A stretch of DNA of 64,000 bases from Phytoactinopolyspora halophila (GCF_003287285.1 NZ_QMIG01000013.1:1-64000), one strand, 5' to 3'. Counted from the stretch's first letter, positions 1-64,000 are shown. Translations and numbers: made by a program. The notes: a model not told the origin generated them from the sequence alone.

Positions 1-1099
1 TCGCGCTCACCGACTCCAGCAGCTCGTTCCAGCTGGACTCGAACTTCTTGACCCCTTCCCTTTCCAGCACGCGACTGGCGTCGTCGAGATCGACACCGAG
101 CGCGATGAGCGCATCGAAGGTGCGCTGGGCGTCGTCGATGTTCGGCCGGATCGTGTCGCCGGTGATCTCGCCGTGGTCGGCGACGGCTTCAAGTGTGGAC
201 TCGGGCATGGTGTTCACCGTGTCCGGGGCCACCAGCTCGGTGACGTAGAACGTGTCGGGGTAATCGGGGTTCTTCACCGACGTCGACGCCCAGAGGGGGC
301 GCTGGCGTTTCGCGCCCGCCGCTTCCAGGCGTTTCCACCGATCGTCTGCGATGACTTCCTCGTACGCCGCATACGCCAGCCGGGCGTTAGCGACAGCCGC
401 CTGCCCGCGCAACGCGAGAGCGGACGGATTGCCCAGCCGTTCCAGCCGCTTGTCGATCTCGGAGTCGACGCGGCTGACGAAGAACGACGCTACGGAGGCC
501 ACGCCGTCCAGCGACTTCCCGGCTTCGAGGCGTTGCTCCAGCCCGGCCTGATAGGCGTCCATCACGGCGCGGTAGCGCTCGATCGAGAAGATCAACGTCA
601 CGTTCACGCTGATCCCGTCGGCGATGGTGGCAGTGATGGCGGGCAGCCCTGCCTCCGTAGCGGGGATCTTGATGAAGATGTTCGGCCGATCGACGATTTC
701 CCACAGCTCACGTGCCTGCTCGATCGTGGCGTCGGTGTCGTGTGCGAGCCGGGGATCCACCTCGATCGAGACGCGGCCGTCGACGCCCCCGGTGCGCTCC
801 GCGACCGGAGCCAGGACGTCGGCGGCAGCCCGTACGTCGTCGGTGGTCAACGCACGTACGGCAGTATCCGCGTCCGAGCCCTGCTCGGCATGAGCACGTA
901 GATCGTCGTCGTAGAGGCTGCTCTTGCTGATCGCTGCCTGGAAGATCGTCGGGTTGGAGGTGATGCCCACCAGATGGCGGTTGTCGATGAGGTGTTGCAG
1001 GTTCCCGGTATCCAGCCGGTCCCGGGACAGGTCGTCGAGCCAGATGGCAACGCCCTCGTCGGACAGCCGGGCCAGGGGGTCGGCCGTGGTATCGGTCAT
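1..1099 (-). CDS. tal: Transaldolase, 3' end cut by window edge
   Basis: Transaldolase of the non-oxidative pentose phosphate pathway; it moves a dihydroxyacetone unit between sugar phosphates in the cytoplasm. The reverse strand reads [16 protein letters not shown] from an ATG at 1099, with a GGAG-type ribosome site just upstream. Family motifs follow: GITSNPTIF near residue 45, and IKIPAT near 142-147, whose lysine (about K144) is the Schiff-base residue. About 366 codons are visible and no stop is reached before the edge, so only a short C-terminal piece can be missing for an actinobacterial-type transaldolase (about 370 residues). It lies 100 bp downstream of transketolase on the same strand, the usual tkt-tal order, so the two are probably cotranscribed. 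Confidence 0.95.
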
Positions 1100-1199
1100 G
1101 GTGATCAGCTCCATCGCTTTCGTTGTGCGTGCCGTGTACTCCGAGCCCTGTGACGAGCCCTGCGATCTCCGATCCCGGGACGCACGGACGTCGGACGGT

Positions 1200-3296
1200 T
1201 CAGCGGGCGGCGGCCAGGGACTCCTTCGCGGCGGCGACGACGGCTTCGGGGGTGAAACCGAACTCCTGGAAGAGTGTCTTGTAGTCCGCCGATGCCCCGA
1301 AGTGTTCGAGGCTGACCGCCCGACCCGCGTCGCCAAGGAACCGGTGCCAGCTCATGGCGACCCCGGCCTCGACCGAGACGCGCGCCCGCACGTCCGGCGG
1401 CAGGACCGATTGCTGGTACGCGGTGTCCTGCTCGTCGAACCATTCGTGAGACGGGAACGAGACCACTCTGGTACGGATACCCTCTGCCTGCAATTGTTCA
1501 CGGGCCGACATGGCGAGCTGTACCTCCGAGCCGCTCGCCATGATCAAAACATCGGGCTCGCCGCCCTCGGCGTCGGCGAGCACGTACGCGCCGCGCGCGA
1601 CACCGTCGGCCGAAGCGACCACGCTGCGGTCGAAGACGGGAATGCCCTGACGGGTCAGCGCGATACCGGCCGGACGGTGGCTGCGTTCGAGGATCGTCTT
1701 CCAGGCGACCGCCGTCTCGTTGGCATCGGCGGGGCGGACGACGTCGAGACCGGGAATCGCGCGCAGCGCCGAGAGGTGTTCGACGGGCTGGTGCGTCGGG
1801 CCATCTTCCCCCAGACCGATCGAATCGTGCGTCCACACGAAGGTGACCGGGATCTGCTGCAGCGCGGCGAGCCGAACCGCGGCCCGCTGGTAGTCGCTGA
1901 AGATGAGGAAGGTCGCGGCGTAGGGACGGGTCAGCCCGTTGAGCGCGATACCGTTGGCGATCGCCCCGCCGGCAAATTCGCGGACACCGAAGTGCAGCGT
2001 GCGCCCGTACGGGTGCCCGGGGAACATCTCGCTGGAGCGCTTCTCGGGCAGGAAGCTCGGTTCGCTGGTGACCGTAGTGTTGTTCGAACCGGCGAGGTCG
2101 GCCGACCCACCCCAGAGTTCGGGCAGCTCCGGCGCGATCGCGTTGAGTATCTTGCCCGAGGCCGCGCGCGTGGCGATGCCCTTCTCCGACGGCTCGAACT
2201 CCGGCAGCGCCTGTTCCCAGCCCGCGGGAAGCTCGCGCTTGTTCAGCCGCTCCAGCAGGGCGGCGCGCTGCGGGTTGGCTTCCTTCCAGGCCGCGAAACG
2301 TTCCTCCCATTCGGCGTGCAGCTTCTCGCCGCGCTCCACGGCGAGCCTGGTGTGATCGAGAACCTCCGGGTCGACGTCGAAGCTCTTCTCCGGATCCGCT
2401 CCCAGGATGCGTTTGGTGGTAGCCACCTCGTCGGCGCCGAGGGCCGAGCCGTGGGCGGCGCCGGTGTTCTGCTTGTTCGGCGCCGGCCATCCGATGATGG
2501 TGCGCACGGCGATGAAAGACGGCCGGTCGGTGACCGCCTTCGCGGCCTGCAACGCATCGAAGATCGCCTTCGGATCCTCGCGGTACTCCGGGCCCGCCGT
2601 GAAGTCGACCACCTGGGTGTGCCAGCCGTACGCCTCGTAGCGGGCGACGGTGTCCTCGGTGAAGGCGATGTTGGTGTCGTCCTCGATGGAGATGTTGTTG
2701 TCGTCCCACAAGACGATCACGTTGCCGAGCTCCTGGGTGCCCGCCAGGGAGCTGGCCTCGGCGCCGACACCTTCTTGCAGGTCACCGTCGGAAGCGATCA
2801 CGTAGACGTGGTGATCGAAGACGCTTTGGCCGGGCGCGGCGTCGGGGTCGAGCAGGCCGCGGACGCGGCGTGTGGCGAATGCCATACCGATCGCGGAGGC
2901 AAGGCCGGTTCCCAGCGGCCCGGTGGTGACCTCGATGCCGTCGGTGTGCCCGTACTCGGGATGTCCCGGCGTCTTGGACCCCCACGTGCGCAGCCCCTTG
3001 ATGTCGTCCAGTGTGACGTTGTATCCAGCGAGGAAGAGCTGGATGTACTGGGTCAGACTGCTGTGCCCGGCGGAGAGCACGAACCGGTCACGTCCGAGCC
3101 ACGCGGAGTCAGACGGATCGTGGCGCAGGACACGCTGATAGAGGGTATAGGCCACCGGAGCCAAGCTCATTGCCGTACCCGGATGACCATTGCCGACCTT
3201 CTCCACCGCGTCCATGGCGAGCAGCCGTACCGTGTCGACCGCCCGATCATCGAGCTCGGACCATGGGAAATCGGCGGAGGCAGGTGTCGTGTTCAC
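1200..3296 (-). CDS. tkt: Transketolase
   Basis: Thiamine-diphosphate transketolase, 698 residues, a normal full length. It transfers two-carbon units in the pentose phosphate pathway. The N-terminal domain carries GNGHPG near residue 36-41 and the ThDP/Mg motif SDGDLQEG near 169-176, ending with NN at about 200-201. The pyrimidine-binding domain follows ([20 protein letters not shown]), then a C-terminal domain ending in LAAAR. I chose the GTG at 3296 because the protein starts there in family register ([17 protein letters not shown]) and GGAAGGGA lies upstream at suitable spacing. The open frame continues further 5' but runs antisense through ctaB and is not coding. It is divergent from ctaB, as in other actinobacteria. 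Confidence 0.96.
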
Positions 3297-3485
3297 TGGC
3301 GTGTTATCCCTTCCGTCGTGCCGTTGGTCGAAGCCGTGGCCACAGGGCCCGACGTCGAGCCTAATCCCCATGACCGACGTGCATGCCCGCTCGGTCGTTT
3401 GAAAAGGTCCATCGTTAGACTCAACAGAGCCCGTGCGGCGGATGTTTCCGCATCCCCAGAATGCCCGACCACCCGAAGGATGATT
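3297..3485. promoter_or_regulatory. Divergent tkt/ctaB intergenic region
   Basis: This 189-bp gap separates the two divergent starts and must hold both promoters. I see the tkt ribosome site at its left end and GAAGGA before ctaB at its right end. No clear hexamer pair or operator stands out. Confidence 0.5.
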
Positions 3486-4427
3486 GTGACGGCCGTGGAC
3501 CACCGCGTTCAGTCGCCGCATGACGTGGGCCCCTCGGCCAGCTGGCGCGAGGTGGTCGGTGCGTATATCTCGCTCATGAAGCTGCGGGTCATCGAGCTGC
3601 TGCTGGTGACCACGCTGCCGGCTATGGTGCTCGCCCAGGAGGGCCTTCCGCCCCTGTGGCTGACCATGGTCACGCTCCTCGGGGGCACGTTCGCCGCCGG
3701 GAGTGCGCACGCGTACAACCAGGTGCTTGAGCGCGATATCGACGCCGTGATGCATCGCACCCGGCGCCGGGTGGTGACAGCGTCGATCGTGTCGCCACGG
3801 GCGGCGTTTGTCTTCGCCACCGCGTTGCTGGTCGCCGCCGTGGTGATGATGCTCGTGTGGGTGAACCCGGTGGCGGCGGCGCTCACCGCCGTGGCCAACC
3901 TGTTCTATGTCCTGATCTACACGGTGCTGCTCAAGCGGCGGACGACGCAGAACATCGTGTGGGGTGGCGTCGCCGGATGCCTGCCGACCCTCATCGGGTG
4001 GTCGGCCGTGACCGGCAGTCTCGCCTGGCCACCGGTGTTGCTGTTCCTCATCGTGTTCTTCTGGACGCCGCCGCACTACTGGCCGCTGGCGATGCGCTAC
4101 CGCGAGGACTACGAGCGTGCCGGGGTGCCGATGCTGCCGGTCGTCGCGTCGGCGCGGAGGGTGGCCGCGCAGATCCTGGCGTACTCCTGGGCCATGGTGG
4201 TTACGTCGCTCGCGCTGTGGCCCGTAGCGGGTCTGGGATGGCTGTACGGGGTCGGTGCGGTGCTGACCGGGACCTGGTTCCTCGCCGAGGCGCACCGCCT
4301 CTACGGCCTGGCGCGGCGCGATTCCCACGGGGCGGGGCTAAAGGCAATGCGCCTGTTTCACGGCTCCATCACCTACCTGACGCTGCTGTTCGTCGCCGTC
4401 ATGGCCGACGTCCTCGTCTTCGCCTGA
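3486..4427 (+). CDS. ctaB: Protoheme IX farnesyltransferase (heme O synthase)
   Basis: UbiA-family membrane prenyltransferase that adds a farnesyl group to heme B to give heme O, the first step to heme A for aa3-type cytochrome oxidase. About 313 residues with multiple hydrophobic segments. The diagnostic aspartate motif is NQVLERDIDAVMHRT near residue 80, and the second conserved loop is YREDYERAGVPMLP near 210. The start is taken at GTG 3486, six bases after GAAGGA; an ATG at 3480 overlaps that site and is less likely. CtaA, the next enzyme, lies at 7671-8693. The tkt/ctaB divergent arrangement is conserved in actinobacteria. Confidence 0.95.
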   Translation: MTAVDHRVQSPHDVGPSASWREVVGAYISLMKLRVIELLLVTTLPAMVLAQEGLPPLWLTMVTLLGGTFAAGSAHAYNQVLERDIDAVMHRTRRRVVTASIVSPRAAFVFATALLVAAVVMMLVWVNPVAAALTAVANLFYVLIYTVLLKRRTTQNIVWGGVAGCLPTLIGWSAVTGSLAWPPVLLFLIVFFWTPPHYWPLAMRYREDYERAGVPMLPVVASARRVAAQILAYSWAMVVTSLALWPVAGLGWLYGVGAVLTGTWFLAEAHRLYGLARRDSHGAGLKAMRLFHGSITYLTLLFVAVMADVLVFA

Positions 4428-4456
4428 TCGTCTTCACCGTTTCCACCTGCTCCCAC

Positions 4457-4526
4457 CCGCTGATCATGAACACTAGGCCACCTATGGGCGGGCTCAAGCG
4501 GTGCTTGCAACGTTCATGCTCAGCGG
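4457..4526. repeat. Imperfect inverted repeat with TGATCATGAAC arm
   Basis: The left arm 4457-4471 (CCGCTGATCATGAAC) pairs with 4512-4525/6 (GTTCATGCTCAGCGG) with one mismatch across a 40-nt loop. It lies after ctaB and before the MerR gene. It is the most decayed member of the dispersed family described in the findings and may terminate ctaB transcription. Confidence 0.7.
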
Positions 4527-4576
4527 AAAGCTCGCGTGAATTCGATTTGAGTCTCCAGTGGCTGGAGGGGTCAGGG

Positions 4577-5548
4577 TTGGACAACGTGAATGCAGGCGAC
4601 ACGTGGCTGACCATCGGTGAACTGGCGCGGCGCACCGGCCTTCCGGTCAAGACGATCCGCTACTACGCCGACATCGGCCTCGTGCCGCCGACGGACAGAT
4701 CCCCAGGGGGTTACCGGCAGTACGACGCTACTGCCGTCGCGCGCCTGGACTTCGTGCGGACGCTGCGCGAGCTCGACGTGGACCTGGCATCCATCCAGGC
4801 CGTTCTGGATCGGACGCTGAGCCTGTCGGACCTCGCGGCCCGGCATGCCGCGGCGCTCGACGCCCAGATGCGCATCGTGCGCACGCAGCGATCGGTGATG
4901 CGCGCGGTCGCCCAGATGGGGATCGACGACGAGAAGGAGCTGGTCGTGATGAACAAGCTGGCCCAGCTGTCGGCCGCCGAGCGGCAGCGGATCATCGACG
5001 AGTACTGGGACGAGGTGTTTGACGGACTCGACGTCGACCCGGAGGTCGCCTCCAAGATGCGCTCGGTGCAGATCGAGCTGCCGGACGAGCCGAGCCAGGA
5101 ACAGATCGACGCGTGGATCGAGCTCGCCGAGCTCGTCCGGGACCCGGACTACCGGCAACGGTCCCGTGAGATGGCACGGATCGCGCACGACGCGCGCAGC
5201 TCTGGGGAGCAGGTGGCGCCGTCTGCCGCGGAGCAGCGGGAGTTGTTCGCTCGCATGACGTCGGTGGTGCAGCCCTTGCGCGAGGCCGGCGTGGAGCCGG
5301 AGTCGGAACGGGCGCAACGCGCCATCGGTGAACTCGCCGAAGCGTTCGCCGCGGCCCGGGGCACGGCCGACGACACCGAGTTCCGCGCGCAGCTGGCCGA
5401 CGAGATCTCCACGTTCTCCGATCGCCGGGTGCAGCGATTCTGGGAGCTGGTCGGTGTCGTCAACGGATGGCCGGCGCACGAGTCGGGCAGCAGGGACGTG
5501 GCGCCGATGGAATGGTTCGTGGCCGCATTGCGTGCGAGCTCGGCGTAG
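4577..5548 (+). CDS. MerR-family transcriptional regulator
   Basis: DNA-binding regulator of 323 residues. Residues about 10-75 form a MerR winged helix (LTIGELARRTGLPVKTIRYY followed by IGLVPP, GGYRQYD and the dimerisation helix start). The remaining 230 residues are a helical C-terminal region (LSAAERQRIIDEYWDEVFDG onward) that may sense a ligand; it has no cysteine cluster, so a metal-sensing role is unlikely. TTG 4577 is chosen because GGAGGGG ends six bases upstream; GTG 4586 is a possible alternative. It precedes an FAD oxidoreductase on the same strand, but a strong hairpin separates them. Its target is unknown. Confidence 0.85.
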   Translation: MDNVNAGDTWLTIGELARRTGLPVKTIRYYADIGLVPPTDRSPGGYRQYDATAVARLDFVRTLRELDVDLASIQAVLDRTLSLSDLAARHAAALDAQMRIVRTQRSVMRAVAQMGIDDEKELVVMNKLAQLSAAERQRIIDEYWDEVFDGLDVDPEVASKMRSVQIELPDEPSQEQIDAWIELAELVRDPDYRQRSREMARIAHDARSSGEQVAPSAAEQRELFARMTSVVQPLREAGVEPESERAQRAIGELAEAFAAARGTADDTEFRAQLADEISTFSDRRVQRFWELVGVVNGWPAHESGSRDVAPMEWFVAALRASSA

Positions 5549-5596
5549 CGTGCACGGCGAACCACGCTGACATCGGAGCTGACCTCCGAGGCTGAA

Positions 5597-5641
5597 TCTC
5601 GCGGGCGGTGCCGGCTGAGCTAGCGGGCACCGCCTGCGAGA
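5597..5641 (+). terminator. Hairpin between MerR gene and FAD oxidoreductase
   Basis: The arms 5597-5612 and 5626-5641 pair over 16 bp with one G-U pair and a 13-nt loop. There is no U-tract. The 3' arm overlaps the GAGAGGA ribosome site of the next gene, so it could stop transcription or limit translation. Confidence 0.6.
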
Positions 5642-5653
5642 GGATCGGTGACC

Positions 5654-6778
5654 ATGACGAGAGTCGCGGTCATCGGGGCTGGAATCGCCGGGGCGAGCGC
5701 CGCCTATCACCTCGCGGACGCCGGCGCGGACGTCGTCGTCGTGGACGATGCCAGGAACGGACGGGCGACGTCCGCGGGTGCCGGCATCCTGACGCCGGTC
5801 AGCGCGCGTCCCACCGACGACGTCAAGAGCCGGTTCATGTTCGAGGCGGTACGCCACTACCTGGACATGATCCGCTCGTTCGAGCGTGCCGGGCACGACG
5901 ATCACTCGTACGGGGCCGTAGGGCAGCTGATCCTCGCGCTGGAGGACGCCCAGCTGGCGGACCTGGATGGCGTCATGCAGCGCGCGGAACGGTTGACCGC
6001 GGAGTACGGCGTGGCCGGTGCGGGTACCCCGTACCGGCTGCCGGCGCGCGAGCTGGCTGCCCGCTTTCCACGGGTGTCGTCGACGGCGGCAGGTGCGGTG
6101 TGGCTGCCCCAGGTGGCCCGGATCGACGGGCATACCATTCGCGAGCTGCTGATGCACCTGGCCGTCGAGCGGGGCGCGCGGCTGATCGATCAATCCGCGG
6201 ACGCGCTCCTCACCGACGACGGCTGTGTGCGCGGCGTTCGCACGCCGGAGGCGACGCTGTACACCGATCACGTCGTCCTGGCCGGCGGAACGTGGTCGGC
6301 CGGGCTCGCGGCGACGGCCGGCGTCGACCTGCCCGTGTACCCGCAGCGCGGGCAGATCGTGCACCTGCGCATGCCCGGCGGCTCGGCATTGCCGGTGATG
6401 AGCGCGTTCAACCGGTGCTACCTCCTGTCGTTCCCGGGAGATCGGGTGGTGATCGGAGCCACCCGGGAAGACGACAGCGGATTCGACCCGCACGCGACGG
6501 TCGGCGGTATCGACATGCTGTTCGATCGTGGCCGGGCGGTGGTGCCGGCCGTGCAGGAGGCCCAGTGGCTGGAGGTGCGAGTGGGACTGCGTCCGGCGAG
6601 CCCGGACGGCGAGCCGTTCATCGGACCGGCGACTGGAGTGGCCGGGCTGTGGCTGGCCACCGGATTCGGGCCACAGGGGCTCACACTTGCACCGCGTGCG
6701 GGCCAGCTCGTCGCCGCATCGATCCTCGGCGAGTCCGCCGACATCCCGGGCATCTTCGCACCCGATCGCCCGCGCTGA
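5654..6778 (+). CDS. FAD-dependent oxidoreductase, D-amino acid oxidase/glycine oxidase family
   Basis: DAO-superfamily flavoprotein of about 374 residues. The N-terminal dinucleotide-binding motif is VAVIGAGIAGASAAYHLADAG (residues 4-24, a GxGxxG fold). The C-terminal family region includes RVGLRPASPDGEPFIGP and LWLATGFGPQGLTLAP, the FAD-contacting end of the fold. These enzymes oxidise amino or imino acids; the substrate cannot be read here. ATG 5654 is placed 10 bases after GAGAGGA, and GTG 5648 two codons upstream is an alternative. No thiO/thi neighbours are present, so glycine oxidase for thiamine synthesis is not supported by context. Confidence 0.85.
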   Translation: MTRVAVIGAGIAGASAAYHLADAGADVVVVDDARNGRATSAGAGILTPVSARPTDDVKSRFMFEAVRHYLDMIRSFERAGHDDHSYGAVGQLILALEDAQLADLDGVMQRAERLTAEYGVAGAGTPYRLPARELAARFPRVSSTAAGAVWLPQVARIDGHTIRELLMHLAVERGARLIDQSADALLTDDGCVRGVRTPEATLYTDHVVLAGGTWSAGLAATAGVDLPVYPQRGQIVHLRMPGGSALPVMSAFNRCYLLSFPGDRVVIGATREDDSGFDPHATVGGIDMLFDRGRAVVPAVQEAQWLEVRVGLRPASPDGEPFIGPATGVAGLWLATGFGPQGLTLAPRAGQLVAASILGESADIPGIFAPDRPR

Positions 6779-6857
6779 CCGTGCCATCTCGCCCGGACGG
6801 CTCCGACTCGCCGGAACGGCTCCGATGATTCCGGAGCGAACTGGCACGATATGGACC

Positions 6858-7634
6858 GTGACAGACGAGCAGAACGCACGAGCCGCCGCGTTGCCGTGGC
6901 CGCCCGGGTGGCGATGGACGAAGCGGCGCGCACGCGCATATCGGGCGCGGGGCACCGGCCAGGTCCGAACCGTGAACGTCGACGTCGATGGCGCGCGCGA
7001 GCCTGCCGTGCTGCTGCCGATGCGGCGCACGTCCCGGCTACAGGGAATCGGGTTCGCCGTGCTGGGCGTGCTGTTCGCCGTCATGACCGGCGTCGTGGCC
7101 GTCGCCGGCGTACTCGATCGGGAATGGACGGCCGTTCCAGGCGTGTTGGTGCTGGGCGCTCTCGCCGGGATCTTCGGCACTGCGGCCGTGGCGGGGCTGC
7201 GCGGCCGCAAAGATGCCATGCCCGGCCTGCGCCTGACTCCCACGCGGGTGGTATTCGACGGCGGCGTTCCGGCGCATGGCCAGCTGGCCGTGTCCTGGAA
7301 CGAGATCCGCGACATGCGTGCTTTCGTGGTCCGTTACGGCATGCGGCGGATCCTGCCGCGGCCGTGGCACAACTGGCTCGGTATCGACGCGCACGATCCG
7401 TCGACGGTCCTCGGGGGTGCGGGGCACGCGGCCGCGGCGCGCATCACTCGGGCCATGAACAGCGACACCGTGATCGCGGTTCCCGACAAGAGGTTCGCGA
7501 TGAACCCGCTGGTCGCCTTCCACGCCGTCGACTATTACCTGAACCATCCGGCTGTCCGTGGCGAGCTCGCCACGCATGACGGTGTCCGGCGCGTCGCGGG
7601 CTTCGACGATCAGGTGGTGCCGGAGTCTCGCTGA
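6858..7634 (+). CDS. Membrane protein of unknown function
   Basis: A 258-residue protein I do not recognise. An N-terminal basic stretch (WRWTKRRARAYRARG) precedes two hydrophobic segments at about residues 60-85 and 90-115 (IGFAVLGVLFAVMTGVVAV; VLVLGALAGIFGTAAVAGL). A soluble C-terminal domain of about 140 residues follows, containing VSWNEIRDMRAFVVRYGMRR, reminiscent of small bacterial PH-like membrane proteins. GTG 6858 is the first start downstream of the oxidoreductase stop that keeps the whole hydrophobic domain; there is no good ribosome site before it. It is convergent with ctaA across a 36-bp gap. Confidence 0.65.
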   Translation: MTDEQNARAAALPWPPGWRWTKRRARAYRARGTGQVRTVNVDVDGAREPAVLLPMRRTSRLQGIGFAVLGVLFAVMTGVVAVAGVLDREWTAVPGVLVLGALAGIFGTAAVAGLRGRKDAMPGLRLTPTRVVFDGGVPAHGQLAVSWNEIRDMRAFVVRYGMRRILPRPWHNWLGIDAHDPSTVLGGAGHAAAARITRAMNSDTVIAVPDKRFAMNPLVAFHAVDYYLNHPAVRGELATHDGVRRVAGFDDQVVPESR

Positions 7635-7670
7635 CCTCGACGGGTTCCGTCACCACGGGTAGCTGAAACG

Positions 7671-8693
7671 TCACTCGCTTGCTGCTGGCTGACGTGCTGG
7701 ACGAGCCGACGCGGGCGGTTGCTCGGGTGGCATCCAACGGGTGACATACCACGTGTCGACGGCCGCCATGACGATGAGTGCTGAGCCGGCAAGGTGCAGG
7801 GCGACGAGCACCTCGGGCAGCCCCAGCCCGTATTGCATCCCGCCGATTGCGCCCTGGACCACGAGAACGCCGACGAGCCGGGCGCTCGCGCGAGCCGCGT
7901 GGGGAGCGGAACCGGAGAGCCGGGCGGCGAAGAACACTCCGATCGCCAGGCCGAGTGTGAACACGGCGGCGTGGACGTGGAACTGCGTGACGGTGGTGAT
8001 GTCGAACCCGATGCGCGGGGCGTCGGGGTCACCAGCATGCGGGCCGCTGCCGGTGGTGACGGTCCCCATGTAGATGGTTATGGCAACCGCCGCGAGCATG
8101 ACCAGGGCGAGGCGTTCCAGCCACGGGGTGCCGGCCGGCTGGGGCGGGACGGCAGCGGGACGCCGGGCGCGGCGCACCATCACCGTGGCCACGCCGACGA
8201 GCACCGCCGAGACCAGGTAGTGGAACTGGACCACCCATGGATTGAGCCCGGTCCACACGGTGATGCCGCCGATCACGGCCTGCGCCGGGATGACGCCCAG
8301 CAGGAAGATGGCCGGATAGAGCAGGTCGCGCCGCGGGCGATGCGAGACGAGAGTACGCACGACGGCGAGCAACATGGCCAGCGCGACGACACCGAGAACG
8401 AAGGTGAGCAGGCGGTTGCCGAACTCGAGCGCGCCGTGGCTGCCCATCTCCGGCGACGCCGTCCAGGACTCCTCCGTGCAGCGCGGCCACTCGGGGCATC
8501 CCAGCCCCGAATCGGTGAGGCGAACCGCCCCGCCCGTGACGATGATGCCCGCCTGGGTGGCCAGCGACGCGTAGGCCAGGATGCGCAGGGCGCGCTCGGA
8601 CGGCAGCGGCAATCGGCGCAGGGCGCGCGACAACGCGGACGGCGGGGCATCGGGACTCTGGCTCGTCACCGTGTCATGGTACGAGGTGGGCAT
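7671..8693 (-). CDS. ctaA: Heme A synthase
   Basis: COX15/CtaA-type membrane enzyme that oxidises the C8 methyl of heme O to give heme A. About 340 residues with eight expected hydrophobic segments. Visible hallmarks are GGAVRLTDSGLGCPEWPRC, which holds the extracytoplasmic cysteine pair, EFGNRLLTF in the next helix, and the histidines of VQFHYLVSAVL and TQFHVHAAVFTLG, which match the heme-ligand helices. The ATG at 8693 gives the usual short N-terminus; GTG 8669 is an alternative. It follows the ABC permease by 62 bp on the same strand, the same neighbourhood as in mycobacteria, and completes the heme A pair with ctaB. Confidence 0.92.
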   Translation of the reverse strand: MPTSYHDTVTSQSPDAPPSALSRALRRLPLPSERALRILAYASLATQAGIIVTGGAVRLTDSGLGCPEWPRCTEESWTASPEMGSHGALEFGNRLLTFVLGVVALAMLLAVVRTLVSHRPRRDLLYPAIFLLGVIPAQAVIGGITVWTGLNPWVVQFHYLVSAVLVGVATVMVRRARRPAAVPPQPAGTPWLERLALVMLAAVAITIYMGTVTTGSGPHAGDPDAPRIGFDITTVTQFHVHAAVFTLGLAIGVFFAARLSGSAPHAARASARLVGVLVVQGAIGGMQYGLGLPEVLVALHLAGSALIVMAAVDTWYVTRWMPPEQPPASARPARQPAASE

Positions 8694-8755
8694 GATCGGA
8701 TCGGCGGCACCTTCGCCCGGTCTGGCCGGCTCGTGCCCGTTTGGCCCGGTCCCGC

Positions 8756-9529
8756 TCATTCCCAGCGAAACCAGCGGGCAGCGGCGGCGAATCCCGCAAC
8801 TGCCCAACCGGCCAGTATCGCCACCCCGGACCAGGGAAGGCCGGAACCGTCGGCGAGGACGGAACGCAGCCCGTCGGCGAGCGCGCCGGCCGGGGTAGCC
8901 ATGAGAACGGGCTGCACTCCGTCCGGGAATTCGTCCAACGGGATGATGATCCCGCCGAGCACGAGCAACAACAGGTACACCAGGTTTGCCGCCGCCAGGG
9001 TCGCCTCGGCGCGCAACGTGCCCGCCATGAGAAATCCGAGACCGGCGAAGGCGAGCGTGCCGACGACGATCAGAGCCAGCACGGCGAGGACCGACCCGGT
9101 GGGACGCCAGCCCAGCGCAGCCCCGAGACCGCCAACGAGTGTCACCTGTAACGCCTCGACGACGAGCACGGTCAGCGCCTTGGCGATCAGCAGTGCCGAG
9201 CGCGGCAGCGGCGTGGTCGCCAGGCGCTTGAGCACGCCGTACCGGCGCTCGTACCCGGTGGCGATGGCCAGCGACGTGAACGACGTCGACATCACGGCGA
9301 GCGCCAGGATGCCAGGGACGAGGAAGTCGAGACGCGAGTACGCGCCGGTGTCGATCACCGGCACGAACGCCAGCAGCGCGAGCAGCGTCACCGGGATGAC
9401 GGCGGTGAGCAAGAGCTGTTCGCCGTGGCGCAGGAGCAGCCGGGTCTCGAAGGCGGTCTGGGCCACCAGCATTCGCCAGACCGGTGCTGCACCGGGTGCG
9501 GGCCGGTACCGGCGTTCCGTCGTCGTCAT
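8756..9529 (-). CDS. ABC-2 type transporter permease
   Basis: Membrane half of an exporter, 257 residues with six hydrophobic segments, for example QLLLTAVIPVTLLALLAF and ANLVYLLLLVLGGIIIP. The ABC-2 signature region GTLRAEATLAAANLVY precedes the conserved loop PLDEFPDGVQPVLMATPAG. It overlaps the ATPase gene by 4 bp, so the two are translationally coupled and form one transporter. The pair sits between ctaA and the sufR region in many actinobacteria and is annotated there as an antibiotic-type exporter; the substrate is unknown. Confidence 0.9.
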   Translation of the reverse strand: MTTTERRYRPAPGAAPVWRMLVAQTAFETRLLLRHGEQLLLTAVIPVTLLALLAFVPVIDTGAYSRLDFLVPGILALAVMSTSFTSLAIATGYERRYGVLKRLATTPLPRSALLIAKALTVLVVEALQVTLVGGLGAALGWRPTGSVLAVLALIVVGTLAFAGLGFLMAGTLRAEATLAAANLVYLLLLVLGGIIIPLDEFPDGVQPVLMATPAGALADGLRSVLADGSGLPWSGVAILAGWAVAGFAAAARWFRWE

Positions 9530-10458
9530 GACCCGGTTCCTGGCTCGGCGCCGGTGAGCTTGATGAAGACGTCCTCGAGCGAGGTACGTCCCACCTGGAG
9601 CCCTTCAGGCATCACGTCGTGCGCGGCACACCACGAGGTGATCGTCGCCAGCACACCGGGATCGACGGTGGTCGCCACGACGTATGTCCCGGGCGAGACT
9701 TCCTGGACGCTCGCGTCTTCGGGCAGCGCGTCGCGCAACGACGCCAGGTCCAGCCGGGGCCGGCCGTTGAACCGTACGGTCGACTCGTCGTCCTCGGTCA
9801 GCTCCGCCGGGCTGCCCTGCGCGACCTGCTGACCGTCGTGGATGATCACCACATGGTCGGCGAGCCGCTCGGCCTCCTCGATGAGGTGCGTGCAGAGGAC
9901 GACGGTCACGCCGGCGGCGCGCAGCTCGCTCAACGTGTCCCACACCGAGCGGCGCATCCGCGGGTCGAGTCCGGCCGTTGGTTCGTCGAGGAAGACGAGC
10001 TCGGGCCGGCCGACCAGGGCCGCGGCGAGCGCTACCCGCTGGCGCTGCCCGCCCGAGAGGCGGCGCATGGGCGTGCGGGCCGTGTCGCCGAGCTCGAGTT
10101 GCTCCACGAGTGTGGCGACGTCGAGTGGGGTGGCGTGCAGGCGGGCTAGGTGGCTGAGGAGTTCGACACCGCGCGCGCCGGGGTAGAAGCCGGCGCCTTC
10201 CTGGAGCATGACGCCGACACGGGGACGCAGCCGCCGGGCGTCGCGCTGCGGATCGAGGCCGAGGACGCGGACGGTTCCGGAGTCGGGGCGGCGGTATCCC
10301 TCACAGCATTCGATGGTGGTGGTCTTGCCGGCGCCGTTGGGTCCGAGCACCGACGTGATCGTGCCGCTAGGTATGGTGAGCGACAAGCCGTCGACGGCGG
10401 GCACGCGGCCATAGCACTTGACCAGCGATTCGATCTCGACGGCTGCAGAGGTGCTCAC
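9526..10458 (-). CDS. ABC transporter ATP-binding protein
   Basis: DrrA-like nucleotide-binding protein of 310 residues. Walker A is GPNGAGKTTT near residue 40, the signature is LSGGQRQRVALAAA, and Walker B is LVFLDEPTAGLDPRMR near 160. An extended C-terminal domain of about 90 residues (after VAQGSPAELTEDDE) is typical of DrrA-type exporters. It starts at ATG 10458 and overlaps the permease gene by 4 bp. The divergent side carries a membrane-anchored unknown protein and then sufR. Confidence 0.92.
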   Translation of the reverse strand: MSTSAAVEIESLVKCYGRVPAVDGLSLTIPSGTITSVLGPNGAGKTTTIECCEGYRRPDSGTVRVLGLDPQRDARRLRPRVGVMLQEGAGFYPGARGVELLSHLARLHATPLDVATLVEQLELGDTARTPMRRLSGGQRQRVALAAALVGRPELVFLDEPTAGLDPRMRRSVWDTLSELRAAGVTVVLCTHLIEEAERLADHVVIIHDGQQVAQGSPAELTEDDESTVRFNGRPRLDLASLRDALPEDASVQEVSPGTYVVATTVDPGVLATITSWCAAHDVMPEGLQVGRTSLEDVFIKLTGAEPGTGS

Positions 10459-10502
10459 GCCCGCGAGTCTGGCACGCTTTCACCGGTGCGGACGTTCCCG
10501 GG

Positions 10503-11306
10503 TCACGGCACGCCGTACGTGTGCCAGACATCGCCTGGGATGAGGTCGAGCACGTCGCACATGGCATCGAGCTGTCGCTGGACGAGTGTGGCGCGCATGT
10601 AGCCGCGACTGTAGGACAGCATGACGTCGCCCTCGATGCGCCATGACCAGGTCCCGGACCTGGCCAGCAGGCGCACCATTTCCGGATGCAGCAGGCTCCG
10701 GGCGAAATCGGGATCCGGGCACACGACTTTGTACTGGTTGTCGAAGAACGAATCGCCGGTCTCCACGCGGTCGAAACCGAATGCCCGGGCGAGCCTGCCA
10801 CCGAGGAGCCCTTCCGGCCCGAGTGAGATGGGTGGCAGCGAGAGCGGCAGTTCGATCACGAACACACGGTGATGGAAGGTCGACGTGCTCCTGCCCCGGC
10901 CGAGCCGTGCGACGGAGTGCTTGCCGAACCGGCCCGCTTGGGCGTGTCCGCCACCGCCGCGGAGTTCGTTCCCGGTGTAGCGAGCGCTGCCGGGGTGAGA
11001 CTGCGGTTCGTCGAGCGCGGGTCCCGGGGGCGGACCCATGGTGTAGGAATACTGAAAGGCGGTGAACGGCCGTCCCCGGTACTCGCCCGAGACGACGTCG
11101 CGTGCTTTCATATCGCGCCCGACGTCCCGGAACGGCGGACCACTCCAGCGGGTGGTCAAGTTGTCGTTCCGCTCAACCCAATGCCAGCCGTATGACATCG
11201 CCAGCTCGCGGATGTCTTGCTTTCGTCTCTGATGCATCCGGCGGTTCCAGACGACCGCGGCCGCCACCGCGAGCCCGATGACGACGAGGATGATACCGCC
11301 TTCCAT
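10503..11306 (-). CDS. Membrane-anchored protein of unknown function
   Basis: A 267-residue protein with a single N-terminal membrane anchor (GGIILVVIGLAVAAAVVW, residues 3-20). A basic stretch (RRMHQRRKQD) and a cytoplasmic domain of about 230 residues follow, with no motif I can name. The middle is glycine-rich (GNELRGGGGHAQAG). GGAGGGG lies just before the ATG at 11306, which settles the start; the longer reading frame upstream overlaps the sufR promoter and is not used. In mycobacteria this slot between the ABC exporter and sufR holds the mannosyltransferase mptB; this protein is much smaller and unrelated to that type. Confidence 0.75.
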   Translation of the reverse strand: MEGGIILVVIGLAVAAAVVWNRRMHQRRKQDIRELAMSYGWHWVERNDNLTTRWSGPPFRDVGRDMKARDVVSGEYRGRPFTAFQYSYTMGPPPGPALDEPQSHPGSARYTGNELRGGGGHAQAGRFGKHSVARLGRGRSTSTFHHRVFVIELPLSLPPISLGPEGLLGGRLARAFGFDRVETGDSFFDNQYKVVCPDPDFARSLLHPEMVRLLARSGTWSWRIEGDVMLSYSRGYMRATLVQRQLDAMCDVLDLIPGDVWHTYGVP

Positions 11307-11426
11307 GGCCCCTCCAGCCCGTGTGGCTACAGCTGAACGCTTCCCGGGGCGTTCTCGTGCCTGCGAGAACACCGCGCCCGGCTGAGTATGGTTCAAGTCT
11401 GGCAGAACCCGGGAGTACGCGCACGG

Positions 11427-11445
11427 TAAGGTAAGCCTGACCTGC
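11427..11445. promoter_or_regulatory. Possible DtxR/IdeR iron box upstream of sufR
   Basis: The sequence TAAGGTAAGCCTGACCTGC agrees with the 19-bp IdeR/DtxR consensus at 13 positions, including the AGGT/ACCT half-sites. It lies 70-90 bp before the sufR start and about 120 bp before the divergent gene start. Iron control of suf would be sensible, but one box by eye is only suggestive. Confidence 0.4.
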
Positions 11446-11515
11446 GTGACTGACGCCACCAGGGCCTGTGGGCCGGGGATTTGTCTCGCGGCCGGAAATA
11501 GAGCACGATGGTGTT

Positions 11516-12208
11516 GTGAAAAATGTGCGTACGGCTACCGAGGCGGCAGAGGAGTCCTCCGTCGCGCAGGAGTCGCACGCGCGCACACGGGAACGTGTAG
11601 CCCGCGCGATTCTGGAGAACGGGCCGTCTACGGCGGCGGCACTCGCAGATCAGCTCGGGCTGACTCCGGCAGCAGTGCGACGGCATCTGGACGCGCTCCT
11701 CGCCGACGGCGTGATCGAGGCTCGTGAGCAGCGAGTGTACGGTCAGCGTGGACGCGGGCGCCCGGCCAAGGTGTTCGTCATCACCGATGCCGGGCGCGAC
11801 GAGTTCGAACAGGCCTATGACGACCTCGCGGTGGGGGCATTGCAGTTCCTCGCCGACACCGGGGGAGAAGAACTGGTTGCGGCGTTCGCCCGGCACCGCG
11901 TCGCCGACCTCGAACGCCGGTACCGACCGGTCATCGAGGCGGTGGAGCCGGCGGAACGCACCAGGGTGCTGGCCGAAGTGCTCAGTGACGACGGCTACGC
12001 GGCGTCGGCGGACGAGTCGCCGGTGACGGACGGGGAGCAACTGTGCCAGCACCACTGTCCGGTGGCGCACGTCGCCGAGCGGTTCCCACAACTGTGCGAG
12101 GCCGAGACCGAGGTGTTCGCGCGGCTGCTGAACACTCATGTGCAGCGGATCGCGACGATCGCTCACGGCGACGGCGTCTGCACGACGCACGTGCCTCGAA
12201 GCCCGTAG
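11516..12208 (+). CDS. sufR: SufR, Fe-S cluster-sensing repressor of the suf operon
   Basis: ArsR/DeoR-like winged-helix regulator of 230 residues from GTG 11516. The helix-turn-helix is at about residues 25-80 (GPSTAAALADQLGLTPAAVR then GRPAKVFVIT). The C-terminal half holds the cysteines expected to bind a cluster, LCQHHCPVAHVAERFPQLC, the pattern of SufR proteins. It stands 45 bp before sufB on the same strand, as in mycobacteria and other actinobacteria, where it represses the operon when holo. There is no good ribosome site before GTG 11516, so it may be translated leaderless. Confidence 0.92.
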   Translation: MKNVRTATEAAEESSVAQESHARTRERVARAILENGPSTAAALADQLGLTPAAVRRHLDALLADGVIEAREQRVYGQRGRGRPAKVFVITDAGRDEFEQAYDDLAVGALQFLADTGGEELVAAFARHRVADLERRYRPVIEAVEPAERTRVLAEVLSDDGYAASADESPVTDGEQLCQHHCPVAHVAERFPQLCEAETEVFARLLNTHVQRIATIAHGDGVCTTHVPRSP

Positions 12209-12253
12209 CCTCGAGGCAGCACACGGACGATTCCTGAGGAGAGGATCTCGCAT

Positions 12254-13666
12254 ATGACCACCACAGCCCACCCGGAGCTCGAAGGTCTCGGCCGGTACGA
12301 ATACGGCTGGTCCGACCCGGACACCGCCGGCGCGGCGGCAAAGCGCGGTCTGAACGAGGACGTCGTCCGTGAGATCTCCGCGCAGAAGGGTGAGCCGGAG
12401 TGGATGCTCGACATCCGGCTGAAGGCCTTGCGGCTCTTCGAGAAGAAGCCGATGCCCACGTGGGGCGCCGACGTGTCGAACATCGATTTCGACAACATCA
12501 AGTACTTCGTCCGTTCCACGGAGCAGCAGGCGACGTCCTGGGACGAGCTTCCCACCGACATCAAGAACACCTACGACAAGCTGGGCATCCCAGAGGCGGA
12601 GAAGCAGCGGCTGGTCGCCGGTGTCGCGGCGCAGTACGAGTCCGAGGTCGTGTACCACCAGATCCGCGAGGACCTGGAGCAGCAGGGTGTCATCTTCATG
12701 GACACCGACACCGGCCTGCGCGAGCACCCGGAGCTGTTCAAGGAGTACTTCGCTTCGGTCATCCCCGCGGGTGACAACAAGTTCTCCGCGCTGAACACGG
12801 CAGTCTGGTCCGGTGGCTCGTTCATCTACGTGCCGAAGGGCGTGCACGTCGACATCCCGCTGCAGGCCTACTTCCGGATCAACACGGAGAACATGGGCCA
12901 GTTCGAGCGGACGCTGATCATCGTCGACGAGGACGCCTACGTCCACTATGTCGAGGGTTGCACCGCCCCGATCTACTCGTCGGACTCGCTGCACAGCGCC
13001 GTCGTCGAGATCGTGGTGAAGAAGGGTGCGCGCGCCCGCTACACCACCATCCAGAACTGGTCGAACAACGTATACAACCTGGTCACCAAGCGGGCGACGG
13101 CCGCCGAGGGCGCCACCATGGAGTGGGTCGACGGCAACATCGGCTCCAAGGTGACCATGAAGTACCCGGCGATCTGGCTGATGGGAGAGCACGCCAAGGG
13201 TGAGACGCTCTCGCTCGCGTTCGCCAGCGAGGACCAGCACCAGGACTCCGGGGCCAAGATGGTCCACATGGCGCCGAACACGTCCAGCTCGATCGTCTCC
13301 AAGTCGGTCGCCCGCAGCGGTGGGCGCACGTCGTATCGGGGCCTGGTTCAGGTCATGCCGCGAGCGACGGCCAGCGCCAGCAACGTGTTGTGTGACGCGC
13401 TGCTGATCGACACGGTTTCGCGTTCGGACACATATCCGTACGTCGACATCCGCAACGACGACGTGTCCATGGGCCACGAGGCCACGGTGTCCAAGGTCAG
13501 CGAGGATCAGCTGTTCTACCTCACCAGTCGCGGCATTCCCGAGGACGAGGCGATGGCCATGATCGTGCGTGGTTTCATCGAGCCGATCGCTCGTGAATTG
13601 CCGATGGAGTACGCGCTTGAGCTCAACCGCCTGATCGAGCTGCAGATGGAAGGGGCGGTCGGCTGA
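12254..13666 (+). CDS. sufB: Fe-S cluster scaffold subunit SufB
   Basis: SufB of the SufBCD scaffold complex, 470 residues, normal full length and with no intein. Recognised by [28 protein letters not shown] (in pieces), the [13 protein letters not shown] stretch, and the beta-helix core ending with the catalytically important region [18 protein letters not shown] near residue 400. The start is ATG 12254, seven bases after GAGGAGAGGA. It heads the structural genes sufB-D-C-S-U in the cytoplasmic Fe-S assembly pathway. Confidence 0.97.
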
Positions 13667-13724
13667 CGCCGACGCCCCGACATCGCCGGATACCGTACAA
13701 CGTCAAGACCAGGACCAGGAGCAG

Positions 13725-14954
13725 ATGAGCACCGCTACCGAAACGCCGGCACAGCACGGCCTGACCGCCCACTCTCACGGTGCCGCAGCCGATGAGAAGG
13801 GCAGCGCCCAGAGCGCCCTCGATCGGTTCGCCTCGTTCGACGTCGCCGACCATCCCGTGCCACATGGCAAGGAAGAGGAGTGGCGATTCACACCGATGAG
13901 CCGGCTGCGCGGCCTGCACGATGATGCCGCCCTGGACGGCGGGGACGTCGCGGTGTCCGTCGATGCCGATCCGCAGGTCACGGTCGAGACCGTGGGAGCA
14001 GACGACCCCCGGCGGGGGACGTCGAGCTACGTTCCCGTTGACCGTCCCAGTGCGCGGGCGTGGGAGGCGGCCGAGAAGGTCCTGGCCGTGGACATCCCGG
14101 TCGAGGCCGAGATCGAGCGGCCGACGTTCGTGCAGCTGAGTGGCTCGTCGGCGGAACAGGGCGCCGCTGGGCACATCGTCATCACGGCCGGGCGGCACAG
14201 CAAGTCCGTCGTCGTCCTCGAGTACGGCGGCTCGGCCGCCCTGGTGGACAACGTGGAAGTGGTCGCCGGCGATGGCGCGGAACTCACCGTGGTCACCGTC
14301 CAGGATTGGGCGGATGATGCCGTTCACCTGTCGCATCATCACGTGCGCACCGGTCGGGATGCCACGGTGAAGCACGCGATCATCACGTTCGGTGGCGACC
14401 TCGTGCGAACGGGGACGACGCTGAACTACGCCGGTCCCGGTGGGGATGCGACGCTGCTGGGGCTGTACTACGCCGACGCTGGTCAGCACATCGAGAACCG
14501 GCTCATCGTCGATCACAACACGCCGAACGGCACCAGCGACGTCGAATACAAGGGAGCGCTGCAGGGGAAGAAGGCACACGCGGTGTGGATCGGTGACGTG
14601 CTGATCCGCAAGGAGGCTCTGGGGATCAACACCTACGAGCTCAACCGCAACCTCGTGCTCACCGACGGTGCCCGGGCCGATTCCGTGCCGAACCTGGAGA
14701 TCGAGACCGGTGAAATCGAGGGTGCCGGGCACGCCAGCGCGACCGGCCGCTTCGACGACGAGCAGCTGTTCTACCTGCAGGCCCGGGGCATTCCCGCGGA
14801 CCTCGCCCGCAAGCTCGTCGTCCGCGGCTTCTTCGCGTCGTTGATCAACCGGATCGGCGTCCCCCAGCTGACCGAGCGGTTGATGGCAACGGTCGAGCGC
14901 GAGCTCGCCGTCGTCGAGGCGATGGCCTCTGATGACGCGTCCGGCGGCGCCTGA
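13725..14954 (+). CDS. sufD: Fe-S cluster assembly protein SufD
   Basis: SufD, 409 residues, the partner of SufB. The N-terminus is variable and His/Ala rich; the shared SufBD core begins around residue 130. The C-terminal end has the family run HASATGRFDDEQLFYLQARG followed by IPADLARKLVVRGFF, equivalent to the same region of SufB. It sits 58 bp after sufB and 47 bp before sufC on the same strand. No odd features. Confidence 0.96.
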   Translation: MSTATETPAQHGLTAHSHGAAADEKGSAQSALDRFASFDVADHPVPHGKEEEWRFTPMSRLRGLHDDAALDGGDVAVSVDADPQVTVETVGADDPRRGTSSYVPVDRPSARAWEAAEKVLAVDIPVEAEIERPTFVQLSGSSAEQGAAGHIVITAGRHSKSVVVLEYGGSAALVDNVEVVAGDGAELTVVTVQDWADDAVHLSHHHVRTGRDATVKHAIITFGGDLVRTGTTLNYAGPGGDATLLGLYYADAGQHIENRLIVDHNTPNGTSDVEYKGALQGKKAHAVWIGDVLIRKEALGINTYELNRNLVLTDGARADSVPNLEIETGEIEGAGHASATGRFDDEQLFYLQARGIPADLARKLVVRGFFASLINRIGVPQLTERLMATVERELAVVEAMASDDASGGA

Positions 14955-15001
14955 CCCCACCCAACCTGGTACGAGATTCGAAACGAGGCAGAAACGAGCT
15001 G

Positions 15002-15760
15002 ATGAGTACTCTCGAGATCCGCGATCTGCACGTGTCCGTCGAAGGGGAGAACGGGCCGGTGCAGATCCTGCACGGCGTCAACCTCACCGTGAACACGAGC
15101 GAGACGCACGCGATCATGGGACCCAACGGTTCCGGAAAGTCCACACTGGCCTATGCCCTGGCCGGGCACCCGAAGTACACGGTGACGTCGGGCTCGGTCA
15201 CGCTTGACGGCGAGGACGTGCTGGACATGACCGTCGACGAGCGGGCACGGGCCGGCCTGTTCCTGGCGATGCAGTACCCGGTGGAGGTGCCGGGCGTGTC
15301 GGTGTCGAACTTCCTGCGCAGCGCGAAGACGGCGATCGACGGTGAGGCACCGAAGCTGCGGACGTGGGTCAAGGACGTCAAGAACGCCATGGAGAACCTG
15401 CGCATCGACGAGAACTTCGCCGAGCGCGAGCTCAACACCGGGTTCTCCGGTGGTGAGAAGAAGCGTCACGAGATCCTGCAGTTGGAGCTGCTGAACCCGA
15501 CGTTCGCGGTGCTCGACGAGACCGACTCGGGCCTGGACATCGACGCGTTGCGGATCGTCTCGGATGGCGTCAACCGTTTCACCTCCGGTGGCGACAAGGG
15601 CGTCATGTTGATCACGCACTACACGCGGATCCTGCGCTACATCAAGCCGGACCACGTGCACGTGTTCATCGCCGGCCGGATCGCCGAGGAAGGCGGTCCC
15701 GAACTGGCCGAGAAGCTCGAGGAGCACGGCTACGAGGGCTACGTGGGCGCATCCGCCTGA
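15002..15760 (+). CDS. sufC: SufC ATPase
   Basis: ABC-type ATPase of the SufBCD complex, 252 residues. Walker A is GPNGSGKSTLAYALAGHP near residue 39, the signature is FSGGEKKRHEILQ, and Walker B is FAVLDETDSGLDIDALR, all in the SufC-specific form. ATP hydrolysis drives shape changes of SufB-SufD during cluster building. It starts at ATG 15002. A long hairpin follows the stop codon directly, before sufS. Confidence 0.97.
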   Translation: MSTLEIRDLHVSVEGENGPVQILHGVNLTVNTSETHAIMGPNGSGKSTLAYALAGHPKYTVTSGSVTLDGEDVLDMTVDERARAGLFLAMQYPVEVPGVSVSNFLRSAKTAIDGEAPKLRTWVKDVKNAMENLRIDENFAERELNTGFSGGEKKRHEILQLELLNPTFAVLDETDSGLDIDALRIVSDGVNRFTSGGDKGVMLITHYTRILRYIKPDHVHVFIAGRIAEEGGPELAEKLEEHGYEGYVGASA

Positions 15761-15770
15761 CCAAAGCTTT

Positions 15771-15862
15771 CCGAATGATCATGTTTGGTACGTTTCTCCG
15801 ACCCGTAACACGCCTACAGCCGTGTTACGGCCCGAGAAAACGTACCAAACATGATCATTCGG
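15771..15862. repeat. Long hairpin between sufC and sufS
   Basis: The first 25 bases, 15771-15795 (starting CCGAATGATCATG), are mirrored perfectly at the 3' end, finishing at 15862. An inner stem CCGTAACACG/CGTGTTACGG (about 15813-15840) sits near the centre. The core TGATCATG is shared with other hairpins in the window. It lies inside an operon, so it may attenuate or process the mRNA; TAAAAT at 15871-15876 could be a -10 for a second promoter. Confidence 0.75.
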
Positions 15863-15890
15863 AGGCAGGCTAAAATAGAGGAGGCAAGAG

Positions 15891-17159
15891 GTGGTGCACC
15901 AGATGGCTAGCCCGCTCGACGTCGATCGCGTTCGCAAGGACTTCCCGATCCTCGAGCGCAGGCTGGCCGGTGACCGGCCGCTCGCTTATCTCGACTCGGC
16001 CAACACCTCCCAGAAACCCCGCCCGGTGCTGGACACCATCGCCGAGCACTACGAGCGGCACAACGCGAACGTCGCCCGGGCCGTGCACCAGCTCGGGGAA
16101 GAGGCCACGGCCGCCTACGAGGGAGCCCGGGACAAGATCGCCGCGTTCATCGGCGCGCCGAGCCGGGACGAGGTGGTCTTCGCGAAGAACGCCTCGGAGG
16201 CGCTGAACCTGGTGGCGCACACGCTGGCCAGCGGGCTGGCGGAGGACCCGTGGTACCGGCTCGGGCCGGGTGACGAGATCGTCATCACCGAGATGGAGCA
16301 CCACTCGAACATCGTGCCCTGGCAGCTCGTCGCCCAGCGCACCGGCGCCACGCTGCGCTGGTTCGGCCTCACCGACGACGGCCGGCTCGATCTCTCCACG
16401 ATCGACGACGTGATCAACGCGCGGACCAAGGTCGTCTCGTTCGTGCACCAGTCGAACATCGTCGGGACCATCAACCCCGTGTCACGGCTCGTCGAGCGCG
16501 CCCACGACGTCGGCGCGCTCGTCGTCGTCGACGGCTCGCAGGCCGTACCGCACATGCCCGTCGACGTCACCGAGGCCGGCGCGGACCTCTACGTCTTCAC
16601 CGGGCACAAGATGTGCGGTCCGACCGGGATCGGCGTGCTCTGGGGACGCCGGGAGGTGCTGGACGCCCTGCCGCCCTTCCTGGGTGGCGGCGAGATGATC
16701 GAGACCGTGGCCATGGAAGGCTCCACGTTCGCGCCCGTGCCGCACAAGTTCGAAGCCGGTACGCCGCCCATCGCGCAGGCCGTCGGACTGGGTGCTGCGG
16801 TGGACTACCTGAGCGGCCTCGGAATGGACAAGGTCCACGAGCACGAGCGGAACATCACCGCCTACGCACTGGAGCGGCTGCGTGACGTCGACGGCGTCAC
16901 CATCATCGGACCGGACACGAGCACCGACCGCGGCGGCACGGTGTCATTCACCGTCGATCGTGTGCACCCGCACGATGTCGGGCAGCTACTCGACGAGGAT
17001 GGTGTCGCGGTGCGTGTCGGGCATCACTGCGCCCGGCCGGTCTGCCTGCGGTATGGAATACCGGCGACGACGCGTGCGTCGTTCTATCTGTACACGACGA
17101 GCGCGGAGATCGACGCATTGATCGACGGAATCGAACGGGTGAAGAGGTTCTTCTGGTGA
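15891..17159 (+). CDS. sufS: Cysteine desulfurase SufS
   Basis: PLP-dependent class V aminotransferase fold, 422 residues; it takes sulfur from cysteine for Fe-S assembly. Family landmarks are YLDSANTSQKP near residue 32, TEMEHHSNIVPWQ near 135, DGSQAVPHMPVDV near 210, and the PLP lysine in FTGHKMCGPTGIGVLWGRRE near 240. The sulfur-accepting cysteine lies in VRVGHHCARPVC near residue 380. The GTG at 15891 follows AGAGGAGG by six bases; ATG 15903 is an alternative. The stop overlaps sufU by 4 bp. Confidence 0.96.
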   Translation: MVHQMASPLDVDRVRKDFPILERRLAGDRPLAYLDSANTSQKPRPVLDTIAEHYERHNANVARAVHQLGEEATAAYEGARDKIAAFIGAPSRDEVVFAKNASEALNLVAHTLASGLAEDPWYRLGPGDEIVITEMEHHSNIVPWQLVAQRTGATLRWFGLTDDGRLDLSTIDDVINARTKVVSFVHQSNIVGTINPVSRLVERAHDVGALVVVDGSQAVPHMPVDVTEAGADLYVFTGHKMCGPTGIGVLWGRREVLDALPPFLGGGEMIETVAMEGSTFAPVPHKFEAGTPPIAQAVGLGAAVDYLSGLGMDKVHEHERNITAYALERLRDVDGVTIIGPDTSTDRGGTVSFTVDRVHPHDVGQLLDEDGVAVRVGHHCARPVCLRYGIPATTRASFYLYTTSAEIDALIDGIERVKRFFW

Positions 17160-17605
17160 GTGAGTCCCTGTACCAGGAGATTATCCTGGACCACTACAAG
17201 AACCCGAACGGTCGGGGCTTGCGCGAGCCATTCGACGCCGAGTCCCACCACACCAACCCGACATGTGGTGACGAGATCACCGTGCGGGTGACGCTGGATG
17301 GCAGCACGGTGGCCGACGTCTCCTACGACGGGCAGGGATGCTCGATCAGCCAGGCATCGGCCAGCGTGTTGCACGAGCTGCTGACCGGGAGCGACGTGCA
17401 GCAAGCCTTCGACGTTGAGGCCGCGTTCGTCGAGCTCATGCAGGGCCGGGGTGAGGTCGAACCAGATGAGGATATCCTCGGTGACGGCGTCGCGTTCGCG
17501 GGTGTCGCGCGCTATCCCGCGCGGGTGAAGTGCGCGCTCCTGTCGTGGATGGCGTTCAAGGACGCGGCCGCCCGGGCAGTGGCCGGCGGGGAGGCGCATC
17601 GTTGA
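17156..17605 (+). CDS. sufU: SufU, zinc-dependent sulfur acceptor for SufS
   Basis: IscU-like SufU protein of 149 residues. It has the three cysteines and the aspartate of the family: NPTCGDEI near residue 38-45, GQGCSISQASAS near 61, and RVKCALLSW near 130. In Gram-positive SUF systems it accepts persulfide from SufS and passes it to SufBCD. The GTG start overlaps the sufS stop, so translation is coupled. Confidence 0.95.
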   Translation: MSESLYQEIILDHYKNPNGRGLREPFDAESHHTNPTCGDEITVRVTLDGSTVADVSYDGQGCSISQASASVLHELLTGSDVQQAFDVEAAFVELMQGRGEVEPDEDILGDGVAFAGVARYPARVKCALLSWMAFKDAAARAVAGGEAHR

Positions 17606-17700
17606 GATGTCGGCCTCGCCTGCGGTTTCGCTGCTCGCTGATGTCCGTGTCGACCCGCGTCGGCATCGATCGGATGCCCCGATAGGAGGCGTGAGTTCTC

Positions 17701-18018
17701 ATGACTACCACAGTTGACCTGGAAGATCTGAAAGAGGCACTACGAGACGTCGTGGACCCCGAGCTCGGCGTCAACGTCGTCGATCTCGGTCTCGTCTATG
17801 GCGTGAGCGTCGACGAGGACAACGTCGCGACTCTGGACATGACGCTGACCAGCGCGGCGTGCCCGCTGACCGATGTGATCGAGGAACAGGCCAAGTCCGT
17901 CACCGATGGCCTGGTCAGTGACTTGCAGATCAACTGGGTCTGGATGCCGCCCTGGGGCCCCGAGAAGATCACCGACGAGGGACGCGAGCAGTTGCGCGCA
18001 CTGGGCTTCAACGTATGA
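17701..18018 (+). CDS. DUF59/SufT-type Fe-S assembly factor
   Basis: A 105-residue MIP18/DUF59 protein. It contains LRDVVDPELGVNVVDLGLVY (residues 11-30) and the cysteine of TSAACPLTDVIEEQ near residue 60, both typical of the family that helps load or carry Fe-S clusters. It closes the suf operon 95 bp after sufU, as in mycobacteria. Its stop overlaps the next gene start (ATGA), so the HAD hydrolase is coupled to it. Confidence 0.92.
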   Translation: MTTTVDLEDLKEALRDVVDPELGVNVVDLGLVYGVSVDEDNVATLDMTLTSAACPLTDVIEEQAKSVTDGLVSDLQINWVWMPPWGPEKITDEGREQLRALGFNV

Positions 18019-18644
18019 GCCCACCGCGGACCGTCGTCTTCGACCTGGGCGGCGTGCTCGTCGATTGGAACCCGCGGTATCTGTACCGGCAGCTGCTGCC
18101 GACCGACGACGATGTCGAGTGGCTGTTGGCGGAGGTCACCACGGGCGCATGGAACAAGGAGCAGGATCGCGGCCGGTCGTGGGCGGAGGCCGTCGAGAAG
18201 CTCAGCGCACAGTTTCCCGAGTACGCAGAGCTGATCGCTGCCTATGACGAGCGCTGGGACGAGATGCTCGGCGGCGCGTTCGGTGGAATGGTGGAGATCC
18301 TCGACGAGCTGCGGACAACAGGTGTCGGGCTCTACGCGTTGACCAACTGGTCGGCGGAGAAGTTTCCCATCGCCCGGGAACGTTACCCGTGGTTGTCGTG
18401 GTTTCAGGGGATCGTGGTCTCGGGCGAGGAGAAGCTGGTCAAGCCCGATCCGCAGATCTATCGCGTGCTTCTCGAGCGCTACGGTATCGAGCCGGCCTCG
18501 ACGGTGTATCTCGACGACGTGTCCGCGAACGTGGCGGCAGCCCGCGAGCTCGGAATGGTCGGCCTGCACGTTACCGGTGATGATCCGGAGCGGGCCCGGG
18601 CCGAGCTGGCAGAGATGGGGCTGGTTTCTGCGTCCCGTGAGTGA
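18015..18644 (+). CDS. HAD-family hydrolase
   Basis: Haloacid dehalogenase superfamily phosphatase, subfamily IA, 209 residues. Motif I is VVFDLGGVLVDWNP with the nucleophile in FDLGG near residue 10. The threonine of LYALTNWS is motif II, the lysine of EEKLVKPDPQIY is motif III, and VYLDDVSANVAAAREL is motif IV. The cap domain lies between motifs I and II. It overlaps the DUF59 gene by 4 bp. Substrate unknown; sugar phosphates are common for this group. Confidence 0.88.
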   Translation: MSPPRTVVFDLGGVLVDWNPRYLYRQLLPTDDDVEWLLAEVTTGAWNKEQDRGRSWAEAVEKLSAQFPEYAELIAAYDERWDEMLGGAFGGMVEILDELRTTGVGLYALTNWSAEKFPIARERYPWLSWFQGIVVSGEEKLVKPDPQIYRVLLERYGIEPASTVYLDDVSANVAAARELGMVGLHVTGDDPERARAELAEMGLVSASRE

Positions 18645-18734
18645 TCGGTGTGGAGTTTCCGTACGTCCTGCGTGGACAAACGGCCGCTATCACGACCTTT
18701 TCTCCCCGCAGCCCCGACCGAAACTCCACACCGA
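18645..18734. terminator. Inverted repeat between convergent HAD and LacI genes
   Basis: The arms 18646-18659 (CGGTGTGGAGTTTC) and 18720-18733 pair perfectly over 14 bp around a 60-nt loop. Placed between two converging genes, it fits a shared terminator. It lacks the TGATCATG core of the other hairpins. Confidence 0.55.
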
Positions 18735-18762
18735 ACGACGGCTGGAGTAACCAGGCTGGCCG

Positions 18763-19767
18763 TCACGGCGGTGGGGCAGTGGTGTCGCGAACGACCAGCG
18801 ACGCTCCCTGCACGGCGGTGAACACCGCATCGTCCGGATGGGTCAGCCGGTGCCGCAGCATGGACACCGCGAGACGGCCCATCGCGCGGGTGTCCACGGC
18901 CACGGTGTCGAGACGCGGGCGCATCAGGCTCGCCGCCTCGATGTCGTCGAACCCGATGATGGAGACCTGGCGTGGTACCCGGTCCCGTAGCTCTCCCATG
19001 AGTTCCAGGGCGACCGCGTCGTTCGCCGTGACGAACGCCGTCGGCGGGGGCTCCTGGTCGAGCGCCTGGACGGCGGCCGCGACACACGGCCCGGGCGTGT
19101 GGTGCTGCCCGTCGATGTACCAGGGTTCGAGCCCTTCCGCCAGCATGGTCCGCGTGTAACCGTCGCGTCGTTCGAGTATTGACGGGAAGGCCGCGGGATT
19201 CGTCCCGACGAGCGCGATTCTTCGGTGACCGAGGCCGATCAGCCGGGAGGTCGCGGCGGCCGTCCCACCCATGTTGTCGCTCACCACGCCCGGGAACATG
19301 CCCGGCTCCGCGGTGTAGCTGTCGACCAGTACCACCGGCCACCGGCTCAGCAGGCGAATCGTCTCGGCACTGACGAACGTCCCGAGGACGAGGAAGCCCC
19401 GGATGTGGGGGGCCTCGACGAGGCGGGGCGTGCTGACCGGATTCAGCTGATCGTCCACCGTCAGCGAGTCCAGGCGCAGGTCGGCATCGATCGTGGCGCA
19501 TTCCTCGGTGATGCCGGCGATGACGGATCCGTAGAAGGCATCGGACTCGATGTGGTCGCGTTCTCTGGCGCGGACCAGGACGCCGATCGCGCCCGGGCTG
19601 CTCGTGGAGGAGCGCGCCCGGTAGTCCAGCTCGTGCGCGATGTCGAGCACACGCTGACGTGTCGTGTCCCCGACGCCGGGCTTGCCGCGCACCGCCAGCG
19701 ACGCCGCGGCCAGCGAGACCCCGGCGCGCTCGGCGATGTCCGCCAGCGTGGCACGGGACTCAGGCAC
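18763..19767 (-). CDS. LacI-family transcriptional regulator
   Basis: Sugar-responsive repressor of 334 residues. The N-terminal helix-turn-helix is TLADIAERAGVSLAAASLAV followed by the hinge helix region GKPGVGDTTRQRVLDIAHEL. The rest is a periplasmic-binding-protein-like effector domain with VLVDSYTAEPGMFPGVVSDN and FDDIEAASLMRPRLDTVAVD. GTG 19767 is chosen because the protein begins in register there and it overlaps the end of the mannosidase gene by 8 bp, a coupled pair. It probably represses that gene in response to mannosides; a candidate operator lies upstream of the mannosidase. Confidence 0.88.
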   Translation of the reverse strand: MPESRATLADIAERAGVSLAAASLAVRGKPGVGDTTRQRVLDIAHELDYRARSSTSSPGAIGVLVRARERDHIESDAFYGSVIAGITEECATIDADLRLDSLTVDDQLNPVSTPRLVEAPHIRGFLVLGTFVSAETIRLLSRWPVVLVDSYTAEPGMFPGVVSDNMGGTAAATSRLIGLGHRRIALVGTNPAAFPSILERRDGYTRTMLAEGLEPWYIDGQHHTPGPCVAAAVQALDQEPPPTAFVTANDAVALELMGELRDRVPRQVSIIGFDDIEAASLMRPRLDTVAVDTRAMGRLAVSMLRHRLTHPDDAVFTAVQGASLVVRDTTAPPP

Positions 19768-22366
19768 GGTCGTTCGCCGCCCGTATGACGAGGTGCCCGT
19801 CGGCGCCCCAGCCAGAGCCGGCCCCGCCCGCGGTACCCGTCCCGGAGCCGTCCGCAGCGGCGGCACCGCGGCCAGCTACGAGTGTGGTGCCCGCTCCCAC
19901 CTCGGCGGCCCGGACGGTGTCGATCTCGAAGCGGTGCCGTTCACCGGGGAGCAACGTCACCAGCTGGCTGTCGACGACGGCGTCCGGATCGAGCTGGTGA
20001 GCGAACAGGCACAGGTCACGGATCAGGGATTCGGCCTGGACAGTGACGCGCACCGTGTTCTCGCCGGGGATGGCGTCTACCTCGGCGTGCCAACGGGCCG
20101 GGGTCTGCACGAGCTCCCGGTCCCGTTCCCAGGCCCAGGAGGCCCGGTGGCCGTCCACCGTGGCCAGGAGCAGCTCGCGTCGGGAGTCGGCCGGTGTGCG
20201 CAGCTGCACGGGTAGCGGCACGGACGTGGCGGCGTCGGCGTCGACGGCGAAGTGGAGCGAGCCGGTGGCGAGCTCGTGACCGGCGAGATCGACGCGTCGC
20301 ACGTCGAGGGTTCCGGACCACGGCAGCCGGGAGTCGTTGACGACGACGCAGGTGAGTTCCCCATCGATCGGCTCGATGACCAGGAGCCGGTCGGCGAACA
20401 CGCGCCGGGCGGCGTACCAGGAGAGCTTGCGCCGTCCGGCGACGTCGACGACGGCCCAGGAGATCGCCGGCCAGCAGTCGTTCAGCTGCCACCAGATCGC
20501 GCCGGAACAGCGCTCGTGCAGGCTGCGCAGGTGCCCGACGCCGGTCTGCAACGCCCGTGCCTGGTTGAGCTGGCCGAAGAAGTGCCAGTCGGCGAACTCC
20601 GGCTGGGGCCCGAAATGCTGGTTCAGCCACCCTTCGAACTTGGCGGGGCCGTCGTGTGCCTTCTGGTGATGCAGGAGATCCGGGTTGTGCGGGTCCAGCG
20701 GGCGGGACGTGATGGCGTCCGCCAGCGTGGGATAGGCAGCGGGCCCCTGGAACCCGAATTCGGCAACGAAACGCGGCTGGTGTTCGAGGTAGTGGGGATA
20801 GTCCCGCGCGTTCCACACATCCCAGATGTGTACCGGGCCGTGTGCCGGGTCGTTCGGGTGGCGCTCCACGTCGTTCGAGGTCGGGCTGCCGTCGATGTAG
20901 GGTCGCCGGGGATCGAGCCTGCTCACGATGTCCGGCAGCAGGCTGGTATACCAGCCCAGTCCCCACGGGCGGTCGCCGATCTCGTCGGGCCAGCCCCAAT
21001 CCCACCATCCCCAGAGGCACTCGTTGTTGCCGTTCCACAGGGCGAGGCTGGGATGCGACATCAGGCGGTTGACGGCGTCGACGGCCTCGTGACGCACTTC
21101 GTCGGCGAGCTCGTTTTCCGGGTAGGCCGCGCACGCCATGGCGAAATCCTGCCAGACGAGCAGGCCGCGCTCGTCGCAGACGTCGTAGAAATCGTCGCTC
21201 TCGTAGATCCCGCCGCCCCAGACCCGGACGAGGTTGGCGTTTGCGGCGAGCGCGTCGCCGAGACGGCGCTCGTAGCGATCGCGGTCGACGCGGGATGGGA
21301 AGGTGTCGTCGGGAATCCAGTTGAAGCCGCGGACCCAGAGCCGCTCGCCGTTGACCACGAGGGCCCACCGCGTGCCGTCGTCGACGGTCGTGGTGTCGAT
21401 CTCGATCGTGCGAAAGCCCAGCCGGCACTCGTGGTGATCGGTGTCCTCGCCCGCGACGGACGCGGTCACGGTCAGCGTGTACAGCGGCTGCGCGCCGCGG
21501 CCGGCGGGCCACCACAGCTCGACGTCGGCGACGTCCAGGCGCAGCTGCGCGGTATCCGCGTCGTCGTGGACGACCGTCTCGGCGACGACGCCGGCGACCT
21601 GCGCGCGGACGGCGACGTCGTTCCCCGATGGGCCGCCTGACCGGCCGTGCGGCGCGCCACGTTCAAGGTCGACGGCGAGGTCGACGACGCCGGTCCCGTC
21701 TGGTCGCACGTCCACCGACGGACGTATGGCGGCGAGCCGCGCCCCGGTCCACGTTTCGAGCCAGACGGGTCGCCAGATTCCCGAGGTGGTGAGCCGCGGT
21801 CCCCAGTCCCAGCCGAAGTTGCACGCCATCTTGCGGACGAAGTTGAACGGCTGCCGATAGGAGTTGGGCAGGTCACCGAGCGCGTCCCGGCGTGCGGCCG
21901 CCGACGTGGCCGGCGCCGCGAAGGTCACGACGAGCTCGTTGCCGGTGGTACGGAGCAGGTCCGTGACGTCGAGGCGGTAGGTGCGGTGCATGTTCTCCGT
22001 CGTTCCGAGCTGCTGGCCGTTGAGCACGATGGTGGCGAACGTGTCGAGCCCGCCGAAGACCAGGTCGGTGCGCTGCCCGGGAGCGGGCGGGTCGTGGTCG
22101 AATTCGAGGCGATACGTCCAGTCGGTCTCGCCGACCCAGTACTGGAGGTGCTCGTTGCGGTCCACGAGCGGATCTTCCAGCAGCCCGTGTGCCAGCAGGT
22201 CCATGTGGACGCAGCCGGGAACGGTGGCCGTGAGGGCCTCGGTTCCCGCGGGGACGGTGGAGCCCGAACCGTGAAGGCGCCAGCCCTCGCCGAGCTCGCG
22301 GCGGGCCGGCAGGGTGGTGATGCCGGAAACGGTGGTCGTCGTGGTGGGGGAGGGATCGCTAGCCAT
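19760..22366 (-). CDS. Beta-mannosidase-like glycoside hydrolase family 2 enzyme
   Basis: GH2 enzyme of 868 residues, the usual length for bacterial beta-mannosidases. The jelly-roll N-terminal domain has DWTYRLEFDHD and NGQQLGTTENMHRTY. The barrel contains NLVRVWGGGIYESDDFYDVCDERGLLVWQDF (in pieces), then LWNGNNE near residue 440, where the NE pair carries the acid/base glutamate. The nucleophile glutamate is most likely in PRFVAEFGFQG near residue 530. There is no signal peptide, so it acts inside the cell on imported oligosaccharides. It is transcribed with the downstream LacI gene; no transporter lies nearby. Confidence 0.88.
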   Translation of the reverse strand: MASDPSPTTTTTVSGITTLPARRELGEGWRLHGSGSTVPAGTEALTATVPGCVHMDLLAHGLLEDPLVDRNEHLQYWVGETDWTYRLEFDHDPPAPGQRTDLVFGGLDTFATIVLNGQQLGTTENMHRTYRLDVTDLLRTTGNELVVTFAAPATSAAARRDALGDLPNSYRQPFNFVRKMACNFGWDWGPRLTTSGIWRPVWLETWTGARLAAIRPSVDVRPDGTGVVDLAVDLERGAPHGRSGGPSGNDVAVRAQVAGVVAETVVHDDADTAQLRLDVADVELWWPAGRGAQPLYTLTVTASVAGEDTDHHECRLGFRTIEIDTTTVDDGTRWALVVNGERLWVRGFNWIPDDTFPSRVDRDRYERRLGDALAANANLVRVWGGGIYESDDFYDVCDERGLLVWQDFAMACAAYPENELADEVRHEAVDAVNRLMSHPSLALWNGNNECLWGWWDWGWPDEIGDRPWGLGWYTSLLPDIVSRLDPRRPYIDGSPTSNDVERHPNDPAHGPVHIWDVWNARDYPHYLEHQPRFVAEFGFQGPAAYPTLADAITSRPLDPHNPDLLHHQKAHDGPAKFEGWLNQHFGPQPEFADWHFFGQLNQARALQTGVGHLRSLHERCSGAIWWQLNDCWPAISWAVVDVAGRRKLSWYAARRVFADRLLVIEPIDGELTCVVVNDSRLPWSGTLDVRRVDLAGHELATGSLHFAVDADAATSVPLPVQLRTPADSRRELLLATVDGHRASWAWERDRELVQTPARWHAEVDAIPGENTVRVTVQAESLIRDLCLFAHQLDPDAVVDSQLVTLLPGERHRFEIDTVRAAEVGAGTTLVAGRGAAAADGSGTGTAGGAGSGWGADGHLVIRAANDRA

Positions 22367-22407
22367 GATTCCGGCGACGCTAGCGGCTCCTGATGGATCG
22401 GGTCAAT

Positions 22408-22427
22408 GTTTTAGTAAACTTTTAGTT
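22408..22427. promoter_or_regulatory. Candidate LacI operator upstream of the mannosidase
   Basis: An unusually AT-rich patch contains the odd palindrome TTTAGTAAA (22410-22418) and two direct TTTTAGT copies 11 bp apart (22409 and 22420). It lies about 45-60 bp before the mannosidase start, in the right place for the coupled LacI repressor. Confidence 0.45.
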
Positions 22428-22613
22428 ATCCTGGACTGGGGCGGGACGGGCCCTGATGCCCTCGCGCGATGATCGTTTACGGTTCACTCCCGGGTGGCCT
22501 GTATCCTCCGAGTGGTTGACGTATCACGATGTTTGCCGGCGACGACCTGCGGTGCGGGTGACCGGAGGCATCCCGGAGATGAACGCAGGAAGCGAACACA
22601 GGAGGTGGACCAG

Positions 22614-23159
22614 GTGGCAGTACGGCCGATCCGGCTGTTCGGCGATCCGGTACTCAGAACCCGGGCCGAGCCGGTGGTCGAGTTCGACAAGGAGCTACGT
22701 GGCCTGGTCAGGGACCTCACCGACACCATGCTCGACGCCGGCGGCGCCGGCCTGGCGGCGCCACAGCTGGGCGTGTCGCTACGTGTCTTCACCTACGACG
22801 TCGAAGGCGTCGTCGGCCACCTGATCAACCCGGAGTTGCAGCTTTCCGGGGAGGAGCAGTTCGGCCCGGAGGGCTGCCTGTCCATCCCCGGTCTGGAGTA
22901 TGACTGCCGGCGCGCGCTTCGCGTGGTCGCCAAGGGATTCAACGAACACGGCGATCCGGTGACGATCGAAGGTTCCGAGCTACTTGCCCGGGCCATCCAG
23001 CACGAGACGGATCACCTGGACGGGATCCTGTTCATCGACCGGCTGGATCGGGAAGCGCGCAAGGCCGCGATGAAGGCGATCCGGGAGGCCGAGTGGGCAG
23101 GGGAGGAGCCACCCGAGGTGAAGGTGTCGCCGCATCGGACGTTCGGCCACGCGACCTAG
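22614..23159 (+). CDS. def: Peptide deformylase
   Basis: Metal-dependent deformylase of 181 residues that removes the formyl group from new proteins. All three active-site motifs are present: GGAGLAAPQLG near residue 43, EGCLS near 88, and QHETDHLDG near 130, giving the Cys/His/His metal set. GTG 22614 is chosen because GGAGGTGG lies 5-6 bases upstream; the open frame continues 40 codons further but with non-family residues. It is not next to fmt, which lies 35 kb away, so the genome may hold another copy. Confidence 0.95.
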   Translation: MAVRPIRLFGDPVLRTRAEPVVEFDKELRGLVRDLTDTMLDAGGAGLAAPQLGVSLRVFTYDVEGVVGHLINPELQLSGEEQFGPEGCLSIPGLEYDCRRALRVVAKGFNEHGDPVTIEGSELLARAIQHETDHLDGILFIDRLDREARKAAMKAIREAEWAGEEPPEVKVSPHRTFGHAT

Positions 23160-23181
23160 GTTCTCGCTTCCCTCCTGACCC

Positions 23182-23235
23182 GCTGATCATGAACGCTAGC
23201 CGGCCCTCAGAGGCCGGCTAGCGTTCATGATCAGC
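23182..23235. terminator. Perfect 24-bp hairpin with TGATCATGAAC arm
   Basis: The arms 23182-23205 and 23212-23235 pair perfectly over 24 bp (starting GCTGATCATGAACGCTAGCC) around a 6-nt loop. It lies between converging def and the permease gene, a clear bidirectional terminator position. It marks the left edge of the catabolic region. Confidence 0.85.
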
Positions 23236-23256
23236 AGGTTCGGGGGTGCGGCGGTA

Positions 23257-24696
23257 CTAGTCGTCCGCGGCCTCGCCGACCGGGCCGTGCGTCTCTTCGG
23301 TACGGGGGATGCCCCGCTCCTCGGGAGTGCCCGGGATGAGGTTGTCGAGGATCAGCCCGAAGATGGCCGCAACCGCCATGCCGGTGCTGCCGACGGTGGT
23401 GATCACGTCACCGAGCCACTCGGCCCAGCTGATGTGGATCTCGACGCCCTCGAAGTATGCCGGCACGGAGAGGCCCATGAAGAGGATGAACCCGACGATC
23501 AGCAAGTTGCGCTGGCTAGTCATATCGGCCTGGGTGAGGTTGGACAGCCCGATGGCCGCGATGAGCCCGAACAGCGTGCAGTACAGCCCGCCCACGATGG
23601 GTGTCGGGATGGTCGCGATCACCGCGCCGAACTTGGCGACGAATCCCAGGATGATCAGCAGCCCGGCGGCGATGTAGACGACTCTCCGGCTCGCCACCTT
23701 GGTCATGGCGACCAGGCCGAGGTTCTCGGTGTAGCTGGTGGAGGCGAACCCGCCGAAGAGGCCCGTGGTGAGGCAGCCGACACCCTCGGCGCCGATGCCC
23801 CGGCTGATCTGCTTCTCCGTGGGGTGGTCCTTGCCGATGGCCCGCGAGATCGCGTGGTAGTCGCCGAACGACTCGATCATGGACGCCAGGTACCCGGCGA
23901 GGGTTGCCAGGATGAAGCCCAGTGCGAACTGCGGCCAGCCCCAGGGCAGCAGGATTCCGCCGTCGCCGATGACGAAGCTCCGGATCCATGGCGCGTCGCC
24001 GACGCTGTCGAAGCTGATGTAGGCGGGATTGTCCTCGCTGATGATCCCGGTCACGCTGATGAACAGCGCGACGAGGTAGGCGGTGAGCACCGCGAGCAGG
24101 ATCGGGAACAGCGAGAAGAACCGCACGCGCGGTGCCAGGATCAGCGCGAAGCCCAGTGACGCGACGATGGTCAGCCCGCCGATCCACCAGTTCAGCGCCG
24201 CATCCGGCGCGCCGTTCTCGAACAGCGCCAGCCCGATGAGCGCGATGACCGGGCCGATCACGACGGGACTGATGAACCGCCGGATCTTGCCGAACAGCCC
24301 GGTGTAGCCGAGGACTATCTCGAGAACGGCACCGGCGATGATCGCACCGGCGATGTACTGCATGCTCACGTCGCCACCTTGCTCGACGGTGGCGGCGATG
24401 ATGGCGAAGAACGGGCCCAGGAAGGCGAACGACACCCCCTGGATGATCGGCAACCGCGTGCCGAATCGAGCCTGGATGAACGTGGCGATGCCCGAACAGA
24501 TCATGACCGAGCTCACGAGGATCGCGAGCTGGTCGGGCGACATCTCCATGGCCGGGCCGAGGATCAGCGGCACCGCCACGGTCGCACCGAACATGGTCAG
24601 CACGTGTTGTATGCCCAGCCCGAGGCCGGCCAGCGGCTTGGGGACGTCTTCGAGTCCGTAATTCAGGTCTACCGGCTTGCTCGAGGTCGTGCTCAT
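23257..24696 (-). CDS. NCS2-family nucleobase (uracil/xanthine) permease
   Basis: Proton-coupled nucleobase transporter of 479 residues. The first helix GIQHVLTMFGATVAVPLILG is the NCS2 signature, and the substrate-site regions SMIESFGDYHAISRAIG and FASTSYTENLGLVAMTKV match uracil/xanthine carriers. About 14 membrane segments are expected. ATG 24696 is set by AGGAGGGG just upstream. Divergent from the molybdo-hydroxylase maturation genes and near pathway genes for a nucleobase, it probably imports their substrate; sequence alone does not separate uracil from xanthine. Confidence 0.9.
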   Translation of the reverse strand: MSTTSSKPVDLNYGLEDVPKPLAGLGLGIQHVLTMFGATVAVPLILGPAMEMSPDQLAILVSSVMICSGIATFIQARFGTRLPIIQGVSFAFLGPFFAIIAATVEQGGDVSMQYIAGAIIAGAVLEIVLGYTGLFGKIRRFISPVVIGPVIALIGLALFENGAPDAALNWWIGGLTIVASLGFALILAPRVRFFSLFPILLAVLTAYLVALFISVTGIISEDNPAYISFDSVGDAPWIRSFVIGDGGILLPWGWPQFALGFILATLAGYLASMIESFGDYHAISRAIGKDHPTEKQISRGIGAEGVGCLTTGLFGGFASTSYTENLGLVAMTKVASRRVVYIAAGLLIILGFVAKFGAVIATIPTPIVGGLYCTLFGLIAAIGLSNLTQADMTSQRNLLIVGFILFMGLSVPAYFEGVEIHISWAEWLGDVITTVGSTGMAVAAIFGLILDNLIPGTPEERGIPRTEETHGPVGEAADD

Positions 24697-24817
24697 AGGC
24701 CCCTCCTGATGTCCGTCCGAGCGCCGGCATCCCGGGCCCGGCGACGTCGGTTTGATGTGATATGTGCCCGCCGGTTGAAATTTCTGGGATAGGAAGCTAC
24801 AGGTGCACCGCTCCAGG

Positions 24818-24830
24818 GTCACCTGGTGAC
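24818..24830. promoter_or_regulatory. Palindrome GTCACCTGGTGAC in divergent promoter region
   Basis: A perfect 6+1+6 palindrome lies between the divergent permease and MoxR genes, 75 bp before the latter. It is a good candidate operator for a pathway regulator such as the PucR protein, but the binder is unknown. Confidence 0.4.
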
Positions 24831-24893
24831 ATTCACGACACGCACACCAGCTCGACTGGCAATATTCGCCATGGTGAGCCCGGACATATGGCA

Positions 24894-24905
24894 TAGCGTT
24901 GATGC
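24894..24905 (+). promoter_or_regulatory. Putative leaderless -10 element for the MoxR gene
   Basis: TAGCGT at 24894-24899 fits the actinobacterial -10 form TANNNT and ends six bases before the ATG at 24906, with no ribosome site between. This is the usual layout of a leaderless transcript. Confidence 0.4.
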
Positions 24906-25829
24906 ATGACCGACATCGTGAACCAGGCTGGCAACGCCGATCCGCCACCCGGGTACGAGGACCTCGCTTCGCCCGATGAGCTGGGGCGACGCCTGGACAC
25001 GGCGGGGTATCTGAGTGACGGCGGGCTCTCCACCGCCGCGTTCCTGGCGCTGCGGATGGGACGTCCCCTATTCGTCGAAGGCGAGGCCGGCGTCGGGAAG
25101 ACGTCGCTGGCACACGCCCTGGCCAGCGCGTTACAGGTCCCTCTCATCCGGCTGCAGTGCTACGAGGGTGTCGACGCCGCCCAGGCGTTATACGACTGGG
25201 ACTTTCCGCGGCAGTTGCTGCACCTGCGCGCGGCGGAAGCGGCCGGGATCAGCGACGTCGAGCGCCTCGAGCACGAGCTGTACGATCGGCGGTTCCTCCT
25301 GGCGCGGCCGCTGCTGCGGGCGCTGGAAGAGGCGCCGTGCGTGCTCCTGATCGACGAGATCGACCGGGCCGACGACGAATTCGAGGCGTTCCTCCTGGAG
25401 ATCCTCTCGGATTTCACCATCTCGATTCCCGAGGTCGGGACCGTGCGGGCGGACGTCCCGCCACTGGTGGTGGTCACCAGCAACCGCACCCGGGAAGTGC
25501 ACGACGCGTTGAAGCGGCGGTGTCTCTACCACTGGCTGGGCCATCCCACGATGGAACGCGAGATCGCCGTGATCCGGCGACGGTTGCCGGACGTGAGCGA
25601 GCAGCTGGCCGGCGACGTCGCCCGCATCGTGCACCGCCTGCGCGAGGCCGACCTGCTCAAACCGCCCGGCCTGGCCGAGTCGATCGACTGGGTGGCGGCG
25701 TTGTCGTCGCTGGGTGCCGTGGAGCTCGACGCCGATATTGCCGCACGCACCCTGGGCGCTGTATTGAAGTATCAGGAGGACACCGAACGTATGCGGGCGG
25801 AGGTGGCCGAGCTCGTCGGGCAGGTGTGA
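24906..25829 (+). CDS. MoxR-type AAA ATPase (CoxD-like)
   Basis: AAA+ ATPase of 307 residues in the MoxR/CoxD group. Walker A is VEGEAGVGKTSLAHALA near residue 60, Walker B is VLLIDEIDRADDEFEAFLLE near 147, and sensor 1 is VVVTSNRTREVHDALKRRC near 190. CoxD-type proteins work with a VWA partner to mature the active site of molybdo-hydroxylases such as CO dehydrogenase. Its VWA partner follows 62 bp downstream, and the enzyme subunits are encoded at 34.9-38.8 kb. Confidence 0.9.
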   Translation: MTDIVNQAGNADPPPGYEDLASPDELGRRLDTAGYLSDGGLSTAAFLALRMGRPLFVEGEAGVGKTSLAHALASALQVPLIRLQCYEGVDAAQALYDWDFPRQLLHLRAAEAAGISDVERLEHELYDRRFLLARPLLRALEEAPCVLLIDEIDRADDEFEAFLLEILSDFTISIPEVGTVRADVPPLVVVTSNRTREVHDALKRRCLYHWLGHPTMEREIAVIRRRLPDVSEQLAGDVARIVHRLREADLLKPPGLAESIDWVAALSSLGAVELDADIAARTLGAVLKYQEDTERMRAEVAELVGQV

Positions 25830-25891
25830 CGCGGGTGCGCGGGCAGCGACGAACGGGACGGACGACGATCGGCGCAGACGGGTGATGCGAG

Positions 25892-27121
25892 ATGGATACC
25901 GCGTCGGGCACGAGCGACCCCGTGTCGGGCACCAGCGACCCCGTATCGGGCACCAGCGACCCCGTATCGGGCACCAGTGACGCCGTCGATGGCGTTGTGG
26001 ACTTCGTGCACCGCCTGCGCGACGCCGGTGCCGCCGTGCCTCCCACCCGCGTGCACGCGATGGTGCAGGCCATGGGCGAGCTGGGCGGTGACTCGCTGGA
26101 CGCGGTGTACTGGTCCGGGCGTTTCACACTGTGTGCCTCCCCGGAAGACATCGAGCGCTACGATCGCGTCTTCGCGGCGTACTTTCGTGGCCAGCGGGCG
26201 CCGGCCCGGATGCGTGCGCCGGCCGAGCCGACGTACCGGCTGGTGGCGGTTCCGGCCGATCCGCCGGACGGCGCCGGGTCGGACACCGAGGAGCCGCCAC
26301 CACAGACGCTGGCCACGGCGAGCCGGATGGAGATCTTACGGCACCGCGACGTCGCCGGCCTGGGCACGGCGGAACGCGACGAGGTGCACCGGCTCATCGG
26401 CGCGCTGGCTCCGGCGGCACCGGAACGTCTCACCCGCCGGCTGCGCCGGTCGGCGTCCGGGCCGGTGGACCCGCAACGCACCATCCGGGCGATCCTGCGC
26501 CACGGCGGCGAGCCGGTCGAGCTGCGGCACCATCGCCGCAGCCGCCGGCATCGGCGCCTCGTGTTCCTCATCGACGTCAGCGGGTCCATGGCGCCGTACG
26601 CGGACACGTTCCTGCGGTTTGCGCACGCCGCGTGCCGGGCGCGTCCGGACACGGAAGTGTTCACGATGGGCACCCGGCTGACCCGGGTCACCCGGGAGCT
26701 GCGCCAGCGCGAGCCGGGAGCGGCCCTGGGGGCGGCCTCGGCGGCAATACCGGACTGGAGCGGTGGAACTCGCCTGGGTGGCGAGACGAAGGAGTTCCTC
26801 GATCGCTGGGGGCAGCGGGGCACGGCCCGGGGAGCGGTGGTGGTCGTGGCCAGCGACGGCTGGGAGCGAGGCGATCCGGGGCTGCTCGGGGCGCAGATGA
26901 AGCGGCTGCGCCGGCTGGCCCGCCGCGTGGTGTGGGTGAACCCGCACCGGGGACGCCCGGGCTACGTCCCGCGCACCGGGGGCATGCAGGCGGTCCTCCC
27001 GTACGTCGATCATCTGGTCGCGGGGCACTCGCTGGCGGCAATGGAGGATCTCGCAGGCTTGCTCGCCGCGGGAGCCCGGGCGAGCTCGGATGAGGTGGTG
27101 AGTCGATGCGTGACGTCATGA
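25892..27121 (+). CDS. VWA domain protein (CoxE-like)
   Basis: A 409-residue protein of the CoxE family that pairs with MoxR/CoxD ATPases during molybdo-hydroxylase maturation. The C-terminal VWA domain has the MIDAS residues in FLIDVSGSMAPYAD near residue 228, the threonine of WSGGTRLGGETKEF and the aspartate of VVASDGWERGDPG. The N-terminus carries four copies of SGTSDPV encoded by a 21-bp tandem repeat, so the real start might be downstream. It overlaps the XdhC gene by 16 bp. Confidence 0.88.
   Translation: MDTASGTSDPVSGTSDPVSGTSDPVSGTSDAVDGVVDFVHRLRDAGAAVPPTRVHAMVQAMGELGGDSLDAVYWSGRFTLCASPEDIERYDRVFAAYFRGQRAPARMRAPAEPTYRLVAVPADPPDGAGSDTEEPPPQTLATASRMEILRHRDVAGLGTAERDEVHRLIGALAPAAPERLTRRLRRSASGPVDPQRTIRAILRHGGEPVELRHHRRSRRHRRLVFLIDVSGSMAPYADTFLRFAHAACRARPDTEVFTMGTRLTRVTRELRQREPGAALGAASAAIPDWSGGTRLGGETKEFLDRWGQRGTARGAVVVVASDGWERGDPGLLGAQMKRLRRLARRVVWVNPHRGRPGYVPRTGGMQAVLPYVDHLVAGHSLAAMEDLAGLLAAGARASSDEVVSRCVTS
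25904..25987 (+). repeat. 21-bp tandem repeat in the CoxE-like gene
   Basis: Four head-to-tail copies of a 21-bp unit starting TCGGGCACCAGCGACCCCGT. The unit length keeps frame and encodes SGTSDPV. Copies two and three are nearly identical, a sign of recent slippage or expansion. Confidence 0.9.
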
Positions 27122-28239
27122 CAGACCTCGTTGCGGCCGTCGGGGAGGGCCGCCGGGTGGGCCTGGTGACCGTGGTCGGGACGTTCAGCTCGGCGCCCCG
27201 CCCGCCGGGCGCGTCGATGGCGGTGATCGACACCGGTGAGGCCGTGGGCAGCGTCTCCGGCGGGTGCATCGAAGGTGCGGTCTACGAGCTGGCCCGCGAG
27301 GTGATCGACGGCCGTGCGCCGACGATGCAGCGTTACGGCGTGAGCGACGACGACGCGTTCGCCGTCGGGCTGACCTGTGGCGGCACCATCGACGTGTTCG
27401 TCGAACCGGTGGATGCCGAGGTGTTTCCCGAGCTCACCGAGCTGGCCGAGAGTATCGCCGCGGCAGAGCCGGTGGCCGTCGCGACAGTAGTCTCCGGTCC
27501 CGGAGCTATCGGGTCGCATCTGGTGGTGTGGCCGGACCGGGTGGCGGGCAGCCTCGGCGGGCAGCGGCTCGACGACGCCGTCGCCGACGACGCGCGCGGA
27601 ATGCTCGACCAGGGCCGTACGGGGACACGGCGGTACGGCGCGGACGGCGAGCGGCGCAAGGACGAGCTGGAGGTGTTCGTGCAGTCCTTTGCCCCGCCAC
27701 CGCGGATGCTGGTGTTCGGCGCGATCGACTTCGCGGCCGCGGTGGTGCGGATGGGCAAGTTTCTCGGGTACCACGTGACCGTGTGTGATGCCCGGCCGGT
27801 GTTCGCCACCGAGCGCCGCTTTCCCGAGGCCGACGAGGTGGTGGTGAGCTGGCCGCATGACTATCTGGACGGTGTGGAGGTCGATGCGCGCACGGTGATC
27901 TGCGTGCTCACCCACGATCCCAAGTTCGACGTCCCGCTGCTGGAGAGCGCCCTGCGCACCCCGGCCGCCTACATCGGGGTGATGGGCTCGCGGCGGACCC
28001 ACGCCGACCGGTTGGAGCGGCTGCGCGAGCGTGGCGTGAGCGAGGCGGATCTGGAGCGCATGTTCTCGCCGGTGGGCCTCGACATCGGGGCGCGCACTCC
28101 GGAGGAGACCGCGGTCTCGATCGCGGCCGAGATCATCGCCACGCGGTGGGGCGGCACCGGGCGTTCGCTGCGCGACCTGTCCGGGCCGATTCACCACGAT
28201 CGGCTGGCCGAGTCCGAGCCTGCCGGAGACGGGCCGTGA
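27106..28239 (+). CDS. XdhC/CoxI-family molybdenum cofactor insertion protein
   Basis: XdhC-type chaperone of 377 residues; family members bind sulfurated molybdenum cofactor and deliver it to xanthine dehydrogenase-like enzymes. The N-terminal domain has VTVVGTFSSAPRPPGASMAV and GSVSGGCIEGAVYELA near residue 47. The C-terminal Rossmann domain has MLVFGAIDFAAAVVRMGKFL and GVMGSRRTHADRLERL near 300. ATG 27106 has GAGGTGGTGAG upstream; ATG 27118, which overlaps the VWA stop as ATGA, is an alternative. It overlaps the next gene by 4 bp. Confidence 0.92.
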   Translation: MRDVMTDLVAAVGEGRRVGLVTVVGTFSSAPRPPGASMAVIDTGEAVGSVSGGCIEGAVYELAREVIDGRAPTMQRYGVSDDDAFAVGLTCGGTIDVFVEPVDAEVFPELTELAESIAAAEPVAVATVVSGPGAIGSHLVVWPDRVAGSLGGQRLDDAVADDARGMLDQGRTGTRRYGADGERRKDELEVFVQSFAPPPRMLVFGAIDFAAAVVRMGKFLGYHVTVCDARPVFATERRFPEADEVVVSWPHDYLDGVEVDARTVICVLTHDPKFDVPLLESALRTPAAYIGVMGSRRTHADRLERLRERGVSEADLERMFSPVGLDIGARTPEETAVSIAAEIIATRWGGTGRSLRDLSGPIHHDRLAESEPAGDGP

Positions 28240-28874
28240 TCGCCGCGGCGGCCGGCCTGGTTCTCGCGGCGGGGGAGGGCCGTCGCTTCGGCCAGCCCAA
28301 GGCGGTGGTCGAGGTCGAGGGCGAGCGGCTGGTGGACCGGGCCGTGCGATTGCTGGCCGATGGTGGCTGCCATCCGGTGATCGTGGTCGATGGTGCGGTG
28401 CGGCTGGAGGCGATGGAGTCCGCGGTGTCGGCGCCGTCGGCGCCGTCGGCGGAGCCGACGCAGCCTAGCCGGAGGCTGGACGTTCCAACCGTGCGCGTCG
28501 TGCACAACCCCCGATGGCCGGACGGCATGGGAACGTCTCTGCACGTCGGCCTGGACGCACTACGCGGTGCGGATGTCGGCGCCGTCGTGGTGGCCCTGGT
28601 CGATCAGCCCTGGCTGAGCCCGGAGGCGGTACGCCGGTTGCGCGCCGCGCGGGACGGGGGCGCGTTCGTCGCGGTGCCCATCTATGGTGGCCAGCGGGGA
28701 AACCCCGTGTTGCTGGGCCGGGAGGTGTGGGACGACGTGCTCGAGCTCGCCAAGGGCGACGTGGGAGCGCGCGCGTACATGAAGGCCCATCCCGAACTCG
28801 TCACGGCGGTCCCGTGCGACGGGATCGGCAGCCCCGACGACATCGACTACCCAGACGACCTCACTTTCCGATGA
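28236..28874 (+). CDS. MocA-like molybdopterin cytidylyltransferase
   Basis: MobA/MocA-type nucleotidyltransferase of 212 residues. The N-terminal LVLAAGEGRRFGQPKAVVEV carries the nucleotide-binding loop, and VVVALVDQPWLSPEAVRRLR the metal-binding DQP motif near residue 125. Next to XdhC it most likely makes the cytosine dinucleotide cofactor used by this molybdo-hydroxylase. The GTG start overlaps the XdhC stop (GTGA). There is an alanine/serine-proline insertion near residue 65. The stop codon lies inside a hairpin arm. Confidence 0.88.
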   Translation: MIAAAAGLVLAAGEGRRFGQPKAVVEVEGERLVDRAVRLLADGGCHPVIVVDGAVRLEAMESAVSAPSAPSAEPTQPSRRLDVPTVRVVHNPRWPDGMGTSLHVGLDALRGADVGAVVVALVDQPWLSPEAVRRLRAARDGGAFVAVPIYGGQRGNPVLLGREVWDDVLELAKGDVGARAYMKAHPELVTAVPCDGIGSPDDIDYPDDLTFR

Positions 28875-28923
28875 TCATGAACACTCACCCCTCAAATTCG
28901 AGGGGTGAGTGTTCATGATCATC
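28870..28923. terminator. Perfect hairpin holding both convergent stop codons
   Basis: The arms 28870-28893 and 28900-28923 pair over 24 bp (ATGATCATGAACACTCACCC on the left) with a 6-nt loop. The TGA of the MocA-like gene (28872-28874) and the TGA of the DUF1116 gene on the other strand (28922-28924) both fall in the arms. Confidence 0.88.
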
Positions 28924-30334
28924 AGGAGGGGAGGGGAGACTGGGCGGCGAGCGCGGACAGGGCGGACGTGAAGCACTCGACCGGTGGCTTGACCAGCCCG
29001 GCCCCCACTTGCCCGGTGCCCGCCACCTTGCCGGCCATACCGGTGTTGATTTGCGGCAGGATCCCCGTTCGCACTACCCGGGTGACATCGATGCCGGTGG
29101 GCGCGCCGCGGAACTCCAGGATGGGGTACGCATAGGCGGGATTCTCGCCGAGCGTGATCTCGTACATCAGCTGCGAGGTGTATAGGGCGTCGGGAACGGT
29201 GCCACCGACGAAGCGCACGATGGCCGGCGCCGATGCCATGGCGAACCCGCCGATGCCCATGGTCTCGCAGATGGTCGAATCCCCGATGTCGGGATTGGCG
29301 TCATCGGGCCCGAACGAGCCGAGGAACAGCCCATCGGGCGTGTTCGCCGGTCCGGTGAACCACTGCCCGCCGGTGCCCGAGACCTGGATCCCGAAGTCGG
29401 TGCCGTTGCGGGCCATGACGGTGACCACGGAGGAACCCGCGATGCCGGACGCGGCGGCACTTTGCAGCTTGCCGGCGGGCATCACCAGGTTGAGGAAGAA
29501 GTGGTCGTTGCCACCGATGAACCGGGCCACCTCGGACACGCGCGAGCTGGGGGCGCCGCTGTCGATCAGATCGGGCATGAGCTCGCGCAAGAACATGAGC
29601 GTGCCCGCCCGGTTACGGTTGTGCCCCTCGTCACCCATCTGCACCATCTGCGAGATGATGCCCTTGATGTCGATGCTGCCCCGCTGGCGCACGGCCGTCT
29701 GCAGCACCGGGCCGAGTACCTCGCCCATCCAGCGCAGGCGGTCGATGACCTCGGGCGCGTAGGCGCCGTAGCGCAAGACCTTGCCCAGACCCTCGTTGAG
29801 CGTGCACCACGACGTCTGGCCGTGGGTCTCGTCGCGCAGTTCGAACATCCACATCGACGGCGAGACGAGCCCGGCCATGGGGCCGACGCCGCCGCGATCG
29901 TGGCAGGGCTGCAGGGCGATGCCGTCTCCCGCGGCGAGCTTGGCCTCGGCGTCGTCGGGCGTGTCAGCCAGCCCTTCGAACAGCATGGCGCCGATCAGCG
30001 CGCCGCGCATCGGCCCGGAGGCGCGGTACCAGCTCAGTGGCGGCCCGGCGTGCAGGAACTCGCCCGGCTGCAGGCCGAGCACCTCGCGGGCCGGGCGCAC
30101 GTCGACCAGCTCGGCGCTGGCCGCCAGCATGCGTTCGATGGCCCGCGCGTTCGCCGCAGCGCGCCGCTCGTCTCCCATGACCCGCGCCAGGTCCTCGTCG
30201 GTTCCGTCAAGCGGCGGGCGCCACTCGACCCGGTGGGTCGCCACGGCCTGCGCGGCGAGGGCGTCGTCGAACAGCTCGACGCCGGCGGTGACGACGGACG
30301 GTTCGGTGCTGATCAGATCGTGCAGGGTGCTCAT
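28922..30334 (-). CDS. DUF1116 protein, AllG (YlbE)-like subunit
   Basis: DUF1116 protein of 470 residues. In E. coli the DUF1116 protein YlbE (AllG) acts with FdrA (AllF) and YlbF (AllH) as an oxamate carbamoyltransferase, which phosphorolyses oxalurate to oxamate and carbamoyl phosphate. Conserved stretches visible are LQPCHDRGGVGPMAGLVSPS near residue 140, GDEGHNRNRAGTLMFLRELM near 240, and VMARNGTDFGIQVSG near 305. GGGAGGAC before ATG 30334 fixes the start. It overlaps the FdrA gene by 4 bp. Here the substrate may be a longer ureido acid (see findings). Confidence 0.88.
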   Translation of the reverse strand: MSTLHDLISTEPSVVTAGVELFDDALAAQAVATHRVEWRPPLDGTDEDLARVMGDERRAAANARAIERMLAASAELVDVRPAREVLGLQPGEFLHAGPPLSWYRASGPMRGALIGAMLFEGLADTPDDAEAKLAAGDGIALQPCHDRGGVGPMAGLVSPSMWMFELRDETHGQTSWCTLNEGLGKVLRYGAYAPEVIDRLRWMGEVLGPVLQTAVRQRGSIDIKGIISQMVQMGDEGHNRNRAGTLMFLRELMPDLIDSGAPSSRVSEVARFIGGNDHFFLNLVMPAGKLQSAAASGIAGSSVVTVMARNGTDFGIQVSGTGGQWFTGPANTPDGLFLGSFGPDDANPDIGDSTICETMGIGGFAMASAPAIVRFVGGTVPDALYTSQLMYEITLGENPAYAYPILEFRGAPTGIDVTRVVRTGILPQINTGMAGKVAGTGQVGAGLVKPPVECFTSALSALAAQSPLPS

Positions 30335-31836
30335 GGCTGTCCTCCCGCGAGCTCGACGGCCGCGCGCGCGGCGGCGGCATTGGACAGGTAGACCGACGCG
30401 CCGGCCTCGGCGAGTCTCGAACCCTGCCCGTTCAGGTCCTGCGGATCGTCGCTGGTACCGGTGAGCGACACGACGACGTCGAGCTGCCGGCCGTCCGCGC
30501 GGGCCCGGTTCCGGGCGTCGATGATGGCCGGTGCGAGCTCGCTGGCCGGGTCGGGATGGGCGGCGTGCCCGAGGATCACGTCGAGGAGGATCACCCCACA
30601 TGCGGGGTCGGCAGCCTCCACGACCATCCGCTCGGCCCGCAGCGAGCCGTCGATCATCGGATGCGGCCGGCCCCGGGTGAGCTCGTCGTCGCCGAAGTCG
30701 ATCATCGCGTGCCCGTCGAGGCGGCCGGTGTGCAGGTCGCCGTCGATGGCCCACTCGGGACGCAGCGGGATGTTCGACCTGATCGGGCCCAGCGCCGAGC
30801 TGGCGATCACCATGGCTTCGTCGCAGAGCGTGCCGCCGGCGAACAGGCCGCGGAGGTAGCCGCCGGTTCCCGTCTCCGGTGCCGATGGCGTCCACGAGCC
30901 GGGCTCGGTCCACTCCGCCCCGGCGGCCTCCACGACGGACCGGGCAGCCATCGTGAGATCTGGCTGGTCTTCACCCATCAGCGCGAACAGGACGGGCTTG
31001 CCGAGCGCGTCGGCGTGGGCGCGGACCCGCTTGGCGACCTCGGGGTCCGGTGGCTTGCTCACCACGGCGATGACCTCGGTGGTGTCGTCGGCCGCGAGCA
31101 TGTCGAGTGCCGTGATGGTGGAGATGCCCCCGACGGCATCGCTGAGATCGCGCCCGCCGACGCCGAGGCAGTGGCTGATTCCGACCCCGGCCGCGTCGAC
31201 CAGGCTCATGACGTGCTGGGCACCGGTACCGGAGGCCGCGACCAGCCCGACGGGGCCAGGGCGCACGACGTTGGCGAAGCCGAATCCCACGCCCCCGATG
31301 ACGGCCGTGCCGCAGTCGGGACCCATGACGAGCAGGTCCCGCTGGCTCGCGAGCTGCTTGAGCCGGATCTCCTGCTCCAGCGGGACGTTGTCGGAGAACA
31401 CGATGACCGGCAGCTCGTGGTCCAGCGCATCCACGGCGTCGACGAAGGCGGAGGTGCCCGGGGTGGACACGAACGCGACGGTGGGCGGAGTTCCGCTCGC
31501 GTTGCGCGCGGCCGTCCCGATGGTGTGCGCGGCGGGGCCGTTCCCGGAACTCACCGCCGCGGGCCGCGCGCGTTCGGTCAGTGCGGCGTCGACCCGCGCC
31601 TGCGCCCGGCTCAGCGCGTCGTCGTCGGCGGCGTCGAGCGCGACCAGCAGATCGTTGGGACCGGCGGACTCGGGTGCGTGGAATCCCATTCCGGCCAGCA
31701 GGTCCAGGTTGAGCTCGGTGGCCATCGCGACGAGCGCGGCGTTGACACCGGGCTCGTCGTTGACGGTTCGGCTCACCTGCATGAGAGTCACGGAATCGTG
31801 ATACGCGCCAGGCCGGACGTCGAGATGTCGGGTCAT
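30331..31836 (-). CDS. fdrA: FdrA-like (AllF) acyl-CoA synthetase-fold subunit
   Basis: FdrA-family protein of 501 residues, related in fold to the succinyl-CoA synthetase alpha chain. It begins MTRHLDVRPGAYHDSVTLMQ, the usual FdrA start. Later landmarks are IRLKQLASQRDLLVMGPDCG and GLVAASGTGAQHVMSLVDAAG near residues 150-220, then a C-terminal domain with VILLDVILGHAAHPDP. In E. coli FdrA is one of three subunits of oxamate carbamoyltransferase. GAGG before ATG 31836 supports the start; the DUF2877 gene ends only 10 bp upstream, so the three form one operon. Confidence 0.88.
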   Translation of the reverse strand: MTRHLDVRPGAYHDSVTLMQVSRTVNDEPGVNAALVAMATELNLDLLAGMGFHAPESAGPNDLLVALDAADDDALSRAQARVDAALTERARPAAVSSGNGPAAHTIGTAARNASGTPPTVAFVSTPGTSAFVDAVDALDHELPVIVFSDNVPLEQEIRLKQLASQRDLLVMGPDCGTAVIGGVGFGFANVVRPGPVGLVAASGTGAQHVMSLVDAAGVGISHCLGVGGRDLSDAVGGISTITALDMLAADDTTEVIAVVSKPPDPEVAKRVRAHADALGKPVLFALMGEDQPDLTMAARSVVEAAGAEWTEPGSWTPSAPETGTGGYLRGLFAGGTLCDEAMVIASSALGPIRSNIPLRPEWAIDGDLHTGRLDGHAMIDFGDDELTRGRPHPMIDGSLRAERMVVEAADPACGVILLDVILGHAAHPDPASELAPAIIDARNRARADGRQLDVVVSLTGTSDDPQDLNGQGSRLAEAGASVYLSNAAAARAAVELAGGQP

Positions 31837-31846
31837 GTATACCTCG

Positions 31847-32869
31847 TCAGGAACTCCGATGCGGGAACAGGGGATCGAGGGCGCACAACGCCCCGGTGTA
31901 GAGCGCTGCGCCCGAGGTGTGCCCGACGGCGAGCAGCCGCCGGTGCGCCGCGGCTATGTCGCCGCCGGGCGAGTCGAGGGCCGTGAGCAGCGCCGTGAAC
32001 TGCGGGACGCACTGCCCGCGGGCCGCGTACGCGAGCAGCCCGGCGGAGACGGCGGAGGTTCGGGAATGCGGATGAGCGGCGGCGACGGCGCTGGCCAGCT
32101 GGTCGGCGGTGACCCGGCGCGGATCGTCACGCCGGGCCACCGTGGCCTTTTCGAGGGCGCGCATCGTGACCAGGGCGCCCGCCAGGATGTCGTCGCCGGC
32201 GGGAGTGAGCCCGGGCCCGAGACCGAGCAGCGCGTCGACGGCGCGATCCAGGGACTGATCATGGCCGTCGTGCTCGCGTGCCGGTTCGCCGCCGGCCGTC
32301 CCGTCGTCGGTGGATGGCGTGTCTCCACCGCGCAGGGCGTGCGCGAGGAGGTGAGCGCCCGCGAGGACCGGTGAATCGAGGGAGGATCGGGGACACGGGG
32401 GAGCGTGCGTCACGCAGCGCCGGGGGTCGGAGATGGCAGGGGAGCGCGCGGGCCACCACCGGGTGGGGGTGAGTACGAGATCGCGCAGGCGGACCCGCCC
32501 GCCGCCGACGGAGACGGGCGCGCCGACAGCCACGGACGGCAGCGCACCGGACGGTACGATGGAACACGGCAACCGGACGGCGTCGCGGGTGCCGAAGCAC
32601 ACCAGCTCGGGCTCCGCGCCGTCGATCAGCGCGGCGACCATGTGCCGGGTACTGGCGACGACGGTGCCGCTGCGGTGGGGACCCCGGAGGAGGAAACGCA
32701 CGCCCGTGCTGGCGGCGGCCGGCAGCAGCCGATCGACCGCTGCCGGCCGTGGAGGGACAGCCCTCAGCGAGCGCCGGGCGGTGCCACGGGTGCTGTGAGC
32801 CACACCCGGTGCCGTGGAGGCCCCGGGCGCGACGGCCTTGGATGCGCCGATGGCCGTGGATGCCGGCAC
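31847..32869 (-). CDS. DUF2877 protein, AllH (YlbF)-like subunit
   Basis: DUF2877 protein of about 340 residues, the third partner of FdrA and DUF1116 in oxamate carbamoyltransferase. The diagnostic region is LLGLGPGLTPAGDDILAGAL near residue 230, followed by HPHSRTSAVSAGLL. The Ala/Pro-rich N-terminal 60 residues are poorly conserved. GTG 32869 is chosen because GGAGGTG lies five bases upstream; frames further 5' run antisense through the PucR gene. It is first in the divergent three-gene operon. Confidence 0.85.
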   Translation of the reverse strand: MPASTAIGASKAVAPGASTAPGVAHSTRGTARRSLRAVPPRPAAVDRLLPAAASTGVRFLLRGPHRSGTVVASTRHMVAALIDGAEPELVCFGTRDAVRLPCSIVPSGALPSVAVGAPVSVGGGRVRLRDLVLTPTRWWPARSPAISDPRRCVTHAPPCPRSSLDSPVLAGAHLLAHALRGGDTPSTDDGTAGGEPAREHDGHDQSLDRAVDALLGLGPGLTPAGDDILAGALVTMRALEKATVARRDDPRRVTADQLASAVAAAHPHSRTSAVSAGLLAYAARGQCVPQFTALLTALDSPGGDIAAAHRRLLAVGHTSGAALYTGALCALDPLFPHRSS

Positions 32870-32953
32870 CGCCCACCTCCGTTTCGAGCGATTCGAACGA
32901 TAGTGACTCGCTGAGACTGTTCCGAACGTATCTACAGCGCTACCGTCTACCGC
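32870..32953. promoter_or_regulatory. Divergent allH-like/pucR promoter region
   Basis: This 84-bp gap must carry both promoters. It contains two similar elements, ATTCGAACGA (32891-32900) and GTTCCGAACGTA (32919-32930), 28 bp apart, which could be regulator sites. TACCGT at 32941-32946 lies seven bases before the PucR ATG and fits a leaderless -10. Confidence 0.4.
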
Positions 32954-34669
32954 ATGGAAAAACTTGCCAACGATCGGGCGCTGGGTTCGCCGGAATTGAC
33001 AGCGGGGGGTGGCATGTCGCGGCCGTCGTCCGCAGTTCCGGGCCTGACGGTGCGCAAGGCGATCGAGATGCCCGCCCTGCAAGGCGCCCGGCTGCTGGCG
33101 GGTGCTGGAGGGCTGGACGGGATCGTGCAGCGGGCCAACGTGATGGAGGTTCCGGACATCCTCCCGTGGGTGAAGCCGCACGAGCTGTTGCTGACCACGG
33201 GCTACCCGCTGCGCAACACTCCGCAAGGGCTGCCCGCTCTGGTCACCGATCTGGCGGGGCACGGCCTGGCGGCGCTGGGGGTGAAACTGCACCGCTACCT
33301 GGACTACCTGCCGGAGCAGATGATCGACGAGGCGGAGCGGCTCGATCTTCCACTGCTGCTCCTTCCCGACGCGGTCGGCTTCGACGACATCATCAACCAG
33401 GTGCTGACCGGGGTGCTCAACAGCCAGGCGGCCGTGCTCGAACGCTCGTGGGAGATCCATCACGCGCTGCTGTCCGTGGTTCTGGAGGGCGGCGGGCTGC
33501 ACGAGGTCGCCGACAAGACGTCTACCGTGCTGGACGCCCCGATCTTCGTGACCACACCGGACGGGCGAGTGGTCGCCGAGGGCGGCGATCCGGACGATCT
33601 GGCCAGCTGGCGATCCAGCGCGTGCTTCGATGAGACCGGCCGGTTCCGGACCGAGTACGAACCGGGCGGCGTGCACGACCACTCCGAGGTTCCGGGTTCT
33701 CATGCCGTCGTCCCGGTCGTGGCCGGCAAGGTGGATCACGGGCGGATCGTGGCGTTCGTTTCGCACCGCGAGCTCGACGACAGTGACGTGAACGTCCTGG
33801 AGCGAGCCGCCACGGTGGCGGCACTGGCGGTGACCAAGCAGCTCGCCATCACCGCGGTCGAGGGCAAGTACCGGGGTGATTTCCTGCGGGACGTGCTGGC
33901 CGGGCGGGCCGGCGGCCGCGACCATGTCGTGGCGCACTGCGAGCTGCTCGGGTGGGACATCGATCGCGAGCTCGTGGTCGTGGTGGCCGAGCTGGACCCC
34001 GAAGAGGGCACCGAGCCGGGCCCGGACCTCGAACTGCGCCCGGTGCAGGAGCGTTTCAGCACGGCGTGGCAGACCGTCGTCGCCCGGCACGATCGCCAGG
34101 CGCCGGTCGTGGGTTTCGCGCAGGAGGTGGTGGCGTTGCTGCCGGTACCACCGGGCGGCGACGTCAGCGAGCTGGTGCACGACGTGGTGCGCCAGGTCTC
34201 CGGCGACGGCGGCGGTGGCCGGCGCCAGTTCTCCACCGGGGTCAGCCGCGCCGTCAACGACCCGGAGCGGTTCCCGGGCGCGTACGAGCAGGCACGCCGG
34301 GCGGTCCACGTGGGCCGCCAGGTGAACGGGTTCGGGTCGGTGGCCTATTTCGACTCGCTGCGCTCGTTCCGTCTCATCAGCCTGGTTCAAGACCGCGACG
34401 AGCTGCGCGGGTTCGTGCGCGAGACGCTGCACGAGCTGGCGGTCGAGGACGATCCGGAGATGGCCGACCTGCGGCACACGCTCAAGGTGTTGCTCGACAC
34501 GAACCTCAACGTCGCCGAGGCTGCGCGCACCCTGCACTTTCACTACAACACGCTGCGCTACCGGATCGGCAAGCTGGAACGGATCCTGGGACCGTTCACC
34601 ACCGACCCGGAGTTGCGTCTCGACCTGGCCCTGGCGTTGAAGGTCTTGCAGATGCGGGGGTTGCGATGA
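32954..34669 (+). CDS. PucR-family transcriptional regulator
   Basis: PucR-type regulator of up to 571 residues. The N-terminal PucR domain includes LTVRKAIEMPALQGARLLAG and PDILPWVKPHELLLTTGYPL (residues about 30-90). A central sensory domain follows, and the C-terminal helix-turn-helix is LNVAEAARTLHFHYNTLRYR near residue 520. PucR proteins control purine and related nitrogen catabolism in Gram-positive bacteria. ATG 32954 has only a leaderless-type signal; ATG 33014 (MSRPSSAVPGL) is preceded by GGGGGGTGG and is a reasonable alternative. It probably governs the divergent trio and the molybdo-hydroxylase operon. Confidence 0.9.
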   Translation: MEKLANDRALGSPELTAGGGMSRPSSAVPGLTVRKAIEMPALQGARLLAGAGGLDGIVQRANVMEVPDILPWVKPHELLLTTGYPLRNTPQGLPALVTDLAGHGLAALGVKLHRYLDYLPEQMIDEAERLDLPLLLLPDAVGFDDIINQVLTGVLNSQAAVLERSWEIHHALLSVVLEGGGLHEVADKTSTVLDAPIFVTTPDGRVVAEGGDPDDLASWRSSACFDETGRFRTEYEPGGVHDHSEVPGSHAVVPVVAGKVDHGRIVAFVSHRELDDSDVNVLERAATVAALAVTKQLAITAVEGKYRGDFLRDVLAGRAGGRDHVVAHCELLGWDIDRELVVVVAELDPEEGTEPGPDLELRPVQERFSTAWQTVVARHDRQAPVVGFAQEVVALLPVPPGGDVSELVHDVVRQVSGDGGGGRRQFSTGVSRAVNDPERFPGAYEQARRAVHVGRQVNGFGSVAYFDSLRSFRLISLVQDRDELRGFVRETLHELAVEDDPEMADLRHTLKVLLDTNLNVAEAARTLHFHYNTLRYRIGKLERILGPFTTDPELRLDLALALKVLQMRGLR

Positions 34670-34740
34670 GGGAAAGCCCGATGACGGGGAGTTCGGGACC
34701 CGTGCTCGTCGCCAGGCACATCGCCACGCAGGACAGAGAT

Positions 34741-34864
34741 TGCCGACGTCGAAGGCGTCCCGTCGGCAGATCGTGCCCATGCGGCGCCACGTCCGCATGC
34801 ATAGTTTGCCTGCATCAGAAATGTCAGGGTGTGCGTTGGCGTGGCGATTCCGGTCGCCACGCCA
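34741..34864. promoter_or_regulatory. Inverted repeats upstream of the molybdo-hydroxylase operon
   Basis: The 253-bp gap 34670-34922 holds two strong inverted repeats. TGCCGACG (34741-34748) pairs with CGTCGGCA (34761-34768). TGGCGTGGCGA (34837-34847) pairs with TCGCCACGCCA (34854-34864), an 11-bp perfect arm with a 6-bp centre, about 60 bp before the first gene. They are candidate operators or a leader hairpin. Confidence 0.5.
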
Positions 34865-34922
34865 CCGACCACCACACTGGCCGATACGTGAACCAACCCA
34901 CGTTCCGGAAGAGGACGACACC

Positions 34923-35831
34923 GTGAAGCCATCGGGGTTCACCTACCACCGCCCGCAGACGGTGGACGAGGCGCTCGACGTGCTCGGCCGGGTCGGCCCC
35001 GAGGGCAAGGTCCTGGCCGGTGGGCAGAGCCTGGTTCCGATGATGAACATGCGCTTGGCCGCCCCCGCCGAATTGATCGACATCAACCGGTTGACGGCGC
35101 TCGACTACGTACAGGTGGAAGGCGACGGCGCGGGAGCGGCGGTCCGGGTGGGAGCCACCGCCCGGCACACCACCGTGGAACGCGACACGGCGGCGTTCAC
35201 CGTCCTGCCGCTGCTGCGCCAGGCGTTGAGCCACGTGGCCCACTCGACGATCCGCAACCAGGGCACCACCGTGGGCAGCCTCGTCCACGCCGATCCGGCG
35301 GGGGAGATGACCGCGGTACTCGCGCTCCTGGACGGCTCGGTCGAGGTGCGCAGTGCACACGGGGCCCGGTGCGTCAGCGCCAGCGACTTCTTCGTCGGCC
35401 CCCTGGAATCCTGCCTCGAACCGGACGAGCTCGCGACCTCGGCGGTCTTTCCCGTGCCCGAAGGCCGCAGCGGTTCCGCCTGGCTGGAAGTGGCCCGCCG
35501 GCACGGCGATTACGCGGTGTGCGGTGTCGGCGCCGTGCTGCGCCTCGACGGCGACGCGCGGGTCGTGGCCGCCCGTACCGGCTACATCTCGGTGGACGCC
35601 ACGCCCGTCGTCCTCGATCTGGGTGAGGTCATCGGCCGGGTACCGTACGACACCGCCGACTGGGACGCCGCCGGGCGCTACGCGGCAGCCCAGTTGCAGC
35701 CCGAGGGCGACATCCACGCGAGCGCGGCATACCGTCGCCAGCTGGCCGGCGTGCTGACCAGCCGGGCGCTGAGCGCGGCTGCCCGCCACGCCCTCGCCCG
35801 CCACGACATCATGACGGAGGTCCCGCAGTGA
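34923..35831 (+). CDS. Molybdo-hydroxylase FAD subunit (CoxM-like)
   Basis: FAD-binding medium subunit of a xanthine dehydrogenase/CO dehydrogenase-type enzyme, 302 residues. The first FAD loop is LAGGQSLVPMMNMRLAAPAE near residue 35-54, and the second is TTVGSLVHADPAGEMTAVLA near 116-135. It passes electrons from the Fe-S subunit to an acceptor. GTG 34923 follows GGAAGAGGA at workable spacing and is the first residue of the usual CoxM N-terminus (KPSGFTYHRPQT). It overlaps the small subunit gene by 4 bp. Confidence 0.93.
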   Translation: MKPSGFTYHRPQTVDEALDVLGRVGPEGKVLAGGQSLVPMMNMRLAAPAELIDINRLTALDYVQVEGDGAGAAVRVGATARHTTVERDTAAFTVLPLLRQALSHVAHSTIRNQGTTVGSLVHADPAGEMTAVLALLDGSVEVRSAHGARCVSASDFFVGPLESCLEPDELATSAVFPVPEGRSGSAWLEVARRHGDYAVCGVGAVLRLDGDARVVAARTGYISVDATPVVLDLGEVIGRVPYDTADWDAAGRYAAAQLQPEGDIHASAAYRRQLAGVLTSRALSAAARHALARHDIMTEVPQ

Positions 35832-36370
35832 GCGACACGTCTGCAGCAGAGCCACGGCACGAGGTGAACCTCGTGGTCAACGGCGTGCCGCGGTCGGCAA
35901 CCGTGCCGGCGCGCCGCTTGCTGTCGGATTTCCTGCGCCATGACCTCGGCCTCACCGGAACGCACACGGGTTGCGAGCACGGCGTGTGCGGGGCGTGCAC
36001 GGTGCTGGTCACCGGGGCCGGGCGGTCGGACGATGAAGGGGTGAGCGGGCGTCCGATCCGCTCCTGCTTGCAATTCGCGGTCATGTACGACGGCGCGGAG
36101 ATCACCACGGTGGAAGGATGCACCCGACCGGACGGTGAACTCGGCCCGGTGCAGCAAGCCTTTCAGGACTGTCACGGATTGCAATGCGGCTTCTGCACCC
36201 CCGGGTTCGTCACCACCATCACCGCGTATCTGGAGGAGAACCCGTCGCCGAGCGAGGAGGAGGCCCGCGAGGCGATCTCGGGGAACCTGTGCCGCTGCAC
36301 GGGGTACCAGAACATCGTGGCGTCGGTGTTGCGCGCTGCCGAGCTGAAGAGCGAGGAGGTGGGCGGGTGA
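35828..36370 (+). CDS. Molybdo-hydroxylase 2Fe-2S subunit (CoxS-like)
   Basis: Small subunit of 180 residues with both [2Fe-2S] sites. The plant-ferredoxin-like site is CEHGVCGACTVLV near residue 50. The all-helical C-terminal site is CGFCTPGF near 120, completed by CRCTGY near 157. It moves electrons from the molybdenum centre to FAD. It overlaps both neighbours by 4 bp (GTGA), so the three subunits are made in step. Confidence 0.95.
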   Translation: MSDTSAAEPRHEVNLVVNGVPRSATVPARRLLSDFLRHDLGLTGTHTGCEHGVCGACTVLVTGAGRSDDEGVSGRPIRSCLQFAVMYDGAEITTVEGCTRPDGELGPVQQAFQDCHGLQCGFCTPGFVTTITAYLEENPSPSEEEAREAISGNLCRCTGYQNIVASVLRAAELKSEEVGG

Positions 36371-38778
36371 CCACCCGGAGCTTGGGGGAGCCGGTCGCCC
36401 GGCGGGAGGATCCGAGGCTGCTGTCCGGCCAGGGTCGCTACGTCGACGACATCGGCACGGGGGCGCTGGAGGTCGCGTTCGTCCGCAGCCCGCATGCGCA
36501 CGCGCGGATCGTCGACATCGATGTCACCGGCGCGCTCGACGTCGACGGGATCGTGGCAATCTACACCCACGAAGATCTGCCCGGCCGGGTCGGAGAACCG
36601 CTGCCGCTGCTCATCCCGCACGACGCGCTCACGCATGGGCGCACGCCGTACCCGCTGGCCAAAGACGAGGTCAACCACGTCGGCGAACCGATCGTGATGG
36701 TCGTGGCCACCGACCGGTACGTCGCCGAGGACGCGTGCGATCGCATCCAGGTGGAGTTCGACTTCCTGCCGCCGGTCGTCGGGATCGAGGTGGCTCGCGA
36801 CGCCGAGCACCTGGTCCACGACGATGTTCCCGGCAACGTCGCCGCCCGCCTGGTGCAAGAATCCGGGGATGCGCGCGCGGCCGTGGCCCAGGCGCCACAC
36901 GTGCTGGAACTGGATCTGGAGATCGAGCGCAGCGCGTCCATGCCGATGGAGGGCAAGGCCGTCTTCGCGCGGTGGGACGCCGACGACACCAGCTTGCGGG
37001 TCTACACCTCCACCCAGGCATCTACGTCGGTGCGCGCCGCCGTCGCCGCCAAGCTGGAGTTGCCCGCCGACCGTGTCGAGGTCGTCGCCCCGGATGTCGG
37101 AGGCGGGTTCGGTGTGAAGATCGTGCACCCGTGGCCCGAGGAGATCCTGGTGCCGTGGGCGGCGGTGACGCTCGGCCGGGAAGTCAAGTGGACCGAGGAT
37201 CGCCGCGAGCACTTCGTCTCCAGCGCGCACGAGCGGGGCCAGCTGCAACACGTCAAGGTCGGGTTCGACAGCGAGGGCCGGCTGCACGGGCTCGACGTCA
37301 CCATCTGGCACGACAACGGCGCGTACACGCCCTACGGGATCATCGTGCCGATCATCACCACCACGCAGCTGCTCGGGCCGTACAAGCCGGGCGCGTACCG
37401 GGCGGAGTGCTTCAGCCTCTACACCAACACGGTGATCGTGACGCCGTACCGCGGTGCGGGCCGCCCGCAGGGGTGCTTCGCGATGGAACGGACGATGGAC
37501 GCCATCGCCGACCATCTCGGTCTCGACCGCGCGGTGGTGCGCGAACGCAACTTCATCCGGCCGGACGAGATGCCCTACGACCACGGGCTCGTCTTTCAGG
37601 ACGGCCGTCCGCTCATCTACGACTCCGGCGATTACCCGGCCAGCCTGGACAAGCTGAAGAAGCTCATCGGCTGGGACGAGTTCGACGACTACCGCGCGGC
37701 GGCGCGGGCCGAGGGCCGCCAGGTAGGTATCGGCATGGCCTGCTACGTCGAGGGGACCGGTGTCGGGCCGTACGAGGGCGGGTTCGTCAAGGTGGAGACC
37801 GACGGGAGCGTCGTCGTCGCCACCGGGCTGACCACCCAGGGCCAGGGCCACCAGACGGCGTTCGCGCAGATCGTCGCGGACGAGCTGGGCGTGCCGGTGG
37901 AAAAGGTGACGGTGACCACCGGAGACACCCGCCGATTCAAGTACGCCGTCGGTACCTTCGCGTCACGGGCCGCCGTGATGAGTGGTAACGCGGTCGCGCT
38001 GGCCGCACGCAACGTCCGCGAGAAGGCACTGCGAATCGCCGGGGAAGCGCTGGAGGCCGACCCGCGCGACCTGGAGATCGTCGACGGCATCGTGCAGGTC
38101 AAGGGGACGCCGGGCGCCACGGTGCCGCTGTCCACCGTCGCCGTGCTGTCCAACCCGCTGCGCTACGCCTTCGACGAGGAAACCCAGCGCGCCACCCAGT
38201 TCGCCACACCCGGAGATCCGGAGAAGCCCCCGGTGGCCGAGGACGACGAGCCCGGGCTGGAAGGCACCGACTACTACTCGCCGGCCCGGTCCACGTTCGC
38301 GAACGGTATGCACGCCGCGATCGTCGAGATCGACCCGGACACCGCGGAGATATCGATCCTGCGCTATTGCGTGGTGCACGATTGCGGCACCCTGATCAAC
38401 CCGCGGATCGTCGAAGGCCAGATCCACGGCGGTGTCGCCCAGGGTGTGGCCGGAGCGCTGTACGAGCGCATGGTGTACGACGACGCCGGGCAGCTGCTCA
38501 ACGCGTCGTTCATGGACTTCCTGATGCCCTACGCGACGGAGGTGCCGCGCATCGAGGCCGATCACCTGGAGACGCCATCGCCGCTCAACCCGCTGGGTAT
38601 CAAGGGTGCCGGCGAGGCCGGGGTGATTCCGGGTGCCTCCGTGCTCGCATCGGCGATCGAGGACGCCGAAGGCTTCCGGATTTCGCGGATGCCGATCTCT
38701 CCGTCCGAACTGTACGAACTACGTCAACGGCACGAACGACGCGAGCAGAACACGACGAACACGAAGGACTCCCGCTAA
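36367..38778 (+). CDS. Molybdo-hydroxylase large subunit (CoxL-like, form II)
   Basis: Molybdenum-binding large subunit of 803 residues. The active-site loop reads PYRGAGR (in VTPYRGAGRPQGCF near residue 365), the form II pattern, not the AYXCSFR of true CO dehydrogenase. The base-catalyst glutamate lies in IKGAGEAGVIPGA near residue 745, and TTQGQGHQTAFAQI near 490 is a cofactor-contact segment. The enzyme should hydroxylate a heterocycle; with the barbiturase-like gene nearby, uracil or thymine to barbiturates is the favoured guess, with xanthine as an alternative. It is followed by CoxG with a TAATG overlap. Confidence 0.92.
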   Translation: MTTRSLGEPVARREDPRLLSGQGRYVDDIGTGALEVAFVRSPHAHARIVDIDVTGALDVDGIVAIYTHEDLPGRVGEPLPLLIPHDALTHGRTPYPLAKDEVNHVGEPIVMVVATDRYVAEDACDRIQVEFDFLPPVVGIEVARDAEHLVHDDVPGNVAARLVQESGDARAAVAQAPHVLELDLEIERSASMPMEGKAVFARWDADDTSLRVYTSTQASTSVRAAVAAKLELPADRVEVVAPDVGGGFGVKIVHPWPEEILVPWAAVTLGREVKWTEDRREHFVSSAHERGQLQHVKVGFDSEGRLHGLDVTIWHDNGAYTPYGIIVPIITTTQLLGPYKPGAYRAECFSLYTNTVIVTPYRGAGRPQGCFAMERTMDAIADHLGLDRAVVRERNFIRPDEMPYDHGLVFQDGRPLIYDSGDYPASLDKLKKLIGWDEFDDYRAAARAEGRQVGIGMACYVEGTGVGPYEGGFVKVETDGSVVVATGLTTQGQGHQTAFAQIVADELGVPVEKVTVTTGDTRRFKYAVGTFASRAAVMSGNAVALAARNVREKALRIAGEALEADPRDLEIVDGIVQVKGTPGATVPLSTVAVLSNPLRYAFDEETQRATQFATPGDPEKPPVAEDDEPGLEGTDYYSPARSTFANGMHAAIVEIDPDTAEISILRYCVVHDCGTLINPRIVEGQIHGGVAQGVAGALYERMVYDDAGQLLNASFMDFLMPYATEVPRIEADHLETPSPLNPLGIKGAGEAGVIPGASVLASAIEDAEGFRISRMPISPSELYELRQRHERREQNTTNTKDSR

Positions 38779-39509
38779 TGAAGGTCACCGGTTCCGCTGC
38801 CTTGCATGCTCCACGCGATCAGGTGTGGCAGGCGCTCAACGACCCGGCCGTGCTGGTGCGCACCATCCCCGGGTGCCAGCGCCTCGAAGAGACCGGCCCG
38901 GACGCGTACCGCATGACGGTGTACGCGGGAGTCGGATCGGTGAAGGGCACCTACGCCGGGAACGTGCAGCTGACCGACCAGGAGGAGCCGTCGTCGTTCG
39001 TCTTGAAGGCCCAGGGTTCGGGCGCGCCAGGCACGGTGAGCGCGGATGTGAAGGTGACGCTCAGCGAGAACGGTGACGGCGTGACGACGCTCGACTACGA
39101 CGCGGACGCCATCGTCGGCGGGATGATCGGCGGCGTGGGACAGCGGATGCTGACCGGCGTGGCGAAGAAGACCGCCGGAGAGTTCTTCTCCGCCGTGGAT
39201 GACGTCCTCACCGGTAGGGCCGCCACAGGGGCCGGTGCCGGCACGTCGGGGGCCGAGGGGGCCGGTCCTGCGGCTCCGGCTGACCAGGCCGTTCCGGCCG
39301 CGTCCGGCGTGCCGGGTATGCCGGCCGGCGCCGCGTCGTCGGCGGGGAGCCGCCCGGGCGTGTACGAGGCGCCGGCCACGCCCGCGTCGCAGGGCACTGG
39401 CCTGGCGGGTGTGCTCGGAGGCGATTTCGGGCGCGGCGTGCTGGCGGGTGCGGTGATCGCGCTGGCTGGCGTCGTCGTGGGCGGCTGGGCTGCCGGGCGA
39501 CGGCGATGA
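38778..39509 (+). CDS. CoxG-like membrane-anchored SRPBCC protein
   Basis: CoxG family protein of 243 residues. Residues 1-145 form the START/SRPBCC domain (MKVTGSAALHAPRDQVWQAL, then VLVRTIPGCQRLEETGPDAY). A long Ala/Gly/Pro linker follows, and the C-terminal membrane segment is VLAGAVIALAGVVVGGWAAG near 222-241. CoxG is thought to attach the molybdo-hydroxylase to the cytoplasmic membrane for electron transfer to the respiratory chain. ATG 38778 shares a base with the CoxL stop. Confidence 0.92.
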   Translation: MKVTGSAALHAPRDQVWQALNDPAVLVRTIPGCQRLEETGPDAYRMTVYAGVGSVKGTYAGNVQLTDQEEPSSFVLKAQGSGAPGTVSADVKVTLSENGDGVTTLDYDADAIVGGMIGGVGQRMLTGVAKKTAGEFFSAVDDVLTGRAATGAGAGTSGAEGAGPAAPADQAVPAASGVPGMPAGAASSAGSRPGVYEAPATPASQGTGLAGVLGGDFGRGVLAGAVIALAGVVVGGWAAGRRR

Positions 39510-40837
39510 GCGCCGACCTTCCGGGCCGTACCCTGGCCGAGCTGATCGGGTTGCTGCGGGCGGGCACGGTGAGCGCGTCCGAGCTGGCGTCCGCGTGTCT
39601 GGATGCCGTCGCGGCCCGCGAGGACGACCTACGGGCATGGGCACACCTCGACCCGGACGCGGCGATGGCCCGGGCGCGGGAACTGGACGCCGTGCCCGCC
39701 GGAGAGCGGGGTCCGCTGCACGGTATCCCGGTAGGGATCAAGGACATCATCGACACCGCCGATCTTCCGACGGAGTACGGCTCACCTATCTACGCCGGGC
39801 ACCATCCCGCCGAGGACGCCGACGTCGTGGCGCGGTTGCGCAGGGCGGGTGCGATCATCCTCGGCAAGACGGTGACCACCGAGTTCGCCCTCTTCCATCC
39901 CGGTGCCACGACGAACCCGCACGATCCGGCGCGCACGCCGGGCGGCTCGTCGAGCGGGTCGGCGGCGGCCGTGGGCGCCGGGACCGTACCCCTGGCGCTC
40001 GGAACCCAGACCGCCGGCTCCATCGTGCGCCCCGCGTCGTACTGCGGCGTCGTCGGGGTCAAGCCGACCTTCGGGCGGGTGTCCACGCGGGGAGTCAAGG
40101 CGTGCAGCCGTTCCCTGGATACTATCGGGACGTTCACCCGCGACGTCGACGGTGCGGACGCCGTGCTGCGCGTTCTCGGCGGTGTCGACGCGAACGATCC
40201 CGAACCTGCTGCGGGGGCGCTCGCGGCTGGTCGTGCGCTGCGCGTGGGTTTCGCGCGCACGCCCGAGTGGCACGAGGTGCCCGCGGACTCGCGGGGCAGG
40301 ATCGAGCAGGCGGTACAGAAGGTCGCGGCTGGGTTCGGCGTGCGCGACGTCGAACTGCCGGAAGCATTCTCCGGGCTCGTCGAGGCGCAGAAGTGTCTCA
40401 TGCTCGTCGAGGTCACTCGGGAACTGGCGGACGAGCGGGCACACCATGGCGATCAGCTCAGCACCCGGTTGCAGGATGTGCTGGCCCACGGCGACCGCAT
40501 GACCTGGGCCTACGAAGCGGCGAAAGCGCACGTGCGGCACTGCCGTGGCCTGCTCGACGACGTGTTCGGTGACGTCGACGTGCTCCTGGCCCCGAGCGTG
40601 CTGGGAGAGGCGCCACCGATCGACGAGGGCACGGGCGATCCGGTGCTGTGCCGGGCGTGGACCGCGCTGGGCACGCCGGCCGTGGCCGTCCCAGGTCTCA
40701 CCGGTCCGGCCGGACTCCCGCTGGGTGTTCAGGTCGTCGCTGCTCCCGGCCGTGACGATCTCGCGCTCGAGGGTGCGCGGCAGCTCGGCCGTTCCCTTCG
40801 TGATCGTGAACACTTGTCGTCTCATGTGGCTCGTTAG
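39506..40837 (+). CDS. Amidase (amidase signature family)
   Basis: Amidase-signature hydrolase of 443 residues. The Ser-cisSer-Lys triad is visible: the lysine in GIPVGIKDIIDT near residue 79, the cis-serine in TPGGSSSGSAAAVGAG near 152, and the nucleophile in LGTQTAGSIVRPASYCGVVG (S about 175). It overlaps coxG by 4 bp, so it belongs to the molybdo-hydroxylase operon. Possible roles are ureidomalonase, as in the known barbiturate route, or malonamate amidase if the AllFGH-like trio acts first. Its stop lies inside a hairpin arm. Confidence 0.88.
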   Translation: MSADLPGRTLAELIGLLRAGTVSASELASACLDAVAAREDDLRAWAHLDPDAAMARARELDAVPAGERGPLHGIPVGIKDIIDTADLPTEYGSPIYAGHHPAEDADVVARLRRAGAIILGKTVTTEFALFHPGATTNPHDPARTPGGSSSGSAAAVGAGTVPLALGTQTAGSIVRPASYCGVVGVKPTFGRVSTRGVKACSRSLDTIGTFTRDVDGADAVLRVLGGVDANDPEPAAGALAAGRALRVGFARTPEWHEVPADSRGRIEQAVQKVAAGFGVRDVELPEAFSGLVEAQKCLMLVEVTRELADERAHHGDQLSTRLQDVLAHGDRMTWAYEAAKAHVRHCRGLLDDVFGDVDVLLAPSVLGEAPPIDEGTGDPVLCRAWTALGTPAVAVPGLTGPAGLPLGVQVVAAPGRDDLALEGARQLGRSLRDREHLSSHVAR

Positions 40838-40849
40838 TGTTCATGATCA
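40801..40849. repeat. Inverted repeat overlapping the amidase 3' end
   Basis: TGATCGTGAACACT (40801-40814) pairs with AGTGTTCATGATCA (40836-40849) with one G-T position. The left arm is inside the coding sequence and the amidase stop codon falls in the right arm. It is a member of the TGATCATGAAC family. Confidence 0.75.
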
Positions 40850-40870
40850 TTGGTTGTGAGGGGCCGGCCC

Positions 40871-42103
40871 GTGACCGACCAGTTTGACCTCGTGATCGCC
40901 GACGCCACGCTGCGCGATCGGCCGGGGCGGCACAGCATCGGCATCAGCGACGGGCGGATCGCGGCGATCGAAGACCACCCGCTGCGCGGTACGGACGAGG
41001 TTGACGCGGCGGGGAACCTGGTCACCGAGTCGTTCGTCAACGCGCATCTGCACCTGTGCAAGGTGTACACGCTCGACCGCGTCGGCGATGCCGCACTCGA
41101 CGCCTACACCGGTGGCTCGATGGGCGCGGCGATGACGTCGATCGAGCTCGCCTCCACGGTTAAGGACCAGTACGACGAGACATGGATCGAGCCGAATGCC
41201 CGGCGGGCCGTGGTCGAAGCGGTTCGCCACGGCGTGCGGCACGTACTCGCGTTTGCCGATGTCGACACCAGGGCACGGCTGCACGGCGTGAAGCCGCTGC
41301 TGCGCCTGCGCGATGAGTTCCGCGGAGTCGTCGACCTCCAGGTGGTGGCGTTCCCGCAGGACGGTCTGGTGCGCGATCCGGGCGCGGAGGATCTGGTGCG
41401 CGAGGCCGTGGAGCTCGGCGCCGACGTCGTGGGTGGTATTCCCTGGATCGAGTTCGGCGACGACGGCGCCCGCGAGCACGTGCGCCGGATGTGTGCCCTT
41501 GCCGCGGAGCACCGGCGCAGGGTGGCGATGCTGGTTGACGACGCCGGAGATCCCGCGCTGCGCACGACGGAGATGCTGGCCACGGAGATGATCCGGCAGG
41601 ACCTGATCGGACGCGGTATCGCCAACCACGCCCGGGCCGTCGGGACGTATGCTGAGCCGTCAGTGCGCCGGCTGGCCGGGTTGGCGCGGCGGGCGGGCTT
41701 GACGTTCGTCAGCGACCCGCACACCGGCCCGGTGCGGCTGCCGGTGTTCCTGATGGACGGGCTGGGCGTGCCGGTGGCGCTGGGCCAGGACGACATCGAG
41801 GACGCCTACTACCCGTTCGGCCGCAACAGCATGCTCGAAGTGGCGTTTCTCGCCGCGCATGCGCTGGAGGCGGTGTCGGCTGCCGGCATGGCCCGCGTGT
41901 ACGACATGGTGACCACCAGGGCAGCGGACGTGATGGGGATCGCCGGGCATCGCCTGGAGGTGGGCGGTGCGGCGGACCTCGTCGTCGTGCAGGGCGGCTC
42001 GGTACGTGAGGCGTTGTCACGGCACAGCGCCCCTCCTTATGTCTTCGCCGGTGGCCGCGTCGTCGCGGAGAACGCCAGCACGTCGACGTTCCACCTCGCC
42101 TGA
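40871..42103 (+). CDS. Cytosine deaminase-like amidohydrolase with altered active site
   Basis: Amidohydrolase-superfamily protein of about 410 residues, closest in pattern to cytosine deaminase/AtzC. The metal motif HLH is present (VNAHLHLCK near residue 56), as are VVGGIPWIEF, the histidine of ANHARAV, and GQDDIEDAYYPFGRNSML. Compared with E. coli CodA as I recall it, the histidine of THVDV reads FADV, and the DVHCDE region reads MLVDDA, losing a metal histidine and the catalytic glutamate. It may be inactive or use other chemistry. GTG 40871 follows GAGGGG; GTG 40856 and TTG 40850 are alternatives. Confidence 0.8.
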   Translation: MTDQFDLVIADATLRDRPGRHSIGISDGRIAAIEDHPLRGTDEVDAAGNLVTESFVNAHLHLCKVYTLDRVGDAALDAYTGGSMGAAMTSIELASTVKDQYDETWIEPNARRAVVEAVRHGVRHVLAFADVDTRARLHGVKPLLRLRDEFRGVVDLQVVAFPQDGLVRDPGAEDLVREAVELGADVVGGIPWIEFGDDGAREHVRRMCALAAEHRRRVAMLVDDAGDPALRTTEMLATEMIRQDLIGRGIANHARAVGTYAEPSVRRLAGLARRAGLTFVSDPHTGPVRLPVFLMDGLGVPVALGQDDIEDAYYPFGRNSMLEVAFLAAHALEAVSAAGMARVYDMVTTRAADVMGIAGHRLEVGGAADLVVVQGGSVREALSRHSAPPYVFAGGRVVAENASTSTFHLA

Positions 42104-42135
42104 CCCGTGCCCAGCCCGGCGCCCAGCCCGCGCCC
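42099..42135 (+). repeat. 37-bp direct repeat, left copy
   Basis: A 37-bp sequence starting CCTGACCCGTGCCCAGCCCG recurs at 43656-43692 with two mismatches. The two copies flank the AAA ATPase gene. Confidence 0.85.
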
Positions 42136-42200
42136 GACCCCGTGATCATGAACACTAACCCGTCGTAGACGGGGGGTTAGTGTTCATGATCACGGGGTCG
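42135..42200. terminator. Perfect 27-bp hairpin with TGATCATGAAC arm
   Basis: The arms 42135-42161 and 42174-42200 (left arm starts CGACCCCGTGATCATGAACA) pair perfectly over 27 bp around a 12-nt loop that can fold further. It lies between the amidohydrolase stop and the ATPase promoter and should isolate the two transcripts. Confidence 0.88.
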
Positions 42201-42221
42201 GGGGGAGAGGTAGGGTACAAA

Positions 42222-42250
42222 TTGGTTGTAGTACAAACAGTTCGTACTAC
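42222..42250 (+). promoter_or_regulatory. Promoter with overlapping operator for the AAA ATPase
   Basis: TTGGTT (42222-42227) and TACTAC (42245-42250) are spaced 17 bp, a plausible -35/-10 pair. The inverted repeat GTAGTAC (42228-42234) / GTACTAC (42244-42250) covers the spacer and -10, fitting repressor control. The patch is AT-rich compared with its surroundings. Confidence 0.5.
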
Positions 42251-42260
42251 GATGAGTTGC

Positions 42261-43637
42261 ATGGAAGTGATCGGACGTGAGCGTGAGCTCAGCCGGCTTG
42301 CGTCGGCATGGCAGAACGCGGAAACCGGTAGGCCCGAACTAGCGGTGGTGTGGGGCCGGAGGCGAGTGGGCAAGACGTACCTGTTGTCACATTTCGCCGG
42401 GTCTCGCAGGTCCGTGTACTTCACGGCCACGCGTCAGGACACCGAAGAGCGCCAGCTTGAACGATTCACGGAGCGGCTGCGTGAGCAGCTCGGTGAATCC
42501 GTGACCGATGAGATGACCGGACCGTTTCCGACGTGGGAGGCCGCGCTGCGCTTCGTTGCCCGGCTCGCCCGGCACGAACCGCTGCTCGTGGTGATCGATG
42601 AGGCGCCTCGTCTGAGCTCGACCGCTGGCGATTTCGGCGACGTTGTGTCTGCCGTGTGGGAGAACCATGTCCGGGACCAGAAACTCATGTTGGTGTTGTC
42701 CGGCTCGGCCGTCGCCGTTATCGAAGAGATGCTGGGCCCGCGCGGGGGCATGCACCGCCGTCCGACAGTGGAACTGCGGATGGATCCGTTCTCGTTTCGA
42801 GAAGCTGTGGCCTTTCTACCGGAACTTGACGGGGAGGACTTCCTCCAGGCGTACGCGGCGTGTGGTGGCTATCCGCTGCATCTGCGCCGGTGGTCGCCGG
42901 AGTCGAGTGTCGTCGAGAATCTGACGGAGCTGGCGTTCACTCCCGGAGGGCTGCTGCTCGGTGATGGCCCTGACATCTTGAGTGAGGACTTGGACTGGCG
43001 TGGGGGATATGAGCGCGTCCTGGCCGCGATGGGGCGTGGCGCTCGTCGTCGTTCACGTATCGCTGGCCGCGCCCAGCAGCGGATCGACTACACGCTCGAC
43101 CGGCTTCGAAGGGCTGGATACGTGCGTCGGGTACGTCCCATCGGCGCCGAGGCAGGAGACGACCCGCAGTACGAGATCGGGGACGATTATCTGGCCTTCT
43201 GGTTCTCGGTCCTACGTGATGATCTTGATCTCATCGAAGGTGGCCAGGGCGATGCCGTGCGACGCCGCGCCGACGGCCGTTGGCAGACCCATGTGGCTCG
43301 GGTTCTGGAGTCCGCTGCACGCGCACACGCGCGAAGCATGGTGGACAAGGGGGAGCTTCCGGGCGACACGGTAGTTGGACGGTGGTGGCGAGACGAGACG
43401 GCCGAAGTGGATGTGGCCGCGATTGCGCCGGATGGCAGCCCCGTCCTGGTGGGTGAGTGTAAGTGGAGCTCGAAGCCCATCTCGGTTCGAGAACTCTCCG
43501 AGCTACGTCGAAAGGCGGCTCTCATCGGTGGCTCTGCGGAACCGATCTACGCCTTCTGGTCCCGTGGTGGCGCCGCGCAACTGGCTGCGGACTATCCGGA
43601 CGTGTGGAGCTTTACCTGCGACGATCTCCTGCCGTGA
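42261..43637 (+). CDS. Archaeal-type AAA ATPase with DUF234-like C-terminus
   Basis: P-loop ATPase of 458 residues. It begins MEVIGRERELSRLASAW, then Walker A WGRRRVGKTYLL near residue 33 and Walker B LLVVIDEAPRLSS near 107. A winged-helix linker follows. The C-terminal domain ends with a nuclease-like pattern, EVDVAAIAPDGSPVLVGECK, as in DUF234 proteins. ATG 42261 is typical for the family and lies 10 bases after the -10; ATG 42252 is possible. Function is unknown; such genes often sit alone in variable regions. Direct repeats flank it, and it has no tie to the catabolic genes. Confidence 0.85.
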   Translation: MEVIGRERELSRLASAWQNAETGRPELAVVWGRRRVGKTYLLSHFAGSRRSVYFTATRQDTEERQLERFTERLREQLGESVTDEMTGPFPTWEAALRFVARLARHEPLLVVIDEAPRLSSTAGDFGDVVSAVWENHVRDQKLMLVLSGSAVAVIEEMLGPRGGMHRRPTVELRMDPFSFREAVAFLPELDGEDFLQAYAACGGYPLHLRRWSPESSVVENLTELAFTPGGLLLGDGPDILSEDLDWRGGYERVLAAMGRGARRRSRIAGRAQQRIDYTLDRLRRAGYVRRVRPIGAEAGDDPQYEIGDDYLAFWFSVLRDDLDLIEGGQGDAVRRRADGRWQTHVARVLESAARAHARSMVDKGELPGDTVVGRWWRDETAEVDVAAIAPDGSPVLVGECKWSSKPISVRELSELRRKAALIGGSAEPIYAFWSRGGAAQLAADYPDVWSFTCDDLLP

Positions 43638-43655
43638 TCCGACGTTTGCGCCTCA

Positions 43656-43692
43656 CCTGACCCGTACCCAGCCCGGCGCCCAGCCCGTGCCC
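43656..43692 (+). repeat. 37-bp direct repeat, right copy
   Basis: Right copy of the sequence at 42099-42135, beginning CCTGACCCGTACCCAGCCCG, just after the ATPase stop codon. Confidence 0.85.
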
Positions 43693-43710
43693 CACGGGGT
43701 CGGGCACGGG
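43684..43710 (+). terminator. Hairpin after the AAA ATPase gene
   Basis: CCCGTGCCC (43684-43692) pairs with GGGCACGGG (43702-43710) around 9 nt, with possible extension by CAGCC/GGCTG. It is probably the ATPase terminator. Confidence 0.6.
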
Positions 43711-43804
43711 GGCTGGGGTTCCTTCCGGACCACCTGCTTGGCGGGTTAGCCTCAACCACACGATAACGATCACACGGCCGTGCGAGCCCGTGGAGGTGGT
43801 GGCG

Positions 43805-44530
43805 GTGGACGAGGGTCGACGACGCCCGGTGGTCGTGCTGGCCGACGACGAGGAGGCGATCACCGCGAACCTGGCGCCGTACCTGGAGCGGTCCGGGTTC
43901 GCCGTGCACGTGGCGCAGGACGGAGCTGCGGCGTTGCAGGCCGTCGACGACGTCGGCCCCGACTTGTGCGTGCTGGACGTGCTGATGCCGCAGCTCGACG
44001 GACGTGAGGTGCTGCGCCGGCTCCGCGCGAACGATCACCACATGCCGGTGGTGTTGCTTACCCAGGTGGGTGAGGCCAGCGAGCGGGCCATGGCGCTGGA
44101 GGAGGGCGCCGACGACTACCTGAACAAGCCGTTCGATCCGCACGAGCTGGTGGCGCGTATCCGCGCGGTGTTGCGGCGAGCCCGGCCTGACGGGCGGCCG
44201 CTGTCCACGTCGGAGCGGTTGCGCAGCGGCCGGCTCCACGTCGACCGCACCGCCCATCGGGCGTGGCTGAACGACCGCGAGCTCACGCTCACGCCGAAGG
44301 CGATGACGCTGCTCGACTACCTGCTCACGCATCCGGACGAGCTGCTGACGCGGGAGCGCCTCCTCGAGGTGTTGTGGGGATTCGCCACCCCGGTGGGCAC
44401 GCGGGCGGTGGACAACCGGGTGGCCGAGCTGCGCCGGGCACTCGGTGACGATCCGGCGAGCCCGACCTGGATCGAAACCGTGTCCGGATTGGGCTACCGG
44501 TTCTGCGGGCAGGTGGAGAGTGCCTCATGA
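43805..44530 (+). CDS. OmpR-family response regulator
   Basis: Two-component response regulator of about 241 residues. The receiver has the acidic pair in VVLADDEEAIT, the phosphoacceptor aspartate in LCVLDVLMPQLDG near residue 57, and the lysine of YLNKPFDPHELV near 107. The C-terminal winged helix includes LTPKAMTLLDYLLTHPDELL and VDNRVAELRRALGDD. Several GTGs precede the domain; GTG 43805 is placed eight bases after GGAGG. It overlaps the kinase gene by 4 bp. Targets are unknown. Confidence 0.92.
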   Translation: MDEGRRRPVVVLADDEEAITANLAPYLERSGFAVHVAQDGAAALQAVDDVGPDLCVLDVLMPQLDGREVLRRLRANDHHMPVVLLTQVGEASERAMALEEGADDYLNKPFDPHELVARIRAVLRRARPDGRPLSTSERLRSGRLHVDRTAHRAWLNDRELTLTPKAMTLLDYLLTHPDELLTRERLLEVLWGFATPVGTRAVDNRVAELRRALGDDPASPTWIETVSGLGYRFCGQVESAS

Positions 44531-45489
44531 GTAGCCTGGAACCAGCACAGCGGCCACGCATCCGAGCTTCGACGGCCGTTCTCGTGGCTGCCCCGGCGCT
44601 CGTGGGGGTCGCGGCGGCCATCGTCCTTCTCGTCGCCGTCCCACATCTCGACCTCGGTATCTGGATCACGCTGTGGGGTGCCGCACTGGCCGCGGGCTTG
44701 CTGGTCACGGCGGTGATGCTGGTGCGGCTGGCTGTCCAATCCAGGATCGCGCGGGCGTATCGTGCGGGCTTCGACGAGGCGCACCGTGTGGCCTCCGAGG
44801 GGCATCACCAGTTCCTCCTCCGGCTCGACCACGAGCTCAAGAATCCCGTCACCGCCATCCAGGCAGGTCTGGCGAATCTGGCTGGCCTGGTAGACGGCAC
44901 CCGGGATTCCGGCGCGTCGGCAGCCTTCGACAGCCTGTCGATCCAGACCCAGCGGGTGGCCGATCTCGTCGCGGATCTGCGCAAGCTGGCGGAGTTGGAA
45001 ACCCGGCCGATCGAGCAGGATCCGGTCGATCTCGCCGAGGTGCTGGCCGAGGTCCGCGACGCCGCACTTGAGCTCACCGGCGACGACGAACGGACCATCG
45101 CCCTGACCTTGCCACAGGCCCCCTGGCCACTCGCATCGGTGCCGGGGGATCGGGACCTGTTGTTTCTCGCCTTCTACAACCTGCTGGCGAATGCCCTGAA
45201 GTTCACCGACGACGCTGACACGATCGAGATACGTGCCCACGACGACGGTTCCCACGTGGCCGTCGAAGTGGCCGATACCGGCATCGGGATCCCGGACGAC
45301 GAGGTCGACGACGTGTGGAATGAGCTGGCGCGTGGCCGGGCGGCCCGCGGCACGGCCGGCATGGGGTTGGGCCTGTCCATGGTTCGCGTGGTCGTCACCC
45401 GGCACGGCGGCACGGTGTCGGTACGCAGCCGGGAAGGGCACGGCACCGTCATGTCGGTACGCCTGCCGGCCGCTGTAGGTGCGGCGTGA
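44527..45489 (+). CDS. Sensor histidine kinase
   Basis: Membrane histidine kinase of 320 residues. Two hydrophobic segments at about residues 16-40 and 46-70 enclose almost no external domain. There is no HAMP domain. The phosphoacceptor is in the H-box LRLDHELKNPVTAIQ near residue 100, followed by the N-box NLLANALKFTDD, the G1 box DTGIGIPDD and the G2 box GMGLGLSMV. The small sensor suggests it responds to a membrane or partner-protein cue. It is coupled to the response regulator; the VWA lipoprotein 121 bp downstream may be part of the same unit. Confidence 0.92.
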   Translation: MSSLEPAQRPRIRASTAVLVAAPALVGVAAAIVLLVAVPHLDLGIWITLWGAALAAGLLVTAVMLVRLAVQSRIARAYRAGFDEAHRVASEGHHQFLLRLDHELKNPVTAIQAGLANLAGLVDGTRDSGASAAFDSLSIQTQRVADLVADLRKLAELETRPIEQDPVDLAEVLAEVRDAALELTGDDERTIALTLPQAPWPLASVPGDRDLLFLAFYNLLANALKFTDDADTIEIRAHDDGSHVAVEVADTGIGIPDDEVDDVWNELARGRAARGTAGMGLGLSMVRVVVTRHGGTVSVRSREGHGTVMSVRLPAAVGAA

Positions 45490-45610
45490 CGGCCGTGTCG
45501 CCGGACCGGGACGCCATGTCGCAGACCTGCGACACGACGCCGCTACTGGTGCGACATCCGGTTCGTAGCGTCAAAGGTGATCAGGTTGGCCAGGCCGAAA
45601 GGACGAAGCC

Positions 45611-46918
45611 ATGAACACACCACGACGCACCAGACGGCTGCGGCTCGCAACCATGGCTGCGGCGTCCGCGATACTACTCGTCACCGGGTGCGATGCAGAG
45701 ATCGCCGACCGGGATGCGCGGACCCAGCAGGTGTCGACCGACGGGAGCGATCCGCCCGGAACGCCGATCGAGGATGCGGACGCGCCCGAGCCGGGCGACG
45801 ACGAGACGGACGACAACGAGCCGGAGGCGGACCAGACGGACCAGCCCGGGGATGCTGCGACGACGGATGCCGATGCCGGCGGCCCCGGCCAGGACGCCGC
45901 CTCCGACGACCCGGGCGATGTTCTGGACACGTCGCTCGTGCTGCTCCTGGACGCGTCCAAATCGATGAACGAACGCGACGTGGACGGCCAGACGCGGCTG
46001 GCGGCGGCCAAGGACGCGCTGTACGGGCTCGTCGACGAGCTTCCCGACGATGTACAGGTGGGGTTGCGCCTGTTCGGGCACACCTATGAGGGCGACGATA
46101 CCGGCGAGGCGTGCGCGGACACGGAGCTGGTCCACCCGGTCGGGCCGCTGGATCGTTCCCAGCTGCGCGCGACGATCGACGAGTTCGAGGCGGTGGGGCA
46201 CACCCCGATCGCGCGGTCGTTGTCGGAGGCGGTCGACGACCTGCCGGATGCGGGTCAACGCACGATCGTCCTGGTCTCCGACGGCGAGGAGACGTGCGCA
46301 CCGCCGCCGCCGTGTGAGGTCGCGCAGGAGATCGCCGATCGCGGGATAGATCTGGCGGTGCACACCGTGGGGTTCGCGCTCGGTGACAATGACGACGCGC
46401 GTTCGGAGCTGTCCTGTGTCGCCGACGCCACGGATGGCACGTACCGCGATGCCGGTGACGCGGCCGAGCTCGCGGAAACCGTGAACGAGGCCGCCGACGA
46501 GGCGGGACCCCAGGTGCTTGAGGGGGCACCGTTCCCCGATCAGGCGAACACCGGGCAAGTGAGCGTGACGTACACGGATACGGTCGGCGGCGACGAGCGG
46601 AACTACTACAGGTTCGACACGGAACCGGACATGCAGATCGCGCCGCACTTTCGCAGGGAAGCGGCAGATCCGGATGATCCTCAATGCTATCTACGGACCA
46701 GGCTGACCATGGAGGAGGGCGACCGTTCCGCATACGTCTATGACACCGGTAGAGGCAAGGAATCCGTGAACCTCGACTACTTGGAGCACATCGACAACCC
46801 CTGGACGACGTCCGGAGACTCGCTGCTTCTGCGGATCGACACCGAGCCGCGGGGGAGCACGTCGGACTGCGACGAGGTCGAATTCGAGATCATGTTCCGC
46901 ATGGTGGTTTGGGACTGA
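45611..46918 (+). CDS. VWA-domain lipoprotein
   Basis: Exported lipoprotein of 435 residues. The signal peptide RRLRLATMAAASAILLVTGC ends in a lipobox whose cysteine is residue 27. An acidic Asp/Glu/Pro-rich linker of about 85 residues follows. A VWA domain begins at SLVLLLDASKSMNERD (MIDAS DxSxS near residue 114), with TPIARSL and VLVSDGEETCA completing the metal site. The last 120 residues are an unknown domain. AAAGGA before the ATG supports the start. It may bind extracellular ligands or work with the upstream two-component pair. Confidence 0.88.
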   Translation: MNTPRRTRRLRLATMAAASAILLVTGCDAEIADRDARTQQVSTDGSDPPGTPIEDADAPEPGDDETDDNEPEADQTDQPGDAATTDADAGGPGQDAASDDPGDVLDTSLVLLLDASKSMNERDVDGQTRLAAAKDALYGLVDELPDDVQVGLRLFGHTYEGDDTGEACADTELVHPVGPLDRSQLRATIDEFEAVGHTPIARSLSEAVDDLPDAGQRTIVLVSDGEETCAPPPPCEVAQEIADRGIDLAVHTVGFALGDNDDARSELSCVADATDGTYRDAGDAAELAETVNEAADEAGPQVLEGAPFPDQANTGQVSVTYTDTVGGDERNYYRFDTEPDMQIAPHFRREAADPDDPQCYLRTRLTMEEGDRSAYVYDTGRGKESVNLDYLEHIDNPWTTSGDSLLLRIDTEPRGSTSDCDEVEFEIMFRMVVWD

Positions 46919-47137
46919 CCGCCAGCTCCGAGTTCAGCTCCCACGGCTTCGTGGACGGGTCACGGGCAGGACGCGTCATGGCGACCGTTCTGCCCGTGGC
47001 ATGCGCTCGCCGTGACGACCGTTTCTTCACGCACGGACCACGGAAACCTTGGCAGGAGTTGCCGACGCGTCTGGCAACTTCTGCCCGGTTGAATCGCGAG
47101 TGAGAGCGCCACGGACAGGCACGAGGAGGGAGCCCGC
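46919..47137. other. Intergenic region before hyuA with two inverted repeats
   Basis: CACGGGCAG (46961-46969) pairs with CTGCCCGTG (46990-46998), probably terminating the lipoprotein gene. AGTTGCC (47057-47063) and GGCAACT (47073-47079) form a 7-9-7 inverted repeat about 60-80 bp before hyuA, a candidate operator. GAGGAGGGAG precedes the hyuA ATG. Confidence 0.5.
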
Positions 47138-49243
47138 ATGCCGTCCAGGATCCGCGTGGGGATCGACACCGGGGGGACGTTCACCGACGTCGTCGCCGTG
47201 GACGAGGACACTGGCTGGCAGGTGACGACGAAGACCCCGTCCACCCCGTCCGATCCTGCCGACGGCTTCATGGCGGGCATCCAGAAGGTGCTGACCACGC
47301 TTGATGCCGGGACGGGGGCGATCTCCGCCGTCAGCCACGGCACCACCGTCGCCACGAACAAGCTGCTCGAAGGCAAGGTGGACGACCTCGGGTTCATCAC
47401 CACGGAGGGCTACGAGCACATGCTCGAGATCGCCCGGCAGTCGGTGCCGGACGGTTACGGCAACAGCTACTTCTGGGTCAAGCCGCCGCGGATCGTCCCG
47501 GCTGATCGGGTGCGCACCGTCGGCGGGCGGCTCGCGCACGACGGCACGCAGATCCGGCCGTTCGACGAGGATGCCGCGATCGCCGCCGCCCGGTTCTTCC
47601 GCGATCACGGCATCACCACCATTGGCGTGAGTTTCCTGCATTCGTATGCCAACCCCGAGCACGAGCTGCGCATGCGCGATGTCCTGGCCCGGGAGCACCC
47701 CGAGGCGACGGTGTCGATCTCCTCCGATGTGCTGCGCGAGTACCGCGAGTACGAGCGCAGTGTCACGACGCTGGTGGACGCCGCGGTCAAACCGAGTATC
47801 CGCCGCTACGTGGGAAACATCCGCCGGCGGCTCGACGAGCTCGTCACCGACGGCACGAGCCTGCCCTTCTACGTCATGAAGTCCAACGGCGGCGTGCTGT
47901 CTGCCGAGGAGGTGGCCGACCAGCCGATCTCCACCGTACTGTCCGGGCCGGCCGCCGGTGCCCTGGGCGCCGCCGTCGTCGGTCGGGCCGCGGGCCACGA
48001 CAGCGTGCTCACGCTCGACGGGGGCGGCACGTCGACGGACGTTACCGTCGTGGTCGACGGCCATCCGGCGCTGACCACCGAAGGCACGGTCGGTGCGTAT
48101 CCGAGCAAGATCCCCATGATCGACGTCGTCACTGTCGGCGCCGGTGGTGGATCGATCGCATGGATCAGCCCCGAGGGCACGCTCAAGGTCGGCCCGCACT
48201 CGGCCGGCGCCGATCCTGGCCCCATCTGTTACGGCAGCGGAGGCACCGATCCCACGATCACCGACGCGCATGTCGTGCTGGGCCGGATCCCGCCGCACCT
48301 GCTCGGGGGCGAGATCCCGCTGGATGTCGATGCCGCCCGGGACGGGATCGGTGGCCTGGCCGAGCGTCTCAACCTCGACCTGGAGCCGTGCGCGGCGGGC
48401 GTGCTGGAGATCTCGGCGTGGAACCAGGCGAACGCGCTGCGCCAGATTACGGTGCAGCGCGGTCTCGACGTGCGCGACTTCACGCTGGTCAGCTTCGGCG
48501 GGTCGGGTTCGTTACTGGCTTGCCGTCTCGCCGACATCCTCGGCCTGGGTGGCGTGCTGGTCCCGCCCAATCCGGGCAACCTCTCCGCCTACGGCCTGCT
48601 CACCGTGGACGTGCGCAACGACTACGTGCGCACGGCCGTTTCTCGCCACGACGCGCTGGATCTCGCCGAGACCGCGAAGATCCTGGACGGTTTGCAGTCC
48701 GAGGCCGAGACGGCCCTGCACCGTGAGGGATTCGGGCCCGCCGAGCGCCGGTTCGTGCGCACGGCCGATCTGCGCTACTTCGGCCAGGCGTTCGAGGTGC
48801 GGGTGGAGATTCCCGACGGGCCGTTGACGCCCGAGCTGGCTGACGCCGTCGCGGAGGCGTTCCACGCCGAGCACCGCAAGCTCTACGGCTACGACTTCCG
48901 CGGTGATCGCCAGCAAGAAGTCGAGTGGGTGAACGTGCGGGTCACCGGCATCGGGCCGATCAGAAAGCCCGAGATGGTGGAACTCGACCCCGGTACGGGC
49001 GCCGAGCCGAGCGGACATCGCCCGGTGTACTTCGAAGACTGGATCGACGCCCTGGTCTACGACCGGGCCCGGCTGGGCGCCGGCGACGTCGTGCTCGGCC
49101 CGGCCATCATCGAGGAGTTCGGCTCGACCGTTCCCGTGCATCCGGGTTTCCGGGTCGAGGTCGACCGCTTCGGCAACCTCGTGATCACGCGCGATCCGCA
49201 GGAAACAGGCGACAGGAACGAGACACGGGAGGTGGCGAGGTGA
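47138..49243 (+). CDS. hyuA: Hydantoinase/oxoprolinase subunit A
   Basis: HyuA-type protein of 701 residues, ATP-dependent in its characterised relatives (N-methylhydantoinase, 5-oxoprolinase, acetone/acetophenone carboxylases). The N-terminal phosphate-binding loop is RVGIDTGGTFTDVVAVDEDT. Further family stretches are SHGTTVATNKLLEGK near residue 68, and LTLDGGGTSTDVTVV with GAGGGSIAW near 290-345. The start is ATG 47138 after GAGGAGGGAG. It overlaps hyuB by 4 bp. The substrate is probably a cyclic amide or ureide of this catabolic region, but carboxylase activity cannot be excluded. Confidence 0.92.
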   Translation: MPSRIRVGIDTGGTFTDVVAVDEDTGWQVTTKTPSTPSDPADGFMAGIQKVLTTLDAGTGAISAVSHGTTVATNKLLEGKVDDLGFITTEGYEHMLEIARQSVPDGYGNSYFWVKPPRIVPADRVRTVGGRLAHDGTQIRPFDEDAAIAAARFFRDHGITTIGVSFLHSYANPEHELRMRDVLAREHPEATVSISSDVLREYREYERSVTTLVDAAVKPSIRRYVGNIRRRLDELVTDGTSLPFYVMKSNGGVLSAEEVADQPISTVLSGPAAGALGAAVVGRAAGHDSVLTLDGGGTSTDVTVVVDGHPALTTEGTVGAYPSKIPMIDVVTVGAGGGSIAWISPEGTLKVGPHSAGADPGPICYGSGGTDPTITDAHVVLGRIPPHLLGGEIPLDVDAARDGIGGLAERLNLDLEPCAAGVLEISAWNQANALRQITVQRGLDVRDFTLVSFGGSGSLLACRLADILGLGGVLVPPNPGNLSAYGLLTVDVRNDYVRTAVSRHDALDLAETAKILDGLQSEAETALHREGFGPAERRFVRTADLRYFGQAFEVRVEIPDGPLTPELADAVAEAFHAEHRKLYGYDFRGDRQQEVEWVNVRVTGIGPIRKPEMVELDPGTGAEPSGHRPVYFEDWIDALVYDRARLGAGDVVLGPAIIEEFGSTVPVHPGFRVEVDRFGNLVITRDPQETGDRNETREVAR

Positions 49244-51144
49244 CGGGCAGGCCGTACCGGCTCACCGAGGGCGTCGACGTCGACCCCGTCATGGTGGAGA
49301 TCGTCGAGGGCTACCTCGCGTCGGTGGAGAAGGAGGTGGAAACCGCGATCGGGCGCACCTCGCGCTCGCCGATGATCCGCGACGCGCACGACTATCGGGC
49401 CGGGATCCACGACCGCCACCTGCGCAAGCTCACCGGGCGTTCGTACTCGGCGCTGGTGCACCCGGTGGCGCGCGATTACCCGATCGAGACGATGCGGCCC
49501 GGCGACGTCTTCTTCCACAACGACGTCTACCTCTCCGAAGGCGGCATCGGGCACCTTCCCGATCTGTGCGTGACCGCCCCGGTCTTCCACGACTCCGGTA
49601 ACGGCCCCGAGGTGGTCGCGTTCGTGCAGGCGTTCGGCCACCATGACGACATCGGCGGCGCCGTGCCGGGGTCGATGCCCTCGCACGCCACCAGCGTGTT
49701 CGAAGAGGGCCTGATGGTGCCGCCGATCAAGCTGTGGGATCAGGGCGTGCCGAACGAGGCTGCACTGAAGATCATGACGCGGAACTCGCGGACGCCGGAG
49801 TCGCTCGCCGCCGACCTCGATGCCGAGTGCGCCGCCTGCCTCATGGGTGCCCGGCGGATGGCCGAGCTGTTCGAGCGGTATGGCAAGGACACCGTGGAGG
49901 CGAGTTTCGACGCGGTCCTGGACCAGACGACGCGTACATTCCAGCGCGAGGTCCTGTCGAAGATCCCGGCGGGCACGTACGTGTGGGAGGACTACGCCGA
50001 GCACGACGGCGTGGACGAACCGAAACTGCACACCCAGCGGATCACGCTGACCAAGGTCGACCACGACGAGTCCGTCGGCGGGCCGAAGCTGACCATCGAC
50101 TTCACCGGTACCGGGCCGCAGGCCAAGGGGCCGATCAACCACTGTGGTGATTACGCCGACGGCGTGTTCCTCAAGAAATGGCTCGCCCCGATCCTGCGCA
50201 ATCTCGCGGACAGCCCGGAGCGCATGGCCGAGCTCGACGTCAACGAGGGCATCGTGCCGCTGATCGACATGCGCTTCCCGCCGAAGGGAACGCTGCTCAC
50301 CCCGATCTTCCCGGCTCCGACCAACGCGCGCACGTTCGTCATCCTGCGGCTGCTTGGCGTGCTGGCCGGCACGATCGCCAAGGCCGTCGACGGCCACATG
50401 CCCGCCGATCAGGAGACCATCCGCTACACCGGCGTCTACGGCGAGGACGCCGACGGGCGCCCGTACCTCATGCGCGAGGTGCTGGGCGGTGGCTCGGGCG
50501 GGCGCTACTACGCCGACGGCGAGGACACCATTCACGTCGTTCCCGACTCGCGCAACCTGCCCACGGAGTTCAGCGAGTCGCGGTTCCCGTTCGTCGTCGA
50601 GCGCCTGGGTCTCGCCCTCGACTCCGGAGGCCCCGGCCGCTACCGGGGTGGGCTCGGATACGAGAAGCACATCCGGATGCTGCGCGACGCGCACTTCATG
50701 TCGATTGCCGACCGCTCGATCCTGTCGTGCTGGGGCGTCAAGGGCGGCGGTGCCGGGCGTCCGTTTCAGGTCACCATCGACCCCGGCGGACCCAACGAAC
50801 GCGGCGTCGACGCGCTGGCCGACGCCGAACCCGTCGTCGCGGGTGAGGTGATCCGGATTCGCACCACCGGCGGCGGGGGCTGGGGAGACCCGCTGGAGCG
50901 GCCCGTCGACGAGGTGCTGCGCGACATCCGCTGGCGCAAGGTGTCGATCCACGGTGCTCGTGCCGACTACGGCGTCGTGGTGCACGGAACCGCCGACGAT
51001 CCGAAGGCCGACGAGGCCGCGACCGGCGAGCTGCGCATGCGCATGCGGGCACAGCGCGATAGCGACGATCCGTTCTTCGACCGGGGGCCGGGGTATGCCC
51101 AGCTGTCCGGCGGGGCAGCGGCCGCACCGGTCGACTGGCCCTGA
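49240..51144 (+). CDS. hyuB: Hydantoinase/oxoprolinase subunit B
   Basis: HyuB partner subunit of 634 residues. Recognised by VDPVMVEIVEGYLASVEKEV, a start typical of HyuB, then RPGDVFFHNDVYLSEGGIGH near residue 86 and the C-terminal glycine-rich end RTTGGGGWGDPLERP near 560. GTG 49240 overlaps the HyuA stop. The protein ends 12 bp before the convergent carbonic anhydrase gene with no hairpin in between. Confidence 0.92.
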   Translation: MTGRPYRLTEGVDVDPVMVEIVEGYLASVEKEVETAIGRTSRSPMIRDAHDYRAGIHDRHLRKLTGRSYSALVHPVARDYPIETMRPGDVFFHNDVYLSEGGIGHLPDLCVTAPVFHDSGNGPEVVAFVQAFGHHDDIGGAVPGSMPSHATSVFEEGLMVPPIKLWDQGVPNEAALKIMTRNSRTPESLAADLDAECAACLMGARRMAELFERYGKDTVEASFDAVLDQTTRTFQREVLSKIPAGTYVWEDYAEHDGVDEPKLHTQRITLTKVDHDESVGGPKLTIDFTGTGPQAKGPINHCGDYADGVFLKKWLAPILRNLADSPERMAELDVNEGIVPLIDMRFPPKGTLLTPIFPAPTNARTFVILRLLGVLAGTIAKAVDGHMPADQETIRYTGVYGEDADGRPYLMREVLGGGSGGRYYADGEDTIHVVPDSRNLPTEFSESRFPFVVERLGLALDSGGPGRYRGGLGYEKHIRMLRDAHFMSIADRSILSCWGVKGGGAGRPFQVTIDPGGPNERGVDALADAEPVVAGEVIRIRTTGGGGWGDPLERPVDEVLRDIRWRKVSIHGARADYGVVVHGTADDPKADEAATGELRMRMRAQRDSDDPFFDRGPGYAQLSGGAAAAPVDWP

Positions 51145-51156
51145 GGGCGGCTCGTG

Positions 51157-51885
51157 TTATCCCAGCTCGTGCACCAGCCCGCTGGCGAGGTCGTAGACCG
51201 CGGCGACGACCCGCGTCTCCTGGTGCTCGATGGCCTCGCGGATGATCGACGATCGGTGGGGCAGCGCGGCCGCCACGCGGCGCGTCTGTTCGTCGATACA
51301 CGCGGCGCGAAACGCGTCGTCGTCGGGATCGTCGGGCACGCTGCGCACGGCCGGTTCGATGGCCTGCACCAGCGCGGCGACATCACCTCGCGGGACCGGG
51401 CCGCCACGGACCACGTCGATGGCCGCGGTGACCGCCCCGCACCGCGCGTGGCCGAGCACCACCGTGAGGGGTGTGCGCAGGTGCTCGATACCGAACTCGA
51501 GGCTGCCGAGCACCGCCTCGTCCAGGACCTCGCCCGCCGAGCGGACGGTGAACAGATCGCCGAGTCCCTGGTCGAAGACGAGCTCCGGCGGAACCCGGGA
51601 GTCGGCACAGCCGAGTACGGTGGCGACCGGGTTCTGGCCGTCCACCAGCGACGCGCGCCGGCCGGGGTCGGTGCGGGGGTGGCGGGGCGTCCCGCCGGCG
51701 AAGCGGGCGTTGCCGGCCAGGAGCGCGGACCACGTCTCGCCGGCATCGGTATCGGAGCTCGACGACGTCTGCGCGAATGCGCGTGCCGAGGTGATGCCGC
51801 CTCCGGCGAGCGGGACACCCACGGTGGCGGCCAGGAGTCCCAGAGCGCGGCGGCGCGGCAGCTGCCCGTGGTCGGTAGTGATCAC
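51157..51885 (-). CDS. Beta-class carbonic anhydrase with Tat-type signal
   Basis: Zinc enzyme interconverting CO2 and bicarbonate, 242 residues. The metal and catalytic set is CADSRVPPE near residue 93 (Cys, Asp-Arg pair) and HARCGAV near 146 (His, Cys). The N-terminus PRRRALGLLAATVGVPLAGG, ending at AFA-Q, resembles a twin-arginine export signal, unusual for this class. GTG 51885 is preceded by TAACGT six bases upstream and no ribosome site, so it may be leaderless. In this region it could handle CO2 from carbamate or malonyl-CoA breakdown, though export would argue against that. Confidence 0.88.
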   Translation of the reverse strand: MITTDHGQLPRRRALGLLAATVGVPLAGGGITSARAFAQTSSSSDTDAGETWSALLAGNARFAGGTPRHPRTDPGRRASLVDGQNPVATVLGCADSRVPPELVFDQGLGDLFTVRSAGEVLDEAVLGSLEFGIEHLRTPLTVVLGHARCGAVTAAIDVVRGGPVPRGDVAALVQAIEPAVRSVPDDPDDDAFRAACIDEQTRRVAAALPHRSSIIREAIEHQETRVVAAVYDLASGLVHELG

Positions 51886-52006
51886 GTTCGCACGTTAGCC
51901 GGGTACGTCCGCCCGCGGCTACCGGAATCGCGAAGCATGCCGAACGTCTGGAACGGGTGGTTCGGTCAGGAAATTCAGTCGGCATACTGGTATCGGAGGT
52001 GATCCG

Positions 52007-53185
52007 GTGGACGACGTCGAGAGCGCAACCGGAGGCGGGCCGCTCGCCGGGTACGTCGTCGTGGACATGTCGCGTGCGCTGGCCGGACCGCATGCGGGCA
52101 TGATGCTCGGCGACCTCGGTGCGCGGGTGATCAAAGTGGAGGCGCCGGAGCACGGCGACGATTCCCGCGGCTGGGGTCCGCCGTTTGTTGGCTCCGCCGA
52201 GCAGCGGATGTCCACGTACTACCTGTCGTGCAACCGCAACAAGGAGTCGGTCACTGCCGATCTCAAGAGCGACGAGGGGCGCGACTTCCTGACCCGGCTG
52301 GTGCAGCGGGCCGACGTGCTCGTGGAGAACTTCCGCACCGGCGTCCTCGACCGGCTCGGGTTCGGCGTCGAGCGGCTGCACGAGATCAACCCGAAGCTCG
52401 TCATCCTGTCCATCACCGGGTTCGGGCACGACGGCCCGGAAGGCGGCCGCGCCGGCTACGACCAGATCGCGCAGGGCGAGGCCGGGCTGATGAGCATCAC
52501 CGGCGAGCCCGGACAGCCCACCAAGGTCGGGGTGCCGATCGCGGACTTGCTGTCCGGTATGTACGGCACCAGCGGCGTGCTGGCCGCGCTTCTCGAACGG
52601 GAACGGACCGGCAAGGGCCGGGTGGTGCGGACGTCGCTGCTGGCATCCGTCGTCGGCGTGCACGCCTTCCAGGGCACCCGGTGGACCGTCGCCGGAGATG
52701 TTCCGGAAGGTACCGGCAACCATCACGCGTCGATCGCGCCGTACGGGTTGTTCCAGGCGGCCGATGGGGCCTTGCAGGTGGCCGTCGGCAGCGAGACCCA
52801 GTGGCGCGCGTTCGCCGGCATCGTCGGCCTCGATCCGGACGATTCCCGGTTCGCCACGAACGCCGATCGGGTGCAGAACCGCCAGGAGCTCATCGGCGAG
52901 ATCGAGCGCACGTTCGCGGCGGCGAGCACCGACCACTGGCTGGATCTGCTGGAGAAGGCGGGCATCGCGAGCGGCAAGGTGCGCACGCTCGATCAGGTCT
53001 ACGAGTGGGATCAGACGCGTTCGCAGGGCCTGCTCATCGATGTCGAGCACCCCGTGCTCGGCTCGATGCAGCTGCCGGGACCGCCCTTGCGGGTGGACGG
53101 CGGGCAGCCGCGCGAGCACGTCGCACCGCCCATGCTCGGCGAGCACGACGAGTCCGTGCGGGCCTGGCTGGACGAATCCCCCTGA
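52007..53185 (+). CDS. Family III CoA-transferase (CaiB/BaiF)
   Basis: CoA-transferase of 392 residues. Family landmarks are VVDMSRALAGPHAGMMLGDL near residue 17, GARVIKVEAPEHGDDSRGWG after it, and RAGYDQIAQGEAGLMSITGE near 150. Members move CoA between small acids such as formate/oxalate, succinate/malate or mesaconate. GGAGGTGA just before GTG 52007 gives a strong start. The next gene is a carboxyltransferase, which suggests a dicarboxylate such as malonate is activated here; that is inference. Confidence 0.9.
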   Translation: MDDVESATGGGPLAGYVVVDMSRALAGPHAGMMLGDLGARVIKVEAPEHGDDSRGWGPPFVGSAEQRMSTYYLSCNRNKESVTADLKSDEGRDFLTRLVQRADVLVENFRTGVLDRLGFGVERLHEINPKLVILSITGFGHDGPEGGRAGYDQIAQGEAGLMSITGEPGQPTKVGVPIADLLSGMYGTSGVLAALLERERTGKGRVVRTSLLASVVGVHAFQGTRWTVAGDVPEGTGNHHASIAPYGLFQAADGALQVAVGSETQWRAFAGIVGLDPDDSRFATNADRVQNRQELIGEIERTFAAASTDHWLDLLEKAGIASGKVRTLDQVYEWDQTRSQGLLIDVEHPVLGSMQLPGPPLRVDGGQPREHVAPPMLGEHDESVRAWLDESP

Positions 53186-53189
53186 TCAC

Positions 53190-53253
53190 CCTCCGCTGAT
53201 CATCGGCGATTTTGCCCGTCTCGGGCCGCAAAATCGCCGATGATCAGCGGAGG
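53190..53253. terminator. Perfect 26-bp hairpin between CoA-transferase and carboxyltransferase
   Basis: The arms 53190-53215 and 53228-53253 (left arm starts CCTCCGCTGATCATCGGCGA) pair perfectly over 26 bp, with a further CCG/CGG step inside. It has the GCTGATCAT start of the dispersed family but a different inner arm. The right arm ends only 15-24 bp before the next start codon. Confidence 0.85.
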
Positions 53254-53267
53254 ACGCATGGACGGGA

Positions 53268-54764
53268 GTGGATGGTGTGACCGAGAGACGGGGTGCTGTG
53301 GAGCTGATCGAGCTCGTCCTGGACGACGGCTCGTTCATCCGCTGGGACACCGAGCTGCCCGACGTCGCCGCCGACAGCGCGTACGCTGCCGAGCTCGCCA
53401 CCGCACGAGAACGCAGCGGGCTGGACGAGGCCGTGGTGACGGGGGAGGGACGGATCAACGGCCGCCGCGTGGCCGTGGCGGCGTGCGAGTTCCGCTTCCT
53501 GGGCGGCTCGATCGGCGTGGCGGCGGCCGACCGGCTCACCCGCAGCATCGAACGCGCCACGGCCGAGGGCCTGCCATTGCTGGCCGCGCCCGTGTCGGGC
53601 GGGACCCGCATGCAGGAAGGCACGCTCGCGTTCGTCCAGATGGTGAAGATCACCGATGCGGTCGTGGCGCACCGCTCCGCCGGACTGCCTTTCCTGGTTT
53701 ACCTGCGACATCCGACGACGGGCGGGGTGCTGGCGTCGTGGGGGTCGCTGGGACACGTCACCGTGGGCGAGCCGGGCGCGCTGATCGGCTTCCTCGGACC
53801 GCGCGTGTACGAGGCACTCTACGAACGCCCGTTTCCCGAGGGAGTGCAGGTCGCGGAGAACCTCTACGCGCACGGCCTTCTCGACGCGGTGCTGCCCGCG
53901 GAGGAACTCGCCGGCATCGCCGACCGGGCGCTGACGGTGCTGATGGCCCCGCGTGAGGGGCTGCCCCCGGTGCCGGAACTGCCCAAGGAACCGCTGGACG
54001 ACATCCCCGCGTGGGAATCGGTGTTCCGCTCCCGCCGGCCCGAGCGGCCCGGGGTGCGCCGGCTGCTGCGGGTCGCGGCCACGGACGTCGTGCCGCTGAA
54101 CGGCACCGGCGAGGGGGAGCTCGATCCCGGCCTGTTGCTGGCGCTGGCCCGCTTCGGTGGCGCTCCCTGCGTCGTGCTCGGGCAAGACCGGCGTGGCCAG
54201 GCCGCGGCGGGTCCCATGGGGCCAGGCGCGTTGCGGGAGGCGCGCCGGGGCATGCGCCTGGCGCACGAGCTCGGCCTGCCACTGGTGTCCGTGATCGACA
54301 CGCCCGGAGCTGCGCTGTCGAAGACGGCCGAGGAGGGTGGCATGGCCGGGGAGATCGCCCGTTGCCTGGCCGAACTGGTCATGCTGGAGGCGCCCACGCT
54401 GTGCCTGTTGCTGGGCGAGGGGAGCGGTGGCGGCGCCCTGGCGCTGATGCCGGCCGACCGCGTGCTGTGTGCCCAGCACGCATGGCTGTCCCCGCTGCCG
54501 CCCGAGGGGGCCAGTGCGATCATGTACCGGACCACCGAGTACGCGCCCGATGTCGCGGCTGCCCAAGGTGTGCGCTCGCTCGACCTGCTGCGGCAGGGGA
54601 TCGTGGACCGGATCGTCGCCGAGCACGACGACGCGGCGGACGAGCCGGAGGACTACTGCCGCCGGGTCGGGCATGTCCTGCAGCACGAGCTGGTCCGGCT
54701 GCTTGAGATGGACCCGGCCGAGCGCCGGGCAGCACGGTCGCGACGCTACCGCCACTTGAGCTGA
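53268..54764 (+). CDS. Fused carboxyltransferase (AccD-AccA type), no biotin partners nearby
   Basis: Acyl-CoA carboxyltransferase of 498 residues joining a beta-like half (GRRVAVAACEFRFLGGSIGV near residue 65; LPLLAAPVSGGTRMQEG near 105) to an alpha-like half (LPLVSVIDTPGAALSKTAEE near 342; LLLGEGSGGGALALMPADRV). The four-cysteine zinc ribbon of AccD is absent. No biotin carboxylase or carrier gene lies in the window. Similar domain pairs also form malonate decarboxylase (MdcD/MdcE). After a CoA-transferase, a malonyl-CoA decarboxylating or carboxyl-transfer role is a fair guess. GTG 53277 after GGGAG is an equally good start. Confidence 0.85.
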   Translation: MDGVTERRGAVELIELVLDDGSFIRWDTELPDVAADSAYAAELATARERSGLDEAVVTGEGRINGRRVAVAACEFRFLGGSIGVAAADRLTRSIERATAEGLPLLAAPVSGGTRMQEGTLAFVQMVKITDAVVAHRSAGLPFLVYLRHPTTGGVLASWGSLGHVTVGEPGALIGFLGPRVYEALYERPFPEGVQVAENLYAHGLLDAVLPAEELAGIADRALTVLMAPREGLPPVPELPKEPLDDIPAWESVFRSRRPERPGVRRLLRVAATDVVPLNGTGEGELDPGLLLALARFGGAPCVVLGQDRRGQAAAGPMGPGALREARRGMRLAHELGLPLVSVIDTPGAALSKTAEEGGMAGEIARCLAELVMLEAPTLCLLLGEGSGGGALALMPADRVLCAQHAWLSPLPPEGASAIMYRTTEYAPDVAAAQGVRSLDLLRQGIVDRIVAEHDDAADEPEDYCRRVGHVLQHELVRLLEMDPAERRAARSRRYRHLS

Positions 54765-54792
54765 CCCGGGGATCTCGGAGCCCTCCCCAGCA

Positions 54793-54842
54793 TGATCATG
54801 AACGATTCGACCCGCCACAGGGCGGGAAAGTGTTCATGATCA
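54793..54842. terminator. Hairpin with TGATCATGAAC arms after the carboxyltransferase
   Basis: TGATCATGAAC (54793-54803) pairs with GTTCATGATCA (54832-54842). The inner stem CCCGCC/GGCGGG folds separately, with a short unpaired stretch between. It lies between the carboxyltransferase and carbamate kinase genes. Confidence 0.8.
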
Positions 54843-54997
54843 CAGAATTGGTGATTGGTGCCGAAACATCGTCGTCGTTTGGGCGAACCTCACCATCGTG
54901 GCGTCCCGGCCGACTCCCTAGGCTCGAAGCACGGCTGTCCGTCCACCGAGACCGCCGGGATTGACCGGCCAGTAGCCGGGTTGAGGAGGTAAGACGC

Positions 54998-55936
54998 GTG
55001 CGAGTGCTGATCGCGCTGGGTGGCAATGCGATGACGTCGCCGGAGGGCCACGCGCGCCCGGAGGACCAGATCACCGCAATCACCCAAGCGATGGAACCCG
55101 TTGCCGATCTCATCGCCAGCGGCGTCGACGTCGTCCTCACCCACGGCAACGGCCCGCAAGTCGGCAACCTCCTGGTCAAAAACGAGCTCGCCGCCTCGGT
55201 CGTCCCACCGGTGACGCTGGACTGGTGCGGGGCGCAGACCCAGGGAACCATCGGGTTCGTCACCGTCAACGCCCTGCAGCGTGCGTTGCATGGGCGCGGC
55301 ATCGACCGCCAGGCCGCGGCGGTGGTCACGCGTGCCCGGGTGGACGCGGATGACCCCGGCCTCGCCAACCCCACCAAGCCGATCGGGCGTTACTTGCCGC
55401 GCGACGAAGCCCAGGTGCTGATCGAGCACGGCCAGGTCTGGGAGGATCGTGGAGAGCGCGGCTGGCGCCGGATGGTCGCGAGCCCCGAGCCACGCGAGAT
55501 CCTCGACGCGCCGGCCGTGTCCGCGCTGATCCGCGCCGGATTCGTCGTCGTCGCCAACGGCGGGGGTGGCATTCCCGTCGTTCGCGACCCCGATGGCACG
55601 GTGCGCGGCGTGGAAGCCGTCATCGACAAAGATCTCGGAGCGGCGCTGCTCGCCCGCATGCTGGACGTCGACACGCTGGTCATCGCGACGGACGTCGACG
55701 GCGCCGTGCTCGACTACGGCACGCCGCGCGAGCGCGCCCTGGGGCTGGTGGACGTTCCGACCATGCGTAAACATGCCGCCGAGGGCCACTTCGCCGGTGG
55801 CAGCATGGGACCCAAGGTGGAGGCGTGCTGTCGCTTCGTGGAGAACGGCGGACGGCGTGCGGTGATCACCTCGCTCGGCCGTATCGCTGACGCGGTAAGC
55901 GACGACGTCGGGACGACGGTGGTGCCGGCGGCATGA
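54998..55936 (+). CDS. arcC: Carbamate kinase
   Basis: Carbamate kinase of 312 residues; it converts carbamoyl phosphate plus ADP to carbamate and ATP. The amino acid kinase fold is clear: RVLIALGGNAM at the start, LTHGNGPQVGNLL near residue 48, VVANGGGGIPVVRD near 187, VIDKDLGAALLARML near 207, and GGSMGPKVEACCRFV near 267. GAGGAGGT ends seven bases before GTG 54998. There are no arginine deiminase genes nearby, so its carbamoyl phosphate probably comes from the FdrA/DUF1116/DUF2877 trio. Confidence 0.95.
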   Translation: MRVLIALGGNAMTSPEGHARPEDQITAITQAMEPVADLIASGVDVVLTHGNGPQVGNLLVKNELAASVVPPVTLDWCGAQTQGTIGFVTVNALQRALHGRGIDRQAAAVVTRARVDADDPGLANPTKPIGRYLPRDEAQVLIEHGQVWEDRGERGWRRMVASPEPREILDAPAVSALIRAGFVVVANGGGGIPVVRDPDGTVRGVEAVIDKDLGAALLARMLDVDTLVIATDVDGAVLDYGTPRERALGLVDVPTMRKHAAEGHFAGGSMGPKVEACCRFVENGGRRAVITSLGRIADAVSDDVGTTVVPAA

Positions 55937-56032
55937 GCCGACGCCAGCACACGTCCGATGGCCAGCTGTACGTGCCCGGAAGGCGGCACGGGTGCACGAG
56001 AGTGGAAACACGAGTACGAAAGGTGGCCGGGT

Positions 56033-57169
56033 ATGCCTGAGCCGATCGAAGTCCGCAAGGTTGCCATCAAGCACGTCAGTGACGCTTCGGGACTGGCCGA
56101 ACTCATCGACTCGGGTGTACTGGATGCGGATCGCGTCATCGCCGTAGTGGGCAAGACAGAGGGCAACGGCGGCGTCAACGACTACACCCGGATCATCGCC
56201 GACCGCGCGTTCCGCGAGGTCCTCATGGCGAAAGGCACGCGGACCGAGGACGAGGTCAAGCAGGTGCCGATCGTATGGTCGGGCGGAACGGACGGGGTGA
56301 TCAGCCCGCACGCGACGATCTTCGCGACGGTGCCGCGCGAGCAGGCCGAACAGACCGACGAGCCGCGCCTGACCGTAGGCTTCGCGATGAGCGAGACGCT
56401 GTTGCCCGAAGAGATCGGGCGACGCGGCATGGTGCAGAAGGTCTCCGATGCCGTGCAGGTCGCGATGGAACGCGCGGGGATCACCGACCCGGCCGACGTG
56501 CACTACGTGCAGACGAAGACTCCGCTGCTGACCATCCACACCATCCGCGACGCCAAGGCGCGCGGCAAGTCGGTGTGGACGGAGAACACGCACGAATCCA
56601 TGGACCTGTCGAACGGCTGCACGGCGCTCGGTGTCGGCGTGGCGCTCGGCGAGATCGACATGCCCGACGACGCCGACGTCATGCACAGCCGTGACCTGTA
56701 CTCGGCGGTCGCATCCTGCTCGTCCGGTGTCGAGCTGGACCAGGCGCAGGTAGTCGTCGTCGGCAACGCGCGCGGCGTCGGTGGCCGCTACCGCATCGGG
56801 CACTCGGTGATGAAGGATGCCGTGGATACCGACGGCATCTGGGCGGCGATTCGTGACGCCGGGCTGAAGCTGCCCGAACGGCCACACCACAGCGATCTCG
56901 ACGGCCGCCTCGTCAACGTGTTCCTGAAATGCGAGGTCAGCCAGGACGGCGCCGTACGTGGCCGGCGCAACGCCATGCTCGACGACTCGGACGTGCACTG
57001 GCACCGCCAGATCAAGGCGGCGGTGGGCGGGGTCTCCGCCTCGGTCACCGGCGATCCTGCCGTGTTCGTGTCCGTGTCGGCGGCGCACCAGGGCCCCGAC
57101 GGTGGCGGGCCGGTGGCAGCAGTCGTGGACCTGGGTGACGAACCCACCGGGTACCGCTACGACGCCTGA
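56033..57169 (+). CDS. Barbiturase/cyanuric acid hydrolase-type ring-opening amidohydrolase
   Basis: Ring-opening amidohydrolase of the AtzD/barbiturase family, 378 residues. The three-repeat fold is visible through [17 protein letters not shown] near residue 38, [17 protein letters not shown] near 82, [20 protein letters not shown] near 185, [19 protein letters not shown] near 225 and [20 protein letters not shown] near 345. The serine segments ([17 protein letters not shown]) match the family active-site serines. The N-terminus PEPIEVRKV and GNGGVND favour barbiturase over cyanuric acid hydrolase, from memory of those proteins. ATG 56033 follows AAAGGTGG. It lies 96 bp after carbamate kinase. 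Confidence 0.88.
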
Positions 57170-57197
57170 CTGCTCCGGCGGCTGACTGCTCCGGCGG
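57166..57197 (+). repeat. 16-bp tandem duplication at the barbiturase stop
   Basis: CTGACTGCTCCGGCGG occurs twice in a row; the first copy contains the stop codon. The 72-bp gap to the next gene holds nothing else I can identify. Confidence 0.75.
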
Positions 57198-57241
57198 CCG
57201 GGCTCTGCCGACCGGGCTCGGCCCGCTCTGGTGCTTGATCG

Positions 57242-58123
57242 CTACGAGGCTTGACCGCTTCGGCGGCTGGGCTCGGCCTGCTCCCGGGCGGCGTCGTTCC
57301 CGCCGCCCGATGAGGCGGGACTCGCGTTCGCGCCGGTGCCGTACGGCCCGGTGCGGTCGGGCCCGGTGCCGCCCGGCTTGGTGGCGTCGGGCCTGGCGTC
57401 ATCCGGCCTGGCGTCATCCGGCCTGGCATCGTCCGGGCCGTCCGGTTCCGGCTGTGTGCCCAGCAAGTCGATCACGGAGAAGCGGAATCCACGTCGCTCT
57501 GATTCCGTATCGCGCGCCGGTGACAGCGGGTGCCGTTGCTCCAGGAGCTGGTCGGCCAGCAGCGGCACCTGCGGTCCCGACGCGATCGCCCGCACGACCC
57601 GATCGTGCGGGCGCCGCCACTGTGCGGGGGAGATGACGGTGGTGAGCACCTCACTGCCGAGCCGCCGCGCCGCGTGAGCGGCCCGGCGGTCGAGATCGTC
57701 GCGATCCGGCGTGCCGACGACGAGCAGCTCGACGTCGGTCGGCGCGGGCTCGCCGGCGCCGTTCAGATACGCCGCCCATGCACCGACGATGCTGGCGGAC
57801 GCGACGCGTTCCAAACCTCCGAGTGCGGCGGTGAGCACGTGTGCCGGTCCCATCGTGACCACGATGAGCTCGTGCAGCGCGCGGTAGAAGGGCGCGTCAG
57901 TGTTGGCGCGGACGAGCCTGCTTCGGCCAATACGGCGTGTGACAACGATGTCGCCACGTTCCAGCCGTTCCACCTCGCGCAGTGCGTTGCCCGCATGTGC
58001 GTCCACGGCTGCGGCAAGGTCCGATACCGACTCTTCAACCTGCCCGATGAACAACCGGACCAGCAGGTCAGCCTGCATCTGCGAGCGCAGAAGCGGAAAT
58101 GCTGGCGGCGCTGCGGGCTTCAT
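57242..58123 (-). CDS. Winged-helix regulator fused to a nucleotidyltransferase domain
   Basis: A 293-residue protein. Residues about 10-80 form an ArsR-like winged helix ([20 protein letters not shown] then [16 protein letters not shown]). Residues about 115-200 carry a minimal nucleotidyltransferase pattern, [15 protein letters not shown] followed by the acidic pair in TDVELLVVG. The last 60 residues are a low-complexity tail with three PDDAR units in a row. GGGAG before ATG 58123 fixes the start. Such fusions are poorly understood; autoregulation through the upstream inverted repeat is likely. Confidence 0.8.
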
Positions 58124-58136
58124 CACGCTCCCGAAT

Positions 58137-58176
58137 ACATGCAATAAAGGCAACTCATTGTGTGATGATTGCATGT
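58137..58176. promoter_or_regulatory. Inverted repeat ACATGCAAT / ATTGCATGT upstream of the wHTH gene
   Basis: Perfect 9-bp half-sites at 58137-58145 and 58168-58176 have centres 31 bp apart, about three helical turns. The AT-rich region lies between the wHTH-nucleotidyltransferase gene and divergent fmt, so it could control either. Confidence 0.55.
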
Positions 58177-58335
58177 GTTGCGGGTGCCGATCCAGCGGCG
58201 CGCGGAGCGTGCGCCCGGCGTAGACACGGGACGCGGCCCTGGCGGAAACCGTATGGGGCTGCCGGATATCGTGGTGACCCTCAGCTTTCCAACCGTTTTC
58301 CAACCGTCACCATCTCGGGCGAGGATTCATCAGCG

Positions 58336-59271
58336 ATGCGCGTTCTGTTCGCCGGCACCCCGGAGACTGCGATCCCGTCGTTACGTGCGCTCCTGGCCTC
58401 ACGCCACACCGTCGTCGCCGTTCTCACCAGGCCAGATGCCCGCGTCGGCCGCGGGCGCAAGCTGGCACGCAGCCCGATCGGCGCCGTTGCGGACGAGGCA
58501 GGTATCGAGGTACTCACCCCGACCAAGCCACGCGATCCGGAGTTCCTGGCCCGGCTCGGCGAGCTGGCCCCAGATTGCGCGCCCATCGTGGCCTACGGCG
58601 GGCTCATCCCTCCGGCGGCGCTGGAGATCCCGAAACACGGCTGGGTGAACCTGCACTTCTCACTCCTTCCGGCCTGGCGGGGCGCGGCCCCGGTGCAGCA
58701 CGCGATACTCGCCGGCGACGAGATGACCGGTGCGACGACGTTCCTCCTGGAGGAAGGGCTCGACACCGGCCCCGTCTACGGGCTGGTCACCGAGGAAATC
58801 CGGCCGTCGGACACCAGTGGGGACGTCCTCGAGCGGCTGTCCGAGTCGGGAGCCGAGCTTCTCGTGCGCACGCTCGACGGCATCGAAGACGGCACGCTGC
58901 GCGCCGAACCACAGCAGGGCGACGGCGTATCCTACGCACCCAAGATCACCGTCGAGGACGCCGCCGTGGACTGGAGTTCTCCTGCGCTGCATATTGACCG
59001 CCTCGTGCGGGCGTGCACGCCCGCACCCGGTGCGTGGACGACGTTCCGGGGCGAGCGGCTCAAGATCGGCCCCATCGCGCTGGAACCTGACCGCCATGAC
59101 CTCGAGCCGGGGGCGATGCTGGTCGAGAAGGGCCGCATCCACGTCGGTACGGGGAGCCACGCCGTCGTCCTCGGTGACGTGCAGCCACAGGGCAAGCGGG
59201 CCATGCCAGCCGACGCCTGGGCGCGCGGCACGCGCCCGGAGACGGGGGAGCGTCTTGGCGACGCCGCGTAG
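58336..59271 (+). CDS. fmt: Methionyl-tRNA formyltransferase
   Basis: Fmt, 311 residues; it formylates initiator Met-tRNA. The N-terminal domain begins [20 protein letters not shown]. The catalytic region is [20 protein letters not shown] near residue 105, with the conserved Asn-His-Asp set in this part of the fold (the asparagine in VNLHFS, the aspartate in GLDTGPV near 144). The C-terminal OB-like domain binds tRNA. The start is ATG 58336. It overlaps rsmB by 17 bp in the conserved actinobacterial order fmt-rsmB-rpe-ribD. Confidence 0.96.
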
Positions 59272-60787
59272 GCCGCAGGGCACGCCCGATGGGCCCGGCC
59301 GGGGACGAGGCACCAACCCGGCAGGCACGCAGCGTTCGGGCGGCAAGGCACAGGACGGGAAGGCGCGAAGCTCGGACCTGCGGTCGAAGCAGCGCTCGGG
59401 CCAGGAGCGCACCCGCTCGGGACGTCCTGCCCGTCGGGTCGCGTACGAGACGTTGCGTGCGGTCACCGACGAGGACGCGTACGCGAACCTCACCCTTCCC
59501 GGCCTGATACGCCGCTACCGGCTCGACACCCGCGATGCTGCGTTCGCCACCGAACTCACCTACGGCACCTTGCGCGGGCTCGGTATCTATGACCAGATCA
59601 TCGAGGCGTGCATCGACCGGACGATGAGTGAGCTGGACCCGCGAGTCCTCGAGGTGCTCCGCCTGGGTGCCCATCAGACCCTGGCCATGCGGGTCCCCGC
59701 CCACGCGGCGGTGTCCACGATGGTGGATCTGGTCCGCGCCACGGTCAGCGACGGCGCGGGCCGGTTCGTCAACGCCGTGATGCGCAGGATCGGCGAGCAC
59801 GATCTCGACGCGTGGACGCACGAGCTGGCGCCGTCACGCGATGCCGATCCGGAAGGATTCCTGGCCTTCCGGTACGCGCATCCGCCGTGGATCGTGCGGG
59901 CGCTGCGGGACTCACTGAATCGGTACGGCCCGGGATCCGGATCACGAGACCAGGCGGATGCGCTCGAATCCTGCCTCGCGGCGAACAATGAACCGGCGAG
60001 CGTCGTCCTGGCGGCGTGGCCCGCCCGCGGCGACGTCGCGGAGCTGACGGCCGCTGGCGCGCAGCCGACCCGGTGGTCGCCCTATGGCGCGGTGCTTGAC
60101 TCCGGAGACCCCGGACGCCTCGACGCGGTTAAGGCCGGCCGGGCGGGAGTCCAGGACGAGGGGAGCCAGCTAGTCACCCTTGCAGTGACTGGAGTCCCCG
60201 TCGAAGGCGACGACGCGCGCTGGCTGGACATGTGTGCCGGGCCCGGAGGCAAGGCAGCCGTGCTGGCCGGTCTCGCCCATCAGCGAGGAGCGCAGCTCGT
60301 GGCGCTCGATCAGCATCCGCACCGGGCGAGACTGGTGGAGCAGGCGCTGCGTGGTGCACCAGGCGAGCATTCCGTGGTGGTGGGCGACGCGACCGACGAG
60401 CAGTGGCAAGACGGGAGCTACGATCGGGTGCTGCTGGACGCACCCTGCTCCGGGCTCGGAGCGCTGCGCCGCCGCCCCGAAGCGCGGTGGCGGCGGACAC
60501 CGTCGGACATCGCCCAGCTCCGGCCGTTGCAGACCGCGCTGCTCCAGGCGGCGGTACGGGCGGTGCGTCCGGGCGGCGTCGTCGGATACATCACGTGCTC
60601 ACCGCACCTGGCCGAGACGGTCACCGTCGTGGAAGACATCCTGCGCCGGAACGACGACATCGAGCGCGTCGACGCGCGTCCGTATCTGCCTGGAGTTCCG
60701 GATCTGGGCTCGGGCCCGGATGTTCAGCTGTGGCCACATGTGCACGGCACCGACGCGATGTATCTGGCACTGTTGCGCCGCACCTGA
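59255..60787 (+). CDS. rsmB: 16S rRNA m5C967 methyltransferase RsmB (Fmu)
   Basis: RNA cytosine methyltransferase of about 510 residues. An Arg/Gly/Ser-rich N-terminal tail of 60 residues precedes the NusB-like domain ([20 protein letters not shown]). The SAM site is [19 protein letters not shown] near residue 325, with [15 protein letters not shown] near 392 and the catalytic cysteine in [12 protein letters not shown] near 443. TTG 59255 follows GGGGGAG by four bases and starts the protein inside fmt, so the two are translationally coupled. Confidence 0.93.
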
Positions 60788-60976
60788 GCTGGCGTCGTTG
60801 ACGGCAGCGGCCACGTGAGCCGCTGCTGCTAGCGCCGGCGAGCGCCCTCCACATGGCCGGGTGCGGCAGCCTCGATGACCTTGCGCCCGCAAGCGGTGCA
60901 CAAGCACACCTGAGCTGGTGTAGACCGTGGCGATGCGGGGCGCGCATAGCAGTCTTCGCTGATGACCCGGCCGCCT

Positions 60977-61128
60977 GTTCCCGCGCGCCTCGCCTGTTCC
61001 CGCGCGCCCCGCCCGTTCCTACGCGCTCTGCCCGTTCCTACGCGCTCTGCCTGTTCCCGCGCGCTCCGTCTGTTCCCGCGCGCTCTGCCCGTTCCTACGC
61101 GCTCTGCCCGTTCCTACGCGCTCTGCCT
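60977..61128 (+). repeat. 19-bp tandem repeat, eight copies
   Basis: Eight head-to-tail copies of a unit like GTTCCTACGCGCTCTGCCC, with a few C/T and C/A changes between copies. The array is bracketed by a 14-bp direct repeat CGCTGATGACCCGG at 60957-60970 and 61134-61147. It is probably a variable-number repeat. Confidence 0.9.
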
Positions 61129-61169
61129 TCCCCCGCTGATGACCCGGCTTGCCTCCCGCGGAGCGCCTT

Positions 61170-61259
61170 GCACGGTGAGTTCACGTTGGCAAGCGCTTTC
61201 CGTGATCGATTCGGGGGTACTCAACGTGCATGGCCGGTGCAGTGAGCGTGCACGGCCGA
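61170..61259 (+). repeat. 90-bp direct duplication, first copy
   Basis: Begins GCACGGTGAGTTCACGTTGG and ends in GTGCACGGCCGA. It matches 61435-61524 at about 88 of 90 positions. Confidence 0.9.
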
Positions 61260-61434
61260 GAGGACCGGCTGTGCGTGGGTACGGCGGTCGAGCTGCGAGC
61301 CGCAGCGACCACGGTGCGTTGTCTGAGCGTCCCCGCAGATGGCAGCGGGTTCGTTGCCTGGTGGCACCTTTACGGAAGCGGCCAGCTCCGAGAGCGATGG
61401 CTCACGAGAGCGGGGGCTTGCGAGAGGGTGCCGT

Positions 61435-61524
61435 GCACGGTGAGTTCACGTTGGCAAGCGCTTTCCGTGATCGATCCGGGGGTACTCAACGTGCATGGCA
61501 GGTGCAGTGAGCGTGCACGGCCGA
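61435..61524 (+). repeat. 90-bp direct duplication, second copy
   Basis: Second copy of the 90-bp sequence, 175 bp downstream of the first. Its last third merges into the 22-bp repeat array. Confidence 0.9.
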
Positions 61525-61586
61525 TGCAGTCAACGTGCATGGTCCGTACGCTCAGCGTGCACGGCAGGCGCGTTCAGCGTGCAGGG
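61486..61586 (+). repeat. Degenerate 22-bp repeat array with CGTGCAYGG core
   Basis: The 13-mer TCARCGTGCAYGG or a close variant starts at 61486, 61508, 61530, 61552 and 61574, exactly 22 bp apart, about two helical turns. The bases between vary. The spacing suits binding sites on one face of the helix. Confidence 0.8.
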
Positions 61587-61647
61587 AGTCGGTGCAGCGA
61601 GTGTGTATGAGTGCAGACCATCCGCTGGTGCCGGCGGCGAGATGAGC

Positions 61648-61711
61648 GTGGCCCAGAGACGGTTGATGGGGGCGATGGTGTGGCCCAGAGACGGTTGATG
61701 GGGGCGATGGT
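61648..61711 (+). repeat. 32-bp tandem duplication
   Basis: Two perfect adjacent copies of a 32-bp unit starting GTGGCCCAGAGACGGTTGAT. A partial third copy (GTGGCGGAG) follows. Confidence 0.88.
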
Positions 61712-61879
61712 GTGGCGGAGATGGTCGGTAGTGGTGACGGGGTAGTGGAGAGGTAGCGGAGAGGTAGCGGGCAGTGGCGACGAGGGCTGCCGAGAGGTGG
61801 TCGGTGGCGGCGATGAATATCGGACGATCGGCTGGTCTATCTGGGGAGGAGCACACGGCGACAGAGAAGGAGGACACGT

Positions 61880-62440
61880 ATGAGTGACGAGCAGCGCGTC
61901 ATCGAGCCGGTGAGTGCCGAGCCGATGAGAACGTCGCTGTCGTGGGGCGATCTGCAGCAGCCCGACAGCAGCGTGTCCACGCCGATGCCGTGGACGCGGG
62001 CGCTGTCCAGTTTGACGAGTGTGCCGACGTATTGGGTCGCCACGGTGCATCCTGACGGCCGGCCGCACGCGGTCCCGGTGTTGGGGGTGGTGGTCGACGG
62101 TGCGGTTCACTTCTGCGCGAACGAGCGGACAAGGAAGGCGCGGAACCTGCAAGGCGATCCGCGGATCGTGGTCACCGGCAGCAGCGACGATTTCGATCTT
62201 GTGGTGGAGGGCAGCATCACGATCGTCACCGGCGACGACACGGTGAGGAAGATCGCGAGCGCATACGATGCGAAGTACGGGTGGCGGCCGGAGGTCCATG
62301 ACGGTGCGCTCTGGGCAGATGGCGCCCCGACGGCGGGTCCTCCGCCGTACCGGGTCCATCGCGTCATTCCGCACACGGCGTTCTGCATGCCCACCGACGA
62401 CGAGGCCGTCGCTACCCGATGGCGGTTCCGGCCGATGTGA
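61880..62440 (+). CDS. PPOX-fold flavin/F420-binding protein
   Basis: Pyridoxamine 5'-phosphate oxidase-fold protein of 186 residues. Characteristic strands are YWVATVHPDGRPHAVPVLGV near residue 51, VHFCANERTRKARNLQGDPR near 76 and VVEGSITIVTGDD near 112. Members bind FMN, F420 or heme; the cofactor cannot be settled from sequence. AGAAGGAGG lies before the ATG at a good distance. It sits between rsmB and rpe, where the conserved block normally has no gene, so it is an insertion together with the repeats. Confidence 0.85.
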   Translation: MSDEQRVIEPVSAEPMRTSLSWGDLQQPDSSVSTPMPWTRALSSLTSVPTYWVATVHPDGRPHAVPVLGVVVDGAVHFCANERTRKARNLQGDPRIVVTGSSDDFDLVVEGSITIVTGDDTVRKIASAYDAKYGWRPEVHDGALWADGAPTAGPPPYRVHRVIPHTAFCMPTDDEAVATRWRFRPM

Positions 62441-62603
62441 TCTGGGGATGGTCGATGTGCATTCGTGTTCGTGGTGCATGAACGCCGGTACGGGTACGAG
62501 ACGCGGTACAGATGATGCCCGTGGACGACGACCGGTGACGACGCCCTGCACGGCTAGCTCAGGTGTCGACGTTTTGGATGTCCAGCGAAGCTAGGGTGGA
62601 GTC

Positions 62604-63266
62604 GTGGGAATCCAGATCGCTCCGAGCATCCTGTCGGCCGATTTCGCCAATCTCGAGTCCGAGATCGCTCGTATCCCGAATGCCGATCTCGTGCACGTGG
62701 ACGTCATGGACAACCATTTCGTGCCCAACCTCACGCTGGGTTTGCCTGTGGTGGCGGCGATCCGGGAGCGTACCGGGCTGACGATGGACTGTCACCTGAT
62801 GATCGAGGACCCGGACCGCTGGGCACCGGCCTATGCGGAGGCCGGTGCGGACAGCGTGACGTTTCACGCCGAGGCGGCGGCGGCTCCCATCCGGCTGGCC
62901 CGTGAATTGCACCGCCAGGGAGCGCGAGCGGGAATCGGTCTCAAACCGGCGACGCCCGTCGAGCCGTTCGAGGACACTCTCGCCGAGTTCGACATGTTGC
63001 TGATCATGACTGTCGAGCCCGGATTCGGGGGCCAGGAGTTCCTTGACCTGTGCCTGCCCAAGATCCGCCGGGCACGGGACATGGTCAGCCGTGCCGGGCT
63101 GGACGTGTGGATCCAGATCGACGGGGGAGTGTCGAAGGCGACGATCGAGCGCTGCGCCGAGGCGGGCGCGGACGTGTTCGTCGCCGGTTCCGCCGTCTAC
63201 GGTGCGGACGACGCCGCGGCCGCCGTGGACGAGCTGCGCCACCTCGCCGCGTCCGCGGCGCACTGA
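62604..63266 (+). CDS. rpe: Ribulose-phosphate 3-epimerase
   Basis: TIM-barrel epimerase of 220 residues that interconverts ribulose 5-phosphate and xylulose 5-phosphate. The signatures are [17 protein letters not shown] near residue 5, [17 protein letters not shown] near 31, [13 protein letters not shown] near 61, [15 protein letters not shown] near 133, and the phosphate site [20 protein letters not shown] near 172. GTG 62604 has AGGGTGGAG upstream. It supplies the substrate-type sugar pool near riboflavin genes, the usual order rpe-ribD. Confidence 0.96.
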
Positions 63267-63550
63267 AGCCGGTTGTGGCCGGGTACGGCACGCCAAGCGG
63301 TGTCTTGCCGGAGAGACTTACCGAGGGGCAGTGAGCCGGTTGTGGGCGCGGGACACACCACGTGATGCACCGGCGACGATGCCCCCGCGACGGCTGCCTT
63401 CGTCTCGCCCCGGGGCGACTCACCGAGGGTGCACTGAGGCCGGTTGCTGTCCCGGGACCGTGAGCCTCCGCCGAGTACGGAATGGCCGGCCCGGATGCTG
63501 CCGGGAACACGTGGTGCCCGGTGGCGGTTAGACTTCTACAGGAGAACCAA
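63267..63550. other. Gap between rpe and the riboswitch, with imperfect repeats
   Basis: Three imperfect copies of a CACTGAGGCCGGTTG-like sequence occur, the first overlapping the rpe stop (63261), then at about 63317-63345 and 63418-63449. The last two share a longer CTYACCGAGGG lead-in. TAGACT at 63529-63534 could be the -10 of the riboflavin promoter. No gene is seen. Confidence 0.55.
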
Positions 63551-63699
63551 CGCGTGCTCCGGGGCTCGGTGAAATTCCGAACCGGCGGTGACAGTCCGCG
63601 ACCCGTTGGCCAGTGTTCGCGTGGCGGCATGGTGGTCAACGGTGGACCCGGTGAAACTCCGGGACCGACGGTGACAGTCCGGATGGGAGGCAGCACGCG
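63551..63699 (+). ncRNA. FMN riboswitch (RFN element)
   Basis: The conserved RFN blocks appear in order: GGGGCTCGGTGAAATTCCGA, ACCGGCGGTGACAGTCCGCG, then CCCGGTGAAACTCCGGGACC, GACGGTGACAGTCCGGATGG and GAGGCAGC. The closing P1 helix pairs CGCGTGCT (63551-63558) with AGCACGCG (63692-63699). It lies 120 bp before ribD and should turn riboflavin synthesis down when FMN is plentiful, by transcription or translation control. Confidence 0.96.
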
Positions 63700-63821
63700 C
63701 GGGTACCTCTCCGTGGTGACGGCGCGGTGACGTCGCAGGCGGGGCACGGTGCCCGATATGTCCGCCCAGGCGGATCGACGTCCCGGAGCGCGCTCGACTG
63801 ACGAGCGAGGAGGAGACTCCG

Positions 63822-64000
63822 GTGGCGAAGCCGGCCGAGCGGATGGCGATGTGGCGCGCTGTCGAGCTCTCGTCTCGCGCACAGCACACCACCCCACCGA
63901 ATCCCGACGTCGGCTGCGTGATTCTCGACGCGCATGGCGAGGTCGCCGGCGAAGGCTGGCATGAACGCCCGGGCGCCCCGCACGCAGAGATCGTCGCCCT
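63822..64000 (+). CDS. ribD: RibD, riboflavin biosynthesis deaminase/reductase, 5' end only
   Basis: Start of the bifunctional pyrimidine deaminase/reductase; 59 codons are visible before the edge. The deaminase zinc motif begins PHAEIVAL near residue 52, after NPDVGCVI near 29, both standard for RibD. GAGGAGGAG ends six bases before GTG 63822. It is controlled by the FMN riboswitch upstream and closes the fmt-rsmB-rpe-ribD block. Confidence 0.93.
   Translation, partial: MAKPAERMAMWRAVELSSRAQHTTPPNPDVGCVILDAHGEVAGEGWHERPGAPHAEIVA

Follow-up and report, generated by a model that had tools for sequence, protein, structure and literature searches.

What does an AllFGH-type carbamoyltransferase act on when the genes of allantoin degradation are not beside it? 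The question is raised by a 64,000-nucleotide stretch of the Phytoactinopolyspora halophila genome (GCF_003287285.1, NZ_QMIG01000013.1:1-64000; hereafter the window), in which homologs of AllH, AllF and AllG are encoded in one operon and a carbamate kinase and a ring-opening amidohydrolase are encoded on the same stretch. Oxidative pyrimidine degradation has been known since the 1950s, and Rhodococcus erythropolis JCM 3132 is the source strain of the classical barbiturase work. Ureidomalonate, the product of barbiturase, is 3-oxo-3-ureidopropanoate, an N-carbamoyl amide (acylurea) that is one CH2 longer than oxalurate. In R. erythropolis the oxidative pathway proceeds from barbiturase to a ureidomalonase that yields malonate and urea, as described in PMC3758960. 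Purified AllFGH of Escherichia coli, in turn, catalyzes the reversible conversion of oxalurate and phosphate to oxamate and carbamoyl phosphate (PMC11326118). Among open-licence papers, we found none that joins barbiturase with FdrA or AllFGH.

An earlier note on this DNA, made from its sequence alone, suggested a carbamoyltransferase function for the trio, with some N-carbamoyl acid other than oxalurate as substrate. Here, we describe an analysis of gene content, conservation, co-occurrence, phylogeny and gene replacement, from which we infer every catalytic step discussed below. Very probably, the trio is a carbamoyltransferase of the AllFGH type whose substrate is ureidomalonate, formed during the oxidative breakdown of pyrimidines.

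The trio operon and its gene neighbourhood

The three genes are separated by a gap of 10 bp (AllH-AllF) and an overlap of 4 bp (AllF-AllG) and are divergent from a gene for a PucR-family regulator (Table 1), an arrangement that the earlier note had recognized with exact coordinates. The AllH and AllG homologs match their Pfam families with 75 and 314 bits (cut-offs of 25 and 27, respectively), and the AllF homolog scores 404 bits against the NCBIfam FdrA model PRK06091, slightly below its cut-off of 433, and matches the solved structure of FdrA, PDB 3dmy. Identity to the E. coli proteins is 47% for AllG, 39% for AllF, and 39% over 107 aa for AllH. The genome holds one copy of AllG, and the closest named genomes by AllG identity belong to Phytoactinopolyspora and Jiangella. 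An AlphaFold model of the window AllG (pLDDT 88) had 3clq as its sole structure match (TM 0.85-0.95); a search of solved structures for an AllFGH complex found none. Membership in the AllFGH-type family is indicated both by the encoding of all three homologs in one operon and by linkage to a catabolic carbamate kinase, which directly adjoins the trio in relatives; in the window the two are some 22 kb apart, a distance that counts against the proposal. This kinase scores 321 bits against PRK12352 (cut-off 266) and 333 bits against TIGR00746 (cut-off 358) and is 39% identical to E. coli AllK.

Table 1. Features of the window surrounding the trio
Feature	Coordinates	Strand	Length	Basis and remarks
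NCS2 nucleobase permease	23257-24696	-		Pfam Xan_ur_permease, 288 bits; homolog adjoins barbiturase in relatives
Mo-hydroxylase maturation genes (MoxR ATPase, CoxE VWA, XdhC, MobA-like)	24906-28874	+		Pfam
AllG homolog (DUF1116), putative ureidomalonate carbamoyltransferase subunit	28922-30334	-	470 aa	Pfam AllG
AllF/FdrA homolog	30331-31836	-	501 aa	NCBIfam FdrA
AllH homolog (DUF2877)	31847-32869	-	340 aa	Pfam AllH; start codon uncertain
PucR-family regulator	32954-34669	+		Pfam PucR, GGDEF_2, HTH_30
Molybdenum hydroxylase, candidate uracil/thymine dehydrogenase	34740-38778	+		Pfam; NF040766, 1554 bits
 FAD subunit	34740-35831	+		
 2Fe-2S subunit	35828-36370	+		
 Mo-cofactor subunit	36367-38778	+		
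CoxG-like protein	38775-39509	+		Pfam COXG
Amidase-signature hydrolase, candidate malonamate amidohydrolase	39506-40837	+		Best solved match malonamidase E2
Cytosine-deaminase-like amidohydrolase	40871-42103	+		NCBIfam cytosine deaminase, 231 bits, below cut-off
HyuA	47138-49243	+		Pfam; caprolactamase-like match below cut-off
HyuB	49240-51144	+		Pfam; caprolactamase-like match below cut-off
Beta-carbonic anhydrase	51157-51885	-		Pfam Pro_CA
CoA-transferase family III	52007-53185	+		Pfam, NCBIfam
Fused carboxyltransferase	53268-54764	+		Pfam, NCBIfam
Carbamate kinase	54998-55936	+		PRK12352, TIGR00746
Barbiturase	55958-57169	+		82% identity to PDB 5hwe

The AllF homolog also carries Pfam Ligase_CoA (111 bits) and CoA-binding domains, which speak for an older annotation of FdrA as an acyl-CoA synthetase; such an enzyme might activate malonate or malonamate here. 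We regard this as extremely unlikely, since the E. coli complex, when purified, proved to be a carbamoyltransferase (PMC11326118), a CoA transferase is already present in the cluster, and the Rhodococcus cluster keeps that CoA transferase without FdrA.

The ring-opening enzyme bears the signature of barbiturase

The ring-opening amidohydrolase that the earlier note had placed in the window together with the kinase aligns over its full length with PDB 5hwe Barbiturase (674 bits, 82% identity). Arg188 is present in cyanuric acid hydrolases and missing in barbiturases (PMC4051656); in our alignment this column holds Asn in both the window enzyme and 5hwe, and the catalytic Lys and Ser columns are conserved. 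Judged by these features, the protein is a true barbiturase. The glutamine given for barbiturases at this column in PMC4051656 differs from the Asn of 5hwe.

The window barbiturase also scores 476 bits against the NCBIfam cyanuric acid hydrolase model, above the cut-off of 360, so that automatic annotation could mislabel it. This score, and the pairing of the trio with a real cyanuric acid hydrolase on enterobacterial plasmids, would fit a ring-opener that hydrolyzes cyanuric acid and a trio that acts on carboxybiuret or biuret. That combination is scarcely credible: the score against 5hwe is twice that against any cyanuric acid hydrolase (at most 320 bits), the diagnostic Arg is replaced by Asn, and the malonamidase-like gene, CoA transferase and carboxyltransferase of the cluster would be useless for cyanurate. 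The cyanuric acid reading of the ring-opener was rejected on its sequence. AtzD-family enzymes of Nocardia, considered as further barbiturases, were likewise set aside, with 34-46% identity and no trio nearby.

The trio and barbiturase occur together

In an even draw of 296 Actinomycetota genomes, 36 encode AllG and 18 an AtzD-family protein; 14 encode both, compared with 2.2 expected (Fisher 2.6e-11; these counts and the test ignore relatedness). When true barbiturases are told by the Asn/Arg signature, the 14 genomes are exactly the true barbiturase carriers (a Fisher value of 1e-14, again ignoring kinship, is also reported with this result), and the other four AtzD-family carriers, whose proteins have Arg or do not match the motif, are without AllG. 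In 11 of these carriers the two genes share a contig, at a distance of 6-45 kb. A second scan covered 80 AllG loci in named genomes, at least 62% identical to the window AllG. Of the genomes with these loci, 45 with an AllG at least 63% identical were searched; PF09663 was found in 45/45, and all 30 of the PF09663 proteins that were read bear the barbiturase signature.

Several relatives from other families have a compact, collinear order of barbiturase, NCS2 permease, carbamate kinase, AllH, AllF, AllG and Mo hydroxylase; loci L055-L057, L062 and L063 are examples. The Mo hydroxylase is kept beside the trio in most relatives and is also conserved with barbiturase. A sister AllG clade (L070-L077) has HyuAB and Mo hydroxylase without barbiturase, so linkage to a Mo hydroxylase is not by itself proof of the substrate.

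Barbiturase-context AllG and AllF form clades apart from the E. coli proteins

A tree of 70 AllG proteins places the 40 sequences from barbiturase contexts in a single clade (support 100/99), outside which fall E. coli AllG, YahG, and the AllG proteins encoded beside cyanuric acid or biuret hydrolases on plasmids. The AllF tree has the same split, with 29 barbiturase-context sequences in one clade (100/100); some outgroup branches in these trees are long, and relations outside the barbiturase clade are unsure. The barbiturase-context proteins do not group with the proven E. coli enzyme, as an oxalurate-specific oxamate carbamoyltransferase (OXTCase, oxamic transcarbamylase) would, and the clustering with proven oxalurate enzymes that the earlier note had named as grounds for abandoning its proposal was not seen. 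At the level of sequence, seven AllG positions are specific to the barbiturase clade (D55, A105, S106, A267, P333, R422 and G435). Position 105 is Ala in the window protein and Met in all 13 others compared, position 435 is Gly where all others compared have His, and the window protein retains the polar residues that do not vary between AllG lineages. The smaller residues at 105 and 435 would suit a longer substrate.

No genes for allantoin, allantoate or ureidoglycolate degradation were found among the window genes scanned, as the earlier note had stated for the part in view. Elsewhere in the genome, uricase, HIU hydrolase, OHCU decarboxylase and allantoinase are encoded on one contig (C25) and allantoicase on another (C12). 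The full allantoin pathway that the earlier note had considered damaging to its proposal is thus present to the extent that urate can be taken to allantoate and on through allantoicase; this route, however, needs no oxalurate. Allantoicase yields ureidoglycolate and urea, and oxalurate is never formed. The genome's only AllC-like protein reaches 218 bits where the cut-off is 598, and none of its five Ldh_2 (AllD-family) proteins exceeds 34% identity to E. coli AllD. Genes for AllC, AllD and AllE were found neither in the window nor at the loci that carry the trio in named relatives; across the 80 named loci, E. coli-type allantoin genes never adjoin the trio.

These results bear on the simplest alternative, an ordinary oxamate carbamoyltransferase that serves purine-derived oxalurate and lies near pyrimidine genes by chance. 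The identity to E. coli AllG and AllF is in its favour, as is a gene content indicating that this genome degrades urate and allantoin; yet allantoicase offers an oxalurate-free route, the AllC-like protein falls far below its cut-off, the trio tracks barbiturase across many families, and its AllG and AllF form a clade of their own. We judge this alternative to be very improbable, and a side role in oxalurate turnover may exist. With the phylogeny, co-occurrence and gene replacement all pointing to a substrate other than oxalurate, that part of the earlier proposal is supported, and its "another N-carbamoyl acid" can be sharpened to ureidomalonate, an acylurea rather than an N-carbamoyl amino acid.

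Gene replacement in Rhodococcus-type clusters

Rhodococcus-type clusters, assigned here by a barbiturase 99-100% identical to 5hwe, keep HyuA, HyuB, CoxG, Mo hydroxylase, NCS2 permease, PucR, CoA transferase and carboxyltransferase. The AllFGH trio was looked for in these clusters and not found. AllG of the barbiturase clade was absent from all 20 trio-less barbiturase genomes of the Rhodococcus family, two of which carry AllG paralogs, both from other clades. Full-length carbamate kinase follows the same division (13/14 trio genomes versus 1/17 trio-less genomes). One genome of the same family as the trio-less ones (G503) has both the trio and the kinase; in one draft genome with the trio (G279) the kinase was not found.

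In the Rhodococcus-type clusters a different amidase-signature enzyme, 76-98% conserved within the group, adjoins barbiturase. No close homolog of it was found in the trio loci, and it belongs to another subfamily than the window amidase (29-36% identity); it is a candidate for the ureidomalonase gene. One trio-less genome (G542) did not contain this amidase in the 20 kb examined.

Among solved structures, malonamidase E2 is the best match of the window amidase (253 bits, with the next family at 170 bits). The two share 46% identity and the motif GTQTxGSxxRPA, and the catalytic Lys and two Ser motifs of malonamidase E2 are present in the window enzyme by alignment and motif scan; sister-clade amidases and a second Rhodococcus amidase have GTDxxGSxRxPA instead. 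Malonamidase E2 hydrolyzes malonamate to malonate and ammonia (PMC8393822). If malonamate is the product of the trio, an amidase is needed to complete the pathway. In the slot after CoxG, many relatives with the trio encode the malonamidase-like amidase, and others, among them Embleya and Phytoactinopolyspora limicola, encode a nitrilase-fold hydrolase unrelated to it; Rhodococcus has HyuA directly behind CoxG, leaving the slot empty. A malonamate step would predict just such a pattern, in which two unrelated amide hydrolases replace each other at one slot and disappear together with the trio. For some trio genomes, the stretch examined contained neither a malonamidase-like nor a nitrilase-like gene.

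Alternatively, the ureidomalonase itself might be this amidase, or the nitrilase-fold hydrolase where that one replaces it, releasing malonate and urea, with the trio serving some other ureide. Such an activity is known in R. erythropolis, as cited in PMC3758960, and an amidase-signature gene adjoins barbiturase there. We nevertheless consider this reading unlikely. The trio and carbamate kinase, whose presence varies together with the amidase slot, would be left without a substrate; HyuAB, found with and without the trio, is not the source of the missing one; and the window amidase most resembles malonamidase E2, whose motif it carries.

A proposed phosphorolytic route from uracil to malonate

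We propose that the trio, the kinase and the amidase together replace the hydrolytic ureidomalonase step of R. erythropolis. The Mo hydroxylase would oxidize uracil to barbiturate, and barbiturase would open the ring to give ureidomalonate. AllFGH is predicted to cleave ureidomalonate with phosphate to malonamate and carbamoyl phosphate, from which carbamate kinase would form ATP, ammonia and CO2. The malonamidase-E2-like amidase would then convert malonamate to malonate and ammonia. The CoA transferase and carboxyltransferase, which are conserved with barbiturase in both Rhodococcus and trio genomes, are candidates for carrying malonate through malonyl-CoA to acetyl-CoA and CO2, and the cytosine-deaminase-like enzyme is a possible feeder from cytosine to uracil. 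Hydrolysis would waste the acylurea bond; phosphorolysis followed by carbamate kinase would yield one ATP per ring.

Discussion

The proposed system resembles E. coli AllFGH and AllK in its three subunits, its operon form, its carbamate kinase partner and the acylurea phosphorolysis envisaged for the window. It differs in the separate clade of AllF and AllG and a predicted substrate longer by one CH2; its partners are barbiturase, a Mo hydroxylase and a malonamidase-like amidase rather than AllCDE; and its product amide is predicted to be hydrolyzed further, whereas in E. coli oxamate has been called a dead end (PMC3364942). With the R. erythropolis pathway it shares barbiturase, Mo hydroxylase, HyuAB, CoA transferase, carboxyltransferase and PucR, and it has the trio, the kinase and a candidate malonamate amidase where that pathway has ureidomalonase hydrolysis. 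Malonamidase E2, for all its likeness to the window amidase, was described for nitrogen-fixing symbionts (PMC8393822) and not for a pyrimidine cluster.

The trio is found in other settings as well. An enterobacterial plasmid operon has the order cyanuric acid hydrolase (with the diagnostic Arg), NCS2 permease, DUF2877, FdrA, DUF1116 and carbamate kinase; it resembles the window in pairing a ring-opener of the same family with a permease, the trio and the kinase, and differs in the Arg of the ring-opener and in an AllG and AllF of another clade. This pairing sits on resistance plasmids. On an E. coli plasmid, the trio and carbamate kinase come after a gene resembling that of biuret hydrolase, YahEFG-YahI-YahJ of E. 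coli is a further set of the trio type, and ammonia oxidisers without allantoin genes have AllFGHK beside biuret hydrolase, a combination read as oxalurate use (PMC12625717). The barbiturate, oxalurate and cyanurate/biuret sets have separate AllF and AllG lineages. An acylurea or ureide is common to these contexts, which suggests a portable phosphorolysis module. We think it more likely than not that AllFGH with carbamate kinase is such a module in general, cleaving acylureas (R-CO-NH-CO-NH2) and conserving ATP, with an upstream hydrolase that differs for each substrate. The contexts suggest the pairings of allantoin enzymes with oxalurate, barbiturase with ureidomalonate, cyanuric acid hydrolase with carboxybiuret or biuret, and biuret hydrolase with allophanate.

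The analysis proposes a substrate, partners and a product for a trio that databases name oxamate carbamoyltransferase or acyl-CoA synthetase. An AllFGH annotation in a genome without allantoin genes, as in the ammonia oxidisers (PMC12625717), need not imply oxalurate, and the "group 5 aerobic CO dehydrogenase" of trio-barbiturase clusters may be a pyrimidine hydroxylase. If true, the proposal would represent a new, energy-conserving version of the pyrimidine pathway.

A probable pyrimidine hydroxylase in the window

The Mo-binding subunit of the molybdenum hydroxylase matches the NCBIfam model CODH_aero_grp5 with 1554 bits, but where form I CO dehydrogenase has its Cu-binding motif AYxCSFR, this protein has PYRGAGRP. 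Because of this difference and because the subunit keeps company with barbiturase, it is probably a pyrimidine hydroxylase carried under a CO dehydrogenase name. The caprolactamase-like proteins HyuA and HyuB are likewise found alongside barbiturase, both with and without the trio (DUF2877, FdrA and DUF1116), and the proposed uracil pathway as drawn gives neither protein a role. A link between that pathway and the four genes preceding HyuA is not evident.

Coordinates of features in the window and in related loci
Feature	Locus	Coordinates
Mo subunit	window	36367-38778
DUF234 ATPase, response regulator, histidine kinase, VWA protein; between deaminase-like gene and HyuA	window	42180-46918
HyuA/HyuB	window	47138-51144
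Operon of biuret-hydrolase-like cysteine hydrolase, DUF2877, FdrA, DUF1116, carbamate kinase, cytosine permease	L234, E. coli IncF plasmid	6822-14032
Barbiturase, two separate matches	Phytoactinopolyspora endophytica, G297:C1	430503-431631
Barbiturase, two separate matches	Phycicoccus sp. HDW14, G305:C1	2318029-2319107
Amidase-signature enzyme	L294	17687-19225

Related gene clusters in other genomes and on plasmids

Three loci on enterobacterial and Aeromonas plasmids (L232, L312 and L314), some with KPC, place the trio on resistance plasmids in an operon of cyanuric acid hydrolase, NCS2 permease, DUF2877, FdrA, DUF1116 and carbamate kinase. The genes of a sister AllG/AllF clade (L072, L076, L077) are clustered with those for HyuAB, a Mo hydroxylase and an amidase, but not with barbiturase. 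The split of barbiturase in P. endophytica and Phycicoccus sp. HDW14 reflects either decay or sequencing error. In Rhodococcus-group genomes that lack the trio, barbiturase is adjoined by an amidase-signature enzyme (L294; also L297, L302 and L305), which is a candidate for the ureidomalonase gene.
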